Below are positions 1 through 64,000 of a stretch of 64,000 nt of DNA, piece after piece. The DNA comes from Gaetbulibacter sp. 4G1 (GTDB taxonomy: Bacteria > Bacteroidota > Bacteroidia > Flavobacteriales > Flavobacteriaceae): the NCBI RefSeq assembly GCF_002741945.1, contig NZ_MDVN01000020.1:1-64000 (forward strand). Direction: 5' to 3'. Numbering within the stretch: position 1 is the stretch's first letter; each line of letters opens with the position of its first letter. The translations under genes and the position numbers were made by a program. The notes under the pieces are model-generated. The model did not search any database, was not told the DNA's origin, and saw only the letters and a list, made by a program, of their open reading frames with translations.

Positions 1-2372
1 CTGGATAATGTTGTGGCTGTGGGAGCCTGAGTATCTGACCCAGACGTAATAACCGTAAAATTAACCACATCTTGTGCTATTTGCGAACCACTACCTCCAG
101 ATGAAGACCAAGCTGTTACAGTTAACGTGTAAGACCCTATCGATAAATCTGGACCATTGCTAAAATCTGAGAAACCTTGATCTCCGTATAAAGCATGTGG
201 TAAAGAAGATTCAATCTTATTATGCGTAATCGCACCTGTTAAAGCAAATTCAGTGCTACCCACTGATGAAGAAGGAATAGCATTTATATTAAACGTAGTG
301 GCATCTGAAACCGTTAAAGTATAACCATCCAATATCGTACCCATAACGGTTTCATCAGAGGCTCTAATGTGCTGCAAAGTATAAAAATTAGAAGCAGTGT
401 TAGTAGTAATTGCTAAAGTATTACTATCTACACTTTCATTGCCTCCTGCATCTATAGCTCTAACAGTAAAATTATATGCTGTTGCAGCTGTAAGCCCTGT
501 TACTTGATAGGTTAATACATTCCCTAAAGTGGTTTCCAATACGCCACCTTTATATAATTTATAGCCTGTAACTGCGGTATTATCTGTTGCGGCTGTCCAG
601 CTTAAATCTACTGTGGTATCACTTTGCCCTGTGCTGGATATTGTTGAGGCTGTGGGAGCTTGTGTGTCTGATGGGCCATCAATAAGTTCTTGTATGGTTG
701 GTTCTTGTCCGTTTACTTCATAAATTGTTGGTGCGTAGAAATATAAAGCATCTGCCGTATTAGGTGTACCTCTATGCAACATAGGCTTATTTATTAATTT
801 GCTAGCAGTAGATTGAAATTTCTTATCAACTAAATCTACAACTTTAGCTCCTGTAAGGCCATCATAAAGACCTCCAGCACTTGTTGTACTTGAAAAACTG
901 CTATTATGCACATAACCAACAAGTAAATACCAATTATTTAAAACAGGTATAGGTCCATTATAATAAGTGGCATAGGTTTGTGTGGTATTGTCAAGGCTAC
1001 TGAGAGCCCAATTTCCAGAAACATCTTTTGCTCGTACTCCGAAAGATGTATGTCCATCATTTGAGTTTGTTTTTTTCATCCATACTGTGCAACGATATGT
1101 TTTGGAAGGATCTATGGCTATATCTGTTGTCCAGCCTCCATCATCGTTAACAATAGTCCCATCAGTTATTCCTTTCCATAATATCTCAGAAGTTCCGTGT
1201 GGACCTACTCCCATTTCTCTAATATTTTCAGCGTCTGTTCCTGTTCTTGTAAACCCTGTCACAGAACCAGACCCAACAGTCCAAGTAGACGTATCTAAAA
1301 GATTTCCTGTAATGGCATTATTGGTAGTTATAGCTATTATATTGCTAGCCACACTTTCATTACCCGCTGCATCTAAGGCTGTGACTGTGAAATTGTAAGC
1401 TGTGGCAGCTGTAAGTCCCGTTGTTTGATATAATAAATCACTCCCTAGAGTAGCTTCTAACACACCGTTTTTATATACTTTATAACCTGTAACTGCTGTA
1501 TCATCTGTGGCTGCAGTCCAGCTTAAGGCTACTGAAGTATCAGTTTGTGATGTACTTGATAATGTTGATGCTGTTGGGGCTTGAGTATCCCCACTAGATG
1601 TGGAGTCAAAAGCGGTTTCCATATCCGATAACTTGTCAGTCATATCACCTCCTATAATAACATAAGCAACTTCTCCGTCAAACCTAGATCCAATTGCTGT
1701 TGCATTTCCATACCCTAAAACTTTAAACTCTTGATTTGTTACACTACCAGAGCTTTGAGTTAGCGTTGTTAAAACAGAACCAACTGAAGCTATGTAAGAT
1801 GTAGCATTGTTTCTTGAAACACCTAACAAACCTGTTACTGGAAAAGTAAATACTGGAGGCAAACTTCCATCTGAATTTATCGACGGCCTCTGAAATGCAG
1901 TAGAAAGTTCAACATTATTTCCTCCAAACAAATTATATTTAGTAGTATACGCTTGTGAAATTTTAATATAAGCACCTGCATTATTTTGCACATAATTTAA
2001 ACCTCCTGAGGTTAAGTCAAAATGAGTGTTAATTACAGCTAAACCGTCTCCTTTTACTCCTGTTGACGACCAGGTTAACGCCCCTCCATATGCCTCTTCA
2101 GTAGCTTTTACTCCTGTTGGGTTTTTCCAATTTATTAACTTAAAGTTTTTATCACCACTCCCTTTGAAGTATAAAATAAGGTCCGAACTTGCCCATATTC
2201 CACTAGTTTTTGCACTAACAATGATTTGATTTTGTAAAGTTTGATCTGCAGAGTTAGGTAATGTATATCCTTGTGTTGTAGCTTCGTCTAAAATTGCTTG
2301 ATAAGATGAGTCAAATTGAGCAAAAGAGATACTGCAAACAAATAAGAAAATTATTTTTATAATTATTTTCAT
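1..2372 (-). CDS. Large secreted multidomain fibronectin type III protein (3' end outside window)
   Basis: The first 790 codons are visible and the C terminus lies beyond the window edge. The start is ATG with a classical signal peptide ending near SISFAQ. Residues about 20-250 form a beta-rich globular domain that I do not recognise. A first FN3 module follows, beginning at DTQAPTASTLSS with the core SWTAATDDTAVTGYKVYKNG. Then come a carbohydrate-binding-like beta domain (about residues 350-560), a second FN3 module, another beta domain, and the start of a third FN3 module at the window edge. It begins 3 bp after the lipoprotein gene at 2376-2978, so the two are probably cotranscribed. An adhesin, or a substrate of the adjacent secretion/pilus-like system, is plausible from context only. 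Whether it carries a type IX sorting domain cannot be seen here. Confidence 0.85.
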   Translation of the reverse strand, partial: MKIIIKIIFLFVCSISFAQFDSSYQAILDEATTQGYTLPNSADQTLQNQIIVSAKTSGIWASSDLILYFKGSGDKNFKLINWKNPTGVKATEEAYGGALTWSSTGVKGDGLAVINTHFDLTSGGLNYVQNNAGAYIKISQAYTTKYNLFGGNNVELSTAFQRPSINSDGSLPPVFTFPVTGLLGVSRNNATSYIASVGSVLTTLTQSSGSVTNQEFKVLGYGNATAIGSRFDGEVAYVIIGGDMTDKLSDMETAFDSTSSGDTQAPTASTLSSTSQTDTSVALSWTAATDDTAVTGYKVYKNGVLEATLGSDLLYQTTGLTAATAYNFTVTALDAAGNESVASNIIAITTNNAITGNLLDTSTWTVGSGSVTGFTRTGTDAENIREMGVGPHGTSEILWKGITDGTIVNDDGGWTTDIAIDPSKTYRCTVWMKKTNSNDGHTSFGVRAKDVSGNWALSSLDNTTQTYATYYNGPIPVLNNWYLLVGYVHNSSFSSTTSAGGLYDGLTGAKVVDLVDKKFQSTASKLINKPMLHRGTPNTADALYFYAPTIYEVNGQEPTIQELIDGPSDTQAPTASTISSTGQSDTTVDLSWTAATDNTAVTGYKLYKGGVLETTLGNVLTYQVTGLTAATAYNFTVRAIDAGGNESVDSNTLAITTNTASNFYTLQHIRASDETVMGTILDGYTLTVSDATTFNINAIPSSSVGSTEFALTGAITHNKIESSLPHALYGDQGFSDFSNGPDLSIGSYTLTVTAWSSSGGSGSQIAQDVVNFTVITSGSDTQAPTATTLS
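414..672 (-). repeat. FN3-encoding DNA repeat, copy 2
   Basis: This stretch encodes the second FN3 module of the large secreted protein. It is clearly similar at the DNA level to 1325-1590, including the stretch coding SDTQAPTAS...SWTAATDNTAVTGYK. A third copy begins at positions 1-45. The similarity beyond protein level indicates recent duplication. Confidence 0.7.
1325..1590 (-). repeat. FN3-encoding DNA repeat, copy 1
   Basis: This encodes the first FN3 module of the large secreted protein and pairs with the repeat at 414-672. Long blocks of identical codons (for example around AATAYNFTV) make the two copies potential recombination partners. Confidence 0.7.
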
Positions 2373-2375
2373 AAC

Positions 2376-2978
2376 CTATATTTTTAAAGATTTTTCATTA
2401 AAATTGAATTTTAGTATCCCATTACCAAATAAGTAATCTTGGTATATTAATTTTATGTGGTCGTTTGGGTTTATATTATTAAAGTATAATAAGGCTCTTT
2501 TAAAAGGCGCCACTTTAAAATTTCTCTCGAAATTGACTCCCGAGCATGCAATAGTATCGTTAGATGAGGTGACTACTGTAAAATCCTTTTCTATAGTAAA
2601 TGCCATATACTTAACAGCATCATCATAAGACTTGTTAGTATACCTTTCTAATAAAAGATCGGCTTCATTACTATGCTGAAATTCTATTTCAATTATTCTT
2701 TCTTTATTATTTATATTATAAAGGGAGTCTGTTTTTTTATAGTCTAAGTTTGTGTTTTTTAATAAGTAATATTGAAGTGGTACTTCAGTGGCGGTATAAT
2801 TAATATCATTAACAAATTGATTAACACGCTTAGATTTCCAACCTTGTTGTTGTAAATTGAAGAATTTGTAATCTGATGATTCAATAGGTTTTTGAGACTT
2901 ATTGCATGAAGCAAAAAGGAAAAATACTGATAAAAGAGTAAAAGATATTGAGGGTATATACCTTCTAAAAAGTGACAT
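2376..2978 (-). CDS. Putative lipoprotein of unknown function
   Basis: About 200 residues. I chose the ATG at 2978 because a TTG seven codons upstream gives a poorer signal peptide. The N terminus is basic, then hydrophobic, and ends in the lipobox LFASC (Cys about residue 25), so the product is probably an outer-membrane or periplasmic lipoprotein. The rest is a mixed alpha/beta sequence that I cannot assign to a family. It lies between the last secretion-system gene and the giant FN3 protein, only 3 bp upstream of the latter. The paired operator-like motif at 3033-3067 lies just upstream. These two genes may therefore be coregulated with the secretion locus but transcribed from their own promoter. 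Confidence 0.75.
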   Translation of the reverse strand: MSLFRRYIPSISFTLLSVFFLFASCNKSQKPIESSDYKFFNLQQQGWKSKRVNQFVNDINYTATEVPLQYYLLKNTNLDYKKTDSLYNINNKERIIEIEFQHSNEADLLLERYTNKSYDDAVKYMAFTIEKDFTVVTSSNDTIACSGVNFERNFKVAPFKRALLYFNNINPNDHIKLIYQDYLFGNGILKFNFNEKSLKI

Positions 2979-3032
2979 ATAGCTAGGTGTTAAAATCAAC
3001 CTAAAACTACATATAGCCTTACAATCTCAATT

Positions 3033-3067
3033 AGGGTATTTCCTTCATAAAGTTAAGGAAACTCCTT
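3033..3067. promoter_or_regulatory. Paired 13-bp operator-like motif upstream of the lipoprotein/FN3 operon
   Basis: Two motifs of the form AAGG-N5-CCTT lie 22 bp apart: AGGGTATTTCCTT at 3033-3045 and AAGGAAACTCCTT at 3055-3067. The same arrangement occurs upstream of the pseudopilin operon (14270-14303) and the LytTR gene (16070-16104). The pair sits 55 bp or more upstream of the lipoprotein ATG and touches the stop codon of the preceding gene. A binding role is inferred. Confidence 0.55.
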
Positions 3068-3572
3068 AATTTTTTCCTTCGTATTTTTGGTTTGAAAACT
3101 CTAATATTTTTGATGTTACATCAATAAAATCTTCAGCATACATAACATTTCCATTACCACTTGTACCTAATATAATTTTTAAATTATTGGTTTTGGCATA
3201 TTCTTTTATGTATCCATTTAATCTATTCCAAACATTTTTACTTAAGTTATGAGCATAGTTGTCTTGAAGCTCTTGCAGGTTTTTACTTTTATACGCTATT
3301 TGCTGTTGCAAACTTTTAATTAAAGAACCCTCTTTATCTTGTATAGATTGTAGTTTTATGTATAAACTGTCTAATTCATTTCGTTGGGCGCTAATCTTTT
3401 TTTCTTCAAAAACCTTTATATCTTTTGTCATATTAAAGGCATTAAAAAGCTCAATGTTATCTATATAAACCAGCTCTTGTTTATTTATATTGGTAAAATA
3501 AAAGAACCCGAAAACTAGTAACATTAATAAAATAGCTGAGTTTACTATTGAAAGTAGATTAAATTTAGTCAT
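3066..3572 (-). CDS. Membrane-anchored OmpH/Skp-like protein
   Basis: 168 residues from the ATG at 3572. A start 14 codons upstream would sit inside the preceding gene. One N-terminal transmembrane segment is followed by a periplasmic domain with an OmpH/Skp-like pattern: YIDNIELFNAFNMTKDIK, a long charged coiled coil (about residues 55-110), then YIKEYAKTNNLKIILG and a C-terminal IDVT.KILE..N. Classical Skp is a soluble periplasmic chaperone with a cleaved signal peptide; this one appears to stay membrane-anchored. It overlaps the GspC-like gene by 8 bp and ends the secretion operon. It may chaperone a substrate or scaffold the machine, which is inference from context. Confidence 0.7.
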   Translation of the reverse strand: MTKFNLLSIVNSAILLMLLVFGFFYFTNINKQELVYIDNIELFNAFNMTKDIKVFEEKKISAQRNELDSLYIKLQSIQDKEGSLIKSLQQQIAYKSKNLQELQDNYAHNLSKNVWNRLNGYIKEYAKTNNLKIILGTSGNGNVMYAEDFIDVTSKILEFSNQKYEGKN

Positions 3573-4062
3573 GTTTTTTTTGTATTGTCTTTTTTGTATT
3601 GTTAAATGATACAATTAATGAATCGTTATATGCCTTTATTAATAAAACTTCATTTTGTATTTCCTTTTCCCTTTTTCTGTAAAGGCGATTGTTTATTTTT
3701 AATAGAATTAATGGTCTGGATTTGTTTTCTCCCATAACAAAACCGTGATAAGTTATTGTTGGCCATACTATATTTGCCTTATTAGGAGCTTTTTTAGTGT
3801 TTTTTTTCTGCGATAATTTAGCTGCTCCATGAGCAACTCGTTTTTTAACCTTATTAGAAGCCTTAAAAGGATTTGAATTTATAAGTTCTAATTTAAATGT
3901 GTCCTTAACCATTTTATAATCATTTTTATAATTATGATTAGAACTAACAAACTCTGAAGCTATCTGAGAGTGGGTTTGTTTTCCGAAATATTTATATATA
4001 ACAGAGCCCCAAATTATAACAAGTAAAACAATTAAACCGCTATTTAAATATTTCTTATTCAT
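3565..4062 (-). CDS. GspC/PilP-like inner-membrane protein
   Basis: 165 residues: a short cytoplasmic start, one transmembrane helix (about 8-26), a low-complexity Lys/Asn-rich linker, and a compact C-terminal beta domain (about 95-160) with the pattern ITYHGFVMG...RPLILLKINNRLYR.....VLLIKAYNDSLIVSF. This resembles the homology region of GspC/PulC and the PilP fold, which in type II secretion and type IV pili links the inner-membrane platform to the secretin. Sequence similarity alone is weak. Position next to GspL/GspM-like genes, topology and the beta pattern together support the call. It overlaps the downstream OmpH-like gene. Confidence 0.6.
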   Translation of the reverse strand: MNKKYLNSGLIVLLVIIWGSVIYKYFGKQTHSQIASEFVSSNHNYKNDYKMVKDTFKLELINSNPFKASNKVKKRVAHGAAKLSQKKNTKKAPNKANIVWPTITYHGFVMGENKSRPLILLKINNRLYRKREKEIQNEVLLIKAYNDSLIVSFNNTKKTIQKKHD

Positions 4063-4070
4063 TCTTAAAT

Positions 4071-5027
4071 TTATTCAACAATAATTGATCTTATTGTACT
4101 AAAATCACTTTGGTTATTGGCTGCATCAATAGCCTTAACTCTCCAGTAATATGTATTAACCAATGTAAATTCATATTGCGCAGAGTTATTGATTGTACTT
4201 ACTGAATGAGTTATGGTATTAAAATTAACGTCTGTTGAAATTTCTAAGGTATTTGTTATTTCAGATTGAATATTGCCAGAGTCCGCCCCATTTGTCCAAT
4301 TAAAAGTAACCACAGATGGATCTATAATAACCTCATCAGCAGGTAAAGACAAAGCTGGTTGACTTGGAGTAGAAGTATCAACAAAAAAAGATCGTTCTGC
4401 AAAAGATGTTTCTGATGTTGAATTAACCGCTTTAACGCTCCATACATATTCTGCATCTTCATCAAGAACAGTATCATCAAAGGATTGACTTGTAGTCATA
4501 ATGTCTTCTTGCTGAAAAACGGTTTGTTCGCCTCCTAGCTTTTTAATTAAAACGAAACTATAACTATTTGCGTTCTCAACTGCATTCCAACTACAAATAA
4601 TATCTTTGTTACTGGTATAAAAATTTTCAGAAGGTGTTTGAAGAGATACACTTTGATTCGCTAAGTCATCAGATGCAATAGTTTCAAAGTCTATAGGGAA
4701 AACATAGGGTGTTTCATAAGCAAAATTCTCTCCTCGTATTCGCCATTGGTACTGCCCTGGGTTTAACGTATAAGTAAATACATTTGACGTTACTAAAGAA
4801 TCAACTTCATATACCTGGTTTTTTTTAATAATCTGAATTCGGTAATCATCAACTCCGTCAAGGTTTTTCCATAAAAACTGTACTGTATTACCTTCTATTA
4901 CTGTTCCATTTATAGGAGATATAACTTGAATCGAATCATTACTAATATCTTTTTCCAAAATATCATCGCAAGCGAATGCCATAAAAAATAAGGCAAATCC
5001 TAAAGTTATACTATTTAGCTTTTTCAT
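4071..5027 (-). CDS. Secretion-locus lipoprotein with fibronectin type III-like repeats
   Basis: 318 residues. The signal sequence ends in a lipobox-like MAFAC (Cys 20), so a lipid anchor is likely. Three FN3-like beta-sandwich repeats follow, each with the pattern VQFLWKNLDGVDDYRIQI / ICSWNAVENANSYSFVL / VTFNWTNGADSGN and a closing YYWRVKAID or YVWSVKAVN strand. The gene overlaps the end of the GspM-like gene by 17 bp and precedes the GspC-like gene by 8 bp, so it is an integral member of the operon. No such protein belongs to the standard type II secretion or type IV pilus set. It could be a secretin accessory (pilotin-like) factor or a surface-exposed ligand, but there is no direct evidence for either. 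Confidence 0.75.
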   Translation of the reverse strand: MKKLNSITLGFALFFMAFACDDILEKDISNDSIQVISPINGTVIEGNTVQFLWKNLDGVDDYRIQIIKKNQVYEVDSLVTSNVFTYTLNPGQYQWRIRGENFAYETPYVFPIDFETIASDDLANQSVSLQTPSENFYTSNKDIICSWNAVENANSYSFVLIKKLGGEQTVFQQEDIMTTSQSFDDTVLDEDAEYVWSVKAVNSTSETSFAERSFFVDTSTPSQPALSLPADEVIIDPSVVTFNWTNGADSGNIQSEITNTLEISTDVNFNTITHSVSTINNSAQYEFTLVNTYYWRVKAIDAANNQSDFSTIRSIIVE

Positions 5028-5538
5028 AATTCTGTAATATTATTTTTAAAAAAAGGTTTTGTTTGTTTGTGATGTAATTTTTTTTTGAATAAAACGCACT
5101 ACTTATTACTCGGGAGTTTTTAAAACTTTTTTCAGTTTTATATAATGCGCTAATTAAATTTGTGTAAGAGCCCTCTAATTCAATTTGGTTTGAATAAACT
5201 AAAAACTCGTCGTCTGAATATAGATGTACATCTTCAATAGAAACAATGTTGACATCTATTCCCATTTTAGAGATGTAATCAAGAAGTTCTTGTTGCACGT
5301 CTTCTGCATCTATACTATGTGCCCCTATAACATTGTCTAATCCTTGAATTTCATTTTTTAAAGCATATAATTTATTGTAGGAATCGTCAATACTCGATAG
5401 TTTTTGCTCAACATTGTTTAGCTCTTTTTTAGCTGCAAACATATGCCTATATGTTTTTTTGTAGCAAGCCATAAAGAGAAGTGCAAATCCTATGATTACA
5501 GCAAAAAATTTCTTTTTATATGTTATATTTTCAAACAT
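5011..5538 (-). CDS. GspM/PilO-like assembly platform protein
   Basis: 175 residues: a short cytoplasmic segment, one transmembrane helix (about 10-25), a coiled coil (about 35-70: AAKKELNNVEQKLSSIDDSY...LKNEI) and a C-terminal ferredoxin-like alpha/beta domain containing IELEGSYTNLISALYKTEK. The pattern of helix, coiled coil and small domain, together with the LEGSY..LI..L..LE motif, matches PilO/GspM proteins. These pair with PilN/GspL in the inner-membrane platform. It follows the GspL-like gene after one base and overlaps the FN3 lipoprotein gene. A cysteine at the end of the membrane segment (FMAC) also resembles a lipobox but fits a membrane helix here. Confidence 0.65.
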   Translation of the reverse strand: MFENITYKKKFFAVIIGFALLFMACYKKTYRHMFAAKKELNNVEQKLSSIDDSYNKLYALKNEIQGLDNVIGAHSIDAEDVQQELLDYISKMGIDVNIVSIEDVHLYSDDEFLVYSNQIELEGSYTNLISALYKTEKSFKNSRVISSAFYSKKNYITNKQNLFLKIILQNYEKAK

Positions 5539-5539
5539 T

Positions 5540-6727
5540 TTAAATCTTAATTTTTATTACGAAAGAGTTTACATATTTACTTTCTTGGGTATAATCAACT
5601 ATCTCTAATTTATTTACCCACGAATAAGTTTTTAACCTTTTTACCCAATTATTAAATGTATTGTCGTTTGTGGTTTCTCCAGAGACACGAACAATACTAA
5701 AGTCAAAATTTATTTTCTTTGATGGGTTAATTTTTCTAATAACGGGTATGGTATTTAAGGTTTTTAATGTAATATCATTGGGAACTGAGTTGCCAATATC
5801 TACAACATATTTTGTTATAAAGTTTTTAAAATTAGCTCCGCTAGTTTGCAATATTTTTTCTTTTAACGCTTTTTCTTCTGAGAGTTTATCAACCCTTAAA
5901 ATAGTCTGTTGAGATATAGCGTAAGTAGATTCTTTTTCAGCAAGATTGCTCAAATAAGAGTTTAATAGTGTATTACTAACAAAAAGAGACGTCAAAATGA
6001 ATACAAGAGTAAAAATACCCGCCACCTTAAACCATTTTTTAAATTTAAACTCGCTTTTATTATGCTCTAAAAAAGCAATATCAAAATCCATAGCTTCATT
6101 AGGATATTTATGATTTAAAAAAGCAGCAATTAATGGTACCTCTTTTGGGTTTAATACTTCCCCTCCAAGATTAAAATTTTCTTGAGCGCTTGAGTTATTT
6201 TCAAAAGATTGAATTTTATTTTCGTTAAACTGAAGGCTATAATTTGACGATAAAATTGATGAGTAGCCATTTTCTTTTGCAAGAGGAATTAAACTCGACA
6301 TTACAAACGGTCCAAACGAAACATTAATAGTATATAGTTTAAGCGTTTTTAGAAGCGCTATAGAATCATTAATAATATGCTTTCGGATTACAGAAACAAA
6401 CACTTTACTTTCTTGATGATATTCAAAAAAATAAAAATCTTCAGGGTCAGCTTTAAAAATCACATTGTTTCTATATCCTAACTTATTTTCAACAACTTTA
6501 TTAATAATATTATCGCCTTCCAGATGTAAAATAACTGGATAGTCTTTTTTAAAAAAATCTTTAAAAGCATCATCAAGTCTATTAGAATAAGATCGCTCTT
6601 CTACCTTTAATTCATTGTTTTTAAATACTATTTGTAATAATTGATATCTAGGGGTGTTATCGGTTAAATAAATCCCTATTAAATAGTATCCATTGGTTTT
6701 GATGATATTTTTAGGTATAGTAATCAT
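5540..6727 (-). CDS. GspL-like (PilM-PilN fusion type) assembly platform protein
   Basis: 395 residues. Residues 1-230 are cytoplasmic and alpha/beta, with the spacing of a degenerate actin-like (PilM/GspL cytoplasmic) domain. One transmembrane helix (about 235-255, IFTLVFILTSLFVS) follows, then a periplasmic coiled coil and a PilN-like domain: VVDIGNSVPNDITLKTLN, then VSGETTNDNTFNNWVKRL and WVNKLEIVDY. GspL is the type II secretion protein with exactly this fused layout. It recruits the GspE ATPase to the membrane. The ATG abuts the secretin stop codon with no spacer. N-terminal conservation is low, so the name rests on topology, the PilN motifs and position. Confidence 0.65.
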   Translation of the reverse strand: MITIPKNIIKTNGYYLIGIYLTDNTPRYQLLQIVFKNNELKVEERSYSNRLDDAFKDFFKKDYPVILHLEGDNIINKVVENKLGYRNNVIFKADPEDFYFFEYHQESKVFVSVIRKHIINDSIALLKTLKLYTINVSFGPFVMSSLIPLAKENGYSSILSSNYSLQFNENKIQSFENNSSAQENFNLGGEVLNPKEVPLIAAFLNHKYPNEAMDFDIAFLEHNKSEFKFKKWFKVAGIFTLVFILTSLFVSNTLLNSYLSNLAEKESTYAISQQTILRVDKLSEEKALKEKILQTSGANFKNFITKYVVDIGNSVPNDITLKTLNTIPVIRKINPSKKINFDFSIVRVSGETTNDNTFNNWVKRLKTYSWVNKLEIVDYTQESKYVNSFVIKIKI

Positions 6728-8653
6728 TTAGTAAGTAACTTTTGGCTTTATAAAGATGTGTAGTTTAGACTTTTCTTTTCTTTTCTTTCTGCCGCTAAAT
6801 AGCCATTTAATTACTGGAATTCTTGATAAAAGCGGTGTACCTGTTCCTGAGTTTTCGTTTTCAAGCTCATCAAGACCTCCTAAAAGAATCATCTCATTAT
6901 TTTTCACACTAATCATCGATTCAAACTTTTGGGTTGACTTTCCTGGTGGTGCATCTTCTCCAGCTCTTCCTAAAAATGCACTTTTTTCAACAGATATTGT
7001 AAGCGTTACATTTTCGTCTTTAGACACATAAGGTTTAATATTTATACTTAGGTTAGCTTCAGTGGATTTCCATGTACCAGATTGAAGAATATTATTGTTA
7101 ACCCCAGAATTAATTAGTCTATTATTCTGTTCAAAATAATAGCTAGTTTCTCCTATTGAAGAAGTTGCTTCATGTCCATTAAGTGTAACTAATTTAGGGG
7201 TTGATGATAATTTAATAAGTGAGTTGTTTTCTAAGGCTTTTAGGTTTAAATAAAATTTTTCAGAAACTTTTCCTAAGTTCACGATACCTAATCCATTAAA
7301 TGCATCTATTAAACCATTAACCGATGTGGCATTTAGGTTTACATCACTTGTTGGAAATAATACTCCTGAAGTAGTTCTTTGCTCATTATCAATTCCTGCT
7401 TGCATTCCAGTCTGTATTTCGTATGATTTTTGATATTGTACAATAATTACTTCTATTTGAATGACTGGTACTACCTGATCAATCTCGTAGATATAATCCT
7501 TAAATCCTTGAATATGGCTCTTTGATCCAGAAACCACAAAACCGTTAAGTTCTACAAACTCCTTAATTTCGAGTGTTTCTGTAACTGCAGCTGGCAATGT
7601 AGTTAAAACCGTTTCTATGGTTCTGTTCTCTAATTGTATTAATTCCGTTGTCCTTAAGCCTTCAGTAGTATGCTCACCAATTAAGTATAAGTTATCTTCT
7701 TTTTTATAAGTGTAGTTTTCTCCTTTAAAAAGGTGATCTAATAAATTATCAAACGTAATACTATTAGCTACTAAAGTTGTAATAACACCTTTTGGAGTAT
7801 TATACATAAAGAAATTAATATTTAGTTTTTCAGCAGCTTCAGTAATCATTTCTGCAGCATCAGCCTCAAATGCTCTTATATCTAAAAACCCTTGAGCATT
7901 AGTTTTTATTTCAAAAACTCCTTGCCCCTCACCATTAGTAGGCTTTTCATTACGTGAGCGAGTTCTTCTACTTGAGCTTTTAGCTGTAGTAGTTTTTGGA
8001 ACTTGTGGAACAATATTTTTCTCTAAATAATAATTATCATTTTCATCCTTAGTTAATACTAAACTATTAGACTTTGCTATCATTTGAAGAACTTCATCAA
8101 TAGGTCTATTCAAAACATAGGCAGATACTTTTTGTCCCTTAACATCTGGAGCTAATACAATATTTTTTTTGGAAGCGTCAGTAATGGCTTGTGCAACTCT
8201 AGGTAGGGAATCATTTTTTAATTTAACAGATAAAAATTTATTTAATTCATTATAGGATACATCAATGGGTTTTAATGGTTTTGGTTTTTCGACAACAACT
8301 AAATCTGGTTTCTTATTAAAAATCAAAATATTATTAGAAAAATCTACTTCTAAATCATGCTTTTTAATTAAAAACAGGAATACATCTTTTATATTAACAT
8401 CGTAGAAATTACTGGTTACTAATTGATTTAAATTTGAATCTACACTAACATTTAACTGGTGTTCTTCGGCCAAAGCATTAATAAAATCATAAAGTGTTAA
8501 CCCACTTAAATCAATTCTAACATTATCTTGTAAACCTTCCTTAGTTTTTGAAAGTTCTTCTAATTTTTCAGTAAATAATTTAATATTAGTTTGTGAAAAA
8601 CTTATATTGAAAATAAGACAACAAATAATTATAAATAGAGTTCTATATTGCAT
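6728..8653 (-). CDS. Secretin (GspD/PilQ family) outer-membrane channel
   Basis: 641 residues with a signal peptide (ISFSQ). The N terminus contains repeated small secretin N-type domains: about 45-110 (IDLSGLTLYDFINALA, an STN/N0-like domain), 130-205 and 255-330. A basic Ser/Arg linker lies near 215-240. The secretin core (about 390-641) contains LIKLSSTPKLVTLNGHEA, VKNNEMILLGGL and the diagnostic TPLLSRIPVIKWLFS. Secretins form the outer-membrane ring through which pseudopili or substrates pass. The gene lies directly between the ATPase and the GspL-like gene. The call is firm at family level; whether it serves secretion or pilus extrusion is not decided by sequence. Confidence 0.93.
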   Translation of the reverse strand: MQYRTLFIIICCLIFNISFSQTNIKLFTEKLEELSKTKEGLQDNVRIDLSGLTLYDFINALAEEHQLNVSVDSNLNQLVTSNFYDVNIKDVFLFLIKKHDLEVDFSNNILIFNKKPDLVVVEKPKPLKPIDVSYNELNKFLSVKLKNDSLPRVAQAITDASKKNIVLAPDVKGQKVSAYVLNRPIDEVLQMIAKSNSLVLTKDENDNYYLEKNIVPQVPKTTTAKSSSRRTRSRNEKPTNGEGQGVFEIKTNAQGFLDIRAFEADAAEMITEAAEKLNINFFMYNTPKGVITTLVANSITFDNLLDHLFKGENYTYKKEDNLYLIGEHTTEGLRTTELIQLENRTIETVLTTLPAAVTETLEIKEFVELNGFVVSGSKSHIQGFKDYIYEIDQVVPVIQIEVIIVQYQKSYEIQTGMQAGIDNEQRTTSGVLFPTSDVNLNATSVNGLIDAFNGLGIVNLGKVSEKFYLNLKALENNSLIKLSSTPKLVTLNGHEATSSIGETSYYFEQNNRLINSGVNNNILQSGTWKSTEANLSINIKPYVSKDENVTLTISVEKSAFLGRAGEDAPPGKSTQKFESMISVKNNEMILLGGLDELENENSGTGTPLLSRIPVIKWLFSGRKKRKEKSKLHIFIKPKVTY

Positions 8654-8656
8654 AGT

Positions 8657-10063
8657 TTAATTGATAAGGATTGGGTAAATCTCATCTAATGAAGTGATTC
8701 CTTTTGTAAATAAATCAAAAGCTTTATCAGAGAGTTTTTTATTTTTCATGTGGTCAGACTGTTCTAATGTGTTTTTTTTAATTGCATCAATTACGTCACT
8801 AGTAATTGGTAATATTTCATAAATAGCTCTTCTACCTTTATATCCTGTATGATAACAATCATTACATCCAATAGCTACATGGTGTTTATTTAGTTTCTTT
8901 TTGATATTAAATGTTAATGGTAAATCATCTTCATTAAAGTCTTTTTCTTCTTTACAAGTATTGCAAAGCGTTCTTATTAATCGTTGAGCTACAGAAATAT
9001 TAATAGTTTCAGCAATTAAAAAAGAAGGCACTCCCATGTCTACTAATCTGGAAATAGTCCCTATCGCTGAATTAGTATGAATTGTAGATAATACAAGATG
9101 TCCAGTTAAAGAGGCCCTTATTGCCATTTGAGCTGTTTGTGCATCTCTTATCTCACCTAACATAATAATATCTGGATCTTGCCTTAAAAAAGAGCGTAAT
9201 GCAGATGTAAAAGTAAGTCCAATATCTTCTTTTAGCTGTACTTGGTTAATACCCTTTAAAGTATACTCTATAGGGTCTTCAACTGTAACTATATTTGTGT
9301 TTATGTTATTAAGGTACTTTAAAGTTCCGTATAGAGTAGTTGTTTTTCCTGAACCTGTAGGTCCGCTAATTAGAATAATCCCATTAGTTTTTTTTATAGC
9401 TTCTAAATATAATGGCAAATCATCTATTTCAAACCCTAATTGATTGATATCTAAATGCGAAGCATCACGTCCTAAAATACGCATAACTACTTTTTCTCCG
9501 TGGTGTGTAGGTAAAATTGAAACTCTTATATCAAATTCTTCATATTCAATCCTTCCGTCTTGTGGGAGTCTCTTTTCTGTAATATCTAAATTCGATTTAA
9601 TCTTAATTTGGTTAATTAACTCTAAATAATTCTCCTTTTTTATATTATTTTTCTCAATTAATTGCCCATCTATTCTCAACCTTACTCTAACATCATCTTC
9701 ATATATTTCTATATGAATATCACTGGCGTTAATATGCTTAGCTTCAAAAATTAAATCTTCTAAAAAATCATTTCGATACGATACTAATTTTGGTTCAGAA
9801 TCATTCCTTCTATAGTAAGTAGATAGTGCTTTTTTTATTACTGAAGATTCTACCATTTCTAAACTTACCTGTTTATTAAAGAGCATTTTTAATTCTTCTC
9901 TTATATTACTAATGGTAGACTCTTGAGTTTGGTCAATATAAAATACACCCTCTTCTTCCGAAATAGATTTAGGGATTATCAAAAAGTGATTAGCTATTTC
10001 ATAATTAATAGCTTGCTGTAAATTTACCGTTAAGGTAATATGATTGGTTTTTATTGCTTCCAT
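8657..10063 (-). CDS. GspE/PilB-type assembly ATPase
   Basis: 468 residues. Residues 1-90 form a short N-terminal domain. The ATPase follows, with a conserved DLIFEAKHINASDIHIE and RLRIDGQL entry, Walker A GPTGSGKT (residues 234-241), the Asp box TVEDPIEY, Walker B IIMLGEIRD and the His box STIHTN. A tetracysteine zinc module (CNTC...CNDC) and GYKGRRAIYE close the protein, as in GspE and PilB. It powers pseudopilus assembly from the cytoplasm. The start codon overlaps the prepilin peptidase stop by one base on the upstream side. No second, PilT-like retraction ATPase is in the window, which fits type II secretion or a non-retracting pilus better than twitching pili. Confidence 0.95.
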   Translation of the reverse strand: MEAIKTNHITLTVNLQQAINYEIANHFLIIPKSISEEEGVFYIDQTQESTISNIREELKMLFNKQVSLEMVESSVIKKALSTYYRRNDSEPKLVSYRNDFLEDLIFEAKHINASDIHIEIYEDDVRVRLRIDGQLIEKNNIKKENYLELINQIKIKSNLDITEKRLPQDGRIEYEEFDIRVSILPTHHGEKVVMRILGRDASHLDINQLGFEIDDLPLYLEAIKKTNGIILISGPTGSGKTTTLYGTLKYLNNINTNIVTVEDPIEYTLKGINQVQLKEDIGLTFTSALRSFLRQDPDIIMLGEIRDAQTAQMAIRASLTGHLVLSTIHTNSAIGTISRLVDMGVPSFLIAETINISVAQRLIRTLCNTCKEEKDFNEDDLPLTFNIKKKLNKHHVAIGCNDCYHTGYKGRRAIYEILPITSDVIDAIKKNTLEQSDHMKNKKLSDKAFDLFTKGITSLDEIYPILIN

Positions 10064-10545
10064 TAAAAAGGAGTCTTAATGTTAAAAACATTTTGTACAA
10101 CAATACTAATCGCAAGAAATAATGATAAATAACCAGCAAGTGGTATTGTTTTCATTCTTTTGAACAGTAATAATATTAGATGTAGAAATAACGAGAACAA
10201 TAAGCCCGCTATAAAAAATAAAACAAACGTTTTGAATTCAAAAAGAGGTGTTATAGCTACAAAAAAAACAATATCTCCTAAGCCAATAGCTCTGTCAATT
10301 GGATTAAATAAAGCTTTTGTTTTTAATGAAAAATAAAGCGTAAGGCCTAGTATATTAATAATTAAAAAACCAACATTAAAAAGAATATTTATTAGTTGTA
10401 AATCATTAGAAGTATAATTAATAAATATTGCAAAACAAAAAATCAATATAGGTAAGATGACGTGTATTTTTCGTTTTCTTACATCAAAATACAGTACAAA
10501 AAGCAAAGTTGTTATTAATAAAATATATTCTAAGTCAAGTATCAT
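10063..10545 (-). CDS. Prepilin peptidase (A24 family, short form without methylase domain)
   Basis: 160 residues, six predicted membrane segments. Both catalytic aspartates are recognisable: one in LYFDVRKRKI near the N terminus and one in the GxGD motif of GLGDIVFF (about residue 90). The IPLAGYLSLFL segment near the C terminus is also typical. Full-length PilD/GspO has an extra N-terminal cysteine-rich methyltransferase domain that is missing here, as in CpaA/TadV types. It would cleave the leaders of the four pseudopilins encoded around it. It is embedded between the major pseudopilin and the ATPase genes, with 1-2 bp junctions. Confidence 0.88.
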   Translation of the reverse strand: MILDLEYILLITTLLFVLYFDVRKRKIHVILPILIFCFAIFINYTSNDLQLINILFNVGFLIINILGLTLYFSLKTKALFNPIDRAIGLGDIVFFVAITPLFEFKTFVLFFIAGLLFSLFLHLILLLFKRMKTIPLAGYLSLFLAISIVVQNVFNIKTPF

Positions 10546-10546
10546 A

Positions 10547-11002
10547 TTAATCTTTTACAATTTCTTTTAATTTACGGTCTTGATCAATTTCCCATGTATT
10601 ATAAATTCCATCGCCATCAAAATCTTGTAACGCAGTTGCTGTAGCTTTAAAACTGTTTAATGATGCTTCAATAACTTCAATTTTATACACTGCTTGCCCA
10701 CCCTTATCTATCGTTAAAGCTTCTTCAAACCCTAATTCATTAAAATCTGTTGTGTATTTAGAATGTCTATAAAAATGGCTTTTTTCTAGCCCATGAATCA
10801 TACTTAACATGTTTTGCGCTTCAATAGATTTAGCGCTTGTAACTACCGATGTTTGATTTGGTACAACCAAATAAATTAAAATACCTATGATACAGAGTAC
10901 AATTAAAATCTCAGACATAGAGTATGCTTTTAAATAGAATTTATCTTTCTCTAATTTTAATCTTAATTTTTTCATTATTTTAAATTTTAAATTATTTTGC
11001 AT
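10547..11002 (-). CDS. Major pseudopilin (GspG/type IV pilin-like)
   Basis: 151 residues from an ATG that follows the GspF stop codon directly; an in-frame ATG at 10975 would shorten the leader to 17 residues. The basic leader ends at Ala26, followed by YSMSEILIVLCIIGILIYLV. The glutamate at mature position +5 and the hydrophobic helix are the hallmarks of class III signal peptides. The -1 residue is Ala instead of the usual Gly. The globular part contains EAQNMLSMIHGLEKSHFYRHSKY, which resembles GspG/PilA regions, and ends with an acidic DFDGDGIYNTWEID that may bind calcium, as the GspG C terminus does. This is the probable main subunit of the pseudopilus. Confidence 0.85.
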   Translation of the reverse strand: MQNNLKFKIMKKLRLKLEKDKFYLKAYSMSEILIVLCIIGILIYLVVPNQTSVVTSAKSIEAQNMLSMIHGLEKSHFYRHSKYTTDFNELGFEEALTIDKGGQAVYKIEVIEASLNSFKATATALQDFDGDGIYNTWEIDQDRKLKEIVKD

Positions 11003-12127
11003 CTAATTTTGAATGACTTTACTTAAATTGAATATAGGAGAGTACATTGCTATCATTATAAAACCAACAATCCCGCCAATTAAAACTATCATTATAGGTT
11101 CTAAAATGGTTCCTATCATTTTTGTTGAATGATCTATATCATCATTATATTGGTTAGCTAATTCATCATACATAGAATCTAACTCATTAATTTGCTCTCC
11201 AATAGCAGTTAATGATATAATTTTAGGTGTAAAAAACGTATGTTTTTTTAAACTAGTGGCTAATGTTTCGCCTTTAAGTATATCTTTTTTAGCTTGTGCT
11301 AACACCACTTTAAGAGGATAAAATGAAATCATCTTTTCTGTTAATTCCAAAGATGTTATTAATGGAGTTTTAGCAGACAATAAAAGTCCTAGTGATTGAC
11401 AAAATCGTGCTAAATAAATTTTTCGAACAAGGCTTCCAAAGTAAGGTATCTTTAACAAGGTGTTTGATATTATTCTTTTATAAACATCCTTTTCTTTTAA
11501 CAATTTATGCGCTATAAATATCAATAAAACGAAGCCAAGTGTTACTAAAATTATAGTATTGAAATTATTAGAAATGTTTACAACAAACTGTGTAATTTTA
11601 GGAAGTTCTTTTCCAAATTGCTGAAAAACAGAAGCAAACATTGGCACGACAAAATTTAGCATAAAATAGAGCACGCCAAAGGTGATTAGCAACACAAATA
11701 CTGGGTAGGCTAAAACAGAAACAACCTGCCGTTTCATTTTTATTTTTCTTGAAAAGAATTTTTGAAGTTCATCAAAAATATCAGGTAACCGTCTAGTATC
11801 TTCACCTATTTTTATACTATAATATTCATAAGAGGAAAAGTATTTATAATTTTTGATAGCTTGATGCAGTGATTTTCCTTTCACAACATCATTATTAATA
11901 GTTTTGTAGATGGTTTTTATAAACTTAGATTTTTGTTGATCAGTTAATATTTCCAAGGCTTGATTAAAATCTACTCCAGATTTAATTAGAGTAGAAAACT
12001 CTCTATAAAAGTCTTCTTTTTGTTTATCAGAAAAACGTTTAAAAAAAGGCATAGAAAATTTAATCTCTGTATTAAGAGCATTTTTCTTTTTTGCTTTTAG
12101 GCTATATGCACTTACTTCAATTTTCAT
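11003..12127 (-). CDS. GspF/PilC-type inner-membrane platform protein
   Basis: 374 residues with two T2SSF repeats. Each begins with a cytoplasmic helical bundle: FYREFSTLIKSGVDFNQALEIL near residue 40 and ARFCQSLGLLLSAKTPLITSLE near residue 240. Three membrane helices lie at about 145-175, 190-210 and 345-365. The C-terminal LEPIMIVLIGGIVGFIMIAMYSPIF is highly characteristic. The protein is the polytopic base on which the pseudopilus is assembled. Its start overlaps the end of the preceding small pseudopilin gene by 11 bp, and its stop abuts the major pseudopilin start. Length is close to, slightly below, the usual 400. Confidence 0.95.
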   Translation of the reverse strand: MKIEVSAYSLKAKKKNALNTEIKFSMPFFKRFSDKQKEDFYREFSTLIKSGVDFNQALEILTDQQKSKFIKTIYKTINNDVVKGKSLHQAIKNYKYFSSYEYYSIKIGEDTRRLPDIFDELQKFFSRKIKMKRQVVSVLAYPVFVLLITFGVLYFMLNFVVPMFASVFQQFGKELPKITQFVVNISNNFNTIILVTLGFVLLIFIAHKLLKEKDVYKRIISNTLLKIPYFGSLVRKIYLARFCQSLGLLLSAKTPLITSLELTEKMISFYPLKVVLAQAKKDILKGETLATSLKKHTFFTPKIISLTAIGEQINELDSMYDELANQYNDDIDHSTKMIGTILEPIMIVLIGGIVGFIMIAMYSPIFNLSKVIQN

Positions 12128-12602
12128 TAAAAAAAATGTTATTTATAGTATTGGCTCTATTCTTTCTTAAAAAATAGTTTGTAGTAATAGAATCTTCTAA
12201 TACTTCAATTGTAGCTTGAAGTGTTTTGTTTAATGGAATTGAAATGTCGCTTTGCAAAAACTCGTAATTTATAATACGAAGTTTAAAAGTGTCAGTTTTT
12301 ATATCATTTTGTCTTAAAATAAATTTCTTTAGTATAGTATAATTGATGCTTGTTCCATCATAATACTCCAATGATAATTGATTGTTATAATGGGAAAAAC
12401 TAGTTGCATTATATATATCGTTTTTAACAGCAGTATTAAATAAGTTGTATTGTAAAACACTAGTGTTTTCTTTTTGAAAAAGAATCATTTGCTTTTCTAT
12501 TAGATTAAATACAGAATAACTAAGGGCAATGATAATCCCCATTAAAATCAAACTTATCAAGGCCTCTAATACGGTGAAGCTTTTTAGATAGATACTATTC
12601 AT
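12117..12602 (-). CDS. Minor pseudopilin (GspJ/PilW-like position)
   Basis: 161 residues with a very short leader: Ser8 followed by FTVLEALISLILMGIIIAL. Glutamate at +5 and the long hydrophobic helix identify a type IV pilin-like protein; Ser at -1 is atypical. The remaining 130 residues are beta-rich with no recognisable family signature (NYTILKKFILRQNDIKT). It overlaps its neighbours by 8 and 11 bp and sits between another small pseudopilin and the platform gene. By gene order it would correspond to a GspI/J-type minor subunit of the tip complex. That assignment is inferred. Confidence 0.75.
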   Translation of the reverse strand: MNSIYLKSFTVLEALISLILMGIIIALSYSVFNLIEKQMILFQKENTSVLQYNLFNTAVKNDIYNATSFSHYNNQLSLEYYDGTSINYTILKKFILRQNDIKTDTFKLRIINYEFLQSDISIPLNKTLQATIEVLEDSITTNYFLRKNRANTINNIFFNEN

Positions 12603-12948
12603 TGTAAGGAATTAGCTTATTAATCTGATATTCTTTATTTCCAGTTTTAATTAAAAATGATAAAATTGCGGTATAAGTCTCTTCATCAATATTTACTTTT
12701 TTTATAATAGTATAACCGCTATATTTAAAAACTTCTTCATCATAATCTTGCAGTTTTTCACTTTCATAAGTTAAAAACTCAACATTATGTTTAGCTTTAT
12801 AATAATGAACAGATTTATTTTGACTAATAACATTTAAGTAAACTAAAAACGCTACTAAGCCACAAATAGAAATAATAGATATAGCTATAACAGATTCCAT
12901 TAACGATGATGCTTTTAGCATTCTTTTAAAGTGCCTTAATGACTGCAT
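12595..12948 (-). CDS. Minor pseudopilin (GspI-like position)
   Basis: 117 residues, ATG start inside the end of the upstream gene (23-bp overlap). The basic leader ends at Ala13, followed by SSLMESVIAISIISICGLVAFL. Glutamate is at mature position +5 and the hydrophobic stretch is of typical length. The small soluble part is beta-rich (YSGYTIIKKVNIDEETYTAI). It is about the size of GspI, which initiates pseudopilus tip assembly together with GspJ and GspK. The family assignment beyond type IV pilin-like is from position and size. Confidence 0.75.
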   Translation of the reverse strand: MQSLRHFKRMLKASSLMESVIAISIISICGLVAFLVYLNVISQNKSVHYYKAKHNVEFLTYESEKLQDYDEEVFKYSGYTIIKKVNIDEETYTAILSFLIKTGNKEYQINKLIPYNE

Positions 12949-14191
12949 ACTTTTTTTTATTGGATGGGTTTCTAAATAATGGAAGCTCTATAAAGTCATC
13001 AGGAAGATCCTTTTTATTTATAGATGCGTTCAAGATTACATTTTCATAATTAGAAGCTTCTGTTCTTAAAAAAAATCGATCCGTGTAAATACTTCCAATA
13101 ATTTTTCCTTTTAGCTGTGTACTCCCGTAACAATAGACATTACCTATCACACTAGCATTTTCATAAATTAGTAATTCTCGGTCTAAGGAATTATTATAAG
13201 TATTACCATCTATTACAATGCCCCCAATCAATGTGCTATTTTTTTTTATCTCAACTGAAACACTATCCGCATCATTTTTAATATATATATTAGAGGGGTA
13301 CATTAATGAAACATCTTCTTCGACAAGAACTTTTTGAGATGCAATAATTTGAACATTACCCTTAAATCCTGATGCCATTTTAACAACTGGCGCCATTATA
13401 ACGACATCGTTTAATTGTACCGAATCACCAATTTCTAAATCATTATTTGAAAACAGAATAAAATTGCCTTTACAGGCCAAGTCTTTAAGGAGCTTTATGT
13501 CGTTAAGATCTATGACTTTAGTAGTAGCATCAAATTCATTTATTAGTACTGTTTCTTTATTTATATTATTTAAAGGTAAACGAGGTAAACTAGAAACATC
13601 TATATGAATTTCTTTATCGATTTTTGGAAGTTTATCCTTAGATTTTGTCTGCTGTCCTTTTAAATTGATAGAATTTCCTCTTTGTCCATTAATATATGCT
13701 TGTTCTGAACGGCCATTTGGAATTTCAATATCTCCTTTAATTTGTGTGCTCCCTGAAAACTTTAAAGGCTTGTCATAATCAGTTACATAAAGAGCTAAAT
13801 TGCTGGTATTATCTTTTGTGTTGCCAACCAAAACTGCTTTAGAAATAGTATCTGATTTAAATACCGATTTGCAAATAAACACATCATAAAAACCCCAATT
13901 CTTTTTTTCAACAGAAGACGTAATACCATCTTCAAAAACATCAATTTCTAGTATACTATTGTAGGATACTAATTCACTATTACTTAAAAAATAATTTAAT
14001 ACCGATTCGTTTCTACCAATTAAGTCTTCTTGCAGATACAGTTTGTCATTTAAAACATTTTGATAATGCGCTATTAAAATAAAGCAGCCACAAAAAACAG
14101 AAATAATGACACAAACAAAAATGGCATTTATTAAAGAGGAACCCTTTATTAAATATTTGGTTTTTAAACTTTTATTGAAATTATTTTTCAA
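12926..14191 (-). CDS. GspK/PilX-like tip pseudopilin with beta-repeat (bactofilin-like) body
   Basis: 421 residues. The only start that keeps the leader is TTG at 14191. The leader ends at Gly17, followed by SSLINAIFVCVIISVFCGCF. Mature position +5 is Asn22, not Glu. Loss of the +5 glutamate is the hallmark of GspK, the subunit that caps the type II pseudopilus. After a linker, residues about 140-400 are a run of short beta repeats with regular hydrophobic and glycine steps, such as STQIKGDIEIP, KMASGFKGNVQIIA, NASVIGNVYCYGSTQLKGKIIG. This resembles a right-handed beta helix of bactofilin type more than the usual GspK saddle domain. It is the first gene of the operon, after the promoter at 14259-14266. 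Confidence 0.7.
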   Translation of the reverse strand: MKNNFNKSLKTKYLIKGSSLINAIFVCVIISVFCGCFILIAHYQNVLNDKLYLQEDLIGRNESVLNYFLSNSELVSYNSILEIDVFEDGITSSVEKKNWGFYDVFICKSVFKSDTISKAVLVGNTKDNTSNLALYVTDYDKPLKFSGSTQIKGDIEIPNGRSEQAYINGQRGNSINLKGQQTKSKDKLPKIDKEIHIDVSSLPRLPLNNINKETVLINEFDATTKVIDLNDIKLLKDLACKGNFILFSNNDLEIGDSVQLNDVVIMAPVVKMASGFKGNVQIIASQKVLVEEDVSLMYPSNIYIKNDADSVSVEIKKNSTLIGGIVIDGNTYNNSLDRELLIYENASVIGNVYCYGSTQLKGKIIGSIYTDRFFLRTEASNYENVILNASINKKDLPDDFIELPLFRNPSNKKKYAVIKAL

Positions 14192-14258
14192 CTTTATCTC
14201 AATTATATTTATTAATTTTTATTTTAAACATTTGCGTTTAAATTTAGGGGTGCTCGTA

Positions 14259-14266
14259 CAAAAATA
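14259..14266 (-). promoter_or_regulatory. Predicted -7 box of the pseudopilin operon
   Basis: The minus strand reads TATTTTTG, a perfect TAnnTTTG Bacteroidota -7 element. It lies about 67 bases upstream of the TTG start of the first pseudopilin gene and only 3 bases downstream of the operator-like motif at 14270-14282. No clear -33 element is present, which fits an activator-dependent promoter. Confidence 0.55.
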
Positions 14267-14269
14267 ATT

Positions 14270-14303
14270 AAGGTTATACCCTAAAATAAAAAGGGATTTC
14301 CTT
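14270..14303. promoter_or_regulatory. Paired 13-bp operator-like motif upstream of the pseudopilin operon
   Basis: AAGGTTATACCCT (14270-14282) and AAGGGATTTCCTT (14291-14303) are 21 bp apart, two helical turns. Both match the AAGG-N5-CCTT pattern also paired at 3033-3067 and 16070-16104. The position immediately upstream of the -7 box suits an activator site. LytTR-domain regulators are known to bind pairs of short direct repeats about two turns apart, so the LytTR gene at 15291-16016 is the natural candidate. Confidence 0.6.
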
Positions 14304-14313
14304 ACATTGAAGG

Positions 14314-14994
14314 TTAAATAAATCCTTTTTCATGTGCCAATTGTAATAAATCTCTATCTCCCTTCCCTTCTACATTAAAAACATCTTTCAATATTCGTTT
14401 TCTTCTTTCAAGTGCTGCTATTGACAATGGCAAAAGGTTAGGTAACTCGTTCATTTTAGTGCCATTAGACAATTCATATAAAAGTTTTCTATCAATACTG
14501 TCTATGACAAAATCATTTGCTGATTGTTTGCGCAATATTTTAATTACAGATTTACTATAATATGGCGGGTCAGAAATAACAGCTTTTACAGCCTCATTTA
14601 ATATATCAGACGTTAAATCCCCTTTAATTAAAAGAGCTTCTGGATTTACTTTTTTAAAAATACAGGATACCATATAGCTATCATTAAAAGTTGTAGATAC
14701 TATTATTTTAATATTCTCAAAACGCTTTTTTAATAATACACCTAAATCTTCCCCTCCTAAAATTTTCTTATCCTTAGAAGCAGGAAGCCTTATATCTAAA
14801 AAAGCAATATCATACGGGTTCTTTTTAGTTGCTTTATTAATTTTTAAAATTGCTGTATCACAATCATTGGCTGTATCAATAATAAATTTAAGTGCTTTAC
14901 TTTCTTGAGTAATTTGATTTAAAGTTTGCTTATAAGCATTTGTAATTAGTGGATGATCATCAATTAATAGAATTCGGTACGTACTAAGTCTCAT
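14314..14994 (-). CDS. Response regulator, canonical receiver with LuxR-like C terminus
   Basis: 226 residues. The receiver keeps all catalytic residues: Asp12-Asp13 in LIDDHP, phospho-acceptor Asp67 in FLDIRLP, Thr101/102 and Lys124 in LLIKGD. The C-terminal 70 residues (DRKLLYELSNGTKMNELPNL...SIAALERRKRILKDVF) align with the LuxR/NarL-type helix-turn-helix pattern, as in Bacteroidota regulators of this kind. It should bind DNA when phosphorylated. No histidine kinase is encoded nearby, so the partner must be elsewhere or a hybrid. It sits directly upstream of the pseudopilin operon on the same strand, and its 3' end lies 11 bp from the second operator-like motif. Confidence 0.85.
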   Translation of the reverse strand: MRLSTYRILLIDDHPLITNAYKQTLNQITQESKALKFIIDTANDCDTAILKINKATKKNPYDIAFLDIRLPASKDKKILGGEDLGVLLKKRFENIKIIVSTTFNDSYMVSCIFKKVNPEALLIKGDLTSDILNEAVKAVISDPPYYSKSVIKILRKQSANDFVIDSIDRKLLYELSNGTKMNELPNLLPLSIAALERRKRILKDVFNVEGKGDRDLLQLAHEKGFI

Positions 14995-15290
14995 AGATTA
15001 AATATTTAATTAAAAATGTTACTATTATGCTACAATTAGTTATTGCTTTGTATTTCAATTCCTAAATACACTTACTAAAACTTGTTAGTTTAAGCACAAA
15101 ATTTAGAGTTTAAATTAGAAAAAGGGATATGAAATCAATTCAATGTTCAATTGCATGAACTTATTTATAAATCTAGATTTAAATGATTTATAAACATATT
15201 ACAATAGTATTATATATATTCGAACTATATAGCGAAGCAATTAGTGAAACCTTTATTTCTATGAGTGAAGTAACACTTTTTGATAGGGAG
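14995..15290. other. Intergenic region between the two response regulator genes
   Basis: A 296-bp AT-rich gap separates the LytTR gene from the canonical response regulator. I see no convincing open reading frame, no intrinsic terminator with a U-tract, and no paired AAGG-N5-CCTT motif. The regulator at 14314-14994 presumably has its own promoter here, but no clear -7 box stands out. Confidence 0.5.
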
Positions 15291-16016
15291 TTAATTTATA
15301 CCTAAAACAGAAGTTTGGGAAAGTGAATTTATCATAGAATCAATATTATTAATATAAGTTTTACTAAAAGGCACATTTAGCAAGCACTTTTTTAGTGTGC
15401 AATTTAAAGTACCATAATTGACTCTGCTAATATGGTTTTTATTAACAATATAGCTTTTGTGAATTCTCAAAAAGTTTTTCGGTAATATGTTTTCAAAAGT
15501 TTTAAGTGTTTTATAAGCACTTACCTTATGACCGCTAGTCATATAAAAATCAGTAGTATTATTATCAGCCTTTAAATATAAAACCTCGTCTGTTTCTAAA
15601 TAACGATAATCTTTATACGATTTTAGACAAATGGTTTTATTTATTTTAATTGGATGTTTTTTTTTAAACTTCAAAATAGCTTTTCTAATATCCAATTCTG
15701 TAATTGGGTTTAATAAATAATCAAAAAAACCAGATTTTATAGCTTCGTATGTTTTTTCTTTAGAAGAAGAAACTGCAATAAACTCATAATCTTTTTTTAA
15801 ATATTGATCTACTTCATTAACAAGATTAAAAGGGTCATCTAATATAGAATCTAGATTTAAAAAAATTAAATCTGGTGTATACTTGAGAATAATACCAATA
15901 GACTCTGAATAATCATGTGCATAACCGACACAATTAAATTCATGAAAATCATCAAGTACTTTTTTAACTTTGTTAATAGTCGTTTCTTCGGTTTCAATAA
16001 TTAGATAATTAATCAA
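15291..16016 (-). CDS. LytTR-family regulator with degenerate (pseudo-)receiver
   Basis: 241 residues from a TTG start; no in-frame ATG lies nearby. Residues 1-115 have the receiver fold, but every catalytic position is changed. The acidic pair is Glu8-Thr9 (IIETEE for the usual IIDDE), the phospho-acceptor is Asn54 (IFLNLD), and the conserved lysine is Asn103 (YLLNPI for YLLKP). Residues about 130-230 are a LytTR DNA-binding domain with typical VLYLKADNNTTDFYMTSG, FLRIHKSYIVNKNHI. LytTR domains bind paired direct repeats. The protein is therefore probably constitutive or controlled by level or ligand, not by phosphorylation. A paired motif lies upstream of its own gene, suggesting autoregulation. 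Confidence 0.88.
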   Translation of the reverse strand: MINYLIIETEETTINKVKKVLDDFHEFNCVGYAHDYSESIGIILKYTPDLIFLNLDSILDDPFNLVNEVDQYLKKDYEFIAVSSSKEKTYEAIKSGFFDYLLNPITELDIRKAILKFKKKHPIKINKTICLKSYKDYRYLETDEVLYLKADNNTTDFYMTSGHKVSAYKTLKTFENILPKNFLRIHKSYIVNKNHISRVNYGTLNCTLKKCLLNVPFSKTYINNIDSMINSLSQTSVLGIN

Positions 16017-16069
16017 GGTATTTGAATTAAAATGTAAGCAATAATATTTGTATTATAATTATTTCAGGT

Positions 16070-16104
16070 AAGGTTTTACCTTTATTAAAGTAAGGCTTTT
16101 CTAT
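16070..16104. promoter_or_regulatory. Paired 13-bp operator-like motif upstream of the LytTR gene
   Basis: AAGGTTTTACCTT (16070-16082) is a perfect 5+5 palindrome around three bases. A weaker second copy, AAGGCTTTTCTAT (16092-16104), lies 22 bp away and keeps the AAGG half. The arrangement matches the pairs at 14270-14303 and 3033-3067. It lies 54 bp upstream of the LytTR start codon. Autoregulation is inferred. Confidence 0.5.
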
Positions 16105-16220
16105 TAAAAACTATTTGTTATTTAAATTATGCTAAGCTGGTTGTGGACAAAATTATAATTTGAAGACTTCTACTCTATAATTGATATACTCCAGTGCACT
16201 ATTCGAAGGTAAATTGGACA

Positions 16221-16245
16221 GCGATTATCAATCGCATTTTTTTGT
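16221..16245 (+). terminator. Orphan intrinsic terminator-like hairpin
   Basis: GCGATT-ATC-AATCGC forms a perfect 6-bp stem with a 3-base loop, followed by an A and a T-rich run. It points along the plus strand, where no gene precedes it. It may end an unannotated small RNA beginning somewhere after 16100, or be fortuitous. Confidence 0.45.
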
Positions 16246-16373
16246 TTTTGTTGATGTAAATCTTTAGTGTTGTTTCCATAGTTTTTCTTTTGGCGAAACA
16301 TATGATTTTTGGTAAAACATTGATGGAACAAAAAACTGATATTAAACGAATTGTTTCGAAATCAACTGAAAAC

Positions 16374-16404
16374 AAAAAACCCGCAATTCTTATAAACTGC
16401 GGGG
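16374..16404 (-). terminator. Intrinsic terminator downstream of tRNA-Arg
   Basis: On the minus strand the stem CCCGCA/TGCGGG is followed by TTTTTTG. It lies about 28 bp downstream of the 3' end of the tRNA, the expected place for a monocistronic tRNA terminator. Confidence 0.75.
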
Positions 16405-16431
16405 TAATGAATTTAATTGAAAGTATTTCTG

Positions 16432-16505
16432 TGACCATGGCAGGATTCAAACCTGCAACCTCTTGAGCCGTAATCAAGTGCGCTATTCAGTTGCGCCACA
16501 TGGCC
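16432..16505 (-). tRNA. tRNA-Arg (anticodon ACG)
   Basis: The 74-nt minus-strand sequence folds into a full cloverleaf. The acceptor stem is GGCCATG/CATGGTC with discriminator A. The D arm has GCGC stems, the anticodon stem is CTTGA/TCAAG with loop TTACGGC, and the T arm is GCAGG/CCTGC with loop TTTGAAT. Anticodon ACG (inosine-modified) reads CGU/CGC/CGA. CCA is not encoded. An intrinsic terminator follows. Confidence 0.95.
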
Positions 16506-16576
16506 ATTTTTGTGGGTGCAAATATAGTATTTTTATTAAAACTCTACCAAATATTTATTTCAAATTTCAAATTCAT

Positions 16577-16584
16577 TACTTTTG
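16577..16584 (+). promoter_or_regulatory. Predicted -7 box of the Crp/Fnr regulator gene
   Basis: TACTTTTG matches TAnnTTTG perfectly and ends only 3 bases before the ATG at 16588. Transcription would start at or within a few bases of the start codon, giving a leaderless or nearly leaderless mRNA. No Crp-like palindrome lies at the spacing seen upstream of the two downstream operons. Confidence 0.45.
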
Positions 16585-16587
16585 AAT

Positions 16588-17217
16588 ATGCCAAAGGAAT
16601 TATTGCAACAAAAATTTAGTCACCTTTTAGATGATACTCTTATTGAAGAAATCTACGCTTCGGGTATTTTTAAAACATTTGAAAAGCACGATATTATTAT
16701 AGATATAAATCAAACATTAAATTATATTCCTCTATTATTAAGCGGTAGTATTAAGATTTTAAGAGAAGATAATGATGGTAACGATTTGCTCATTTACTTT
16801 TTAGAGTCTGGTGAAACCTGTACTATGTCGCTTACTTGCTGTATGGGAACATCAAAAAGTAAGGTTAGAGCTGTTGCCGAAAAAGATTCAAGTTTAGTAA
16901 TGATTCCTGTTTCAGTAATGCAAAAATGGTTTCATAATAACGAAAGCTGGAGAAATTTCATTTTAGAAAGCTATCAAACACGATTCAACGAAATGCTTGA
17001 AACCATTGATAATCTTGCCTTCATGAAAATGGATGAGCGTTTATACAAGTACTTAATAAATAAAGTAAAGCTAAACGAATCCAAAATTATAATAGTAAAG
17101 CATCAAGATATCGCTGAAGATTTACACACTTCTCGTGTTGTTATTTCTCGACTACTTAAACAATTAGAAAACGAGGCAAAAATTAAGTTAAGCAGAAATA
17201 AAATTGAAGTTTTATAA
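16588..17217 (+). CDS. Crp/Fnr-family transcriptional regulator
   Basis: 209 residues from the ATG at 16588; a TTG two codons earlier lies inside the predicted -7 box. The N-terminal cyclic nucleotide-binding-like beta roll (about 20-125) contains LLSGSIKILREDNDGNDLLIYFLESGETC, but the cAMP-contact residues are not obvious. The cysteines in GETCTMSLTCCMG might sense redox or sulfur species. The C-terminal winged helix has VKHQDIAEDLHTSRVVISRLLKQLE as recognition helix region. It lies upstream of the sulfur-handling operons, both of which have a Crp-like palindrome 37 bp upstream of the -7 box. It is therefore the likely local activator, for example in response to sulfide or persulfide. That signal is inferred. 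Confidence 0.88.
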   Translation: MPKELLQQKFSHLLDDTLIEEIYASGIFKTFEKHDIIIDINQTLNYIPLLLSGSIKILREDNDGNDLLIYFLESGETCTMSLTCCMGTSKSKVRAVAEKDSSLVMIPVSVMQKWFHNNESWRNFILESYQTRFNEMLETIDNLAFMKMDERLYKYLINKVKLNESKIIIVKHQDIAEDLHTSRVVISRLLKQLENEAKIKLSRNKIEVL

Positions 17218-17224
17218 AACTTTA

Positions 17225-17240
17225 GGTAACATTTATTACA
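17225..17240. promoter_or_regulatory. Predicted Crp/Fnr-type operator of the YeeE/TauE operon
   Basis: GGTAACATTTATTACA contains the inverted repeat GTAA-N6-TTAC. It begins 37 bp before the -7 box at 17262-17269, exactly the spacing of the better palindrome at 19056-19071. The shared pattern is nGTrAC...TyACA. This places its centre about 41-43 bases before the expected start, as for class II Crp activators. Confidence 0.55.
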
Positions 17241-17261
17241 GACTTAAGTAAAACATAAATT

Positions 17262-17269
17262 TATCTTTG
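17262..17269 (+). promoter_or_regulatory. Predicted -7 box of the YeeE/TauE operon
   Basis: TATCTTTG fits TAnnTTTG and lies 18 bases before the ATG at 17288, giving a leader of roughly 10-14 bases. No clear -33 TTTG is seen, consistent with activation from the operator at 17225-17240. Confidence 0.55.
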
Positions 17270-17287
17270 CGCTTTTAAATCACATTT

Positions 17288-17845
17288 ATGGAATACGTTT
17301 TAAACCCTTGGCCTTGGTACATAACGGGCCCACTAATAGCCTTAGTTATGGCATTATTACTCTATTTTGGTAAAACATTTGGCATGTCATCAAATCTAAG
17401 AACTATGTGCGCCATAGGCGGTGGTGGTAAATTTTCAGATTTTTTTAAGTTTAATTGGAAAGAACAAGTTTGGAATTTAATTGTAGTACTGGGCGCTATA
17501 ATTGGTGGTTTTATTGCTACTCAGTATTTGTCAAACGATGCCATTACTAATTTAAATCCAGAAACCATTTCTGAATTACAGCAAATGGGATTTAAAGGTG
17601 CTGGTGAAACATTAGTACCTAACGAGATATTTGATTTAGAAACCCTAAACTCAAAAAGCTTAATCTTATTAATTATTGGAGGTTTACTTGTTGGGTTTGG
17701 TACAAGATATGCTGGTGGTTGTACTTCTGGTCATGCCATTACTGGATTAAGTAGTTTGCAAAAACCATCTTTAATTGCTGTTATAGGCTTTTTTATAGGC
17801 GGATTAATTATGACTAACCTTCTTTTACCTTTAATTTTTAACTAA
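17288..17845 (+). CDS. YeeE/YedE-family sulfur transporter subunit (PmpA-like)
   Basis: 185 residues with about four membrane segments. Conserved cysteine motifs are RTMCAIGGGG near residue 42 and YAGGCTSGHAITGLSSL near residue 145; the GGCTSGHA box is diagnostic of the YeeE/YedE (sulf_transp) family. Family members move thiosulfate or related sulfur species; half-sized proteins like this and the next one form the two-gene PmpA/PmpB arrangement. The stop overlaps the next start as TAATG, so the two are translationally coupled. An insertion between the first two helices (NDAITNLNPETISELQQMG) is probably extracytoplasmic. Confidence 0.87.
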   Translation: MEYVLNPWPWYITGPLIALVMALLLYFGKTFGMSSNLRTMCAIGGGGKFSDFFKFNWKEQVWNLIVVLGAIIGGFIATQYLSNDAITNLNPETISELQQMGFKGAGETLVPNEIFDLETLNSKSLILLIIGGLLVGFGTRYAGGCTSGHAITGLSSLQKPSLIAVIGFFIGGLIMTNLLLPLIFN

Positions 17846-18258
17846 TGAGATATTTAAAATTTTTACTCGTTGGCATCTTTTTTGGAATTATCTTAGTTAA
17901 ATCTGAGGCCGTTTCTTGGTATCGCATATACGAAATGTTTCGTTTCCAGTCCTTCCACATGTATGGTATTATTGGTACAGCAATAGCTACTGGCGTTCTG
18001 TTTTTACAAATTTCAAAAAAAGGTTATATAAAAAGTATTAAAGGCGCAGATATTTTTGTTCCAAAAAAAGATCGTGGACTTATTAGATATATTGTTGGTG
18101 GAATCATTTTTGGGTTTGGTTGGGCACTCATTGGTGCTTGCCCTGGGCCTATGTACATTTTATTAGGTACTGGCGTGTTAAGCATGCTTATTGTAATTGC
18201 TGCTGCCTTATTAGGTACATTCATTTACGGTGTTTTAAAAGACAAACTACCACACTAA
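17845..18258 (+). CDS. YeeE/YedE-family sulfur transporter subunit (PmpB-like, DUF6691)
   Basis: 137 residues with about four membrane segments. The first half has the FRFQSFHMYGIIGTAIATG pattern and the second half GGIIFGFGWALIGACPGPMYILLG, with the conserved GACPGP cysteine box. These are characteristic of the second half of two-gene YeeE/YedE transporters. Together with the preceding protein it should import or export a small sulfur compound across the inner membrane. The start overlaps the previous stop by one base, and the TauE-like gene follows with no gap. Confidence 0.87.
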   Translation: MRYLKFLLVGIFFGIILVKSEAVSWYRIYEMFRFQSFHMYGIIGTAIATGVLFLQISKKGYIKSIKGADIFVPKKDRGLIRYIVGGIIFGFGWALIGACPGPMYILLGTGVLSMLIVIAAALLGTFIYGVLKDKLPH

Positions 18259-19050
18259 ATGGATACCACACAACTCTTAGGATACATTGGCGCTTTAATA
18301 GTTGGTCTAGTTTTAGGGCTTATTGGTGGTGGTGGTTCAATTCTTACTGTTCCATTATTGGTTTACTTACTAGGGTACAATCCAATTATTGCTACGGCAT
18401 ATTCGCTATTTGTGGTTGGTACCACATCTATGGTGGGAACATATCAAAAATACAGAAAAGGTCTAGTAGATTTTAAAACCGGGTTAGCTTTTTCTTTCCC
18501 TTCATTTATAGCAGTTTACTTATCACGCAGATATTTAGTCCCAGGAATTCCTGATACCCTTTTAAGCTTTGAAAGCTTCACTTTAACAAAAGAAATGGGT
18601 ATTATGGTATTTTTTGCCATAATTATGCTTTTAGCTTCTGTTTCTATGATTAAAAACAAAAAAGAAACAAACGAAGTTTCAGAAAAACAAGCTTACTACA
18701 AAACATTTATTCAAGGGTTAATAATAGGAACAATTACAGGAATAATAGGTGCTGGAGGTGGATTTTTATATGTACCTGCACTCGTACTTTGGGCAAATAT
18801 CCCTATGAAAAAGGCAGTAGGAACTTCATTAATTATTGTTACGATTAATTCATTAATTGGTTTTACTGGCGATATTCAAACCATCGAAATAGAATGGGGC
18901 TTTCTACTAATTTTTACTTTAATTTCCATTTTAGGAATTATATTAGGTGTATTTCTTTCAAAATTCATAAGTGGTAAAAAGCTAAAAAAAAGCTTTGGTT
19001 TTTTCACATTAATTATGGCCATATATATAATTTATAAGGAAACAAATTAG
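18259..19050 (+). CDS. TauE/SafE-family sulfite exporter-like permease
   Basis: 263 residues with about seven or eight membrane segments and the duplicated glycine motifs of the family: GLIGGGGSILTVPLL near residue 22 and GIIGAGGGFLYVPALV near residue 165. TauE/SafE proteins are anion permeases, often for sulfite, sulfoacetate or other organosulfur compounds. The ATG follows the PmpB-like stop directly. With the neighbouring persulfide dioxygenase, export of sulfite or thiosulfate produced during sulfide detoxification is the likely role, inferred from context. Confidence 0.88.
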   Translation: MDTTQLLGYIGALIVGLVLGLIGGGGSILTVPLLVYLLGYNPIIATAYSLFVVGTTSMVGTYQKYRKGLVDFKTGLAFSFPSFIAVYLSRRYLVPGIPDTLLSFESFTLTKEMGIMVFFAIIMLLASVSMIKNKKETNEVSEKQAYYKTFIQGLIIGTITGIIGAGGGFLYVPALVLWANIPMKKAVGTSLIIVTINSLIGFTGDIQTIEIEWGFLLIFTLISILGIILGVFLSKFISGKKLKKSFGFFTLIMAIYIIYKETN

Positions 19051-19055
19051 TATAA

Positions 19056-19071
19056 TGTGACAAAAGTCACA
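19056..19071. promoter_or_regulatory. Predicted Crp/Fnr operator of the persulfide dioxygenase gene
   Basis: TGTGACAAAAGTCACA is a 16-bp palindrome identical to the classical TGTGA-N6-TCACA Crp consensus. It starts 37 bp before the -7 box at 19093-19100. The Crp/Fnr gene at 16588-17217 is the obvious candidate regulator. Confidence 0.75.
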
Positions 19072-19092
19072 AACGAAACCATTTAGGTTTCA

Positions 19093-19100
19093 TATTTTTG
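19093..19100 (+). promoter_or_regulatory. Predicted -7 box of the persulfide dioxygenase-rhodanese gene
   Basis: TATTTTTG is a perfect TAnnTTTG element 57 bases before the ATG at 19158. The leader contains a small CCGC-TAT-GCGG hairpin near 19126-19136. The paired spacing with the palindrome at 19056 supports this as the true promoter. Confidence 0.6.
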
Positions 19101-19157
19101 AATGATTTATATATTGAAATATTTTCCGCTATGCGGATATGAAAATAAGTTTATAAA

Positions 19158-20567
19158 ATGAAGATAGAACAAATTTATACAGGCTGTTTAGCTCAAGGTG
19201 CATATTATATAGAATCTAATGGCGAAGTTGCAATTATTGACCCGTTGCGTGAAACACAGCAATATGTAGACAAAGCCAATGAAGAAAATGCAAAAATCAA
19301 ATATATTTTTGAAACGCATTTTCATGCTGATTTTGTTTCTGGCCATGTAGATTTAGCTAAAAAAACAGGGGCTACCATTATTTTTGGCCCTAGTGCCACA
19401 ACTGATTACAAAGCTCATATAGCAACTGATAATGAGGAATTCAAACTAGGTAATGTTACCATTAAAGTTTTACACACCCCTGGACATACTTTAGAGTCAG
19501 TTACCTTTTTATTAGTTGATGAAAAAGGTAAAGATTATGCTATATTTTCTGGAGATACTTTGTTTTTAGGTGATGTTGGTCGACCAGATTTAGCTATAAA
19601 ATCAGATCTTACCAAAGAAGATTTAGCTGGTATGCTATACGATTCTTTACGAAACAAAATCATGCCACTAGCTGATGATGTTATTGTGTATCCAGCGCAT
19701 GGAGCAGGTTCGGCCTGCGGAAAAAATTTAAGTAAAGAAACTGTTGGTATTTTAGGCGAACAAAAGCAAAGCAACTATGCCTTGAGATCAGATATGACAA
19801 AAGAGGAGTTTGTAGAAGAAGTACTTGATGGTATTGCGCCACCGCCACAATATTTTGCTAAAAATGCAATGATGAATAAGTCTGGGTATGATGATTTTGA
19901 AACTGTTCTTAAAAAAGGTGATGTTGCATTAAACCCTGAGGAGTTTGAAGCTGTCGCAAACCAAGAAGATGCTTTAGTTCTTGATGTTAGAAACGAAAAA
20001 GATTTTGTTAAAGGTTATATACCTAACTCTATATTTATTGGTATCCATGGTGGATTTGCACCTTGGGTAGGTGCTTTAATTACCGATTTAAAACAACCTA
20101 TTTTGTTAATTACCCCGGAAGGTAAAGAAAAAGAAACTGTAACTCGATTATCTCGTGTTGGTTATGATAACACATTGGGTTATTTAAAAGGCGGTATTGA
20201 TGCGTGGAAAGTTGCAGGAAAAGATATTGAAACTATTGAATCTATAACTGCTGATGAATTTTCTAATAGATTTAAAAATAGTAATGTAGAAACTCTTGAT
20301 GTTAGAAAAGATGGAGAATATAAGTCTGAACATATTGAAGGTACAAATGTGCATCACTTTGCTCTAGACTATATTAATGATAACATGAGTTCTATTGATA
20401 ATAAAAAAACTTACTATTTACATTGTGCTGGTGGTTATAGATCAGTTATAGCTGCCTCCATTTTAAAAGCTAGAGGCTTTGATGTAATAGATGTTGCTGG
20501 TGGTTTTGGAGCGCTTAAAAAGACCGACTTACCAATGACAAATTTTGTTTGTCCGTCAACATTGTAA
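19158..20567 (+). CDS. Persulfide dioxygenase-type metallo-beta-lactamase fused to two rhodanese domains
   Basis: 469 residues. Residues 1-250 are an ETHE1/PDO-like MBL-fold domain with THFHADFVSGH, HTPGHTLES, SGDTLFLGDVGRPD and VYPAHGAGSACG. This family oxidises glutathione- or similar persulfides to sulfite. A first rhodanese domain follows (about 265-355, VLDVRNEKDFVKGYIPNS) without a catalytic cysteine: its loop reads LITPEGKE. A second domain (about 375-465) keeps it, C423 in HCAGGYRS, and could transfer sulfur to or from sulfite to make thiosulfate. The gene has its own Crp-like operator and promoter and is followed after 2 bp by the HMA protein gene. Confidence 0.93.
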   Translation: MKIEQIYTGCLAQGAYYIESNGEVAIIDPLRETQQYVDKANEENAKIKYIFETHFHADFVSGHVDLAKKTGATIIFGPSATTDYKAHIATDNEEFKLGNVTIKVLHTPGHTLESVTFLLVDEKGKDYAIFSGDTLFLGDVGRPDLAIKSDLTKEDLAGMLYDSLRNKIMPLADDVIVYPAHGAGSACGKNLSKETVGILGEQKQSNYALRSDMTKEEFVEEVLDGIAPPPQYFAKNAMMNKSGYDDFETVLKKGDVALNPEEFEAVANQEDALVLDVRNEKDFVKGYIPNSIFIGIHGGFAPWVGALITDLKQPILLITPEGKEKETVTRLSRVGYDNTLGYLKGGIDAWKVAGKDIETIESITADEFSNRFKNSNVETLDVRKDGEYKSEHIEGTNVHHFALDYINDNMSSIDNKKTYYLHCAGGYRSVIAASILKARGFDVIDVAGGFGALKKTDLPMTNFVCPSTL

Positions 20568-20569
20568 CT

Positions 20570-20839
20570 ATGTACATAACATTAAAAATACAAAACTTGA
20601 AATGTGGAGGCTGTGCTAACACTATTGTTAATAAACTAGGTGAGCTAAATAACATTACAGAAATTAACGTTGATAATACTAATGATTCTGTATCTTTTGG
20701 TTATTCAACCGACGAAGATGTTAAAAACATTAAAACTTTATTAGCAAAACTCGGTTATCCAATAGTTGGAGAAAAAAATATCTTAACAACAAAAGCAAAA
20801 TCTTTTGTTAGTTGCGCCGTAGGAAGAATGAGTAAATAA
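20570..20839 (+). CDS. Heavy-metal-associated (HMA) domain protein
   Basis: 89 residues; the ATG two bases after the preceding stop is preferred over an upstream TTG inside that gene. The first 65 residues are a ferredoxin-like HMA domain (LKIQNLKCGGCANTIVNKL...ISVD-like second strand) with the metal-binding CGGC. It could act as a small copper chaperone. The C-terminal extension has one more cysteine (FVSCAVGRMSK). Cotranscription with the persulfide dioxygenase links it to thiol and metal homeostasis. A bidirectional terminator follows. Confidence 0.85.
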   Translation: MYITLKIQNLKCGGCANTIVNKLGELNNITEINVDNTNDSVSFGYSTDEDVKNIKTLLAKLGYPIVGEKNILTTKAKSFVSCAVGRMSK

Positions 20840-20842
20840 ATT

Positions 20843-20875
20843 AAAAAAGCTCCAATTAAAAATTGGAGCTTTTTT
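20843..20875. terminator. Bidirectional intrinsic terminator
   Basis: AGCTCCAATT/AATTGGAGCT forms a 10-bp stem with a 3-base loop, flanked by A6 and T6 so that it works on both strands. It separates the convergent sulfur operon and clpS. Confidence 0.9.
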
Positions 20876-20876
20876 G

Positions 20877-21155
20877 TTATATTATTTCTGCGCTTAAACC
20901 AGCTTCAAGAAGCATGGAGCAACGTGGCTTTAAATCATCATACAATCCTGTTTTAACTGTACATTTTCCGTTATGATGTACAATAATAGAGCATTGCTCT
21001 GCTTGTTCTGCTGTATGTTCACAAGCATAAATAAGCGTTTCTATAACATGATCGAAAGTATTAACATCATCGTTATATAAAACAATCTCATTTTGAGTTT
21101 TTACTTCTTCTTTAAGTAATAATTCTTCTGATGTTTTTTCTTTAGTACTCATCAT
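20877..21155 (-). CDS. clpS: ClpS-like adaptor of the Clp protease
   Basis: 92 residues (two adjacent ATG codons possible). The core IVLYNDDVNTFDHVIETLIYACEHTAEQAEQCSIIVHHNGKC matches ClpS. Family members deliver N-degron substrates to ClpA/ClpC with Clp protease by binding the unfoldase N domain. The disordered N terminus is longer than in E. coli, which is usual. prmA lies directly upstream on the same strand, a common order in Flavobacteriaceae. Confidence 0.93.
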   Translation of the reverse strand: MMSTKEKTSEELLLKEEVKTQNEIVLYNDDVNTFDHVIETLIYACEHTAEQAEQCSIIVHHNGKCTVKTGLYDDLKPRCSMLLEAGLSAEII

Positions 21156-21182
21156 CTCAATTTTTTGGGGACAATTCTTCTA

Positions 21183-22019
21183 CTAATTTAAAAATTTTAA
21201 TGATACCCAATTGTTTCTTTCCAATTTTTCTTCAAATTTTAACAAATGTTTTTCACATTCTGCTTTAATCATTGGAATATCATCATTATAAAATCCGCTT
21301 AAAAACAACATGCCGCTTTTATTTAAGCAAGAGGCATACGTTTTTAAATCTTGTAGCAAAATATTTCTATTAATGTTTGCAATGATAATATCGTATTTTT
21401 TATTTTTCAAAACCGATGCATCGCCTTCAATAACAGTAATATGGTTACAGTTATTACGTTCTACGTTTTCTAAACTATTTAAATAACACCAATTATCATA
21501 ATCTACAGCATCAATGGGATTTGCACCTTTAAGCTCTGCCAGAATCGCTAAAACTCCTGTTCCGCAACCCATATCTAAAACGGATTTATTTTTGAAATCG
21601 TTATTTAAAATATGTTGAATCATCATATGGGTAGTTTCATGATGACCTGTACCAAAACTCATTTTGGGTTCTATAATAATATCGTATTGCGTATCAAACT
21701 TATCATGAAATGGTGCACGAACTGCACAAACATTATCAACTATAATTGGGTTAAAATTCTTTTCCCATTCTGCATTCCAATTAGTTTGTTCTATGTCTTC
21801 AAACGTATATGTGATTTCAAACTCGTCTGAATTTAGAATTTGAATATCTTCCAAAATAGCCTCTCTCCATTCATCTTTTTGAATGTAAGCTGTAACTCCT
21901 TCGTCGGTTTCAACAAAACTTTCAAAACCTGCATAACCTAATTCTGCAATTAAAATTTCTACTGCAGGTTGCTGTGGTTTTACTTTAAAATAATAACCTA
22001 TATAAATGATGTTTGACAT
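21183..22019 (-). CDS. prmA: Ribosomal protein L11 methyltransferase
   Basis: 278 residues. The N-terminal substrate-recognition domain (about 1-75) is followed by a Rossmann methyltransferase domain with the SAM motif LDMGCGTGVLAILA (about residue 155), preceded by PKMSFGTGHHETTHMM, typical of PrmA. IIIANINRNIL corresponds to the NPPY-like catalytic loop region (NI-N in PrmA). It trimethylates ribosomal protein L11. It is cotranscribed with clpS (27-bp gap). The upstream gap contains a dispersed repeat. Confidence 0.93.
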   Translation of the reverse strand: MSNIIYIGYYFKVKPQQPAVEILIAELGYAGFESFVETDEGVTAYIQKDEWREAILEDIQILNSDEFEITYTFEDIEQTNWNAEWEKNFNPIIVDNVCAVRAPFHDKFDTQYDIIIEPKMSFGTGHHETTHMMIQHILNNDFKNKSVLDMGCGTGVLAILAELKGANPIDAVDYDNWCYLNSLENVERNNCNHITVIEGDASVLKNKKYDIIIANINRNILLQDLKTYASCLNKSGMLFLSGFYNDDIPMIKAECEKHLLKFEEKLERNNWVSLKFLN

Positions 22020-22051
22020 TTGCCTTGAGAAATTAATTAAGCTGATAAACT

Positions 22052-22143
22052 CGCGTTAGCGATTGAAATGGCATCCTTTTTTGAGGCACGAAAAAAAGAT
22101 ATAATGGAAAGCGCGACCCATGCCTTAAGCTTGGGTAACGCCC
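22052..22143 (-). repeat. Dispersed intergenic repeat, copy A
   Basis: Read on the minus strand it begins GGGCGTTACCCAAG, contains CGTGCCTCAAAAAAGGAT and ends CAATCGCTAACGCG. It matches copy B (36897-36981) over nearly its whole length except for an 11-base insertion, and copy C (59680-59750) over the central part. It lies between tpiA and prmA. It resembles REP-like intergenic elements that recur in Flavobacteriaceae genomes, by memory only. Confidence 0.8.
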
Positions 22144-22158
22144 TAATTATTTTTTTAT

Positions 22159-22908
22159 TTAAAACGCATTCACAATTGCGAAAAAATCTTCAGCTTTTAA
22201 AGATGCTCCTCCAATTAAACCACCGTCTACATCTGGTTTAGAGAAAATCTCCTCGGCATTTGCTGGTTTAACACTACCTCCATAAAGAATAGAAACAGTA
22301 TTTGCTACTTCATTTCCATACTTATCGGCTAATGTTTTTCTAATAAATGCATGCATATCTTGCGCTTGTTCTGGGCTTGCAGTTTCGCCAGTGCCAATAG
22401 CCCAAACAGGCTCGTAGGCTAAAACGATATTTTTGAATGCTGATGCTTCTAAATGAAATAAAGCGTTTTTAATTTGGCTTCCAACTACGTTTTCCTCGTT
22501 TCCAGATTTTCTGTCGGCTAGCTCTTCTCCAAAACAAAAAATAATTCTCATGTTGTTCGCTAAAGCCGTATCTACTTTTTTAGCCAATAATTCATCCGTT
22601 TCATTAAAATATTCACGACGCTCACTATGACCTAAAATAACCGTATTAACTCCTACACTTTTAAGCATATCTGCATTGATTTCGCCAGTATAAGCTCCAT
22701 TTTCAGCAAAGTGCATGTTTTGTGCTACTACTTCAATATCTGTATTGCGTAAGGCATCAAAAGCTTGGTATAAATTAGTAAAGGTTGGTGCTACCATTAC
22801 CTCTGCTTCTGTTGTTTTAGTTTGTTTTTTTAAGTCGGCAAGTAATGATTCTGTTTGCGATAAATCATTATTCATTTTCCAGTTTCCAGCAACGATTTGT
22901 TTTCTCAT
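22159..22908 (-). CDS. tpiA: Triosephosphate isomerase
   Basis: 249 residues, full length. Diagnostic motifs: VAGNWKMN at the start (Asn/Lys of the active site), VILGHSERREYF with the catalytic histidine, the catalytic-glutamate motif AYEPVWAIGTG, and phosphate-binding LYGGSVKPAN and GLIGGASL. It interconverts dihydroxyacetone phosphate and glyceraldehyde 3-phosphate in the cytoplasm. The thioredoxin-like gene lies 64 bp upstream on the same strand. Confidence 0.97.
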   Translation of the reverse strand: MRKQIVAGNWKMNNDLSQTESLLADLKKQTKTTEAEVMVAPTFTNLYQAFDALRNTDIEVVAQNMHFAENGAYTGEINADMLKSVGVNTVILGHSERREYFNETDELLAKKVDTALANNMRIIFCFGEELADRKSGNEENVVGSQIKNALFHLEASAFKNIVLAYEPVWAIGTGETASPEQAQDMHAFIRKTLADKYGNEVANTVSILYGGSVKPANAEEIFSKPDVDGGLIGGASLKAEDFFAIVNAF

Positions 22909-22972
22909 AATATTGGTCTTAAAACTTTCTTTTGAAAGACTTTATTTGTAGTTATTTATTACTGCAAAAATA

Positions 22973-23464
22973 CTACTTTTTTAGCGCGTTTACCAACTTA
23001 TTATCGTCAGCTTCAGTAGCTTTAAATAATTCTATATTTCCGTCTTTATTTATTACCATATATCTAGGAATCCATCTAATTTTTACAAAATCTCCAAAGG
23101 CACTTTTTTTACCTGATGGCATATAATAATGTTCTCCCTCAATTTGATACTTTTTAATCCCTCTTTTCCAAGGTTTATCTCCCCTATCTAAAGAGAAAAA
23201 TAAATATACAGCGTCATTATATTTTTTTTGTAATGCTTTTACTTTTGGTATACCTTTTATACAATCGCTACACCAGGATGCCCAAATATCGATAACAATA
23301 ATTTTGCCCTTATGCTTTTCTAAAATAGATTTTAGGGTAACTTGATTACCGCTTAAAGTTGTAAATACATCATTTAAGGCTTCTTCAGAGAATTGAGTTG
23401 GTGCTTCTATATTGCAATTAAAAACACTAAGCAGTATAACTAATAAATATTTTATTTTTTTCAT
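22973..23464 (-). CDS. TlpA-like thioredoxin-family protein, probably lipid-anchored
   Basis: 163 residues. The hydrophobic N terminus ends in LLSVFNC, an acceptable lipobox. The thioredoxin fold has the redox motif WASWCSDC (about residue 68-71), followed by IPKVKALQKKY, and the cis-proline region IRWIPRYMVI. It is probably a periplasmic thiol-disulfide reductase or a cytochrome-maturation or oxidative-stress protein of the AhpC/TSA-Redoxin type. It starts 2 bp after the permease stop, so it is likely cotranscribed with the permease gene. Confidence 0.85.
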   Translation of the reverse strand: MKKIKYLLVILLSVFNCNIEAPTQFSEEALNDVFTTLSGNQVTLKSILEKHKGKIIVIDIWASWCSDCIKGIPKVKALQKKYNDAVYLFFSLDRGDKPWKRGIKKYQIEGEHYYMPSGKKSAFGDFVKIRWIPRYMVINKDGNIELFKATEADDNKLVNALKK

Positions 23465-23466
23465 GC

Positions 23467-24543
23467 TTACTGTAACTTCACTTTAGGGTCTAACCAAACA
23501 TAGATTAAGTCGACAAAAATGTTGATAATTACAAACATTGTAGCTATTACTATAACCGACCCCATAATTACAGGTAAATCTAAGGTATTTAAAGCATTTA
23601 CAATTTCTTTTCCTATACCGTTCCACCCAAAAATATATTCCACAAAAACAGCTCCAGCAAGCATGGATGCAAACCAACCTGAAATTGCTGTAACCACAGG
23701 ATTTAATGCGTTTTTTATAGCGTGCTTTTTTATAATTTGAAATTCGCTTAATCCCTTTGCCCTTGCGGTACGGATATAATCTTGGTTAAAAACCTCTAAC
23801 AGACTATTACGCATTAGCTGAATAACAACAGCTAATGGACGAATACCCAAAACAATGGCTGGAAGGATTAAATTTTTCCATTTAATATGCATGGATTCCC
23901 CAAAATCATCTAATTCATAGAGACTACCTGTCATTTCTAAATTGGTATATTGATGCAATATATAGCCAAAAAACCACGCGAATAAAATGGCACTAAAAAA
24001 AGATGGCACACTCATACCTAAAGTACTAAATATCTGAATAGTTTTATCTAGCCATTTGTCCTTATACAATGCAGAAATAACACCAAAAAGAATACCTAAA
24101 ATTATAGCAATCACAATGGCTGATACTGCTAAAACAAAAGTGTTTGGCAAAGTCTCGGCAAGTACTTCACTTACTTTTTTACCTTGCTTTGTAAACGATT
24201 CTCTTAAATATGGAAACTTTAAAACTGTTGTAGTGTTGCCTATTGAAAATAGTTTGGTTGCTGAGTACTTGTTAGCCCTTAAATAGGTATAATCTTCACT
24301 ATTATTTGAATGAAATGAGATAGGAAGCAAATCGTTTAAATAGTATAAATATTGTGTACTTACAGGCTTATCAAATCCATATTTTTGTTTTACGAGGGCT
24401 AGTTGCTCACTGTCCTCATTTTGTCCCAGCATCATTTGCGCAGGGTCTCCAGGAAGTACATTAAATAAAAAGAAAATAACAGTTACTACTCCAAATAATG
24501 TGAGTAATGCGTAACCGGTTTTATTTAAAAGATAGTTTATCAG
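23467..24543 (-). CDS. DppB/OppB-like peptide ABC transporter permease with apparent CTG start
   Basis: 358 residues if translation begins at CTG 24543. The first ATG is at 24435, but the 36 codons before it encode the family's conserved first membrane helix and following motif (INYLLNKTGYALLTLFGV, then NVLPGDPAQ). No ATG, GTG or TTG lies in frame between the upstream stop and that region. The rest shows BPD_transp_1 features: a periplasmic insert (about 90-130), IRTARAKGLSEFQIIKKHAIKNALNP (the EAA loop) and VEYIFGWNGIGKEIVNAL. It would form half of the channel of a di- or oligopeptide importer. The DppC and ATPase partners are not adjacent. Confidence 0.85.
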   Translation of the reverse strand: MINYLLNKTGYALLTLFGVVTVIFFLFNVLPGDPAQMMLGQNEDSEQLALVKQKYGFDKPVSTQYLYYLNDLLPISFHSNNSEDYTYLRANKYSATKLFSIGNTTTVLKFPYLRESFTKQGKKVSEVLAETLPNTFVLAVSAIVIAIILGILFGVISALYKDKWLDKTIQIFSTLGMSVPSFFSAILFAWFFGYILHQYTNLEMTGSLYELDDFGESMHIKWKNLILPAIVLGIRPLAVVIQLMRNSLLEVFNQDYIRTARAKGLSEFQIIKKHAIKNALNPVVTAISGWFASMLAGAVFVEYIFGWNGIGKEIVNALNTLDLPVIMGSVIVIATMFVIINIFVDLIYVWLDPKVKLQ

Positions 24544-24567
24544 TTTATTTTTTTAGTTGCCACGAAT

Positions 24568-25887
24568 TCACGAATCTTTTTTCAATACAATCTCAACAAG
24601 CCCATTGTAATTACTATTATTAGCTTGATTAATTGAATCTAACATTTTTGTAGCAGATCCATCTTTTGAAACATTGACTTCCTTTATGTCATTAGAGTCT
24701 ATACTATCTGCTGCTTCCTTTGAAGAAATTTTATCATCTATCAAATATAAAATTCCATCGTCCTTAACCAATTCAACCTTTCTTTCAACTTTAGGCAGTT
24801 CTAAATCATCAATGTCATTCCAATGTAATTTTTGCTTAACAGTCCCTGAATCCAACTCTAGAATACCTGGATTAGAGCGCACTACCGTTTTTAATGCTTT
24901 TTCATCACACAAATACCAATCAAAATTTAAATTATAAGCTTCGCTAATTCTTTGTTTTGCTGCTTCTCCAGATGCTGTTAAGCCTATAACTTTATAACCA
25001 TTTTTAATAGCTCGATCTGTTGTGGTTTTTAATGTTTCAATACCTTCTCTTTCTATTTTTTCTAGACTGTAAGATACAATTACTATTAGGTTTTCTTCAT
25101 TTAAAAATTGTTGAGTTAAATCTTCGTCATTTGACTCTATAGAAAAATCTACAACAGGAGGAGAATACCCTTCTTTAATCACCTTAGTATCTACACTTAT
25201 ATATTCGCCTTCAACGCTTGGATAGCTTCCATTTGTAACAATCTCTTTTTCTTCTCCGTTAACATTAAATGTCCAAGTAAATTCTTGTACTGCTTTAGGG
25301 GCATCTTCTGGAATAATCATACCTTCATAAATATTATTTCCAATTTTATAAGCTCTAAAATCGATAGCTGGCAAATGCATTAACACATGATAACCAAACC
25401 ATAAACTTATAATAAAACTTAGTAATGCTAGAACTGTTGTTGGCAATTTTGAAAAAATAGTATTAATATGTTTCACTCCTATAAATAAAATAACTATTAA
25501 AACTAAAAGCACAACATCTTTCCAAAAAGATTCCCATGGTTTTAATTTTAAAAAATCTCCAAAGCAGCCACAATCTTTTACTTTTTCAAAATAAGCAGCA
25601 TAAAAAGTTAAAAATGTAAAAAATATAATCATTAGTAACAAACTCCAAACTGTAAATTTGGGTTTGTAACCAATCAACAAAAACACACCTAAAACCACTT
25701 CAAATACCACTACAAAAACAGAAACGAGTAATGCATAAGGTTCTAAAAAAGGAATGTTTAAAACATCTGCACTAAAATATTCTTGAAGCTTATACGAAAA
25801 TCCTAATGGATCGTTAAGCTTTATAAATCCTGAGAATATAAATAATACACCAACAAAAACTCTACTTATACTTACTAATATTTTCAT
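24568..25887 (-). CDS. DoxX/MauE-type membrane protein (BT_3928 family)
   Basis: 439 residues. The first half is a four-helix DoxX-like unit (VGVLFIFSGFIKLNDPLGFSY; a KVKDCGCFGDFLKLKPWE loop with a CGC pair). Further helices follow at about residues 115-170, then a C-terminal extracytoplasmic or cytoplasmic region (about 200-439) with no clear enzymatic motif. In Bacteroidota this architecture is widespread, next to DUF1599 and folP genes. A redox role, as for MauE/DoxX proteins that help disulfide chemistry, is possible because of the CGC motif. I cannot assign a specific function. It lies 1 bp downstream of the DUF1599 gene. Confidence 0.8.
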   Translation of the reverse strand: MKILVSISRVFVGVLFIFSGFIKLNDPLGFSYKLQEYFSADVLNIPFLEPYALLVSVFVVVFEVVLGVFLLIGYKPKFTVWSLLLMIIFFTFLTFYAAYFEKVKDCGCFGDFLKLKPWESFWKDVVLLVLIVILFIGVKHINTIFSKLPTTVLALLSFIISLWFGYHVLMHLPAIDFRAYKIGNNIYEGMIIPEDAPKAVQEFTWTFNVNGEEKEIVTNGSYPSVEGEYISVDTKVIKEGYSPPVVDFSIESNDEDLTQQFLNEENLIVIVSYSLEKIEREGIETLKTTTDRAIKNGYKVIGLTASGEAAKQRISEAYNLNFDWYLCDEKALKTVVRSNPGILELDSGTVKQKLHWNDIDDLELPKVERKVELVKDDGILYLIDDKISSKEAADSIDSNDIKEVNVSKDGSATKMLDSINQANNSNYNGLVEIVLKKDS

Positions 25888-25888
25888 A

Positions 25889-26425
25889 TTATTCTTTTAA
25901 ATGAATCAACGCAAAAATCGCATAATTAATCATATCTTGATAATTAGCATCAATACCTTCGCTTACCAAAGTTTTTCCTGCATTATCTTCAATTTGTTTA
26001 ACACGCAATAATTTTTGTAAGATTAAGTCAGTTAAACTACTTACTCTCATATCTCGCCACGCCTCGCCATAATCATGGTTTTTATCTTCCATAAGTTTCT
26101 TGGTGATTGCTACTTGCTCTGTATATAGTTCTGTTGCTTCTTCAGTAGACAGATCTGGTTGCTCAACCACACCTTTTTCTAACTGAATAAGCGCCATAAC
26201 ACAGTAATTTATAATACCAATAAACTCACTTACTTCTCCCTCATCAACTTTTCTTACTGCATTTTGTTGAAGCCCTCTTATGCGCTGTGCTTTAATAAAA
26301 ATTTGATCTGTAAGTGATGGTAACCTTAAAATTCTCCAAGCACTACCGTAATCACTCATTTTTTTAATAAATAAACTTTTACAAGTATCTATTACCGCAT
26401 CATATTGTTTTGAAGTATCTTGCAT
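25889..26425 (-). CDS. DUF1599 protein with two internal repeats
   Basis: 178 residues built from two copies of one unit. The first reads DTCKSLFIKKMSDYGSAWRILRL..LTDQIFIKAQRI and the second KKLMEDKNHDYGEAWRDMRV.SLTDLILQKLLRV. Each copy ends with an INY..FALI(H/Q)L helix. The DYG-AWR pattern resembles all-alpha NTP pyrophosphohydrolase/nucleotide-binding folds, but a catalytic metal site is not clear. It is divergent from folP with about 100 bp between, a conserved context in Flavobacteriaceae. Function unknown. Confidence 0.85.
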   Translation of the reverse strand: MQDTSKQYDAVIDTCKSLFIKKMSDYGSAWRILRLPSLTDQIFIKAQRIRGLQQNAVRKVDEGEVSEFIGIINYCVMALIQLEKGVVEQPDLSTEEATELYTEQVAITKKLMEDKNHDYGEAWRDMRVSSLTDLILQKLLRVKQIEDNAGKTLVSEGIDANYQDMINYAIFALIHLKE

Positions 26426-26530
26426 AAATAAAATTCAATTTTGCGTAAATTTCGCATAAATAATTAGAAAGTTCAAGGTTTCTGGTTTAAAGTTTTAAAC
26501 TTAGTACAAACACCTTGCAAAACTGTACAA

Positions 26531-27355
26531 ATGACAATAAATTGTAAAGGACAACTCATTGATTTATCATCTCCGAAAGTGATGGGGATTTTAAACATTA
26601 CTCCAGATTCTTTTTATGATGGAGGGACTTATAAAAATAAAAAAGACATTTTAAATCAAGTAGAAAAAATGCTTAATGAAGGTGCCACGTTTATTGATGT
26701 TGGTGCATACAGCTCACGACCAAATGCAGACCATGTTAGTGAAATTAACGAATTGGAAAGAATTTTACCTATTGTTAATTTTGTTTTAAAAGAATTTCCT
26801 AAAGCACTACTTTCAATTGACACCTTTAGAAGTTCGGTTGCTAAATCATGCATTGAGGCTGGAGCTTGTATGATTAATGATATTTCTGCAGGAAGTTTAG
26901 ATGATAATATGTTGCAAACTATAGCTAACCTAAAAGTGCCATACATTATGATGCACATGCGCGGAACACCAAAAAACATGCAACAATTAACCGATTATGA
27001 TAATATAACAAAAGACATAATAAAGTATTTTTCTGAAAGAATATTTGCTGCCAAACAATTAGGTATTATTGATTTAATTATTGATCCTGGTTTTGGGTTT
27101 GCAAAAACTTTAGAGCAAAATTTTGAGGTTTTAAATCAATTAGAATTATTTAAAATGTTAGATAAGCCTGTACTAGCTGGAATTTCTAGGAAATCTATGA
27201 TTTATAAAACATTAGAAACTTCTGCAAAGGAAGCATTAAATGGAACCACTGCTTTAAATACAGTAGCCTTACAAAAAGGAACTTCAATTTTACGGGTACA
27301 TGACGTTAAAGAGGCTATGGAATGTATTAAATTAACTAGATTATTAGATTGTTAG
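26531..27355 (+). CDS. folP: Dihydropteroate synthase
   Basis: 274 residues, full length. Motifs: GILNITPDSFYDGG, FIDVGAYSSRPNA, SIDTFRSSVAKSCIEAGACMINDISAG, MMHMRGTPKNMQ, DPGFGFAKT, AGISRKSM and LRVHDVKEA. It condenses pterin pyrophosphate with p-aminobenzoate in folate synthesis, and is the sulfonamide target. GTP cyclohydrolase I, the pathway's first enzyme, is encoded separately at 41984-42661. A small lipoprotein gene and cdaA follow on the same strand. Confidence 0.97.
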   Translation: MTINCKGQLIDLSSPKVMGILNITPDSFYDGGTYKNKKDILNQVEKMLNEGATFIDVGAYSSRPNADHVSEINELERILPIVNFVLKEFPKALLSIDTFRSSVAKSCIEAGACMINDISAGSLDDNMLQTIANLKVPYIMMHMRGTPKNMQQLTDYDNITKDIIKYFSERIFAAKQLGIIDLIIDPGFGFAKTLEQNFEVLNQLELFKMLDKPVLAGISRKSMIYKTLETSAKEALNGTTALNTVALQKGTSILRVHDVKEAMECIKLTRLLDC

Positions 27356-27360
27356 AAGTC

Positions 27361-28044
27361 ATGAAGTATATATTTTACTTAATTATTTTATCTGTTTTCT
27401 TTTCCTGTGGAAAAGAAAAAACAATTTTACTTCCAGAGATGAATCATTCTAATATTTCAGAAATTAAGGACGTCTCTCCTGCTTATTTATTTTACGATGA
27501 AACTAAAACTGACAGTGTAGAACTTAATAGGAAAAATTTAATTAGCACGACTAATTGGTTAGTTAATGTAGACAAACGTCTTACCTTAAAACAAGCGATT
27601 CCGCATATTAAATTTCTTCAAGAAAAAAAGAAAAATTCCAGTCATAAAAACGAAAATGCTAAAAATTATTTTACTTGTAATGATACGAGTAAAAAGAGTT
27701 TAGGATTTATTGAATTTACAGATGTGATTTTTCATGAAGAGTCTTCTGAAGAATATATTTCAAAAATTTCTGATTTGAAGTATTCAGAAAACATAAAACC
27801 AATCAGTATTAATTTGAAAGGTGAAATTTCTATTCTAAATTCTAACTCAAAGCCTTTTATTATTAAATCTACAAAAGAAACTATACTAAATGATTTAAAA
27901 AAATTAGACTCAGGTAAGAACATTATTTTTTTAAATTTCAATGAAGGTTTATTTTTTCAAGATTATATCACTTATAAATCATTACTTTTAAAAGCAGATT
28001 TACAATATGCAACATTATCTAATCAAGAGTTTCTACATAATTAA
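27361..28044 (+). CDS. Putative lipoprotein between folP and cdaA
   Basis: 227 residues from the ATG 5 bp after the folP stop. The signal sequence ends in LSVFFSC, so a lipidated protein anchored in the envelope is likely. The mature part is Lys/Ser/Asn-rich, with a helical middle (KQAIPHIKFLQEKKK) and an alternating strand pattern afterward. I recognise no family. The folP-cdaA pair is a usual neighbourhood in Bacteroidota; the inserted gene may be lineage-specific. Confidence 0.7.
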   Translation: MKYIFYLIILSVFFSCGKEKTILLPEMNHSNISEIKDVSPAYLFYDETKTDSVELNRKNLISTTNWLVNVDKRLTLKQAIPHIKFLQEKKKNSSHKNENAKNYFTCNDTSKKSLGFIEFTDVIFHEESSEEYISKISDLKYSENIKPISINLKGEISILNSNSKPFIIKSTKETILNDLKKLDSGKNIIFLNFNEGLFFQDYITYKSLLLKADLQYATLSNQEFLHN

Positions 28045-28079
28045 CCATATTTTATTAAATTTACCAAAACCCACTGCCT

Positions 28080-28865
28080 TTGGAAATTTTTAAAGATCTT
28101 TTAAAATTTACAGTAGTCGATGTTATCGATGTTATTCTTGTCGCATTACTACTCTACTATATTTATAAACTTGTAAAAGGCACCGTAGCCATCAATATTT
28201 TTATTGGCATCATAATCATTTACTTAGTTTGGAGGTTAACTGACTTTTTAAATATGGAACTTCTTACCGGTATTTTTGGTGGTTTTATGAAAGTGGGAAT
28301 TATTGCGTTAATAGTAGTGTTTCAACCCGAAATCCGTAAATTTTTGCTTATGGTCGGCTCAACAAACTTTAGTAGGCGGCGAAAGTTTATGCAACAATTT
28401 AAATTTATAAAAAACGAAACGGGAGACGAAACCAATGTAGATGCTATTGTTTCAGCTTGTGTTAAAATGGGAGCTTCAAAAACTGGTGCTTTAATTGTTT
28501 TTGAGCGTAATAACAATCTTGATTTTTTATCTTCTTCTGGAGACGAAATGAATATAAAAGTAACCCAACCCATTATAGAAAGTATCTTCTTTAAAAATAG
28601 TCCGTTACATGATGGAGCCATCGTAGTTAGTAACAATGTTGTAAAAGCTACACGTGTTATTCTTCCTGTTAATAACGAAAAAAATATACCGCAACGTTTT
28701 GGGCTACGCCATAGAGCTGCTATTGGTGTTACCGAAAAAACAGATGCGTTGGCTATAGCTGTTAGTGAGGAAACTGGACATATTTCTTATTTTAAAGATG
28801 GTGAGTTTGTTGTATTTGAAAACACTAGTCAACTTAATGATATAATTAAAAAAGATTTGGCATAG
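28080..28865 (+). CDS. cdaA: Diadenylate cyclase, membrane-anchored CdaA type
   Basis: 261 residues beginning at TTG; no in-frame ATG precedes the conserved first helix. Three membrane segments (about 10-90, with YYIYKLVKGTVAINIFIG) precede a DisA-N/DAC domain. The signatures LHDGAIVV (catalytic DGA) and FGLRHRAAIGV (RHR) are intact. It makes the second messenger c-di-AMP from two ATP at the inner membrane. The folP neighbourhood is common for Bacteroidota cdaA. Two DUF3667 genes follow without gaps and may be cotranscribed. Confidence 0.95.
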   Translation: MEIFKDLLKFTVVDVIDVILVALLLYYIYKLVKGTVAINIFIGIIIIYLVWRLTDFLNMELLTGIFGGFMKVGIIALIVVFQPEIRKFLLMVGSTNFSRRRKFMQQFKFIKNETGDETNVDAIVSACVKMGASKTGALIVFERNNNLDFLSSSGDEMNIKVTQPIIESIFFKNSPLHDGAIVVSNNVVKATRVILPVNNEKNIPQRFGLRHRAAIGVTEKTDALAIAVSEETGHISYFKDGEFVVFENTSQLNDIIKKDLA

Positions 28866-29663
28866 GTGAATTGTAAAAACTGTAATACTTCGCTTTTAAA
28901 TCATCAAAAATTCTGCCTTGAATGTGGTGCAAAAGTGATTAAAAATAGGCTGACTTTAAAAAACATTTTTGAAGACATTAATGACCAATTTATAAATATT
29001 GATAATATTTTTTTAAAGACTTTTATTCACTTATTTACAAAACCAGAGTTAGTTATTAGTGGCTATATTAATGGTACACGAAAACAATATATAAGTGTTA
29101 TTCAATACTTTGCTATTTCTCTAACACTTGTAGGGATTCAGTTGTTTTTAATGAACACTTTTTTTAAAGACGCTTTAAATATGGATGCGCTCTTTGGGGA
29201 CTCTTTTAAGAAATTAGCAGAGCAAAAAGACAATCCGTTTTCGCCATCAAACTTTGACTATAATCAAATTAATAATTATCAAAGTTTAATTTATGTTTTA
29301 ACCGTTCCGTTTTCTGCATTATCAACATGGCTAGCTTATGTTATTGTTGGTGATAAGCAATTAAATTTTACTGAACACTTAGTACTAAACCTTTATTATT
29401 CAGCTCAAATAATAATAGTTACTAGTCTTCTCACTATCATATTTTTATGCTTTGGATTGGACTATATGCTAATTACTAGCTGCATATCCATTATCACGTT
29501 TATATATTGGTTTTATGTTCTAAAACGCGTTTTTAATCATAGTTTTCTTGATACTTTAGCTCGTTTTATGTTAGCTATTATCGCATTAGTAGTTATATTT
29601 TTTGGAATAATTATAATATGTGTAATTATTGGGATAATTATAACTTTAATTCAAAAAGCATAA
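28866..29663 (+). CDS. DUF3667 zinc-ribbon membrane protein (copy 1)
   Basis: 265 residues from GTG directly after the cdaA stop. The N-terminal zinc ribbon CKNCNTSLLNHQKFCLECG carries two CxxC knuckles. The DUF3667 pattern follows: RLTLKNIFEDINDQFINID, then KTFIHLFTKPELVISGYINGTRKQYISVIQYF. About five membrane helices end the protein. It is adjacent to a paralogue (next gene) that shares this layout, so the pair arose by tandem duplication. Function unknown; the position after cdaA could be relevant to c-di-AMP signalling, but that is speculation. Confidence 0.85.
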   Translation: MNCKNCNTSLLNHQKFCLECGAKVIKNRLTLKNIFEDINDQFINIDNIFLKTFIHLFTKPELVISGYINGTRKQYISVIQYFAISLTLVGIQLFLMNTFFKDALNMDALFGDSFKKLAEQKDNPFSPSNFDYNQINNYQSLIYVLTVPFSALSTWLAYVIVGDKQLNFTEHLVLNLYYSAQIIIVTSLLTIIFLCFGLDYMLITSCISIITFIYWFYVLKRVFNHSFLDTLARFMLAIIALVVIFFGIIIICVIIGIIITLIQKA

Positions 29664-30482
29664 ATGATAAATTGTAAAAACTGTAATACTTCATTATCAG
29701 CTGAAAGTGACTACTGCAATGTTTGTGGTGGCAAAGTGATAAGAAACAGACTTACGCTTAAAAACTTATTTGAACATATAAGCGAAACGTTTTTTAATTA
29801 TGATAATAAACTGTTAAGAACTTTTTTAACTCTTTTCAAGAAACCAGATGATGTTATTGGTAGTTATATAAGAGGTACTCGAAAAAAATACGTTAATGTT
29901 ATTAGCTATTTTGCGCTTGCCATTACACTGGCTGGGTTACAAATTTTTATCATTCAAAAATTTCAAACTGATTTAACTTTTTATGATACTACCACAGAAA
30001 TAGGTCAGAAACAGCAGGCATTGTTTGACAAAATATTTAAGCTCACTAGTGATTATCAATCATTAATTATGATGCTTTACATACCATTCTATGCACTATT
30101 TGCAAGAATTGTATTCTTTAAAATCAATAAATTAAATTACACAGAATTACTTGTTGTATTTTTATATGCACAGGCTCAAATGTCTATTTCAATAGCCATA
30201 ATAACTATTATAGTTGTTCCTTTAAACATAATTTCTTTTACTGCAATGGGCTTTTTTATTATGCCTTTACAAATATTATATTTTACATATTGCTTAAAAC
30301 ATGTTTATGGCTTAAACAATACTCAAATGTTAATAAGAACCTTAATATTTATTGGTATTCTAGGCTTTATTATGTTACTATTTATAATAGCTGGGGCAAT
30401 ATTTGCTGCAAAATCAGGAATGTTTGATGAAATGTTTGAAGCACAAAAAGCTGCAGCTGAAGCAGCAAGACAGGCACAATAA
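29664..30482 (+). CDS. DUF3667 zinc-ribbon membrane protein (copy 2)
   Basis: 272 residues, ATG immediately after the stop of its paralogue. The zinc ribbon is CKNCNTSLSAESDYCNVCG. RLTLKNLFEHISETFFNYDNK and KPDDVIGSYIRGTRKKYVNVISYF repeat the preceding protein's motifs, followed by about five membrane helices and a short Ala/Glu/Gln-rich tail. The two copies are diverged outside the shared motifs, so the duplication is not recent. The stop is immediately followed by the stop of the convergent ABC exporter gene. Confidence 0.85.
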   Translation: MINCKNCNTSLSAESDYCNVCGGKVIRNRLTLKNLFEHISETFFNYDNKLLRTFLTLFKKPDDVIGSYIRGTRKKYVNVISYFALAITLAGLQIFIIQKFQTDLTFYDTTTEIGQKQQALFDKIFKLTSDYQSLIMMLYIPFYALFARIVFFKINKLNYTELLVVFLYAQAQMSISIAIITIIVVPLNIISFTAMGFFIMPLQILYFTYCLKHVYGLNNTQMLIRTLIFIGILGFIMLLFIIAGAIFAAKSGMFDEMFEAQKAAAEAARQAQ

Positions 30483-32249
30483 TTAAGCTACTTCCTCCTT
30501 TAAAAATTGCACCTCGTATAAGTTTTTATAATACCCGTTTTCTTTTTTAAGTAGTTCGTCATGGGTACCTTGTTCAACAATTTCACCAGCATCCATAACT
30601 ATAATTTTATCAGCCTTTTTAATAGTTGCTAATCGGTGAGCAATAACAATAGAGGTACGCCCTTTTGTTATTTTATCAGTTGCATTTTGAATAAGCTGTT
30701 CTGAATACGAATCGACAGACGAAGTGGCTTCGTCTAACACTAAAATACTTGGGTTTGTTACGTATGCTCTTAAGAAAGAAATTAATTGACGTTGGCCAGA
30801 AGACAACATCACACCTCGTTCTTTTACATTATATTGATAACCATTTGGTAAACTCATTATAAAATCATGAATACCAATAGCTTTTGCAGCTTGATGTACT
30901 TGATTTTCAGTAATCTCTGGATGATTAAGGGTAATATTATTTAAAATAGTATCGGCAAATAAAAACACATCTTGTAAAACTACTGCTATTTGTGTTCGCA
31001 ATGATTCTAAAGTAACTTCTTTAATATCAATACCATCAATACAAATAGCGCCATTATTTATTTCATAAAAACGATTTAGTAAATTAATAATAGTAGATTT
31101 TCCAGCACCTGTAGCGCCAACTATTGCCACAGTTTCGCCCGCATTTACATTAAATGATATCCCTTTTAAAACTTCTTCGTCTTCAACATAACTAAAATGA
31201 ACATTTTTAAAAGCTATATCTCCTTTAAAACCTTCTGCTATATGTGATCCAGTATCATCAATTTGCGATGTTGTATCTATTACTTTAAATACTCTATTTG
31301 CGGCGACCATACCCATTTGAAGTGTGTTAAACTTATCGGCTATTTGCCTAAGTGGTCTAAATAACATAGGAATAAACATTATAAATGCAAATAATGTTCC
31401 TTGGGTTACACTACCTTCAAGTACTACATTTAATCCACCGTACCAAGCCACCAAACCTACAGTTATGGAGCTAGATAAGTCTGCAAGTGGAAAAAATATT
31501 GAATTATACCAAACTGTTTTTAACCAGCCTTTCTTATGGCGCTCGTTTATTTTTTTAAAACTTTTATACTCGGTAACTTCGCGAGTAAAAAGCTGTAATA
31601 TTTTCATGCCTGTTAAGCGTTCTTGCACAAACGAATTTAAGTTAGATACTTCGTTTCTTACTTCCTCAAAAGCTTTTTTCATGTATTTCTGAAAAATTCG
31701 AGTTGCATACAATAATAACGGCAACATTAAAAATACAATCAAACTCAACTTTAAATTAGAGTAAAGCATAACACCAAATACGACTATCATAGTCAGTAAA
31801 TCCCTAAAAATCATAAATAAACCTTGACCAAAGATATCGGCTATACGTTCCATATCAGTTACAGCTCTGGTAATAAGAACTCCAACCGAAGAGTTATCAT
31901 AGTATTTCATTTTAAAACGAAGTAAATGATTAAACAACTTTACACGAACATCCATCACTAAATTTTGACCTAACCATGAAGCATAATATATAAATGCAAA
32001 TTGAAATAGTGTTTGCAAAATTAAAACACTCAACATTAAGGTTATATAAAACAAGAATTTTTTAGGGTTTTCTCCAGCAATACTGTCATCTATAATAAAC
32101 TCAGTAATTTTTGGAGTTGCGGCACCAAAAACTGCAAGCAATACAACCAATAATATCAACCCAAAAAATACCGCTTTATACGGTTTTATATATTGAAAAA
32201 GACGCGTGAATAATTTTACGTCAAAAATGTTTTCTTTCTTTTTACTCAT
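30483..32249 (-). CDS. MsbA-type ABC exporter (fused membrane and ATPase domains)
   Basis: 588 residues. Six membrane helices occupy about 1-330 (ABC transporter transmembrane region type 1). The ATPase domain has Walker A GATGAGKST, signature MLSSGQRQL, Walker B ILVLDEATSSVD and a following HRLATI switch. It is a homodimer-type exporter, of lipids or other hydrophobic compounds in this family; the actual substrate cannot be read from sequence. It starts directly after truA, so the two are cotranscribed. Confidence 0.93.
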   Translation of the reverse strand: MSKKKENIFDVKLFTRLFQYIKPYKAVFFGLILLVVLLAVFGAATPKITEFIIDDSIAGENPKKFLFYITLMLSVLILQTLFQFAFIYYASWLGQNLVMDVRVKLFNHLLRFKMKYYDNSSVGVLITRAVTDMERIADIFGQGLFMIFRDLLTMIVVFGVMLYSNLKLSLIVFLMLPLLLYATRIFQKYMKKAFEEVRNEVSNLNSFVQERLTGMKILQLFTREVTEYKSFKKINERHKKGWLKTVWYNSIFFPLADLSSSITVGLVAWYGGLNVVLEGSVTQGTLFAFIMFIPMLFRPLRQIADKFNTLQMGMVAANRVFKVIDTTSQIDDTGSHIAEGFKGDIAFKNVHFSYVEDEEVLKGISFNVNAGETVAIVGATGAGKSTIINLLNRFYEINNGAICIDGIDIKEVTLESLRTQIAVVLQDVFLFADTILNNITLNHPEITENQVHQAAKAIGIHDFIMSLPNGYQYNVKERGVMLSSGQRQLISFLRAYVTNPSILVLDEATSSVDSYSEQLIQNATDKITKGRTSIVIAHRLATIKKADKIIVMDAGEIVEQGTHDELLKKENGYYKNLYEVQFLKEEVA

Positions 32250-32993
32250 TTATAATTTTATATCGTCTGGGTATTCAATTTTTATTAAATATAAAGCATG
32301 TGCAGGCACAGAAAAACCAGCTTCACTCCTATTTTTAGATTTTATAATCTCATGTAAATCTTCAACATTTATTTTACCTAAACCAATATTAATCATGGTT
32401 CCAACAATGGCTCTCACCATGTTTCGCAAAAATCTATCGGCTTTAATTGTAAAATGAAGCTCATTATTTTTAAAAACCCATTCTGCCTTCATTATATTAC
32501 AATAATACGTTTTTACATCGGTATTAGTTTTTGAAAAGCATTGAAAATCTTTATAATCAAATAAAATTTTTGAAGCTTCTCTCATTCTTTCAACATCTAA
32601 AGCTTGTTTTACATAAAGTGCATTATTAAAAGTAAATACATTTTTTTCTAAAGTTATTCTATATAAATACGTTCGGCTTGATGCATTAAAACGTACATGA
32701 GTATCATCTTTTACTTTAAAAAAATCATGAATGGCTATGTCCTTTGGTAAAAACGAATTTAGCTTAAATATTATGTTTGTATCATTCAATTCATTATTAA
32801 AATCAAAATGAGCAAACATTTGTGATGCATGTACACCTGTATCGGTACGCCCTGCTCCCATTATAGAAATAGGCGTTTTTAGTAAAGTAGATAGTGCGTT
32901 TTCTAAAACTTCTTGAACAGATATAGCTGTGGGTTGATTTTGCCAACCGTGATATGCACTGCCATTATAAGAAAGTTCTATAAAATACCTCAA
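32250..32993 (-). CDS. truA: tRNA pseudouridine synthase A
   Basis: 247 residues from TTG, as no ATG precedes RYFIELSYNGSAYHGWQNQP. The catalytic aspartate is in GAGRTDTGVHASQMFAHF. RNMVRAIVGTMINIG and AGFSVPAHALYL are also typical. It forms pseudouridine at positions 38-40 of the tRNA anticodon arm. The ABC exporter gene follows directly on the same strand. Upstream sequence to 33205 shows no clear promoter. Confidence 0.95.
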   Translation of the reverse strand: MRYFIELSYNGSAYHGWQNQPTAISVQEVLENALSTLLKTPISIMGAGRTDTGVHASQMFAHFDFNNELNDTNIIFKLNSFLPKDIAIHDFFKVKDDTHVRFNASSRTYLYRITLEKNVFTFNNALYVKQALDVERMREASKILFDYKDFQCFSKTNTDVKTYYCNIMKAEWVFKNNELHFTIKADRFLRNMVRAIVGTMINIGLGKINVEDLHEIIKSKNRSEAGFSVPAHALYLIKIEYPDDIKL

Positions 32994-33205
32994 TCTATTT
33001 TTAATATTTTTTATGAACTAACAAAGATAGACAGATTTGTTATCCTAACGAAAACAGATGTCTTAATTATATATTAAAAGATTTTTTGGTGTTATCCTGT
33101 TGGTTTGGAGTTCTTGTTACATCTTTTAAAATGTCAATACTAAGTTGGAAGGTGTCATTATCTATCACCTCTTAGCTTCTTAATTAATTTAAAAACTCTT
33201 TTGTT

Positions 33206-33673
33206 TTAAAACTCTAATATTTTAGAAATTAATGTTTTATATTCTTGAACATCTTTTTCAAATTTTTTCTGTACAGCAATCCATAGTATAATTCCTAATA
33301 CTAGTAAGACCCCTCCTAGCATGAATAATGAAGGATTGTTGATCATTCCTGAGAATATCGCAATTAGAAAGCCAAACCCCAAAAACATATGAGTAAATAT
33401 TAACAATTTCCATAAAAAGTATTGAGCAAAGGAGATTTCTATGTTGGTCTCGTTCTCTATATCTGTTTTTAAAATCTTTCCATTTAAAATGACTTTGTTA
33501 ATAAACATCAGGTAAAACGCATATAAACCTCTTTTACGTATTTTGAATGTTACTGAATCATTTTCATCATGATCCATATCAAAAACAAATCCCTTAGCAG
33601 AACCAAGCGTAGAGTTTAGCTTATTAATAATTTCTTGAGAATTACTTCTTACTTTAAAATTCCATGCTTTCAT
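33206..33673 (-). CDS. Small membrane protein of unknown function
   Basis: 155 residues. A soluble first half has a beta-like pattern (AWNFKVRSNSQEIINKLN, FVFDMDHDENDSVTFKIRKRG). Two membrane segments lie at about 85-110 and 118-140, and a short charged C terminus follows. I do not recognise the family. It is flanked by non-coding gaps of about 210 and 190 bp and appears monocistronic. In the stretch 32994-33205 downstream of it I see no feature. Confidence 0.65.
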   Translation of the reverse strand: MKAWNFKVRSNSQEIINKLNSTLGSAKGFVFDMDHDENDSVTFKIRKRGLYAFYLMFINKVILNGKILKTDIENETNIEISFAQYFLWKLLIFTHMFLGFGFLIAIFSGMINNPSLFMLGGVLLVLGIILWIAVQKKFEKDVQEYKTLISKILEF

Positions 33674-33861
33674 ATTATCGCTTTAAAGGTTTAGTAACGT
33701 ATAGATAAAGTGCTTTTTTAATCAATTTACCTAGATTAACGAAGTTAACCAATCTTTCTGACAAAATCAATAAAATTCCTATTTCAAAATTTAGAATAGG
33801 TTAGCTCAAATATTAATAACTTTACCAACCATTAAACTACTAAAAAACAAGTTGGGTATAA

Positions 33862-34356
33862 ATGATAAAAATTCTTTTACTTTCTGATACACATAGTTAT
33901 ATTGATGACGACATTTTAAAATATATAAAGCAAGTTGATGAAGTGTGGCATGCAGGAGATATAGGTGATTTAAAAGTAACTGATGCTATAAAAAAACTAA
34001 AGCCTTTGCGCGGGGTTTATGGCAATATTGACGATGCTCAAATTAGGTTAGAATTCCCTGAACATAATCGCTTTATGTGTGAAGGTGTTGATGTTTGGAT
34101 TACTCATATTGGTGGCTACCCAAAAGCTTATAATATTAGAGTAAGAGACAAAATAAAACAAAACCCTCCAAAACTTTTTATTTGTGGGCATTCGCATATT
34201 TTAAAAGTTATGCCTGATAAAAAATTAAATTTATTACATATGAATCCTGGTGCAGTTGGTAAGCATGGATTTCATAAAACTCGTACTATGTTACGCTTTA
34301 CTATTGATGGTAATAAAATTGATAATTTAGAAGTTATTGAATTTAATAAAAGGTAG
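33862..34356 (+). CDS. YfcE/MJ0936-type metallophosphoesterase
   Basis: 164 residues with the metallophosphoesterase motif series: LLSDTHSY, HAGDIGD, GNIDDAQIR, ITHIGG and CGHSHI. The size and pattern are those of the MJ0936/YfcE group of small cytoplasmic phosphodiesterases that bind two metal ions. The physiological substrate is not known for this group. A shared terminator with the DUF4293 gene lies downstream. Confidence 0.92.
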   Translation: MIKILLLSDTHSYIDDDILKYIKQVDEVWHAGDIGDLKVTDAIKKLKPLRGVYGNIDDAQIRLEFPEHNRFMCEGVDVWITHIGGYPKAYNIRVRDKIKQNPPKLFICGHSHILKVMPDKKLNLLHMNPGAVGKHGFHKTRTMLRFTIDGNKIDNLEVIEFNKR

Positions 34357-34373
34357 TTTATCTTTGATTGACC

Positions 34374-34420
34374 TTTTTACTTTGCTGACAGTGAGTGTAG
34401 TCGAAATGCAAAGGTAACAC
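34374..34420. repeat. Fragment resembling a Bacteroidota dispersed repeat
   Basis: CAGTGAGTGTAGTCGAAATG within this stretch looks like the CTGAGYGNAGTCGAAG-type intergenic repeat that I remember from Flavobacteriaceae genomes. No second copy is in the window, so this is memory-based. Confidence 0.35.
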
Positions 34421-34430
34421 CCAAAAATAA

Positions 34431-34460
34431 AAAAGCCCAAAATTTTCATCTTGGGCTTTT
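34431..34460. terminator. Bidirectional intrinsic terminator
   Basis: AAAAGCCCAA/TTGGGCTTTT forms a 10-bp stem with loop AATTTTCATC, with A-rich and T-rich flanks for both strands. It separates the converging metallophosphoesterase and DUF4293 genes. Confidence 0.85.
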
Positions 34461-34488
34461 ACGCACTAATACTACTAAGATGTTAGGT

Positions 34489-34899
34489 TTATCGTAATCG
34501 ATCTACAGATTTTACGAGATCTTCGTCCTTCTTGATGGCCTTATTGGCTAATGCCAAAAACACGATAGAAACAATAGGGAGAAACATCCCAATACCTTTC
34601 TCAGAAACCGCCGTTTCTCCAGATATGTTTAGAGATTGATATACAAAAAATCCTAGTAAAAAAAAGTTTAATATGATGTTAAGGCGCCCCAACATAAATT
34701 GAGACTTCCTGTTTTTGTATCTAAATATTGTTACAATTGAAAAAAACGCAGATGTTAAGAAGCCAGCAAACACGTAATTAATGTCAGCTGCAAATACTTT
34801 TAAGTCATCAGATGTAATCCATAATTCAAACACATAAATTAATCCTGCTGAAACTCCTGCGGCAATTAAAAGATATATAGTTTGTATACGTTGTAACAT
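34489..34899 (-). CDS. DUF4293 membrane protein
   Basis: 136 residues from the ATG at 34899. An upstream TTG would add residues before the conserved MLQRIQTIYLL start. Four membrane helices are spread over the length, with KNRKSQFMLGRLNIILNFFLLG in the second half. MLQRIQ-beginning four-helix proteins divergent from rho are a constant Bacteroidota arrangement. Function unknown. Confidence 0.85.
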   Translation of the reverse strand: MLQRIQTIYLLIAAGVSAGLIYVFELWITSDDLKVFAADINYVFAGFLTSAFFSIVTIFRYKNRKSQFMLGRLNIILNFFLLGFFVYQSLNISGETAVSEKGIGMFLPIVSIVFLALANKAIKKDEDLVKSVDRLR

Positions 34900-34995
34900 A
34901 AGCTTTAAAAAACTAGACAGCAAAAATAATAGTTTCTTTTATAAAATAAGCCCTAAAAATTAAAATAAAGTTGTATAATTGCAGTAATGATTCAC

Positions 34996-35018
34996 AACAA
35001 CCACTATTGCAGGTTGTT
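34996..35018 (+). other. Hairpin in the rho leader
   Basis: AACAACC/GGTTGTT (7-bp stem, 9-base loop) lies about 80 bases upstream of the rho start, within the gap shared with the DUF4293 gene. The rho leader is often involved in autogenous control in other bacteria. No U-tract follows, so it is not a standard terminator. Confidence 0.35.
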
Positions 35019-35097
35019 AATTCTTCAAAATAAAGAAATCATTTTCAGAATAAAATCTAAAATTATATTCAAAAAACATATATTCAATTAAACATCA

Positions 35098-36753
35098 ATG
35101 TTTGAAATTTCACAATTAAAAGAAAAGAAACTCTCTGACTTACAAGAGATTGCAAAACAATTAAAGGTCCCAAAATACCGCTCATTAAAAAAATTAGATT
35201 TAGTTTATCAAATACTCGATCAACAAGCTGCTGACCCAAAAAAGGTAACAGCAGTAATTGAACCTAATAAAGAGACTGAAGCACCCAAAGAGAAAAAAGC
35301 TGAGCCAAGAAAACCTAGGCAACGTGTGCAAAAGCCTGTTAAGAATACACCAGCAAAGCAGGAAACAAAACCTTTAGAAGCAAAACCTCAGGAAGCAACT
35401 AAAACTCCAGATGTAAAACCGACAGAGGTTACTCAAGATAAGAAAGAGGAGAGAAAGCAAGCCCACAAACCAAATCCTAGACCTTCTAACGATAATCAAA
35501 AGGATAACCAGCAGAAGCCTCATCAAAAAAGAGATAATAATCAACAGCATAAAAACCAGCACAGAAATCAGAAAAACGGCAATATAGATAAGGGTAATAA
35601 AGATAGTAGAAACCGTTATCGTGAACCAGATTTTGAATTTGATGCTATTATTGAAAGCGAAGGTGTTTTAGACATCATGCAAGATGGATATGGTTTTTTA
35701 CGTTCATCTGATTATAATTATTTATCATCGCCAGATGATATTTATGTATCACAATCTCAAATACGCTTATTTGGTCTTAAAAAAGGAGATACAGTTTTGG
35801 GTCATGTAAGACCACCAAAAGAAGGAGAAAAATATTTTCCTTTAATAAAAGTGAGTAAAATTAATGGTCAAGATCCTAATGTGGTTAGAGACCGTGTTGC
35901 GTTTGAACATTTAACACCATTGTTCCCACAGGAGAAGTTCAACTTAGCAGATCGCCAAAGTACCATTTCGACTAGAATCATGGATTTATTTGCTCCTATT
36001 GGTAAAGGACAACGTGGTATGATTGTTTCGCAACCAAAAACAGGTAAAACCATGTTATTAAAGGATGTAGCAAACGCTATTGCAGCAAATCATCCAGAAG
36101 TTTATCAAATGATTTTATTAATTGATGAACGCCCTGAGGAGGTAACCGATATGCAACGTAATGTTCGTGGAGAAGTTATTGCCTCAACCTTCGATAAAGA
36201 AGCTCACGAACATGTAAAAATTGCCGACATTGTTCTTGAAAAAGCAAAACGATTGGTAGAATGTGGTCACGATGTGGTTATTTTATTAGATTCTATCACA
36301 CGTTTAGCACGTGCTTATAATACCGTGCAACCAGCTTCTGGAAAAATTCTTTCTGGTGGTGTAGATGCCAATGCACTACACAAACCAAAGCGTTTCTTTG
36401 GAGCTGCACGTAATATTGAAAATGGAGGGTCTTTAACTATTATTGCTACTGCATTAACTGAAACAGGTTCTAAAATGGACGAAGTTATCTTCGAAGAATT
36501 TAAAGGAACAGGTAATATGGAACTGCAATTAGATAGAAAAATTTCTAACCGTAGAATTTTCCCAGCTATCGATTTAACATCATCAAGTACGCGTAGAGAT
36601 GATATTTTATTAGACGCAAATACTATTCAACGTATGTGGGTAATGCGCAAATACCTTGCAGACATGAACCCTGTTGAAGCTATGGAGTTTATTAACGAAC
36701 GTTTTAAACAAACCAGAAACAACGAAGAATTTTTAATTTCAATGAATGGATAA
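35098..36753 (+). CDS. rho: Transcription termination factor Rho
   Basis: 551 residues. The Rho N-terminal SAP-like domain (1-48) is followed by a disordered, charged Gln/Lys/Asn/Pro-rich insert (about 55-175), longer than in E. coli Rho (419 residues total) and usual for Bacteroidota. The cold-shock RNA-binding domain comes next ([20 protein letters not shown]). The hexameric ATPase carries Walker A in [23 protein letters not shown] and the Q/R loops ([21 protein letters not shown] region). It is an RNA-dependent helicase that ends transcription. An intrinsic terminator follows. Confidence 0.96.
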
Positions 36754-36801
36754 TTTATCCTGAACTTAGGTTTAAGGAAATTATATAACTAACTCAAACT
36801 A

Positions 36802-36838
36802 AAAAAAGGTCTTAGCTAATATTGCTAAGGCCTTTTTT
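36802..36838. terminator. Intrinsic terminator of rho
   Basis: AAAAAAGG-t-CTTAGC/TGCTAAG-g-CCTTTTTT with loop TAATAT: an interrupted stem of about 14 pairs with a T6 run, about 50 bp after the rho stop codon. Confidence 0.85.
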
Positions 36839-36896
36839 ACATATTGAACTTATTTTCATCACTTCATCAAATCGTCTAAGTGGATATTTATCTTTT

Positions 36897-36981
36897 GGGC
36901 GTTACCCAAGGGTCGTGCTTTCCGTTTCAATCTTTTTGTTCGTGCCTCTCAAAAAGGATTTCCTCTACAATCGCTAACGTG
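36897..36981 (+). repeat. Dispersed intergenic repeat, copy B
   Basis: Begins GGGCGTTACCCAAGGGTCG, contains CTTTTTGTTCGTGCCTCTCA and ends CAATCGCTAACGTG. It is colinear with the reverse complement of copy A (22052-22143). It lies between the convergent rho and rpsT genes. Confidence 0.8.
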
Positions 36982-37010
36982 CATTAAAACTAACTTAAAC
37001 CAATAAAAAA

Positions 37011-37036
37011 AGCCTCTCATTACTGAGAAGCTTTTA
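37011..37036. terminator. Intrinsic terminator of rpsT
   Basis: AAAGC-c-TCTCA/TGAGA-a-GCTTT with loop TTAC. It sits about 25 bp after the rpsT stop codon (minus strand), with a T-rich tail in that direction. Confidence 0.8.
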
Positions 37037-37060
37037 AATATTTTAAAACTTTAAATCTAA

Positions 37061-37312
37061 TTATAGAGTAGCAATATGTTTTGCTAAACCAGATTTTAAG
37101 TTAGCCGCTTTATTAGCGTGTATTACATTTTTCTTAGCTAATCTATCAATCATAGAAGCTACAGATGGAAACATTTTTTCAGCATCTTTTTTCTTCGTTA
37201 ACTCACGTAATTTTTTAATAGCATTACGAGTTGTTTTATGCTGATACTTATTAACTAAACGTTTCGCTTCGTTACTTCTAATTCTCTTTAATGCTGACTT
37301 ATGATTTGCCAT
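37061..37312 (-). CDS. rpsT: 30S ribosomal protein S20
   Basis: 83 residues, lysine-rich and all helical: MANHKSALKRIRSNEAKRL, NKYQHKTTRNAIKKL and KKNVIHANKAANLKSGLAKHI. These are the S20 signature segments, and the size is normal. S20 binds 16S rRNA early in 30S assembly. tRNA-Glu lies just upstream. Confidence 0.97.
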   Translation of the reverse strand: MANHKSALKRIRSNEAKRLVNKYQHKTTRNAIKKLRELTKKKDAEKMFPSVASMIDRLAKKNVIHANKAANLKSGLAKHIATL

Positions 37313-37340
37313 TTTATTCTTTTCTATTATTAAAATATTG

Positions 37341-37412
37341 TAGCCCGTAGGGGAATCGAACCCCTCTTACCAGGATGAAAACCTGGCGTCCTAGCCGATA
37401 GACGAACGGGCC
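37341..37412 (-). tRNA. tRNA-Glu (anticodon TTC)
   Basis: The 72-nt minus-strand sequence folds as a cloverleaf. The acceptor stem is GGCCCGT/ACGGGCT with discriminator A (one G-U pair). The D arm is GTC/GAC-like, the anticodon stem is CCAGG/CCTGG with loop TTTTCAT, and the T arm is AGGGG/CCCCT with loop TTCGATT. CCA is not encoded. It lies 28 bp upstream of rpsT. Confidence 0.95.
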
Positions 37413-37559
37413 ATTTGTTTTAAGTATGCAAATAAATTATTAAAATTTAGACTTGCATTACTTTTCAAATAACTTACAATGTCTCCATTGCGGATGCAAA
37501 AATACAACTATTTTTAAATGTTGCAAGCACTATATAATTTTTTTTTAAAAAAAATCACA

Positions 37560-39038
37560 TTAGTACGCTTTTGCAAACAATACTCTACGCTCAGAAGGGT
37601 TTCCACTATATACACAAACCCCATCTTCATCCTTAGAATCTAGCGGAATGCATCTAATAGTTGCTTTTGTTAGTTCTTTAATTTTATCTTCAGTTTCTGC
37701 TGTTCCATCCCAATGTGCTGAAATAAAACCTGTTTTAGTTTCTAAAACCGTTTTAAACTCATCAAAAGTATCAACTTCTGTAATATGATTATTTCTATAA
37801 TCTAGGGCTTTATTATATAAAGAATCTTGGATTTCAGCCATTAATCCCTTAACGATTTCTGTTAAATTACTCAGTTCCACTGTTTCCTTCGTTAAAGTAT
37901 CTCTCCTTGCTAACTCAACCGTTCCGTTTTCTAAATCTCTAGCACCAATTGCAATACGCAAAGGGACGCCTTGTAATTCATGCTGCGCAAATTTGGCACC
38001 AGGTCTGTGAGTCGTTCTATTATCAAACTTAACAGTAATACCATTCCCCCTTAAATCATTCATAATACCATTAACCACATTAGTAATTGCTTCCAATTGT
38101 TCATCACTTTTATAAATTGGTACAATAACCACTTGGTTTGGTGCTAAACTAGGAGGCAAGACTAATCCGTTATCATCACTATGAGTCATAATTAAAGCTC
38201 CCATTAATCTAGTAGAAACACCCCATGATGTTGCCCATACATAATCTTGCTTACCCTCTTTATTAGCAAACTTTACATCAAATGCTTTAGCAAAATTCTG
38301 ACCTAAAAAATGTGATGTTCCAGCTTGCAATGCTTTCCCATCTTGCATTAATGCTTCAATACAATAAGTATCTTCAGCTCCTGCGAAACGTTCACTTTCT
38401 GTTTTTACACCTTGTATTACAGGTATGGCCATAAAATTTTCAACAAAAGTAGCATATACTTGATTCATTTGCTGAGTTTCAGCAATTGCTTCTGCCTTTG
38501 TTTCATGAGCAGTATGACCCTCTTGCCATAAAAACTCAGCAGTACGCAAAAATAAACGCGTTCGCATTTCCCAGCGCACTACATTAGCCCATTGATTAAT
38601 TAATAGTGGTAAATCTCTATATGATTGAATCCAACCACGGTATGTATTCCATATAATCGCTTCAGAAGTCGGTCTAATAATTAATTCTTCCTCTAATTTT
38701 GCTTCAGGGTCTACTCTAAGTTTTCCTGTTTTATCAGGATCATTTTGTAATCTATAATGCGTTACAATAGCACATTCTTTTGCAAAACCTTCTGCATTTT
38801 TTTCTTCAGCCTCAAACAAGCTTTTTGGTACAAATAGAGGAAAATAAGCGTTTTGATGTCCAGTTTCTTTAAACATTTTATCTAATTCTGCTTGCATTTT
38901 TTCCCAAATTGCATAACCATAAGGTTTAATTACCATACAACCTCTAACTGCTGAGTTCTCCGCTAAACCAGCCTTAACAACAAGTTCGTTATACCATTTT
39001 GAATAATCATCCGCTCTACTTGTAAGTTTTTTGCTCAT
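37560..39038 (-). CDS. proS: Proline-tRNA ligase, archaeal/eukaryotic type (ProS3)
   Basis: 492 residues from the ATG at 39038; an upstream TTG would add six non-conserved residues. Class II synthetase motifs: [52 protein letters not shown] (split in the usual motif 2 region), [11 protein letters not shown], and [22 protein letters not shown] with motif 3. The C-terminal anticodon-binding domain (about 290-400) precedes a zinc-type tail ending in KAY. It lacks the bacterial editing insertion, which marks the archaeal/eukaryotic type, as in Bacteroidota. It attaches proline to tRNA-Pro. Confidence 0.96.
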
Positions 39039-39101
39039 ATCAATGTTTTGGCACAAATATTGTGACTATGTTAAATAAAAAAATAGTTCAGCAAAACTAA
39101 C

Positions 39102-39109
39102 TATTTTTG
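39102..39109 (+). promoter_or_regulatory. Predicted -7 box of the low-complexity lipoprotein gene
   Basis: TATTTTTG, a perfect TAnnTTTG, ends 28 bases before the ATG at 39138. This gives a leader of about 20 bases with GGAGATATG right before the coding start. Confidence 0.5.
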
Positions 39110-39137
39110 TTATGTTCAACAATAAAATTCTGGAGAT

Positions 39138-40196
39138 ATGCAATTTAATAACTACTTAAAAAGAAAAATGCCACTTTTAGCATTACTTGGTTTGCTATTT
39201 GGTTTATCATCATGTGGCTCTTATCAATATGTAGGAGTTGACAATGATGGTATTTATGGTGCCTCAGAAAAACCTGTGCAACAAGAAGAAACTGTTGTAG
39301 CTACTAATAACAATTCACAAAACGATTATTATACAAACTATTTTAAAACAAAAGCTTTAGAATATGAAAATTTATCTGATAATGAAGTATTTACAGATAT
39401 TGATTCTTATGTTGGAAATAATTATGTTGAAAACGATTCTATAAACAACAACTATCAAGGTTATGGTGGTTGGGGTCAAGACAATAATCAAGTTACTATA
39501 AACTATATTGACAACGGTTGGAATAACTGGGGTTGGAATGCCGGATTTGGCTGGGGTTGGAATAACTGGAACCGCTGGGGATGGAATAATTGGGGTTGGA
39601 ATAACTGGGGTTATTATGATTCTTTTTGGTGCCCTCCTTACTATGGCGGCTTCAACAATAGATGGGCTTTTTACAACCCATATAGATTTAGATCTTATGG
39701 ATACTATGGCTATCCATATTACAGAAACAACAGATATTATGGAAATAATCGTTATTATGGCTCTGGAATAGCTTATAACGCTAGTAGACGTGGTAGCGTA
39801 GCTAGGCGTTCAAATGGTGTAAATTCTACAAATTCGAGATACTATGCTTCAAGAAGAGGTGGTTCAAACTCTTCAACTATAAATAGAAATCGCTCAACAA
39901 ATTCGCGTGTTGGCACTAATGTAGTTAGGCGACGCTCTACAGCTTCTCCAGCTGCAAACTCTACAACAAGATCAACTTCACCCGCAGTAAGGAGAAATAG
40001 ATCTGCTTCAAGACCATCTAGTAACTACAATTCAGGAACTAGTAGAAGAAGCTCTAACTCAAGCTCTTCAGTAAGAAGGTCATCGTCTTCTAGCAGTAGA
40101 AGCTCAAGCTCTTCTGGAGTAAGATCATCTTCAAGCAGAAGTTCAAGTGGAAGTAGTAGAAGTTCAGGTGGTTCTTCAAGAGGACGACGCGGATAA
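39138..40196 (+). CDS. Low-complexity lipoprotein with Trp-Asn-Gly repeats and Ser/Arg-rich tail
   Basis: 352 residues. The signal sequence ends in LFGLSSC (Cys about residue 26), so lipidation is likely. After an acidic/Asn-rich stretch the protein becomes a run of NNWGWN-type repeats (about 125-155), then Tyr/Asn/Gly-rich sequence (GYYGYPYYRNNRYYG), then a C-terminal tail of about 110 residues of almost only Ser, Arg and Asn. Such proteins recur in Flavobacteriaceae and are sometimes mislabelled vitellogenin-like. A surface, matrix or nucleic-acid-binding role is possible from the positively charged tail, but none is shown. It is followed by the FadL-like porin gene 25 bp downstream. Confidence 0.8.
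   Translation: MQFNNYLKRKMPLLALLGLLFGLSSCGSYQYVGVDNDGIYGASEKPVQQEETVVATNNNSQNDYYTNYFKTKALEYENLSDNEVFTDIDSYVGNNYVENDSINNNYQGYGGWGQDNNQVTINYIDNGWNNWGWNAGFGWGWNNWNRWGWNNWGWNNWGYYDSFWCPPYYGGFNNRWAFYNPYRFRSYGYYGYPYYRNNRYYGNNRYYGSGIAYNASRRGSVARRSNGVNSTNSRYYASRRGGSNSSTINRNRSTNSRVGTNVVRRRSTASPAANSTTRSTSPAVRRNRSASRPSSNYNSGTSRRSSNSSSSVRRSSSSSSRSSSSSGVRSSSSRSSSGSSRSSGGSSRGRRG
39515..39615 (+). repeat. Short in-frame tandem repeats encoding NNWGW units
   Basis: GGTTGGAATAACTGG and close variants recur about six times, encoding GWNNW units in the lipoprotein. Variation in copy number between strains is expected. Confidence 0.7.
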
Positions 40197-40221
40197 AATC
40201 TAAAAAAATAAAAATTTACAT

Positions 40222-41739
40222 ATGAAAAAGTTAAGTTTACTATTCATAGGTATCATATCTATGTCTACAATGTACGCTCAAGATATAACAGATGCCTTAC
40301 GCTATTCGCAAGACAATATACAAGGAACCGCTCGATTTAGAGCTTTAAGCGGTGCTTTTGGCGCCCTTGGAGGAGATATGAGTGCCGTTAGCTTAAACCC
40401 GGCTGGATCTGCAGTATTTAGTAGTAGCCATGCTTCATTTACGTTATCTAATTCAGAAACTACTAATGACACACAGTATTTTAATGGTGCTGGTAGTAAA
40501 AATGATTCAAATTTCGATATAAATCAGGGTGGTGCAGCATTTGTTTTTGCTAATAGAGGTGATTCTCCTTGGAGAAAATTTACTATAGCTATAGCTTACG
40601 ATAAAACTAATGATTTTGACAACAATTGGTTTGCTTTCGGAACAAACACCAATAATCAATCTATTGACCTTTATTTTTTAAACTATGCAGATGGTTTAAG
40701 ATTAGACGAAATTTCTGCTTTAGATGGTGAATCATTTACCGACGCTTATGCAGATATAGGTAACTTATATGGTTTTGCCCATCAGCAAGCCTTTTTAGGG
40801 TTTGAATCTTTTATTTTAGAACCAGATGATATAAATGATGATGCAAATACAGCATATTCTTCAAATTTAGCAAATGGTAATTTTAATCATGATTACACAT
40901 ATACATCTACTGGTTATAATGGTAAAATCACCTTCAATATGGCGGCTCAATATGAAGATAATTTATATTTGGGATTAAACTTAAATTCGCATTTTATAGA
41001 TTATCAGCGTTCTACATTACTTTTTGAAGATAATGCTAATGCAGGATCTATTATAAACGATATTGAATTTGAAAATAATTTATCTACAACAGGAAACGGT
41101 TTCTCTTTTCAATTAGGTGGTATTTTAAAATTAAGTCCAGAGTTTAGAGTTGGATTAACATACGACTCTCCTACCTGGTATACTATTGAAGAAGAAACCA
41201 CTCAATACTTAGCAACAGTAAGAGATGATGCTGGAACCAATGTAACTCAAGTAGTAAACCCACAAATAATTAATATTTACCCTCAATACAAATTACAAAC
41301 ACCTTCAAAAGTTACTGGAAGTTTTGCTTATGTCTTCGGAACACAAGGTTTAATTAGTTTCGATTATTCTCGCAAAGACTATAGTAGCACAAAATTTAAA
41401 CCTGAAAATGATTTCACTAATGTAAACAATAACATTAATAATATGCTTACTGATGCCTCAACTTATAGAATTGGTGGCGAATATAAGCACAAAGAGTTTA
41501 GTTTTAGAGGTGGTTATCGTTTTGAAGAAAGTCCATATAAAAATGGCGTAACAGTAGGTGATTTAACAGGCTACTCTTTCGGAATTGGTTATAACTTCGG
41601 AAACACAAAATTAGATATTACTTATGATCAATCTAATAGAACGTCAGAAACACCTCTTTATAATGTAGGCTTAACAGATGTTGCACTTATTGATAGAACA
41701 AATTCTAACCTCACACTTTCGTTAAGTTTCAATATCTAA
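40222..41739 (+). CDS. OmpP1/FadL-family outer-membrane channel
   Basis: 505 residues. A signal peptide (MYAQ cleavage) is followed by the N-terminal FadL-like hatch pattern ALRYSQDNIQGTARFRALSGAFGALGGDMSAVSLNPAGSAVF. Then come about fourteen amphipathic beta strands ending in the C-terminal Phe-containing strand (LTLSLSFNI). FadL-family channels import hydrophobic compounds such as fatty acids or aromatics. Flavobacterial members are often labelled hemin receptors. The substrate is unknown here. An intrinsic terminator follows. Confidence 0.88.
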   Translation: MKKLSLLFIGIISMSTMYAQDITDALRYSQDNIQGTARFRALSGAFGALGGDMSAVSLNPAGSAVFSSSHASFTLSNSETTNDTQYFNGAGSKNDSNFDINQGGAAFVFANRGDSPWRKFTIAIAYDKTNDFDNNWFAFGTNTNNQSIDLYFLNYADGLRLDEISALDGESFTDAYADIGNLYGFAHQQAFLGFESFILEPDDINDDANTAYSSNLANGNFNHDYTYTSTGYNGKITFNMAAQYEDNLYLGLNLNSHFIDYQRSTLLFEDNANAGSIINDIEFENNLSTTGNGFSFQLGGILKLSPEFRVGLTYDSPTWYTIEEETTQYLATVRDDAGTNVTQVVNPQIINIYPQYKLQTPSKVTGSFAYVFGTQGLISFDYSRKDYSSTKFKPENDFTNVNNNINNMLTDASTYRIGGEYKHKEFSFRGGYRFEESPYKNGVTVGDLTGYSFGIGYNFGNTKLDITYDQSNRTSETPLYNVGLTDVALIDRTNSNLTLSLSFNI

Positions 41740-41760
41740 AAAATATAAATCGTTTTTTTT

Positions 41761-41793
41761 AAAGCTTGAATACAAAATATTCAAGCTTTTTAT
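41761..41793 (+). terminator. Intrinsic terminator of the FadL-like gene
   Basis: AAAGCTTGAATA/TATTCAAGCTTT is a perfect 12-bp stem with loop CAAAA and a T-rich tail. It starts 22 bp after the stop codon. Confidence 0.88.
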
Positions 41794-41947
41794 TTAAATG
41801 TAATTAAACTATTAAAAAACAGACAAACACATAAATTCTCGTTTTTTCGAGAATAACATACTAAATTTAATACCACGTATAAAAAACCATGGTATTACTT
41901 AACAATTAATTGTTTGTTAATACAAAACATAACAAAAGTGTTTTGTT

Positions 41948-41955
41948 TATCTTTG
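41948..41955 (+). promoter_or_regulatory. Predicted -7 box of folE
   Basis: TATCTTTG, a perfect TAnnTTTG, lies 29 bases before the folE ATG at 41984. A clear -33 element is not present at standard spacing. Confidence 0.5.
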
Positions 41956-41983
41956 CAGACTTAAAATAAGATTTTTTTAACTG

Positions 41984-42661
41984 ATGAAAATTGAAAATAA
42001 AATAGAAGATTTTGAATCTTTAGGAGACGACCATATTGGAACTTCATCAAATACACCGTTACGTAATGATGCTTTTAAACTTTCTAACGAAGAAAAGATA
42101 GACATCATTAAAGACGATGTACGCCACATCATGGAAACTTTAGGCTTAGATTTAAGTGACGATAGCTTAAGTGGTACTCCAAATCGTGTAGCAAAAATGT
42201 TTGTTAAAGAAATTTTTGGAGGCTTAAATCCGAAGAAAAAACCAAGTGCATCTACTTTTGATAACAAGTATAAATATGGGGAAATGTTAGTTGAAAAAAA
42301 CATTACGGTATATTCAACTTGCGAACATCATTTATTACCAATTGTTGGAAAAGCGCACATTGCATATATTTCAAACGGTACTGTTGTTGGCTTATCAAAA
42401 ATGAACCGCATAGTTGATTATTTTGCAAAACGACCTCAAGTTCAAGAGCGTTTAACCATTCAAGTTGTTAAAGAGTTACAAGAAGTTTTAGATACTAAAG
42501 ACGTTGCTTGCGTTATTGATGCTAAACATTTATGTGTAAACTCAAGAGGTATTAGAGATATTGAAAGCAGTACTGTAACTTCAGAATTTGGAGGTAAATT
42601 TAAGGAAGAAGCAACTCGCAGAGAGTTTTTAGATTATATCAAATTAGACACTAAATTTTAA
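41984..42661 (+). CDS. folE: GTP cyclohydrolase I
   Basis: 225 residues. Zinc and substrate motifs: TVYSTCEHHLLPIVGKAHIAYI, GLSKMNRIVDYFAKRPQVQERL and CVIDAKHLCVNSRGI. The N-terminal 55 residues are a charged extension before ETLGLDLSDDSLSGTPNRVAKMF. It makes dihydroneopterin triphosphate, the entry to folate synthesis. cysS follows 31 bp downstream on the same strand. Confidence 0.97.
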   Translation: MKIENKIEDFESLGDDHIGTSSNTPLRNDAFKLSNEEKIDIIKDDVRHIMETLGLDLSDDSLSGTPNRVAKMFVKEIFGGLNPKKKPSASTFDNKYKYGEMLVEKNITVYSTCEHHLLPIVGKAHIAYISNGTVVGLSKMNRIVDYFAKRPQVQERLTIQVVKELQEVLDTKDVACVIDAKHLCVNSRGIRDIESSTVTSEFGGKFKEEATRREFLDYIKLDTKF

Positions 42662-42691
42662 ATTAAGACCTTTAAAATTAAACCAACCAAA

Positions 42692-44173
42692 ATGCAGTTA
42701 TATCAAAATCAACAGATAAAACTATACAATACACTTACTGGCAAAAAAGAAACATTCAAACCTATAAACGATGGTTATGTAGGCATGTATGTTTGTGGTC
42801 CAACAGTTTATAGTAATGTACATTTAGGGAATGTTAGAACCTTTATGTCTTTTGATATGGTTTTTCGGTATTTAAAGCATTTGGGTTATAAAGTACGTTA
42901 TGTGCGAAATATTACTGATGCTGGACATTTAGAAAACGATGCAGATATGGGCGAAGATAAAATCACCAAAAAAGCACGTTTAGAACAAATAGAGCCGATG
43001 GAAGTTGTTCAGCGCTATACGGTAGATTTTCATAATATATTAAATACGTTAAATTTTTCACCTCCAAGTATTGAGCCTACTGCAACAGGACATATTATTG
43101 AACAAATTGAGCTAATTGAAAAGATTATAGATAATGGATTTGCTTACGAAGTTAAAGGTTCTGTTTATTTTGATGTACATAAATACAACGAAACTAATGA
43201 CTACGGTATCTTAAGCAAACGAAAGCTTGAAGATTTAATTCATAATACCCGTGAACTTGACGGCCAAAGTGATAAAAAAAATCCACAAGATTTTGCGCTT
43301 TGGAAAAAAGCCGAACCTCAACATATTATGCGATGGCCTTCACCTTGGAGTGATGGGTTTCCTGGCTGGCACTTAGAGTGTACTGCAATGAGTACTAAAT
43401 ATTTAGGCGAGCAATTTGATATTCATGGAGGTGGAATGGATTTGAAATTCCCACATCATGAATGTGAAATCGCACAGAACGAGGCAGCTAAAGGAAAATC
43501 TCCAGTAAAGTATTGGATGCACGCCAATATGTTAGAAATGAATGGGCAACGTATGTCTAAGTCAACGGGTAACACCATCAATCCTGACGAACTACTGTCT
43601 GGAAATAATACTATTTTTAGTAAAGCTTATGCTCCAAGTGTTATACGTTTTTTTAATGCTCAATCGTCTTACCGAAGTGTTTTAGATTTAACAGATGCTG
43701 GATTATTAGCAAGCGAAAAAGGGTTTTACAGATTGATGGATGCTGTAAATTTAATGGAAAGTTTAAAAGCCTCTGAAACATCATCAATAGATGTAAATGC
43801 ATGGAAACAGAAATGTTATGATGCTATGAATGATGATTTTAATTCACCCATTTTAATAGCTCATTTGTTTGAAGCTGCAAAATACATCAACCAAGTTAAA
43901 GAAGGAACCGAAAGTTTAAACGATAAAGATTTAAAAATACTAAAGGAAACTATAAACGCTTTTGTTTTTGATGTTTTAGGGTTAGAAAACGTAACCAAAA
44001 AAGATTCTGGATCAGATAAGCTTACAGGAGCAGTAGATGTGTTAATTAAATTGAGGCAAGAAGCTAGGGCAAATAAGGATTTTGTTTTGTCAGATAAAAT
44101 TCGTGATGAATTAGCCTCTGTTGGTATTCAACTTAAAGATGGTAAAGACGGGACAACATTTACGACTAATTAA
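42692..44173 (+). CDS. cysS: Cysteine-tRNA ligase
   Basis: 493 residues. HIGH-type motif in [19 protein letters not shown] (HLGN), zinc ligands including Cys and His of [10 protein letters not shown] and [18 protein letters not shown], and RMSKSTGN as the KMSKS loop. Length is typical. It charges tRNA-Cys. The gene follows folE on the same strand. A short repeat-like segment lies downstream. Confidence 0.97.
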
Positions 44174-44224
44174 ATCAAACGATTATTCCGCTTTGTTGAG
44201 TGGCATTCACTTTTAAAATTAAGT

Positions 44225-44262
44225 TTCAATTAATATAGATTCTCTCCGATGAGGGAATGACA
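44225..44262 (+). repeat. Short repeat-like fragment
   Basis: GATTCTCTCCGATGAGGGAATGAC resembles the GATTCCTGCCTNCGCAGGAATGAC palindromic intergenic repeat that I recall in flavobacteria. It is degenerate and unique in this window. It lies just before yidD. Confidence 0.3.
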
Positions 44263-44267
44263 AATAG

Positions 44268-44510
44268 ATGTTGAAAAAACTACTTATTGCGCCGTTTTTG
44301 TTTTTAATAAAAGTTTATCAAACATTGATATCCCCTTTAACGCCAGCAACTTGTAGGTACAATCCAACTTGTTCTCATTACTCTAAAGAAGCATTACAAA
44401 AACATGGGCTTTTTAAAGGTGGTTGGCTAGCAATAAAACGTATTTTTAGTTGCCATCCATGGGGTGGCTCAGGATACGACCCTGTTCCAGATAAGGATAA
44501 TAATAGCTAA
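44268..44510 (+). CDS. yidD: Membrane protein insertion efficiency factor YidD
   Basis: 80 residues. [57 protein letters not shown] contain the conserved cysteine pairs and [13 protein letters not shown] box of YidD, seen here in pieces. YidD helps YidC in inner-membrane protein insertion. The usual partners (rnpA, yidC) are not adjacent, as is common in Bacteroidota. Confidence 0.95.
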
Positions 44511-44540
44511 GATTTCTCTTATTTTAGTAAGGCAATAAAA

Positions 44541-47500
44541 CTAGTATCCTGAAGATGCAACTAAAAGTGACCATAAACCTTCACTAAGGTTACTTTCCTT
44601 TTTCAATTCTGAAAGTTTTTCATCATCTTTTTTAAAGATAGCCAGTACTAACTTATTAGTTATATCATCCTTCTTTGTTGGCTTTTCTAAAGTCGATACC
44701 AACATATTTAAGTCAGCATTGCGCCCTAGTTTTTTAAGAGCTAAAAGATTAAATAATTTATTAATGTTACGTCCGCCTTTATTTGCATTTGTATGATTAA
44801 TTATACCCTCTAATAGATTGTTTCGTTTATCATCATTTTTTAGTTTTTCGAAACATATAGCTAGTAAATAATCCTGAAGCCTATCATCCACACTATATGG
44901 CTTTCCTACACCTAAATATTCTGGCCATTCTTTTGAATTTTTTAAAAGCTGAATTGCCTTAGTATACTTCCCCTCTTGGATATATTGATTAGCTAGAAAC
45001 ACATGTGCATCAAAATAAATATCTCGACTTATCATTGCTAATTCTGAAGGTAAAACAACTGTGTTCTTTAATACTTTTAAACTTTGATTATATTTTTTTA
45101 CTTCAACTAATGATTTTGCATATAATAATTCAATATTATAATTACTTGGAAACTTTTTAAACGCTTTTTTCCCATTGGCATATGCTTCATCATATTTACC
45201 ATTTATTAAATAAAATTGAATAAGCTCTCCCCATACTTTCCAATTATTACTATTTAACTCAATTGCTTTTTTATAATCTTGAAGTCTAAAAGTATAATTT
45301 TCGCTTTCTAAATAAGTCGCTCTAAATCTATAAAAAACATCAGAGTCGGGCTCGTTAAAACTATCTTTCAAGAGTTTTTTTCCTTTATCAATCAATCCAA
45401 CAGCAATATAGCTTTGAGCTAAATAGAATTTTAATTTCCAATGCTGCTTTTCTTGAATTGCCCATTCTAATACTGGAATTGTTTCTCTTCTATATGGCAA
45501 AACAAAATTAGGAGATATGGCAAGAACCTCTTCTAATAATTGGTTACTATCATGAACGCTCTTTTCTTTTAATAAATAGGCCATCCATAGTTTTACTTTT
45601 ACATCTCCTTTAAAATCTTTTAACACATTAATCGCTTCATCATTTTCTCCTAATTTTTGATATTGCATAGCCAGTTCTATTGCAGTTTCAACAGGAAATT
45701 CGCTATTTAAACTTGATTTATAAGTGTTATCATTAGTATATAAATAGTTTTCATATAAGGCAAAATGATTTAAAGGATCTATATCTAAAATAGTAGCTAA
45801 TTGGGTTTTGAAAGCTTCATGCGTTTTTTGTTTTCTTGCTAAAACCATTAATACTTTTCTAGCATTAAGATTATAAGTATTAAAATTTAAAGCTTTTAAG
45901 GCATATTCCTTAGCCTTATTATAATTATTTAATCTTAGATGCATTTCTGCCATTTGTGCATAAGACACCGATCTATATTCAGTAGATCTAGCGGCCCATC
46001 CAAAAGATTCTAATGCGTTAACATAATCTTTCTTTGCTCGATATATAATTCCTGCTTTATAGTTAGCTTCTGGATTGTAAGTATCCATTCTTAAAACAGT
46101 ATTGGCATACCTTAAAGCTTTATTATAATTGGTTTTTCTATATTCCAACTCAGCCAATTTAACCAACGCTTCTTGGTGCGATGGGTCTATTTTAATAAGA
46201 GCAGAAAAGCTTTCAAAAGCTTTGTCATAAGCTCTATATTTCATGGCTTCCCAACCATCAGTATATAACTTTTGTGTTTTTGAAATTTGCAAGGTTGTGT
46301 CTGAATAAAACGGTCTTTTTATTAAAGATGCTTCTGAGTTTGCTGTATACTTCAATTTATTATCTCCAATAATAACTTCAATCTTATCTGAAGGTTTAGA
46401 TGGTATTGTTTTGGAGAAAGTATCCATAGGATTCATATTTAGCTTTTCATCTATTACTTGTTTTTCATTAACAAACACGTGAATAGTTTCATTTAAGCTC
46501 TGGAGCGCATTAACTCCAATGTATGATTCACTTTCAGAGTGTTGAACATTTAACACACCATATTCTGAAGCATCAACCATTCCATCAATATCTTTAAAAG
46601 GAAACCAAACTTCTCGCCATATATCCATAGCATGGGGCTCAAAATTAGCTTGAGTTATAGGGTTTTTATCCTTTTCAGGAAAATATTGATTAAAAAGTCG
46701 TCCTGCTTGAAATTCAATGTACTGCCCATCTGTATCGGTAAGTAAATCTTCCCAAACACCTCCAGATCGTGATAAAGCCCATAACCAAAGCTTTTGACCT
46801 GGCATTTCTTCATAGGGTGACCAATGGCCAAAACCAAAGTTTGTATCATGATAATAACCTCCAAAAAAGTCTTTGTAATCACCTACAATATGATAAGATT
46901 TATGTGGCCCAAAATTGTTGTTTTTATAGTGAGATAATGTTCTTCCATTTTCATCAATAGGCCAAAGTTTTGCATTTCCTCCATGTTCAAGGTATTTATT
47001 ACCTGGTATAAAAAATTCTAAATCATTTTTGGCAACTGCTGCTGCGGTCATCCAATTATAATAAGACTGATTTAACGGTGTTGGGTTATACCACGATGCT
47101 TTTGTTTCAAAATAAGCTTTGTCTTTTTGTAAATTAATCTCAACTCTCCATTCGGTTCTTGAGGGTAAATCCATAGTGCCAACAATACAGCTAACACTTC
47201 CATCTTTATTTTCTTTAATTGTATAATCTACTGGTGTTGCCGTAGCTGGAGTATGTCCTATAATTCCAAAATTGAACTCAATTCCTCCAGATGTCCAAGG
47301 GCCACGCATGGCAATATTTCTAAATTTAAGGACATCGTTTTTATATATAAACTCTTCTCCAGTAGTCTTTTCTATAGCTCCCCAAACTTTCCCCCCTACT
47401 TCTGGTAATACCCATAATTTAATATAGTCATTCTCCAAAGTAACAACTTTCCACTCTTTATTTTTGGATGTATACTCATAGCCTTCAAATTTATAATAAG

Positions 47501-47678
47501 GATATATTTTAGAGTTTTCTTTGAGTATTGGTAAAGGGTTAGGCTCATCAAATGTATATGTTTTAATTGTTTTTATTTCCTCTTTTATTGTAGCAGTTTG
47601 TGCATATGCTACATTCGAAAAAAGGAAACAACATACCCCTAAAAAAAATAAACAGGTTTTTTTATAATATAATTTCAT
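44541..47678 (-). CDS. DUF5107 protein with long tetratricopeptide repeat region
   Basis: 1045 residues with a signal peptide (ending VAYAQ). Residues about 60-370 are a DUF5107 domain: LPEVGGKVWGAIEKTTGEEFIYKN, MRGPWTSGGIEFNFG and LWLWALSRSGGVWEDLLTD. This fold, as I recall, is related to galactose-mutarotase-like sugar-binding domains. From about 470 to the end there are roughly a dozen TPR helical hairpins (DKAFESFSALIKIDPSHQEALVKLAELEY split across repeats). It is the last gene of the SusCD locus. A role in binding or processing a glycan or sugar ester is plausible, not shown. Confidence 0.85.
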   Translation of the reverse strand: MKLYYKKTCLFFLGVCCFLFSNVAYAQTATIKEEIKTIKTYTFDEPNPLPILKENSKIYPYYKFEGYEYTSKNKEWKVVTLENDYIKLWVLPEVGGKVWGAIEKTTGEEFIYKNDVLKFRNIAMRGPWTSGGIEFNFGIIGHTPATATPVDYTIKENKDGSVSCIVGTMDLPSRTEWRVEINLQKDKAYFETKASWYNPTPLNQSYYNWMTAAAVAKNDLEFFIPGNKYLEHGGNAKLWPIDENGRTLSHYKNNNFGPHKSYHIVGDYKDFFGGYYHDTNFGFGHWSPYEEMPGQKLWLWALSRSGGVWEDLLTDTDGQYIEFQAGRLFNQYFPEKDKNPITQANFEPHAMDIWREVWFPFKDIDGMVDASEYGVLNVQHSESESYIGVNALQSLNETIHVFVNEKQVIDEKLNMNPMDTFSKTIPSKPSDKIEVIIGDNKLKYTANSEASLIKRPFYSDTTLQISKTQKLYTDGWEAMKYRAYDKAFESFSALIKIDPSHQEALVKLAELEYRKTNYNKALRYANTVLRMDTYNPEANYKAGIIYRAKKDYVNALESFGWAARSTEYRSVSYAQMAEMHLRLNNYNKAKEYALKALNFNTYNLNARKVLMVLARKQKTHEAFKTQLATILDIDPLNHFALYENYLYTNDNTYKSSLNSEFPVETAIELAMQYQKLGENDEAINVLKDFKGDVKVKLWMAYLLKEKSVHDSNQLLEEVLAISPNFVLPYRRETIPVLEWAIQEKQHWKLKFYLAQSYIAVGLIDKGKKLLKDSFNEPDSDVFYRFRATYLESENYTFRLQDYKKAIELNSNNWKVWGELIQFYLINGKYDEAYANGKKAFKKFPSNYNIELLYAKSLVEVKKYNQSLKVLKNTVVLPSELAMISRDIYFDAHVFLANQYIQEGKYTKAIQLLKNSKEWPEYLGVGKPYSVDDRLQDYLLAICFEKLKNDDKRNNLLEGIINHTNANKGGRNINKLFNLLALKKLGRNADLNMLVSTLEKPTKKDDITNKLVLAIFKKDDEKLSELKKESNLSEGLWSLLVASSGY

Positions 47679-47794
47679 GTGTTTATATTTATTATTTTTA
47701 AAATATCACATGCAACATCTACTTAACTAATCTTCAGCTTAGCAAAATTTTTAGTTCAGGATGTTTCATTTTTAACGTATTACTTAGAAGTGGT

Positions 47795-50700
47795 TTAATT
47801 ATGTTCAATTGCCTGTAGAAAATCGTTATTATTAGCAACTAAAATCACTTCTTTATCACCAATTTTAATAACTTTCATATCCTTGGCATCATTCGGTGCA
47901 TAAAACCCACTCTCTTTAATTGAAGCTGGTAAAAATTCTCCTTTACCATTACCCTTTAAAAGTAAGCCTATACTTGCATCATTACGCGGTGTTTCAATTT
48001 CAGCTGGAAATAAATTTCCAGAAATCAATAAATCTTTATTACCATCAGAATCATAATCATTAACTAGAATACTATTAATTGAAGATATTTGAGCTAAGCT
48101 TGGTAATGGTTTTATATTGAAGTTCCCATTCCCTTCGTTTTCTATATAAGCAGACGCAAAAGTTTTAGCCTTCAAATTTAACGCTGTCTCTAATGAGGCA
48201 CCATAAATATTTTGCAAATTGGAATCGCCAAACGCTTCATACGTTTCAAATTTTTCACTTAATGATGGAATTTGCTGTGTAGAACAACTTTTCCCTCTTA
48301 CAGGAAAAGAAACACCATGCTCATAATAACTTAATACAATGTCTAAACTGCCATTATCATCAAAATCATAACTATGTACTTCAAAAGGTTCTTTAGATGA
48401 AGCTTTATATTTATAATTTAAACCTAGGTTACCTACAATTATATCTTGATCACCATCATTATCCATATCTGCTGTTTTAACAGAATAATACCAACCTTCA
48501 CTTTCTTCTAAACCACTTAAAACCTGCTTCTCAAAGTTACCGCTTTCAGATTGAGTAAAAATGGTTATTGGCATCCATTCGCCTACAACAACCAAATCAA
48601 TCAACCCATCTTTGTTATAATCCAACCAACTAGCTGATGTAACCATACCCAAATTACTAAACTCTGGAGCTTTTTTACTTGATACATCTACATATTTACC
48701 GCCTTTATTTTCTAATAAATGGCTATTTGCTGCATGAGGATACTTTTTTGGAGTTAAACGTCCTCCTATAAATAAGTCTAAATCACCGTCATTATCAAAA
48801 TCATTTGGTATTACACAAGATCCGCTTGTTAAATATTTAGGTAATGCGCTAATCTTTTTGGTAAATTTACCCTTACCATTATTTATATAAAGCCTGTCTT
48901 GTAAGGCTTTATCATTTTCATTGAATTCATTTCCTCCACTAACAACAAATAAGTCTAAATCTTTATCCCCATCTACATCTATCAGTTCTATTCCCATATC
49001 TTCACTAGCCTTATCTTGAGTCCAACCACCTTCTTCAATCTCATCAAAAGTTCCTTTATTATTTTGCAAAAACAATCTACCAGAGATTCCTGCTGCTCCA
49101 CCTAAAAAAAAGTCTTCTTTATTATCACCATTAACATCTCCAACGGCTAATGAAGGTCCAAATTGTGACATTTTATGTGGTAATAGTATTTCATATGCAT
49201 AATCATCATGATCATTCTCTATATGTCTTATTTGATCTAATTTTATAGCTTTAGTAATTTCTTTAAAAATTGGCTTTTTATTTGATTCTAAAGCTTCTTT
49301 ACTTTCTGCATTAGACAAAGAAATTTCGTGTACTTGATTAATGGCCAAATCATTAAGAGTAGTTTTACTACCATCTTGCCATTCTATTATTGCCTTATCA
49401 ATTTTACTAGCATCTCCAACCCCAAAATGTAGAATATCTTCGCTTTTTGACATGTAGCCTCTAGCATTAGATATTTGGCTCACTTGCCAAACCTTGTTGG
49501 CTTGATACAGTGTTATTTTTGTACCATAAATTATTTGACCTTTTTTTGGAGCAATTTTGAATCTTACATAGTTTCCAATACCGTTTTCTACGGCATGATT
49601 TCTGTAGAGCATTGCATTATCATCAATATTATTAATTACCAAATCTAGGTCCCCGTCTAAATCAAAATCAGCATAAGCTGCACCATTTGATAATGTTGGA
49701 GTTTCTATCCCCCAATCTTTCACTTTGTTAGTAAAAGTGAGATCTCCATTATTTTTATAAATATAATTTGATAGTTTGTCAGTAGGAGCTAAATTAGCAA
49801 AGTCCATTACATCTATCATTCTAGCTGGGTTTACTCTTCTTTGTTGCGCTAAGAGCTTAATGCTATCTATTCTTTTTTCATAAGTTACTACTAAGTCACT
49901 ATTACGGTTATTACTCTTTACTCCATTTGTAATAAAAAGATCTTTATTTCCATCATTATCGAAATCTGCAAATAAAGGGGCCCAACTCCAGTCTGTATTT
50001 GTAACACCTCCTAATTGTCCTAGGTCACTAAAAGTACCATTACCATTGTTCCTTTGTAGCGTATTAAACATATATTGATAATGCCCTCCATTATTGACAA
50101 TTTGCCAAAATTTTTCGGGTTGCATGCCTCCCATGTTTGTTTTTATTCGCTTATGGTCTTCCGCCATCATATCAACAACTATAACATCTAAATTTCCATC
50201 ATTATCATAATCAGCAATATCACTTCCCATACTAAAATTTGAAATATGCTTAGTAGAATTATGAATAACATCTTTAAATGTGCCGTTTTTTTGATTGATA
50301 TATATTTGATCAGCAACATCAAAATCGTTAGTAACGTATATGTCTTCCCAACCATCATTATTTAAATCAGATGTAGTTGCTGAAAGACCAAAACCAAAGT
50401 TTCTAACGTTGGCTTTTATCGTATAATCTTCAAACTTACCATTACCCATATTTTTGTATAGTCTATCACTAAACAGAATATCGGAGAATTGGGAGAGATT
50501 GAGTTTATCTCCAATACCAGGAATACTTGGAGGTTGATTTACAATGTAAACATCTATTAAACCATCTTTATCAAAATCGAAAAATGTGGCTTGTATAGAA
50601 AACCCCTTATCTGCTAAACCGAAAGAAGCAGCTTGTTCGGTAAATGTAAGATCTCCATTATTAATATAAAGTTGATTAGCACTCTTTTCATTTTCCAAAT

Positions 50701-51127
50701 ACACAAAACGACAAACATAAATATCTTGGTCGCCATCATCATCTATATCAACAAATGTTACTCCAGTTGACCATTTATTATCTGGGGTAATGCCTGCCTT
50801 TTGAGAAATATCTTTAAATTCAAAATCTCCTTTATTTAAAAAAAGTTTATCACTAACTTGATTTCCTGTAAAAAACACATCTTGTAAACCATCTTGATTT
50901 ATATCTCCAACTGCAACACCTCCACCAGATATAAATGCAGAATTTATCATATGGTTATTCTCTCTGGTTTGTACAACAGTATTTTTGAAAAGTAAATTTG
51001 AATGATTAGTTGGTATAGCAGCAAACATGCTATCACTTTTCATCATTTCAATTGAGTTATCTTTACAACTACTAAAAAATAATAAAACTACTAAACTGGA
51101 GATTATAAATTTATGTTTCTTAATCAT
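47795..51127 (-). CDS. FG-GAP/VCBS repeat lipoprotein with ASPIC/UnbV-type domain
   Basis: 1110 residues. The signal sequence ends in VVLLFFSSC, so it is lipidated. Many calcium-binding-like FG-GAP/VCBS repeats of the form VGDINQDGLQDVFFTGNQ, DFDNDGNKDLFITNG and DMDNDGDQDIIVGNLG build beta-propeller units. Between them (about 500-600) is an ASPIC/UnbV-like domain: GTKITLYQANKVWQVSQISNARGYMSKSE, HFGVGDASKIDKAIIEWQDG in part. Such proteins commonly follow SusC/SusD pairs in Bacteroidota. It probably binds a polymer at the outer-membrane surface. A perfect terminator precedes it, so it may have its own promoter. Confidence 0.88.
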   Translation of the reverse strand: MIKKHKFIISSLVVLLFFSSCKDNSIEMMKSDSMFAAIPTNHSNLLFKNTVVQTRENNHMINSAFISGGGVAVGDINQDGLQDVFFTGNQVSDKLFLNKGDFEFKDISQKAGITPDNKWSTGVTFVDIDDDGDQDIYVCRFVYLENEKSANQLYINNGDLTFTEQAASFGLADKGFSIQATFFDFDKDGLIDVYIVNQPPSIPGIGDKLNLSQFSDILFSDRLYKNMGNGKFEDYTIKANVRNFGFGLSATTSDLNNDGWEDIYVTNDFDVADQIYINQKNGTFKDVIHNSTKHISNFSMGSDIADYDNDGNLDVIVVDMMAEDHKRIKTNMGGMQPEKFWQIVNNGGHYQYMFNTLQRNNGNGTFSDLGQLGGVTNTDWSWAPLFADFDNDGNKDLFITNGVKSNNRNSDLVVTYEKRIDSIKLLAQQRRVNPARMIDVMDFANLAPTDKLSNYIYKNNGDLTFTNKVKDWGIETPTLSNGAAYADFDLDGDLDLVINNIDDNAMLYRNHAVENGIGNYVRFKIAPKKGQIIYGTKITLYQANKVWQVSQISNARGYMSKSEDILHFGVGDASKIDKAIIEWQDGSKTTLNDLAINQVHEISLSNAESKEALESNKKPIFKEITKAIKLDQIRHIENDHDDYAYEILLPHKMSQFGPSLAVGDVNGDNKEDFFLGGAAGISGRLFLQNNKGTFDEIEEGGWTQDKASEDMGIELIDVDGDKDLDLFVVSGGNEFNENDKALQDRLYINNGKGKFTKKISALPKYLTSGSCVIPNDFDNDGDLDLFIGGRLTPKKYPHAANSHLLENKGGKYVDVSSKKAPEFSNLGMVTSASWLDYNKDGLIDLVVVGEWMPITIFTQSESGNFEKQVLSGLEESEGWYYSVKTADMDNDGDQDIIVGNLGLNYKYKASSKEPFEVHSYDFDDNGSLDIVLSYYEHGVSFPVRGKSCSTQQIPSLSEKFETYEAFGDSNLQNIYGASLETALNLKAKTFASAYIENEGNGNFNIKPLPSLAQISSINSILVNDYDSDGNKDLLISGNLFPAEIETPRNDASIGLLLKGNGKGEFLPASIKESGFYAPNDAKDMKVIKIGDKEVILVANNNDFLQAIEHN

Positions 51128-51180
51128 ATTTATTTAAAGATTATCCGTACAAAAATTATTGGAATATATAAAATTAAATA

Positions 51181-51216
51181 AAAAGAGTTGTTTAAACAGA
51201 TTTAAACAACTCTTTT
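51181..51216. terminator. Intrinsic terminator of the SusC-SusD operon
   Basis: AAAAGAGTTGTTTAAA/TTTAAACAACTCTTTT is a perfect 16-bp stem with loop CAGA. On the minus strand it lies 18 bp after the susD stop and is followed by a T-rich run. Confidence 0.9.
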
Positions 51217-51233
51217 AGATTCAAAAAAAAAAA

Positions 51234-52805
51234 CTAAAAATTCGGTCCTCCGGTGTCCCACCAAAGTCTTGTTCCTATTTCATCTGGTCCGCCTAGGAAA
51301 CCTGTAGCCTCTGCCACGGAAGCAGCATTATTTTCTCTTTGACTTGTTAAAAACACTTGTCTTCTTAAGAAATCATCTGCTGGTATTACTCCCCAATCTG
51401 AATTACTATCATTTTTGTAATTGTAAGGTAATTTAGGGTACCCTGTTCTTCTGTGATCAACCCACGGTTCAATTGAATTCGTATAAGCATTAATCCATTT
51501 TTGAGTAATGATTTTTTCTAGTTTAATCTCATTATCAGCGGCTTCATCCCATGCTACTGTATTTGTAATTCTAGTTACAAAATCATTTACAGCTCCAGTA
51601 GCTTTAGGGTCATCATAATCTATAGGCAAACTAGTATTATCAGCTAAATAAGCTGCTGCTCCTCCAGCTCCCCAATCTTCAAAAGAAGCATTAACACCAG
51701 CTTCATAATTTTCTTGTGCAGTACCAGCGCCAGCCCAACCTCTTAAGGCAGCCTCAGCTTTTAAGAATTTAACTTCTGCAGCAGTGAAAAAGCGTCTGCT
51801 TTCTACGGTTTTAAAATCAGAACTAATATTTGAATAAGATAATCGATCTCCTTTAGCTACCAGTTCTGCTCCGTTTCTAATACCTTTATAAGGATGACCT
51901 GGATGATCTGGATATAAAGTATCATCTGTTGCAGGATCAAAGAATTTAGAAATTCTAGGATCATCATACCCGATTAAGATAGACTCCATAGAAGCACTCA
52001 TTCTAGTATCTCCCCAACCAAAGCTAATAGTTACCGGTGGAAAAACAGCACCATATAAAGATACCATAAAATTATCCCCATTGGTTTCAATTAATCCTCC
52101 TGGTTCACTTAATGCCTTTTCGCCTTGAGTTTTAGCTAATGCAGGATCAACTTTTGACAATCTAATTGCCAATCTCAATCTCATACTATTTACTAATTTA
52201 TTCCATTGCGCAATATTTCCTCCATAACTAGCATCAAACTTACCTAGTCCAGTATAATCCATATTAGCATTGAAAACTGCCTGAATTTCATCTAACTGAG
52301 TAAAAAAGGCATTGTAAAGTACTGGTTCAGAATCATAAGTAGCTGGCTCCTCTCCAAACTTCGTGAATATTACTGGACCATGATATGCTGTTAATCTAGA
52401 CATTCCCAGTATTTTTATCAACTTAGCCCATTCTACAAAAACTGGGTAGTCTTCTGCTATTGCAACTTTTGTAACTTGAGCAGCTGGTGACATAATTTGT
52501 CCATAAATTCTATTCCAGTATGTATTCCAACGGATATAGTAAGTTGTGTTATTAATACCTCCAACAAATGGGGTTGGCGTAGCTAAGTGCCTTACCCATG
52601 AATCATGAGATAAATTGTGTTCGATTTGATGACCAAATAAGTTTTTTAACATTGGTGGATAAAATGCTCCCACATTATTAAAATCTTGTTGTAATGATTC
52701 ATCAGTAACTTGATAAGGGTTTTCGTTTAAGCCCTCAAAATTATCTGTACAAGCAGTTATATTAAATAAAAGTGCTACAATAAATATATATATTATTTTT
52801 TTCAT
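51234..52805 (-). CDS. SusD/RagB-like outer-membrane lipoprotein
   Basis: 523 residues. The lipobox is LLFNITAC (Cys 19), followed by TDNFEGLNENPYQVTDESLQQDF, the SusD-like_2/RagB opening. Helical TPR-like segments make up the core: AAQVTKVAIAEDYPVFVEWAKLIKILGMSRLT region and FFTAAEVKFLKAEAALRGWAG near residue 340. The end carries FLRRQVFLTSQRE and LWWDTG. It caps its SusC partner and binds ligand at the cell surface. It lies 10 bp after susC, as a standard pair. The ligand class is unknown. Confidence 0.94.
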   Translation of the reverse strand: MKKIIYIFIVALLFNITACTDNFEGLNENPYQVTDESLQQDFNNVGAFYPPMLKNLFGHQIEHNLSHDSWVRHLATPTPFVGGINNTTYYIRWNTYWNRIYGQIMSPAAQVTKVAIAEDYPVFVEWAKLIKILGMSRLTAYHGPVIFTKFGEEPATYDSEPVLYNAFFTQLDEIQAVFNANMDYTGLGKFDASYGGNIAQWNKLVNSMRLRLAIRLSKVDPALAKTQGEKALSEPGGLIETNGDNFMVSLYGAVFPPVTISFGWGDTRMSASMESILIGYDDPRISKFFDPATDDTLYPDHPGHPYKGIRNGAELVAKGDRLSYSNISSDFKTVESRRFFTAAEVKFLKAEAALRGWAGAGTAQENYEAGVNASFEDWGAGGAAAYLADNTSLPIDYDDPKATGAVNDFVTRITNTVAWDEAADNEIKLEKIITQKWINAYTNSIEPWVDHRRTGYPKLPYNYKNDSNSDWGVIPADDFLRRQVFLTSQRENNAASVAEATGFLGGPDEIGTRLWWDTGGPNF

Positions 52806-52815
52806 GTCTTACTTA

Positions 52816-55800
52816 TTAAAATGTTAAACTTAAGTTTAGACCATACGTCCTAGTTGATGGTAAATTAAAATTATCTACACCAGGATCGTTTCTACCTGTA
52901 CCTTGCGATAATTCAGGATCATAAGGTGCATCTTTATAGAAAAAGAATAAGTTATTCCCTATAAAAGAAAGTGATGCATTTTTAAGCCAATCAAATTTAT
53001 CTACATTGATATTATAAGAAAGTGCTAATTGAGCTAACCTTACATTAGTTCTATCATAAATATGAGGTTCATCAATACCATTTCTACCACCAATGGCATC
53101 GTAATATGTAAATGGATCTATTTGCGTCACAGCAACACCATTTTGTACCGCGTTAATATGCTCGAAACCTCTGTCTCTTGCAGCAGCAGATCTCTCAGAC
53201 ACACCATAACCATCTAATAATGCTTCTGTTTGACTAGCAGTAAATCCGCCGAACTTACCATTAATCAATACATTAAGAGAAAAATCTTTATAATTAACTG
53301 TGTTATTCCAGCCTAAAATATAATCTGGTTCTGCGTTACCTATTAATTCTCTTGTTGCCGTTTTTCTTGGTCTTCCATCTCCATCGTCAAGTATAATTCT
53401 ACCTTGATCATCTCTTAAAAATTTAAAGGCATAGATATCACTAATTGATCCACCTTCAACTAATCTAACATTAATCCCTTCAGCTCCACCTTGACCTATT
53501 GATTGAGTATCTGGGTGTAACTCAATAATTTTATTGGTGTTTTTAGAATAATTTAATGCTGTTGTCCAAGTAAAATCTTCAGTTACTATAGGTTTTCCAG
53601 AAAGTGTAATTTCTACACCCTTATTGTTTATTTCACCCGCATTTACAAAAAACGAAGTAAAATCTTCTATAGGTTGGTTAACTTGAATAAATTGATCTTT
53701 ACTAGTTATATCATAGTATGTAAAATCAAGACCTAATCGGCCATCAAATAGTCTAAAATCTAAACCAATCTCAGAGGTTGTAATAATTTCCGGTTTTGCA
53801 TCTGTAAATGGCTTAACCGTATTAAAGTTTACTGAACCATCACTATTAATTGTATGTCTTGGGAATATTCTATTGTAAGGTACTTCATTACCTACTCTAG
53901 CAAAAGACCCTCTAACTTTAGCAAAACTAATAAATTCAGGCATCTCAAACATCTCGCTTAAAATAACTGTTAAACCAGCAGATGAATAAAAATATGAATC
54001 ATTTCCAGTAAGTGCTAAAGTTGACGCCCAGTCATTTCTACCTGCAAAATCTGCAAAAATCATTTCTTTATAACCTAAAGTAACATTACCAAATAAGGAT
54101 TGTTTTTCTTGTCTACTCAACTTACCTGGTACATTTGAGCGCACTTGAACCACTGGTAAAAGGTTTTCAAAATAAAATTCATTAGCATAAGCCAATCCAT
54201 CGGCACTGCCTCCTGTATCTACCCAAACACCATTACCAAATACTGTTCTTTGGTTAGTTCCACCCGCTAACGCAGTTAGTGTAAAATCTTCGCCAAGGGC
54301 TGTGTCATAACTTAAAATAGCATCTAAATAACTACTGGTGTCATCATACTTTTCATAAATCCAACGACCATTCGATGGTACTGTAGTAGTATTTCCTCCA
54401 GCATTTCTTTGATTGTTAAATTCTTTAACCGCATAATCATAGTTACCTCTTACTTGTAATTTTAATTTTTCACTTATATCATACTCTATATTTAAACTTG
54501 CAATAGCTCTATTGGTTTTATCAATTTGCTTTTCTTCATTAAGTAACCAATAAGGGTTTGATTGTAAGTGATCAGGACCACCAATTAAATCATCCCAATT
54601 CTGTGTATAAGTATTTCTTGCAGCATTAAATAATCTATAATTATTCTTATAATCATCAAAATTCTTATCTCTTGGAAACCAATATAAACCAGTTAAAGGA
54701 TTGTTATAATAACCTGCTCTACTACGTCCGTTTGTCTTTTCCTTGGCTAAAATAATGTTTGAAGTTATTTTAACTTTATCATTAAAAAGCTTCGTTGATT
54801 GCTTAAAAGAGACATTGTGCTTACCATAGGTATTATTTGGTGTGATACCCGTTGAAGACGTGTTGGCATAAGAAAAATAGGCTTGTGTTTTAGCATTACC
54901 GCCACTTACAGAAACAGAGTTAAAATAATTTGTTCCAGTTTCAAAATAATCATCTACAAAAGTGTTATCATAATTACCTTGAGTATAAGACCAACTTTCT
55001 TTAGCTCCGCCTTCACTTCCATATCTGAATTGAAGCTCGGGTGTATCAATAACACTTTCAAATGTAATTCCTGAATTAACTTTAACAGTTGCTGCGCCCT
55101 CTTTACCACTTTTAGTTGTAATAACCACAACACCATTAGCACCTTGACTACCATAAAGTATGGCCGCATTAGCACCTCTTAAGATACTCATACTTTCAAT
55201 ATCATCAGGGTTTAATTGAGATAAACCATCTCCTTGGTCAACTCCATCCCACAATCCAGGTTGGTTACCTCTATTATTAACCATTGGTATACCATCAATT
55301 ACAATTAGTGGTGAACTATCTCCACTTAAGGATTTACTACCTCTAATTTGAATTTTAGTAGATCCTCCAGGTCCTGAGCTACTCTTACGTAACTCTACAC
55401 CTGCTGCTCTACCATTTAATCCACTTACAGGGTTAACATCTCTTGAAAGCGTAAGAGACTCACCATCTACGGTTTGCTGCGCATAGGTTAATGTTTTTTC
55501 GTCTCTCTTAATACCTAATGCTGTTACAACAACTTCATCTAGTTGACTAGCATCTTCTTCCATAGTGATATTAACAGTGTTAGAATCTCCAACTGTAATC
55601 GATTGCGTTTTAAATCCTATGTAAGAAAACTCTAAAACATCTCCAGCATTTGCTTGGATGCTATACTCTCCATCAAAATTTGTTTGTGTTCCAGAAGATG
55701 TACCTTGAATAATAATATTAACACCTGCAAGGGGTATACCTCCAGCATCTATTACTGTTCCTTTTATCTCATTCTGAAGAGCATCTTTAATAATAGCTTC

Positions 55801-56211
55801 AATTTCCTTGTCTAAATTTTCATTTTTAATTAAATCTTCAATGACTTTAATCACTGATTCATCATTCTTAGGAAATAATATTATTTGATCCTTTAAAAGT
55901 CTGTAATCTATATGTGTGTCTTTAAATAAATTAACAAGAACTAAATCTAATTCTTCATTAGTGGCATTTAAAGAAACTTTTTTAGATACGTCAACTAAAC
56001 TGTTGTTATAAAAGAAATTGAAATTGGTTAAAGACTCAATTTCTGTAAAAACAGTTTTAAGTTCAGCATTCTTTACATTAATAGTTACATTCTGCCCATT
56101 GGCCTCAACTGCAAACAGTTTTGCCATAGAAACAAAAAGCAAGAGGGTGTAAATTTTCATAATCCGTAAAAGATTTTTTTGTGACAAAAATTTAGTGTCA
56201 TTTTTTTTCAT
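52816..56211 (-). CDS. SusC/RagA-type TonB-dependent transporter with STN domain
   Basis: 1131 residues. After the signal peptide (about 1-39) come an STN signalling domain (about 40-105), a carboxypeptidase-regulatory-like domain (about 150-220, KGTVIDAGGIPLAGVNIIIQ), the TonB box region and plug (DEVVVTALGIKRDEKTL, PLIVIDGIPM) and a 22-strand barrel ending in YGLNLSLTF. STN-bearing SusC proteins signal through FecR to an ECF sigma factor, and both are encoded just upstream. It imports ligands captured by SusD. A terminator-like hairpin lies in the 111-bp gap to fecR. Confidence 0.96.
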   Translation of the reverse strand: MKKNDTKFLSQKNLLRIMKIYTLLLFVSMAKLFAVEANGQNVTINVKNAELKTVFTEIESLTNFNFFYNNSLVDVSKKVSLNATNEELDLVLVNLFKDTHIDYRLLKDQIILFPKNDESVIKVIEDLIKNENLDKEIEAIIKDALQNEIKGTVIDAGGIPLAGVNIIIQGTSSGTQTNFDGEYSIQANAGDVLEFSYIGFKTQSITVGDSNTVNITMEEDASQLDEVVVTALGIKRDEKTLTYAQQTVDGESLTLSRDVNPVSGLNGRAAGVELRKSSSGPGGSTKIQIRGSKSLSGDSSPLIVIDGIPMVNNRGNQPGLWDGVDQGDGLSQLNPDDIESMSILRGANAAILYGSQGANGVVVITTKSGKEGAATVKVNSGITFESVIDTPELQFRYGSEGGAKESWSYTQGNYDNTFVDDYFETGTNYFNSVSVSGGNAKTQAYFSYANTSSTGITPNNTYGKHNVSFKQSTKLFNDKVKITSNIILAKEKTNGRSRAGYYNNPLTGLYWFPRDKNFDDYKNNYRLFNAARNTYTQNWDDLIGGPDHLQSNPYWLLNEEKQIDKTNRAIASLNIEYDISEKLKLQVRGNYDYAVKEFNNQRNAGGNTTTVPSNGRWIYEKYDDTSSYLDAILSYDTALGEDFTLTALAGGTNQRTVFGNGVWVDTGGSADGLAYANEFYFENLLPVVQVRSNVPGKLSRQEKQSLFGNVTLGYKEMIFADFAGRNDWASTLALTGNDSYFYSSAGLTVILSEMFEMPEFISFAKVRGSFARVGNEVPYNRIFPRHTINSDGSVNFNTVKPFTDAKPEIITTSEIGLDFRLFDGRLGLDFTYYDITSKDQFIQVNQPIEDFTSFFVNAGEINNKGVEITLSGKPIVTEDFTWTTALNYSKNTNKIIELHPDTQSIGQGGAEGINVRLVEGGSISDIYAFKFLRDDQGRIILDDGDGRPRKTATRELIGNAEPDYILGWNNTVNYKDFSLNVLINGKFGGFTASQTEALLDGYGVSERSAAARDRGFEHINAVQNGVAVTQIDPFTYYDAIGGRNGIDEPHIYDRTNVRLAQLALSYNINVDKFDWLKNASLSFIGNNLFFFYKDAPYDPELSQGTGRNDPGVDNFNLPSTRTYGLNLSLTF

Positions 56212-56269
56212 AATTTTGCTTGGTTTAATTTGTTATTACTCAACTAGGGTAATAATTTTAATCATAAAA

Positions 56270-56300
56270 GGGAATGTGGCAGCATTCTCTTTTTTTTTTT
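56270..56300. terminator. Terminator-like hairpin between fecR and susC
   Basis: GGGAATG/CATTCTC (7 bp with one G-T pair, loop TGGCAG) is followed on the plus strand by eleven T. On the minus strand the same stem has one mismatch and is followed by TTTT. It could attenuate read-through from the sigma/fecR unit into susC or stop antisense transcription. Confidence 0.5.
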
Positions 56301-56322
56301 GCAGGTTTAGATTAAAATTTTT

Positions 56323-57300
56323 TTATTCTAGTATAATTTTTCCGTTTTTGATGGAGTACTCAATTGGGGACGAAATAGTTAATAATTTAAGTACTTCATC
56401 AATACTTAGGTTGTCAAATGTTCCTGTATACTCATAGTTTAATAGTTTTTGTGAATTAATATTAATTTTAACGTTGTATTTTCTTTCTAAATCAATTACA
56501 ACTTCTTGTAATGATGTTTTCTTAAATATCAGCTTTCCTTCTTTCCAGGCTACGACCTCTAAAGATTTTACTTCTTCAATTTCTAGTTTGTTTTCCTTTT
56601 TATAAAAAACTGCTTTTTGCGAAGGTGCTAATACAATAGGTGTTTCTTTGTCTTTAATCAATTCCACTTTACCAGTTACCAATGTAGTCTCGACCTTTTT
56701 ATCTTTATCATAAGATTTAACATTAAACGAAGTTCCTAAAACTTTTATTTTGATACTATTAGTATTAACTATAAAAGGTTTGTTTACATTTCTTTTAATA
56801 TCAAAAAAAGCTTCACCAATAAGTGTAACTTCTCTTATACTATCATTAAACTCTTTTGGATATATTAATTCGCTCTCAGCATTTAAGACAATCTTAGAGC
56901 CGTCAGGAAGGTAAATTTCTTTTTTATCTCCTCTATATGTTATGAGATTGATTTCCTCAGGAATTATGTTTGTACTAACAACTTGAGGGTTATCTTGTAT
57001 AACTGTATTATTAGATTTATTGTTTGCATTCCATAAAAACAAAAACAATACAAATATAGATGCAGCGGCGTACAAATATTTATCAAGTTTTCTTTTCTTT
57101 ATTATATTTTTAAATCTTTCAAAAAAGAAATCACTATTGTTATTTGGAACATCTTTAAATGTTGAAGCAATGTATTCTGCTTTTAAGATATTAAACACTT
57201 TATGGTTTTCTGGGCTTTTTCTTATCCATTCTATCGTTTTTCTTTTTTCGACAGAATCCATATCACCTTTTAAATATCTTAATAATTGCTTTTTATTCAT
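56323..57300 (-). CDS. FecR-family anti-sigma factor
   Basis: 325 residues. The N-terminal cytoplasmic anti-sigma segment (about 1-75, LLRYLKGDMDSVEKRKTIEWI) is followed by one membrane helix (about 80-97), the FecR domain (EINLITYRGDKKEIYLPDGSKIVLNAES, GEAFFDIKR and VLGTSFNVKSY in sequence) and a DUF4974 C-terminal domain (about 245-325) that contacts the STN domain of the transporter. It holds or activates the ECF sigma factor in response to ligand uptake. A 78-bp gap separates it from the sigma gene. Confidence 0.95.
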   Translation of the reverse strand: MNKKQLLRYLKGDMDSVEKRKTIEWIRKSPENHKVFNILKAEYIASTFKDVPNNNSDFFFERFKNIIKKRKLDKYLYAAASIFVLFLFLWNANNKSNNTVIQDNPQVVSTNIIPEEINLITYRGDKKEIYLPDGSKIVLNAESELIYPKEFNDSIREVTLIGEAFFDIKRNVNKPFIVNTNSIKIKVLGTSFNVKSYDKDKKVETTLVTGKVELIKDKETPIVLAPSQKAVFYKKENKLEIEEVKSLEVVAWKEGKLIFKKTSLQEVVIDLERKYNVKININSQKLLNYEYTGTFDNLSIDEVLKLLTISSPIEYSIKNGKIILE

Positions 57301-57378
57301 TATAATGTGGACAGTTATATATATGACGTATTTAATTAAGGGTACCCCTTAGTCAAAAGTCATTTTAATTCAAAAAAA

Positions 57379-57948
57379 TTATAAAAATGGTAAAAATTCA
57401 CGTAGAGAAACACGTAAATGCTTAAGAGCCTTAGTTATATGTGTTTCAATAGTTTTTGTCGAAATATCCATTTTCTGGGAAATTTCTTTATGGTTAAGCC
57501 CTTCTATGCGGCTTTTAACAAACACATCTTTGCATTTAGGAGGAAGTAAATCTATTGATTTCAAAACAGCTTCATATAATTCTTTTTCTATAAGAAGAGA
57601 TGCTGTATCATCTGAAAAAGCTGTATGATTTATTGAAGCTTCTAATTGATTTAAATTGTTTTCAATATTTAGTAATTGTTTTTTTGTTCTTAAGTAGTCT
57701 AAACATGCATTTCTAGTAACTTTATATAAATATCCATTTATATTAGACTGTACATTTTTTTTGGACCAAACCTTAATAAAGACATTTTGAATTATTTCTT
57801 CGGCATCTTCTTTACTTGCAATATACTGTGAAGCTATGTATAATAATTTTGAGCGGTATAACTTAAATAATATTTCGAAAGCAGCAACATTGCCTTCATT
57901 TATTAAACTAATAAATTCTTCATTATTTATACTGGCTACTTTATTCAT
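57379..57948 (-). CDS. ECF-family RNA polymerase sigma factor
   Basis: 189 residues. Sigma region 2 spans about 15-85 (FEILFKLYRSKLLYIASQYI, EEIIQNVFIKVWSKK) and region 4 about 120-185 (LPPKCKDVFVKSRIEGLNHKEISQKMDISTKTIETH seen across the helix-turn-helix). This is the RpoE-like Bacteroidota group paired with FecR. It would direct transcription of the downstream SusCD genes. The upstream region up to 58166 contains no further gene. Confidence 0.95.
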   Translation of the reverse strand: MNKVASINNEEFISLINEGNVAAFEILFKLYRSKLLYIASQYIASKEDAEEIIQNVFIKVWSKKNVQSNINGYLYKVTRNACLDYLRTKKQLLNIENNLNQLEASINHTAFSDDTASLLIEKELYEAVLKSIDLLPPKCKDVFVKSRIEGLNHKEISQKMDISTKTIETHITKALKHLRVSLREFLPFL

Positions 57949-58166
57949 TCAAGAACTAAATTATTACTTAGTTAAGGTTAGAATTTTAATAATTAGGGAC
58001 TTCAAATCTAAATAAATTTTATTAATTAATTAACATATATCTAATATTAACATTAAATATAATGCAAAAAAACATATAAACCAATGAAAAAATCTGTACA
58101 GATAAACAAATTTGCAATCAAATAGACAAACTTTAAAAGCTAATATAAATGGATATTTATATAAAA

Positions 58167-59627
58167 TTATCCTTTCGGAATACTCTTCAAAATCTCCAGC
58201 ACAAATTTCCAATATTTCTGAGCTGATGAAATTTGAGCACGTTCATCTGGTGAGTGCGCTCCTTTTATATTTGGACCAAAACTAATCATATCCATAGTAG
58301 GGTAATTAGTTCCAAGAATACCACACTCTAATCCTGCATGACAAGCAGCTACATGAGGCTTTTCTCCATTTAAATCTTCATATAATTTAGTCATTACTTT
58401 TAAAATAGCAGAATCCATATTAGGTGTCCAGCCTGGGTAATCGCCAGAGAACTCAACTTCACATCCAGTTAACTCAAAAGTAGCACGAAGTGTATTTGCC
58501 AAATCCATTTTAGAGCTCTCGACCGATGAGCGTGTTAAACATCCAATATGGATATTACCCTCTTTAATAATAACTCGTGCAATATTGTTTGATGTTTCTA
58601 CCAAGTCCGGAATATCAGCACTCATCCTATAAACTCCATTTAATGCAGCATACAATGCCCTAGTCACACCTTCTTGACCCCCTAAATCCATTATTTTATT
58701 TGGAGTCTCAGCTTTAGATACAGTGATTTCTAAATCAGGCTCCATGGTTTTAAGTTCTTTTTTAATGATTCCAGTTTGTTGAGCGACTTCTAATAAAAAT
58801 GCTTCTTCATGAACTGCATCAATTGCTACAATAGCTTTACTTTCTCTTGGAATAGCATTACGCAAACTCCCTCCATCAATTTCAGAAACTCGTAATCCAA
58901 AATTCTCGAAACCATCAAATAAAATACGGTTCAAAATTTTATTAGAATTCCCTAAGCCTTCGTGAATTTGCATACCAGAGTGCCCCCCTTGTAAACCTTT
59001 TACAGTTATAGTATAACCTATTTTAAATTCGGGCGTATCTTCTTCAGTATAACTTCTAGTAGCTGTAACATCTACACCACCTGCACAACCTACTCCTATT
59101 TCGTCATCCTCTTCTGTGTCTAAGTTCAATAATATTTCACCTTCAAGTAAGCCTCCTTTTAAGCCCATAGCTCCCGTCATTCCTGTTTCTTCATCAATTG
59201 TAAACAAGGCTTCAATGGCTGGGTGTGGTATGTCCACACTTTCTAATATTGCCATTATAGTGGCAACACCCAAGCCGTTATCGGCTCCTAAAGTTGTTCC
59301 TTTTGCTTTTACCCAATCTCCTTCTACAAACATATCAATACCTTGAGTGTCAAAATCAAAAACTGTATCATTATTTTTTTGGTGTACCATATCTAAATGC
59401 GATTGCATTACAATAGTAACTCGGTCTTCCATTCCAAGGGTTGCTGGCTTTTTTATAATAACATTCCCAACTTCATCCTCAATAGTTTCTAATCCTAGAT
59501 TTTTACCAAAATCTTTCATAAAGGCAATAACGCGTTCTTCTTTTTTGGATGCACGAGGTACTGCATTTAAATCTGCAAATTTATTCCAAAGTTGTTGCGG
59601 TTGAAGTTGTCTTATTTCTGAGTTCAT
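58167..59627 (-). CDS. pepD: Aminoacyl-histidine dipeptidase (PepD-type)
   Basis: 486 residues from the ATG at 59627, matching the length of E. coli PepD; a longer reading frame upstream runs through a dispersed repeat and is not conserved. M20-family zinc ligands and motifs: QSHLDMVHQKN, GADNGLGVA, FTIDEETGMTGA, CAGGVDVTA, HSGMQIHEGLGNS and ACHAGLECGIL. The enzyme cleaves Xaa-His dipeptides such as carnosine in the cytoplasm. It diverges from the DUF3810 gene. Confidence 0.94.
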   Translation of the reverse strand: MNSEIRQLQPQQLWNKFADLNAVPRASKKEERVIAFMKDFGKNLGLETIEDEVGNVIIKKPATLGMEDRVTIVMQSHLDMVHQKNNDTVFDFDTQGIDMFVEGDWVKAKGTTLGADNGLGVATIMAILESVDIPHPAIEALFTIDEETGMTGAMGLKGGLLEGEILLNLDTEEDDEIGVGCAGGVDVTATRSYTEEDTPEFKIGYTITVKGLQGGHSGMQIHEGLGNSNKILNRILFDGFENFGLRVSEIDGGSLRNAIPRESKAIVAIDAVHEEAFLLEVAQQTGIIKKELKTMEPDLEITVSKAETPNKIMDLGGQEGVTRALYAALNGVYRMSADIPDLVETSNNIARVIIKEGNIHIGCLTRSSVESSKMDLANTLRATFELTGCEVEFSGDYPGWTPNMDSAILKVMTKLYEDLNGEKPHVAACHAGLECGILGTNYPTMDMISFGPNIKGAHSPDERAQISSAQKYWKFVLEILKSIPKG

Positions 59628-59679
59628 TGTTATTTTTATTAAGTTGCGTAAAGGTAACAAAAATGCACAGATTCTGGCA

Positions 59680-59750
59680 GCTAATCCTGATTGAAGTGAC
59701 ATCCTTTTTTGAGGCACGAAAAAAAGATATAGCGAAAAGCAGGAAGAAAC
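59680..59750 (-). repeat. Dispersed intergenic repeat, copy C (partial)
   Basis: The minus strand contains ATCTTTTTTTCGTGCCTCAA, AAAAAGGATGTCACTTCAATC, matching the central part of copies A and B. The GGGCGTTACCC end is missing. It lies in the divergent promoter region of pepD and the DUF3810 gene, unlike copies A and B. Confidence 0.7.
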
Positions 59751-59790
59751 CTTAATAGACAAACAAATGCCATTGGGTACAAATTTTTAT

Positions 59791-59798
59791 TACTTTTG
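59791..59798 (+). promoter_or_regulatory. Predicted -7 box of the DUF3810 gene
   Basis: TACTTTTG fits TAnnTTTG and ends 4 bases before the ATG at 59803. As with the Crp/Fnr gene, transcription would begin at or next to the start codon, suggesting a leaderless mRNA. Confidence 0.4.
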
Positions 59799-59802
59799 AA
59801 AG

Positions 59803-60870
59803 ATGTTGAAGAACAAAAAAATAAGTATTGCACTTTTACTGATTCCACAATATATAACAGTTAAATGGTTAGCCCATTACCCAGAGTTTATAGAAAGTTA
59901 TTACAGTAATGGATTGTATCCGTATATTTCGAAAATTTTTAGATATGTATTAGGTTGGCTACCATTTTCTTTTGGTGATTTAATTTACGCATTAGCTATT
60001 ATTTACGCAATTAGATGGCTGTATAAAAATAGGAAGCGATTACGAAAAGACACTAAGCAATGGTTTATTGATGTGTTTGCTGTTGTATCGATTTTTTATT
60101 TTGCTTTTCATTTGTTTTGGGGATTAAATTATTACAGGCTTCCTCTTCATAAAAATCTTAATTTAAAACATGACTATACAACCGAACAATTAGTTTCTGT
60201 GACTAAAAAGCTAATTGAAAAATCCAATGACTATCATTTAAAAATAACAAACAATGATACTGTAAAAGTTGATATTCCTTATAGTAAATCGGAGGTTTTT
60301 GAGATTTCCAAAAAAGGTTATGATAATTTAAAACAAGTATTTCCGCACTTAGAATACAAACCAAAAAGTGTTAAAAAATCTTTATTTAGCTACCCTTTAA
60401 CATACATGGGGTTTAGTGGGTACCTGAATCCTTTAACTAATGAAGCACAAGTTGATGCTATTATTCCTATTTATAAATTCCCTACTACAACGGCACACGA
60501 AATAGCACATCAATTAGGTTATGCTGCCGAAAATGAAGCCAATTTTATTGGCACTTTGGCTACTATAAATAATGACGATATTTATTTTAAATATACTGGT
60601 TATACATTTGGATTACGTTTTTGTTTGAATGAAATATATAGACGTGATGAAGCTTTATATGAAATCATTGTAAAAACCGTAAATAAAGGCATTTTAAAAA
60701 ATTATAAAGAAGTCCGTGATTTTTGGGAAACACACCAAAACCCTACCGAACCTCTTTTTAAACTCTTCTATAGCAATTTTTTAAAAGCCAATAGCCAAGA
60801 AAAAGGCATGGAAAGTTACAGTTATGTTGTTGCTTTATTGGTTAACTATTTTGAGAATAAGTCTTTATAA
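59803..60870 (+). CDS. DUF3810 membrane metalloprotein
   Basis: 355 residues. Two or three membrane helices occupy the first 120 residues, the last ending at FYFAFHLFWGLNYYRLPLH. The soluble part contains a gluzincin-like HEIAHQLGY with H232, E233 and H236 as candidate zinc ligands, followed by ENEANFIG with a possible third ligand. The KSLFSYPLTYMGFSGYLNPLTNEAQV segment before it is characteristic of DUF3810. It may be a membrane-bound zinc peptidase; the substrate is unknown. An AT-only hairpin lies just after the stop codon. Confidence 0.85.
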   Translation: MLKNKKISIALLLIPQYITVKWLAHYPEFIESYYSNGLYPYISKIFRYVLGWLPFSFGDLIYALAIIYAIRWLYKNRKRLRKDTKQWFIDVFAVVSIFYFAFHLFWGLNYYRLPLHKNLNLKHDYTTEQLVSVTKKLIEKSNDYHLKITNNDTVKVDIPYSKSEVFEISKKGYDNLKQVFPHLEYKPKSVKKSLFSYPLTYMGFSGYLNPLTNEAQVDAIIPIYKFPTTTAHEIAHQLGYAAENEANFIGTLATINNDDIYFKYTGYTFGLRFCLNEIYRRDEALYEIIVKTVNKGILKNYKEVRDFWETHQNPTEPLFKLFYSNFLKANSQEKGMESYSYVVALLVNYFENKSL

Positions 60871-60953
60871 TTAAATGTTAAAAAACATTTAATGCAGCAC
60901 AACTACTCGCTTAATTTATATCTTTAGAAAGATAATTTTTAACTAACCAAATA

Positions 60954-63932
60954 ATGATAAAAAAGCAATTTTTAATCTTCACACTTTTGTGTAGCTTTTC
61001 TTTTTATGCACAAGATTATTTTCCTAAAAATGACGGAGTAAAAGCAACAAACACAAATTATACCGCATTTACAAATGCTAAAATTTTTGTTACTCCAACA
61101 CAAGTTATTAATAAAGGTACACTGCTTATTCGTAACGGAAAAGTAGTAGCTTCCGGAACATCAGTTAATATTCCTAAGAATGCAGTGATTATTGATGTTT
61201 CTGGTAAAAGTATTTATCCTTCTTTTATAGACATGTATTCGAGTTTTGGCATAGAAAAACCTAAGCGTTCTTCAAGTAATAGTAGAACTGCTCAATACGA
61301 TGCTAGTAGAACTGGATACTATTGGAATGACCATGTCATGCCAGAAAACAAAGCAATTAACAATTTTAAGTACGACTCTAAATCGGCCAAAGCGCTTATT
61401 AATGCTGGCTTTGGTATTGTTAACACGCACATTCAAGACGGTATTGTAAGAGGGCAAGGTACTTTAGTTGCACTAAATGAAAACGCGGGTAACGAAACTA
61501 GGGTTTTAGATGTAAGCTCTGGACAGTATTTATCCTTTAGAAAAAGTGTTACTTCAAGACAGGCTTACCCTAGCTCTATTATGGGAAGTATGGCTTTACT
61601 ACGTCAACTTTATTTGGATGCCGATTGGTATGCAAAAGGACACAATAAAACTAAAGATTTATCAATAGAGGCTTTAAATCATAACAAAAATTTAGTTCAA
61701 ATTTTTGATGCTGGCAGTAGAGCAAATATTTTAAGAGCCGATAAAGTTGGTGATGCACATAATGTGCAATACGTTATTCTTGGTGGTGGTGATGAATATG
61801 AGCGCATTGCCGAAATAAAAGCAACTAATGCATCATTAATTATCCCTATAAACTTCCCAAAAGCTTACGATGTTGAAAATGCTTTTTTAGCATCTACTTT
61901 ATCGTTAGCAGATATGAGAGCGTGGAATCAAAAACCATCAAACCCAAAAATGCTAGCAGAAAACAACATAACATTTGCATTAACAACGCACAGTTTAAAG
62001 TCGCCTAATGCATTTAAAGCCCATCTTTTAAATGCTATAAAACATGGGCTTTCTAAAGAAAAAGCATTGGAAGCTTTAACTACAATTCCTGCACAACTAT
62101 TAGGGAAATCTAAAATGATTGGTTCTTTAAAAAACGAGAGTCAAGCTAATTTTTTAATTACTTCTGGCGATATTTTCGATAAAAAAACCAAGCTTTTTGA
62201 AAATTGGGTTCAAGGGAATAAAAATGTTATAAAAGATATGAATACCAAGGACATTACTGGTAACTATGAATTTTCTTTAAATAGTCAAACTTATAAAATG
62301 TCTATAAGTGGTGAATCAAATAAATTAAAAACCAAAATCACTTCTAATGAAAAAGTGCGTGGTTCTAGAATAGCTTATAAAGATGACTGGGTAAATATTG
62401 CTTTTACAACTGCAGACTCAACAAAACAAGAATTTATAAGAGTTGTAGCCAATGTTGATGCTAATAAAAACCTGAACGGGAAAACAATTATGCCTAATGG
62501 CAATGAGCTTTCTTTTTTTGCAAAACATTCTAAAGAAGAAGATGTTTCTAAAAAAACCACAAATAAAGATGATACTGAAAGCGAAAAAATTTTCCCTGTA
62601 ACTTATCCTAATAATTCATATGGCTTTTCAGCATTACCCAAAGCTGAAGCCCTCTTATTTAAAAACGCAACGGTTTGGACTAACGAAAAAGAAGGTATAT
62701 TAAAAAACACAGACGTTTTAATTAAAAATGGGAAAATTGCAAAGATTGGACAAAACCTATCAGATAGCAATGCAAAAATTATTGATGCAGAAAACAAACA
62801 TTTAACTTCAGGTATTATTGATGAGCACTCGCATATTGCTGCTGCATCCATTAATGAAGGCGGACAAAACTCATCGGCAGAAGTTTCTATTGAAGATGTA
62901 ATTGATGAAACTGATGTTGGTATTTACAGAAATTTAGCAGGAGGCGTTACTTCAATTCAAATATTGCATGGCTCTGCTAATCCAATTGGTGGCCGGTCTG
63001 CTATCATAAAATTAAAATGGGGAGAAACGGCAAATAATTTAATCTATAAAAGTAGTCCTAAATTTATAAAATTCGCTTTGGGAGAGAACGTAAAACAAAC
63101 CAGGCATCAAAACGGAGTTCGTTTTCCGCAAACACGAATGGGTGTTGAGCAAGTTTATATAGATTATTTTACAAGAGCTAAAGAGTATGATGCATTAAAG
63201 AAAAGTGGTAAGCCATACAGAAAAGATATTGAACTAGATGTGCTTGCTCAAATTTTAAACAAAGAGCGCTATATTTCCTGTCACTCTTATGTGCAAAGCG
63301 AAATTAATATGCTTATGAAAGTTGCAGAACGCTTCAATTTTAACATCAATACATTTACACATATTCTTGAAGGTTATAAAGTTGCAGATAAAATGAAAGC
63401 ACATGGTGTTGGTGGTTCAACATTTAGTGATTGGTGGGCTTACAAATATGAAGTAAATGATGCTATTCCGTATAACGCAGCCATTATGCACAATGCTGGT
63501 GTAACCGTTGCTATTAATAGTGATGATGGAGAAATGTCTCGTCGTTTAAATCAGGAAGCAGCAAAATCTGTTAAATATGGTGCTATTAGCGAAGAAGAAG
63601 CTTGGAAATTTGTTACACTAAATCCTGCAAAATTGTTACATATTGATGAACGTGTTGGTAGTATTAAAGTCGGTAAAGATGCTGATGTTGTGCTTTGGTC
63701 GCACAATCCATTATCTATTTATGCAAAAGCTGAAAAAACAATTATTGAAGGTGTAACTTATTTTGACTTAAAACAGGATAAAATAAAGCGCTCAGAAATA
63801 AAGAGCGAAAAAAGTGAACTTATTAATATGATGATGCAAGCTAAAAATAAAGGTCTAAAAACACAACCTATTAAAAAGAAAATAAAAGAGCATTTACACT
63901 GCGATTCTATTGATAACGATTACCAACACTAA
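60954..63932 (+). CDS. Large exported amidohydrolase with two modules
   Basis: 992 residues with a signal peptide (FYAQ cleavage). The first half (about 30-440) has amidohydrolase-like strand and helix order (GTLLIRNGKVVASG, IYPSFIDMYSSFG) but lacks the HxH metal motif: the site reads FIDMYSSFG. The second half (about 560-960) has it: H625 and H627 in DEHSHIAAAS, a following CHSYVQSE region, THILEGYKVADKM and the catalytic-aspartate motif INSDDGEMSRR. It is an imidazolonepropionase/dihydroorotase-like hydrolase of unknown substrate, probably periplasmic. Another exported protein gene begins 13 bp after it. Confidence 0.9.
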   Translation: MIKKQFLIFTLLCSFSFYAQDYFPKNDGVKATNTNYTAFTNAKIFVTPTQVINKGTLLIRNGKVVASGTSVNIPKNAVIIDVSGKSIYPSFIDMYSSFGIEKPKRSSSNSRTAQYDASRTGYYWNDHVMPENKAINNFKYDSKSAKALINAGFGIVNTHIQDGIVRGQGTLVALNENAGNETRVLDVSSGQYLSFRKSVTSRQAYPSSIMGSMALLRQLYLDADWYAKGHNKTKDLSIEALNHNKNLVQIFDAGSRANILRADKVGDAHNVQYVILGGGDEYERIAEIKATNASLIIPINFPKAYDVENAFLASTLSLADMRAWNQKPSNPKMLAENNITFALTTHSLKSPNAFKAHLLNAIKHGLSKEKALEALTTIPAQLLGKSKMIGSLKNESQANFLITSGDIFDKKTKLFENWVQGNKNVIKDMNTKDITGNYEFSLNSQTYKMSISGESNKLKTKITSNEKVRGSRIAYKDDWVNIAFTTADSTKQEFIRVVANVDANKNLNGKTIMPNGNELSFFAKHSKEEDVSKKTTNKDDTESEKIFPVTYPNNSYGFSALPKAEALLFKNATVWTNEKEGILKNTDVLIKNGKIAKIGQNLSDSNAKIIDAENKHLTSGIIDEHSHIAAASINEGGQNSSAEVSIEDVIDETDVGIYRNLAGGVTSIQILHGSANPIGGRSAIIKLKWGETANNLIYKSSPKFIKFALGENVKQTRHQNGVRFPQTRMGVEQVYIDYFTRAKEYDALKKSGKPYRKDIELDVLAQILNKERYISCHSYVQSEINMLMKVAERFNFNINTFTHILEGYKVADKMKAHGVGGSTFSDWWAYKYEVNDAIPYNAAIMHNAGVTVAINSDDGEMSRRLNQEAAKSVKYGAISEEEAWKFVTLNPAKLLHIDERVGSIKVGKDADVVLWSHNPLSIYAKAEKTIIEGVTYFDLKQDKIKRSEIKSEKSELINMMMQAKNKGLKTQPIKKKIKEHLHCDSIDNDYQH

Positions 63933-63945
63933 AAACATATTACAA

Positions 63946-64000
63946 ATGAAAAATTTAAAAAAAATATTCTTATTCGTTATGTTATTGTGTTCTTCAATAG
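63946..64000 (+). CDS. Start of an exported protein (cut by window end)
   Basis: Only 18 codons are visible: MKNLKKIFLFVMLLCSSI, the beginning of a signal peptide. It starts 13 bp after the amidohydrolase, so it is probably in the same operon. In flavobacterial genomes a second amidohydrolase often follows such a gene, but this cannot be checked here. Confidence 0.6.
   Translation, partial: MKNLKKIFLFVMLLCSSI

Follow-up and report, generated by a model that had tools for sequence, protein, structure and literature searches.

The 64,000-nucleotide stretch of Gaetbulibacter sp. 4G1 DNA analysed here (the window) carries paired repeats in front of three transcription units of a predicted type II secretion (T2SS) locus, and the question it raises is which regulator reads them. 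The first-pass annotation had put forward the LytTR protein embedded in the locus as their natural reader. We propose instead that the three sites, S1, S2 and S3, all act as activator sites in a single regulon through which the T2SS and its probable cargo are expressed together, and that the NarL/LuxR-type response regulator encoded at 14314-14994 is their most likely reader. This view rests on sequence, and we assign it a probability of about 0.68.

The six 13-bp sites on which the question turns were all found where the annotation had placed them, the one at 16092 with two mismatches to AAGG-N5-CCTT. Single AAGG-N5-CCTT sites with at most one mismatch show no enrichment within the window (30 found, 25.3 expected); pairs 20-23 bp apart with no more than two mismatches in total fall at exactly S1, S2 and S3, and 60 dinucleotide shuffles gave a mean of 0.05 and a maximum of 1 such pair. 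At four mismatches the excess is almost lost (18 pairs versus a shuffle mean of 9.45 and maximum of 17). A matrix trained only on the promoters of relatives' LytTR genes, with the window and Flavivirga left out, gives its three highest scores in the window to S3, S2 and S1 (29.5, 27.8 and 25.3 bits), all of them better than the best score in 60 shuffles (23.7 bits), and the next distinct place reaches 15.4 bits. All three pairs are genuine, far in excess of chance (Table 1). Across the 3.89-Mb genome, the R1 profile returns S2 (25.5 bits, E 6e-5), S1 (20.4 bits) and S3 (17.8 bits) as rows 1, 4 and 5 of 76, so that equally good sites are rare, with S3 barely above the whole-genome background (16.0 bits for the next other place). 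The exact paired pattern has no match in this genome in either direction because the sites are degenerate. Of the several thousand first-look candidates in each genome, the R1 scans score 150, and their E-values are rough; weaker sites may therefore be missed. The best off-target of the genome scan, C23:235967 (20.8 bits), lies within a coding frame that we take to resemble a histidine-biosynthesis gene; with a composite score of 13.9 bits and no -7 box, it was set aside as chance. A second pair is seen at window position 4860, within the FN3 lipoprotein gene and without a -7 box.

Table 1. Features of the locus, in window coordinates
Feature	Position	Strand	Details
Giant FN3-like secreted protein	3..2372	-	second gene after S1; at least 790 aa, runs off the contig
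Partner lipoprotein	2376..2999	-	first gene after S1
-7 box of S1 promoter	3002..3009	-	TAGTTTTA
S1	3032..3067	-	H0 3067-3064 AAGG, H1 3058-3054 CCTTA, H2 3045-3042 AAGG, H3 3036-3032 CCCTA
T2SS gene run	3066..14191	-	after S2; Pfam and gene order
-7 box of S2 promoter	14239..14246	-	TAAATTTA
S2	14269..14303	-	H0 14303-14300 AAGG, H1 14294-14290 CCTTT, H2 14282-14279 AGGG, H3 14273-14269 CCTTA
NarL/LuxR-type response regulator	14314..14994	-	intact receiver
LytTR response regulator	15291..16016	-	gene behind S3; Pfam LytTR 1.1e-18
-7 box of S3 promoter	16039..16046	-	TATTATTG; weak match, 1.2 bits
S3	16069..16104	-	H1 16095-16091 CCTTA, H2 16082-16079 AAGG, H3 16073-16069 CCTTA; without a good H0

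The genes of the locus lie on the minus strand, and read in that direction what is conserved is a series of half-sites, spaced by about 11 bp and pointing alternately one way and the other (CCTTAC-N5-GTAAGG-N5-CCTTAC); the final half-site of this array stands at a fixed spacing before a flavobacterial -7 box. The direct repeat formed by H1 and H3 has a period of 22 bp (21 at S2). In 32 sites from genomes without a LytTR ortholog, H2 equals H1 and H3 in conservation; these sites were picked by matrix and are thus biased toward its pattern, with some antisense readings included. De novo expectation maximization on 49 thinned upstream regions gave a score of 421.9 versus 114-141 in 12 shuffled sets, and TAnnTT, which was not used in that search, keeps a single offset in 62 of 69 training promoters (37 of 44 after thinning) and in 4 of 7 held-out promoters. 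From where the -7 box of S1 lies, the likely start of the lipoprotein is the ATG at 2978 rather than the TTG at 2999.

The OmpH-like gene ends the T2SS run, and S1 starts at its stop codon; S2 follows 10 bp after the stop codon of the LuxR-type gene. Behind S2, in order, are pp421, two genes for small pseudopilin-like proteins, GspF, a pilin-like protein, a prepilin peptidase-like protein, GspE, the secretin, a pilN-like protein, g175, the FN3 lipoprotein, g165 and the OmpH-like protein (pp421, g165, g175 and pilN are working labels of this analysis), presumably as one operon. Pfam matches to Secretin (119.6 bits), T2SSE (406.7 bits) and T2SSF (155.7 bits) and to OmpH were found in the run. 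The prepilin peptidase-like protein matches Peptidase_A24 at 21.4 bits (cut-off 26.5), the sole Pfam match of the pilin-like protein is ComP_DUS at 20.8 bits, below its cut-off of 27.3, and the two small pseudopilin-like proteins have no match in a Pfam search. With a secretin, a GspE ATPase, a GspF platform and, more weakly, a pilin-like protein and a prepilin peptidase among its predicted products, the run qualifies as a T2SS, and its gene order is the same in the related loci L053-L056 within the limits of the 10-kb flank. The partner lipoprotein has no Pfam or NCBIfam match at E <= 0.001; the FN3 label of the giant protein is that of the earlier annotation, read off the sequence.

Two candidate readers are encoded between S2 and S3. 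The receiver of the LuxR-type protein matches Pfam Response_reg at 30.8 bits (cut-off 30.2), and its acceptor D67 is invariant in 40 sequences. NarL/GacA-type NCBIfam profiles match the protein, all below their curated cut-offs, the GacA-type one spanning residues 7-222, and the predicted fold agrees with a helix-turn-helix (HTH) domain, Pfam GerE giving no match at E <= 1e-3. In the AlphaFold model (pLDDT 91.6), helices at 166-176, 181-186, 192-205 and 213-222 make up the predicted four-helix HTH C-terminal domain. The nearest solved folds, matching over the full length, are spr1814, RcsB, LiaR, EvgA and VraR (Foldseek E 2.7e-12 to ~1e-9), which differ in being only 14-22% identical, with TM-scores of ~0.5-0.65, and in coming from other bacteria with other targets. 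Whether the LuxR recognition helix covaries with variants of the site (Muricauda group) was judged by eye, a comparison confounded by kinship. The LytTR protein matches Response_reg at 23.9 bits, below the same cut-off, and has Asn at the phospho-acceptor position, as do 54 of the 58 aligned orthologs with a residue there (Asp in 2), while its LytTR domain retains the RxHxSYxxN stretch.

What separates these candidates is the distribution of the array among relatives. Where the locus is kept the sites are kept as well, as the annotation's reading would have it: S1, S2 and S3 are all present in four of four Flavivirga genomes, and S2 scores 16.9-29.5 bits at the equivalent place in L053-L056. 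The survey for LytTR and LuxR orthologs covered 397 genomes with up to seven candidates scored per genome, and all LytTR candidates were scored in nine LytTR-less genomes, this genome and three genus-mates, the 12 control genomes lying outside that second survey; none of the three genus-mates has a LytTR ortholog. Six T2SS-bearing genomes without a LytTR ortholog, picked by hand (G002, G003, G021, G249, G038 and G061), each have 2-23 array matches at E <= 0.01, with both-strand matches counted twice; the distinct places number 16 for 23 matches in G249, 11 for 12 in G021 and 5 for 6 in G003. In all six the array stands before secretion or candidate cargo genes; G038 and G061 have it in the gene order of this locus but without LytTR, and both have an S1 equivalent. 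Sites in G021 and G249 adjoin LuxR-type genes, and in G003 a LytTR gene (L259) adjoins a kinase-LuxR pair. Four genomes with a kinase and LuxR, and with neither a LytTR ortholog nor a full GspE, have a site 25-28 nt after LuxR. In LytTR-bearing genomes without a full GspE (5 of 10 chosen), the array stands at the LytTR gene with LuxR nearby, mostly in R1 training data. The 12 control genomes without either ortholog gave one weak match altogether. All genomes compared for array and GspE were chosen by hand, not at random.

The pairing of LuxR and array has its gaps. G404 has a T2SS operon with neither LuxR nor site, G408 has T2SS and LuxR without a site, and G406 has a weak site. G001 has a LuxR relative and no genome-wide match; the same holds at E <= 0.01 for G112, G309 and G228, whose sites after LuxR were picked up in a local scan where scores of 20-23 bits are also seen in coding sequence. 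The regulator common to every setting in which the array is found is the neighbouring, predicted NarL/LuxR-type response regulator, as judged by co-occurrence in hand-chosen genomes where T2SS and LuxR are partly confounded.

The LytTR protein could in principle bind the H1/H3 direct repeat, two helical turns or so apart, and so activate the genes behind S1, S2 and S3, its own among them. LytTR sites are described as two 9-11-nt repeats with an 11-13-nt spacer (PMC4847170, in excerpt), a geometry that H1 and H3 alone reproduce with CCnTA repeats 21-22 bp apart; the direct repeat resembles those of YpdB and AgrA, LytTR regulators themselves, and the locus itself encodes a LytTR protein (PMC4847170 and PMC4227749, in excerpt). 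The upstream regions of 70 of 76 LytTR loci score at least 10 bits, most of them training data, and the LytTR gene looks like a target of the array. Unlike the sites of YpdB and AgrA, however, the array persists without its LytTR ortholog and is commoner in two such genomes, and the LytTR receiver lacks the acceptor Asp. The direct repeat leaves the conserved, opposite H2 unexplained. The array is also not a general mark of LytTR genes: a scan of 13 of this genome's 29 further LytTR loci gave no score above 12.4 bits. Because six T2SS-bearing relatives without the ortholog keep the array, the LytTR protein is not supported as reader, and we consider it an unlikely one. That both regulators use one array, LuxR on the inverted pairs and the dead-receiver LytTR protein on the direct pair as co-activator or competitor where present, would suit a consensus holding both geometries, as well as the presence of a LuxR relative in the flanking DNA retrieved for 51 of the 52 LytTR loci tested; it is superfluous where LytTR is absent, and we hold it improbable. 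Such a composite operator for two unrelated DNA-binding folds, with the array then marking a T2SS cargo set across Flavobacteriaceae that includes RHS-like giants and tail-fibre-like proteins, is an idea we advance only with much doubt. Our tests covered LytTR and LuxR orthologs, which leaves room for another factor common to these genomes, such as a different LytTR paralog, of which the LytTR-less genomes checked do have some (26-34% identical), but the sites adjoin LuxR-type genes in several unrelated settings and this seems very improbable. As for chance or structural repeats such as terminators or REP-like elements read by no regulator, the placement of S1 and S2 at or just after stop codons would fit; the fixed spacing to the -7 box, the conservation across many genera and the rarity in the 12 control genomes make this barely conceivable.

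In the mechanism that we favour for the LuxR-type regulator, a TPR histidine kinase of the type that sits beside its relatives would phosphorylate and activate it; no such kinase lies beside the LuxR-type gene within the window. The activated regulator would bind half-sites of 5-6 bp, CCTTAC, GTAAGG and CCTTAC, one helical turn (about 11 bp) apart in alternating direction. With the last half-site about 22 bp before a TAnnTTT(G/A) -7 box, it may touch RNA polymerase there, in a class II position, and so drive the LytTR gene from S3, the T2SS genes from S2, the lipoprotein and giant FN3 operon from S1, and a MORN-repeat gene. The LytTR protein, with its dead receiver, would itself be a member of the regulon. 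We infer the identity of the reader, the activation, the phosphorylation and the export of the cargo from sequence alone.

Known systems offer partial precedents. ComA of Bacillus subtilis, a NarL/LuxR-type regulator, is a homodimeric activator with a tetrahelical HTH whose operator, like the array, sets short elements as an inverted repeat around a short spacer, with further elements nearby: TTGCGG inverted over a 4-nt spacer, plus a downstream direct repeat with a 5-nt spacer (PMC4797271, in excerpt). H1-H2-H3 likewise combines an inverted repeat with a further element and would be read by a NarL/LuxR-type dimer, but differs from the ComA operator in its three to four alternating elements, N5 spacers and flavobacterial -7 box. 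That box resembles the flavobacterial sigma-A element TAnnTTTG (PMC9723704, in excerpt), found here at S1, S2 and, weakly, S3; array-associated boxes are often TAnnTTTA or TAnnTTG, and H3 occupies the region where a -33 element would lie. The T2SS of Cytophaga hutchinsonii is similarly a Bacteroidota system with divergent inner-membrane and minor components, and the paper on it mentions neither LytTR nor LuxR and contains 'regulat' once (PMC5553014). Our literature searches found no paper joining LytTR, Flavobacteriaceae and a binding site, none on this T2SS/LuxR regulon in Flavobacteriaceae by title among the matches listed, and none, judged by title, treating such cargo among Bacteroidota T2SS substrates.

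Thus one operator is common to the lipoprotein-FN3 operon, the pseudopilin operon and the LytTR gene, the three units before which the annotation had placed its pairs. Beyond this locus, the array stands ahead of T2SS operons, partner lipoproteins, RHS-like giants, tail-fibre-like secreted proteins and a MORN-repeat protein, and this placement before T2SS and candidate cargo genes in relatives makes a regulon of both well supported by sequence comparison. Sixteen of 35 genome-scan rows were read, among which L176 lies inside a coding frame, L179 lacks a composite site of 15 bits and L181 has no gene after the site in its direction; most extra matches of G405, a genome without a full GspE, have no evident secretion link. 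The regulon does link the lipoprotein and giant FN3 operon to the secretion machine, but it is not fully self-contained, as had been suggested: a further site lies 5' of the MORN-repeat gene, which is carried by a different contig. Few studies have addressed type II secretion in Bacteroidota, and the lack of a systematic characterization of its genes is noted in PMC5553014. A promoter site shared by the machine and secreted proteins would give, from sequence alone and in several genera, a testable list of candidate cargo; it names the LuxR-type regulator as the prime candidate for reader, correcting the expected LytTR protein, and it brings to light a group of LytTR proteins with a dead receiver.

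All genes concerned lie on the minus strand of the window, 64 kb at the start of contig C19 in a genome of 3.89 Mb. The first-pass annotation had placed six AAGG-N5-CCTT-like sites, arranged as pairs, in three promoters of the secretion locus and had proposed that the embedded LytTR protein reads them; all six were found where it put them. As a single site the motif is not enriched in the window (30 occurrences versus 25.3 expected), and pairs 20-23 bp apart with at most two mismatches in all number exactly three, versus a mean of 0.05 over 60 shuffles. The sharing of paired sites by the three promoters is confirmed and sharpened.

To describe the array we used the 81 upstream regions of LytTR orthologs that were long enough, 76 once identical ones were dropped, and trained on 69 of them, leaving out the window, Flavivirga and its nearest kin. 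An unsupervised two-block search returned AAAnCCnTA and, 22 bp further, AAGGnAAAnCCnTA, with a score of 421.9 on 49 thinned sequences versus 114-141 for 12 shuffled sets; the block spacing is identical in 71 of the 76 regions, and 70 reach at least 10 bits (weakest scores in L099, L102, L097, L101, L028 and L036). A TAnnTT -7 box, which played no part in the search, lies at the same offset in 62 of 69 promoters (37 of 44 thinned) and 4 of 7 held out; the established sigma-A -7 box of flavobacteria reads TAnnTTTG according to the available portion of PMC9723704. With a composite matrix of array and -7 box, built from 66 promoters excluding the window and Flavivirga, S3, S2 and S1 are the window's top three, the reverse reading of S3 scoring 16.4, the next distinct place 15.4 and the maximum over 60 shuffled windows 23.7. 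One pair within the FN3 lipoprotein gene has no -7 box.

R1, a sequence-only profile from 40 promoters, was run over the entire genome of Gaetbulibacter sp. 4G1, where its background begins at 16.0 bits and descends; S1-S3 stand above it with only two other places. The new site on contig C22 has the full array and -7 box, and the gene behind it encodes a 257-aa MORN-repeat protein (Pfam MORN_2) whose relatives lie behind sites in four further genomes: F. aquatica (L156), F. aquimarina (L158), G038 (L261) and G061 (L274).

Sites and other features with their positions and scores
Feature	Position	Strand	R1 (bits)	Composite (bits)	Other
S1, ahead of lipoprotein-FN3 operon	window 3032..3067	-	20.4	25.3	
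S2, ahead of T2SS genes	window 14269..14303	-	25.5	27.8	
S3, ahead of LytTR gene	window 16069..16104	-	17.8 (other strand 17.7)	29.5	
New site	C22:239541		24.7	26.0	
Coding-region match	C23:235967		20.8		
Pair in FN3 lipoprotein gene	window 4860-4911	+			pair score 18.7
Giant FN3-like gene behind S1	window 3-2372	-			
LuxR-type gene	window 14314-14994	-			
LytTR gene	window 15291-16016	-			
Second T2SS, F. amylovorans	L216, G397:C1:655000-674999				
Sites with hairpin stretch	L253:520-720; L254:6612-6810; L252:680-881; L250:6546-6750				
Tail-fibre-like protein scanned	L300:13195-14229				

The LytTR genes of four Flavivirga species (F. amylovorans, F. rizhaonensis, F. aquatica and F. aquimarina) are the nearest named relatives of the window's, with 66-81% identity, and the gene order in these species is unchanged: LytTR, LuxR, pp421, pseudopilin-like genes, GspF, pilin, peptidase, GspE, secretin, pilN. 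All four also carry S1, S2 and S3 (composite 22.8-33.0, 16.9-29.5 and 27.5-33.7 bits), and R1 by itself finds S1 and S3 in all four and S2 in sense in F. aquatica and antisense in F. rizhaonensis. The annotated regulon linking the locus promoters is supported. The giant FN3-like gene extends past the contig end, and its length here is a lower bound. Other Flavivirga sites lie ahead of an RHS-like gene (L170), of second lipoprotein cassettes at L160 and L165 and, in F. amylovorans, of a second T2SS (L162, L216); a convincing gene behind the R1 match was absent at 3 of 16 Flavivirga loci read. The second T2SS is of another subtype with its own LuxR-type gene at its head; it has three sites of at least 19.8 bits and adjoins large RHS-like and other proteins. 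Its 994-aa protein exceeds the Pfam RHS_repeat cut-off; the 1175-aa protein of L211 falls below it, the L205 and L262 proteins, each from partly fetched sequence, gave no match in Pfam, and apart from the 994-aa protein "RHS-like" denotes sequence resemblance only.

Which regulator reads the array was examined by separating LytTR, LuxR and T2SS across genomes. Elsewhere in the Flavobacteriaceae, most genomes examined have the LytTR ortholog upstream of a LuxR-type regulator; in all four loci scanned (L060, L061, L065, L076) the two are separated by a TPR-HisKA_3 histidine kinase. Among 52 named LytTR loci tested (68 fetched), the fetched flank holds a LuxR relative in 51 and T2SS genes in 6. 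We then hand-picked 24 family genomes lacking a LytTR ortholog, 12 with and 12 without a LuxR ortholog at E <= 1e-40. R1 matches at E <= 0.01, counts that double both-strand matches (distinct places: 16 in G249, 11 in G021), number 23 in G249, 12 in G021, 6 in G003, 5 in G002, 2 each in G038 and G061, 1 each in G063 and G027, and 0 in G001, G112, G309 and G228, all LuxR-bearing; the twelve genomes with neither ortholog gave a single weak match, in G007. Full-strength GspE occurs among the 24 in exactly G002, G003, G021, G249, G038 and G061. G038 and G061 weigh most on the reader question: the window's locus order is kept from the lipoprotein through LuxR, except that g175 was not called in G038, the LytTR gene upstream of LuxR is absent, and one site directly follows the OmpH-like gene (31.3 bits in G038, 21.7 in G061) while a weaker one directly follows LuxR (18.8 and 17.3 bits). 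In the genus-mates G002 and G003 an array lies about 100 bp ahead of a LuxR-pilin-peptidase-GspE run (29.4 and 28.3 bits). Conversely, full GspE is absent in 5 of 10 LytTR-bearing genomes examined (G401, G402, G405, G407, G410), and in these five the LytTR gene still has its array, with LuxR nearby. Against a LuxR-type reader, no site of at least 15 bits was found at the T2SS operons of G404 (no LuxR within the operon) and G408 (LuxR included), and that of G406 has only a weak one (18.4 bits). A site lies 25-28 nt past the LuxR stop in G063, G112, G309 and G228 (20.0, 27.4, 28.5 and 22.6 bits), four genomes that lack both the LytTR ortholog and full GspE; coding sequence in these short loci also scores 20-23 bits, and what counts is therefore the recurrent position behind LuxR rather than the score alone. 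At four loci, from genomes lacking both a LytTR ortholog and full GspE, the site and -7 box behind the LuxR-type gene are followed by about 110 nt ending in a hairpin (up to 13 bp) and T run, possibly a LuxR-controlled small RNA or a mere terminator; it had no Rfam match at E <= 0.1.

Of the regulators tested, only the LuxR type occurs in every setting, and from these sequence comparisons we prefer it, at a probability of roughly two in three, as the putative reader of S1-S3. The annotated role of LytTR is not supported, since the array is kept in T2SS-bearing genomes without the ortholog. Against the LuxR reading, half-sites H1 and H3 (both CCTTAC) alone would satisfy the LytTR sites in the accessible part of PMC4847170. 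The half-site between them, GTAAGG, points the other way; it is conserved as strongly as its neighbours across 32 matrix-chosen sites from LytTR-less genomes, and a LytTR direct repeat has no need of it. This arrangement suits a NarL-type dimer on inverted repeats and resembles the operator repeats of ComA, such a dimer, as far as the available text of PMC4797271 describes them. The receiver of the window LuxR-type protein is intact, D67 being invariant across 40 sequences, and the protein's confident model (pLDDT 91.6) has NarL-class regulators as nearest solved folds; against this reader, no kinase adjoins LuxR in the window. The LytTR gene itself looks like a target; its ortholog group is kept in many genera though the receiver mostly lacks a phospho-acceptor Asp: of 58 sequences that have a residue at this position, 54 carry Asn and 2 carry Asp. 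LytTR and LuxR may also act jointly on the array, or another LytTR paralog may read it. In G003 (L259) a LytTR gene directly precedes the kinase-LuxR pair, and where LytTR-less genomes were checked in full, their best LytTR matches are paralogs with no more than 34% identity.

Near-perfect arrays in G021 and G249 precede LuxR-type genes, pilin genes, RHS-like genes and tail-fibre-like secreted proteins, most of 240-360 aa. Several of the secreted proteins behind sites in these genomes (L260-L289, L299, L300; about 240-360 aa) have a GIGTxxPxxKLxV-like stretch such as occurs in tail-fibre-like proteins; the one scanned had no Pfam match. We propose that these tail-fibre-like proteins are possible candidate cargo of the T2SS.
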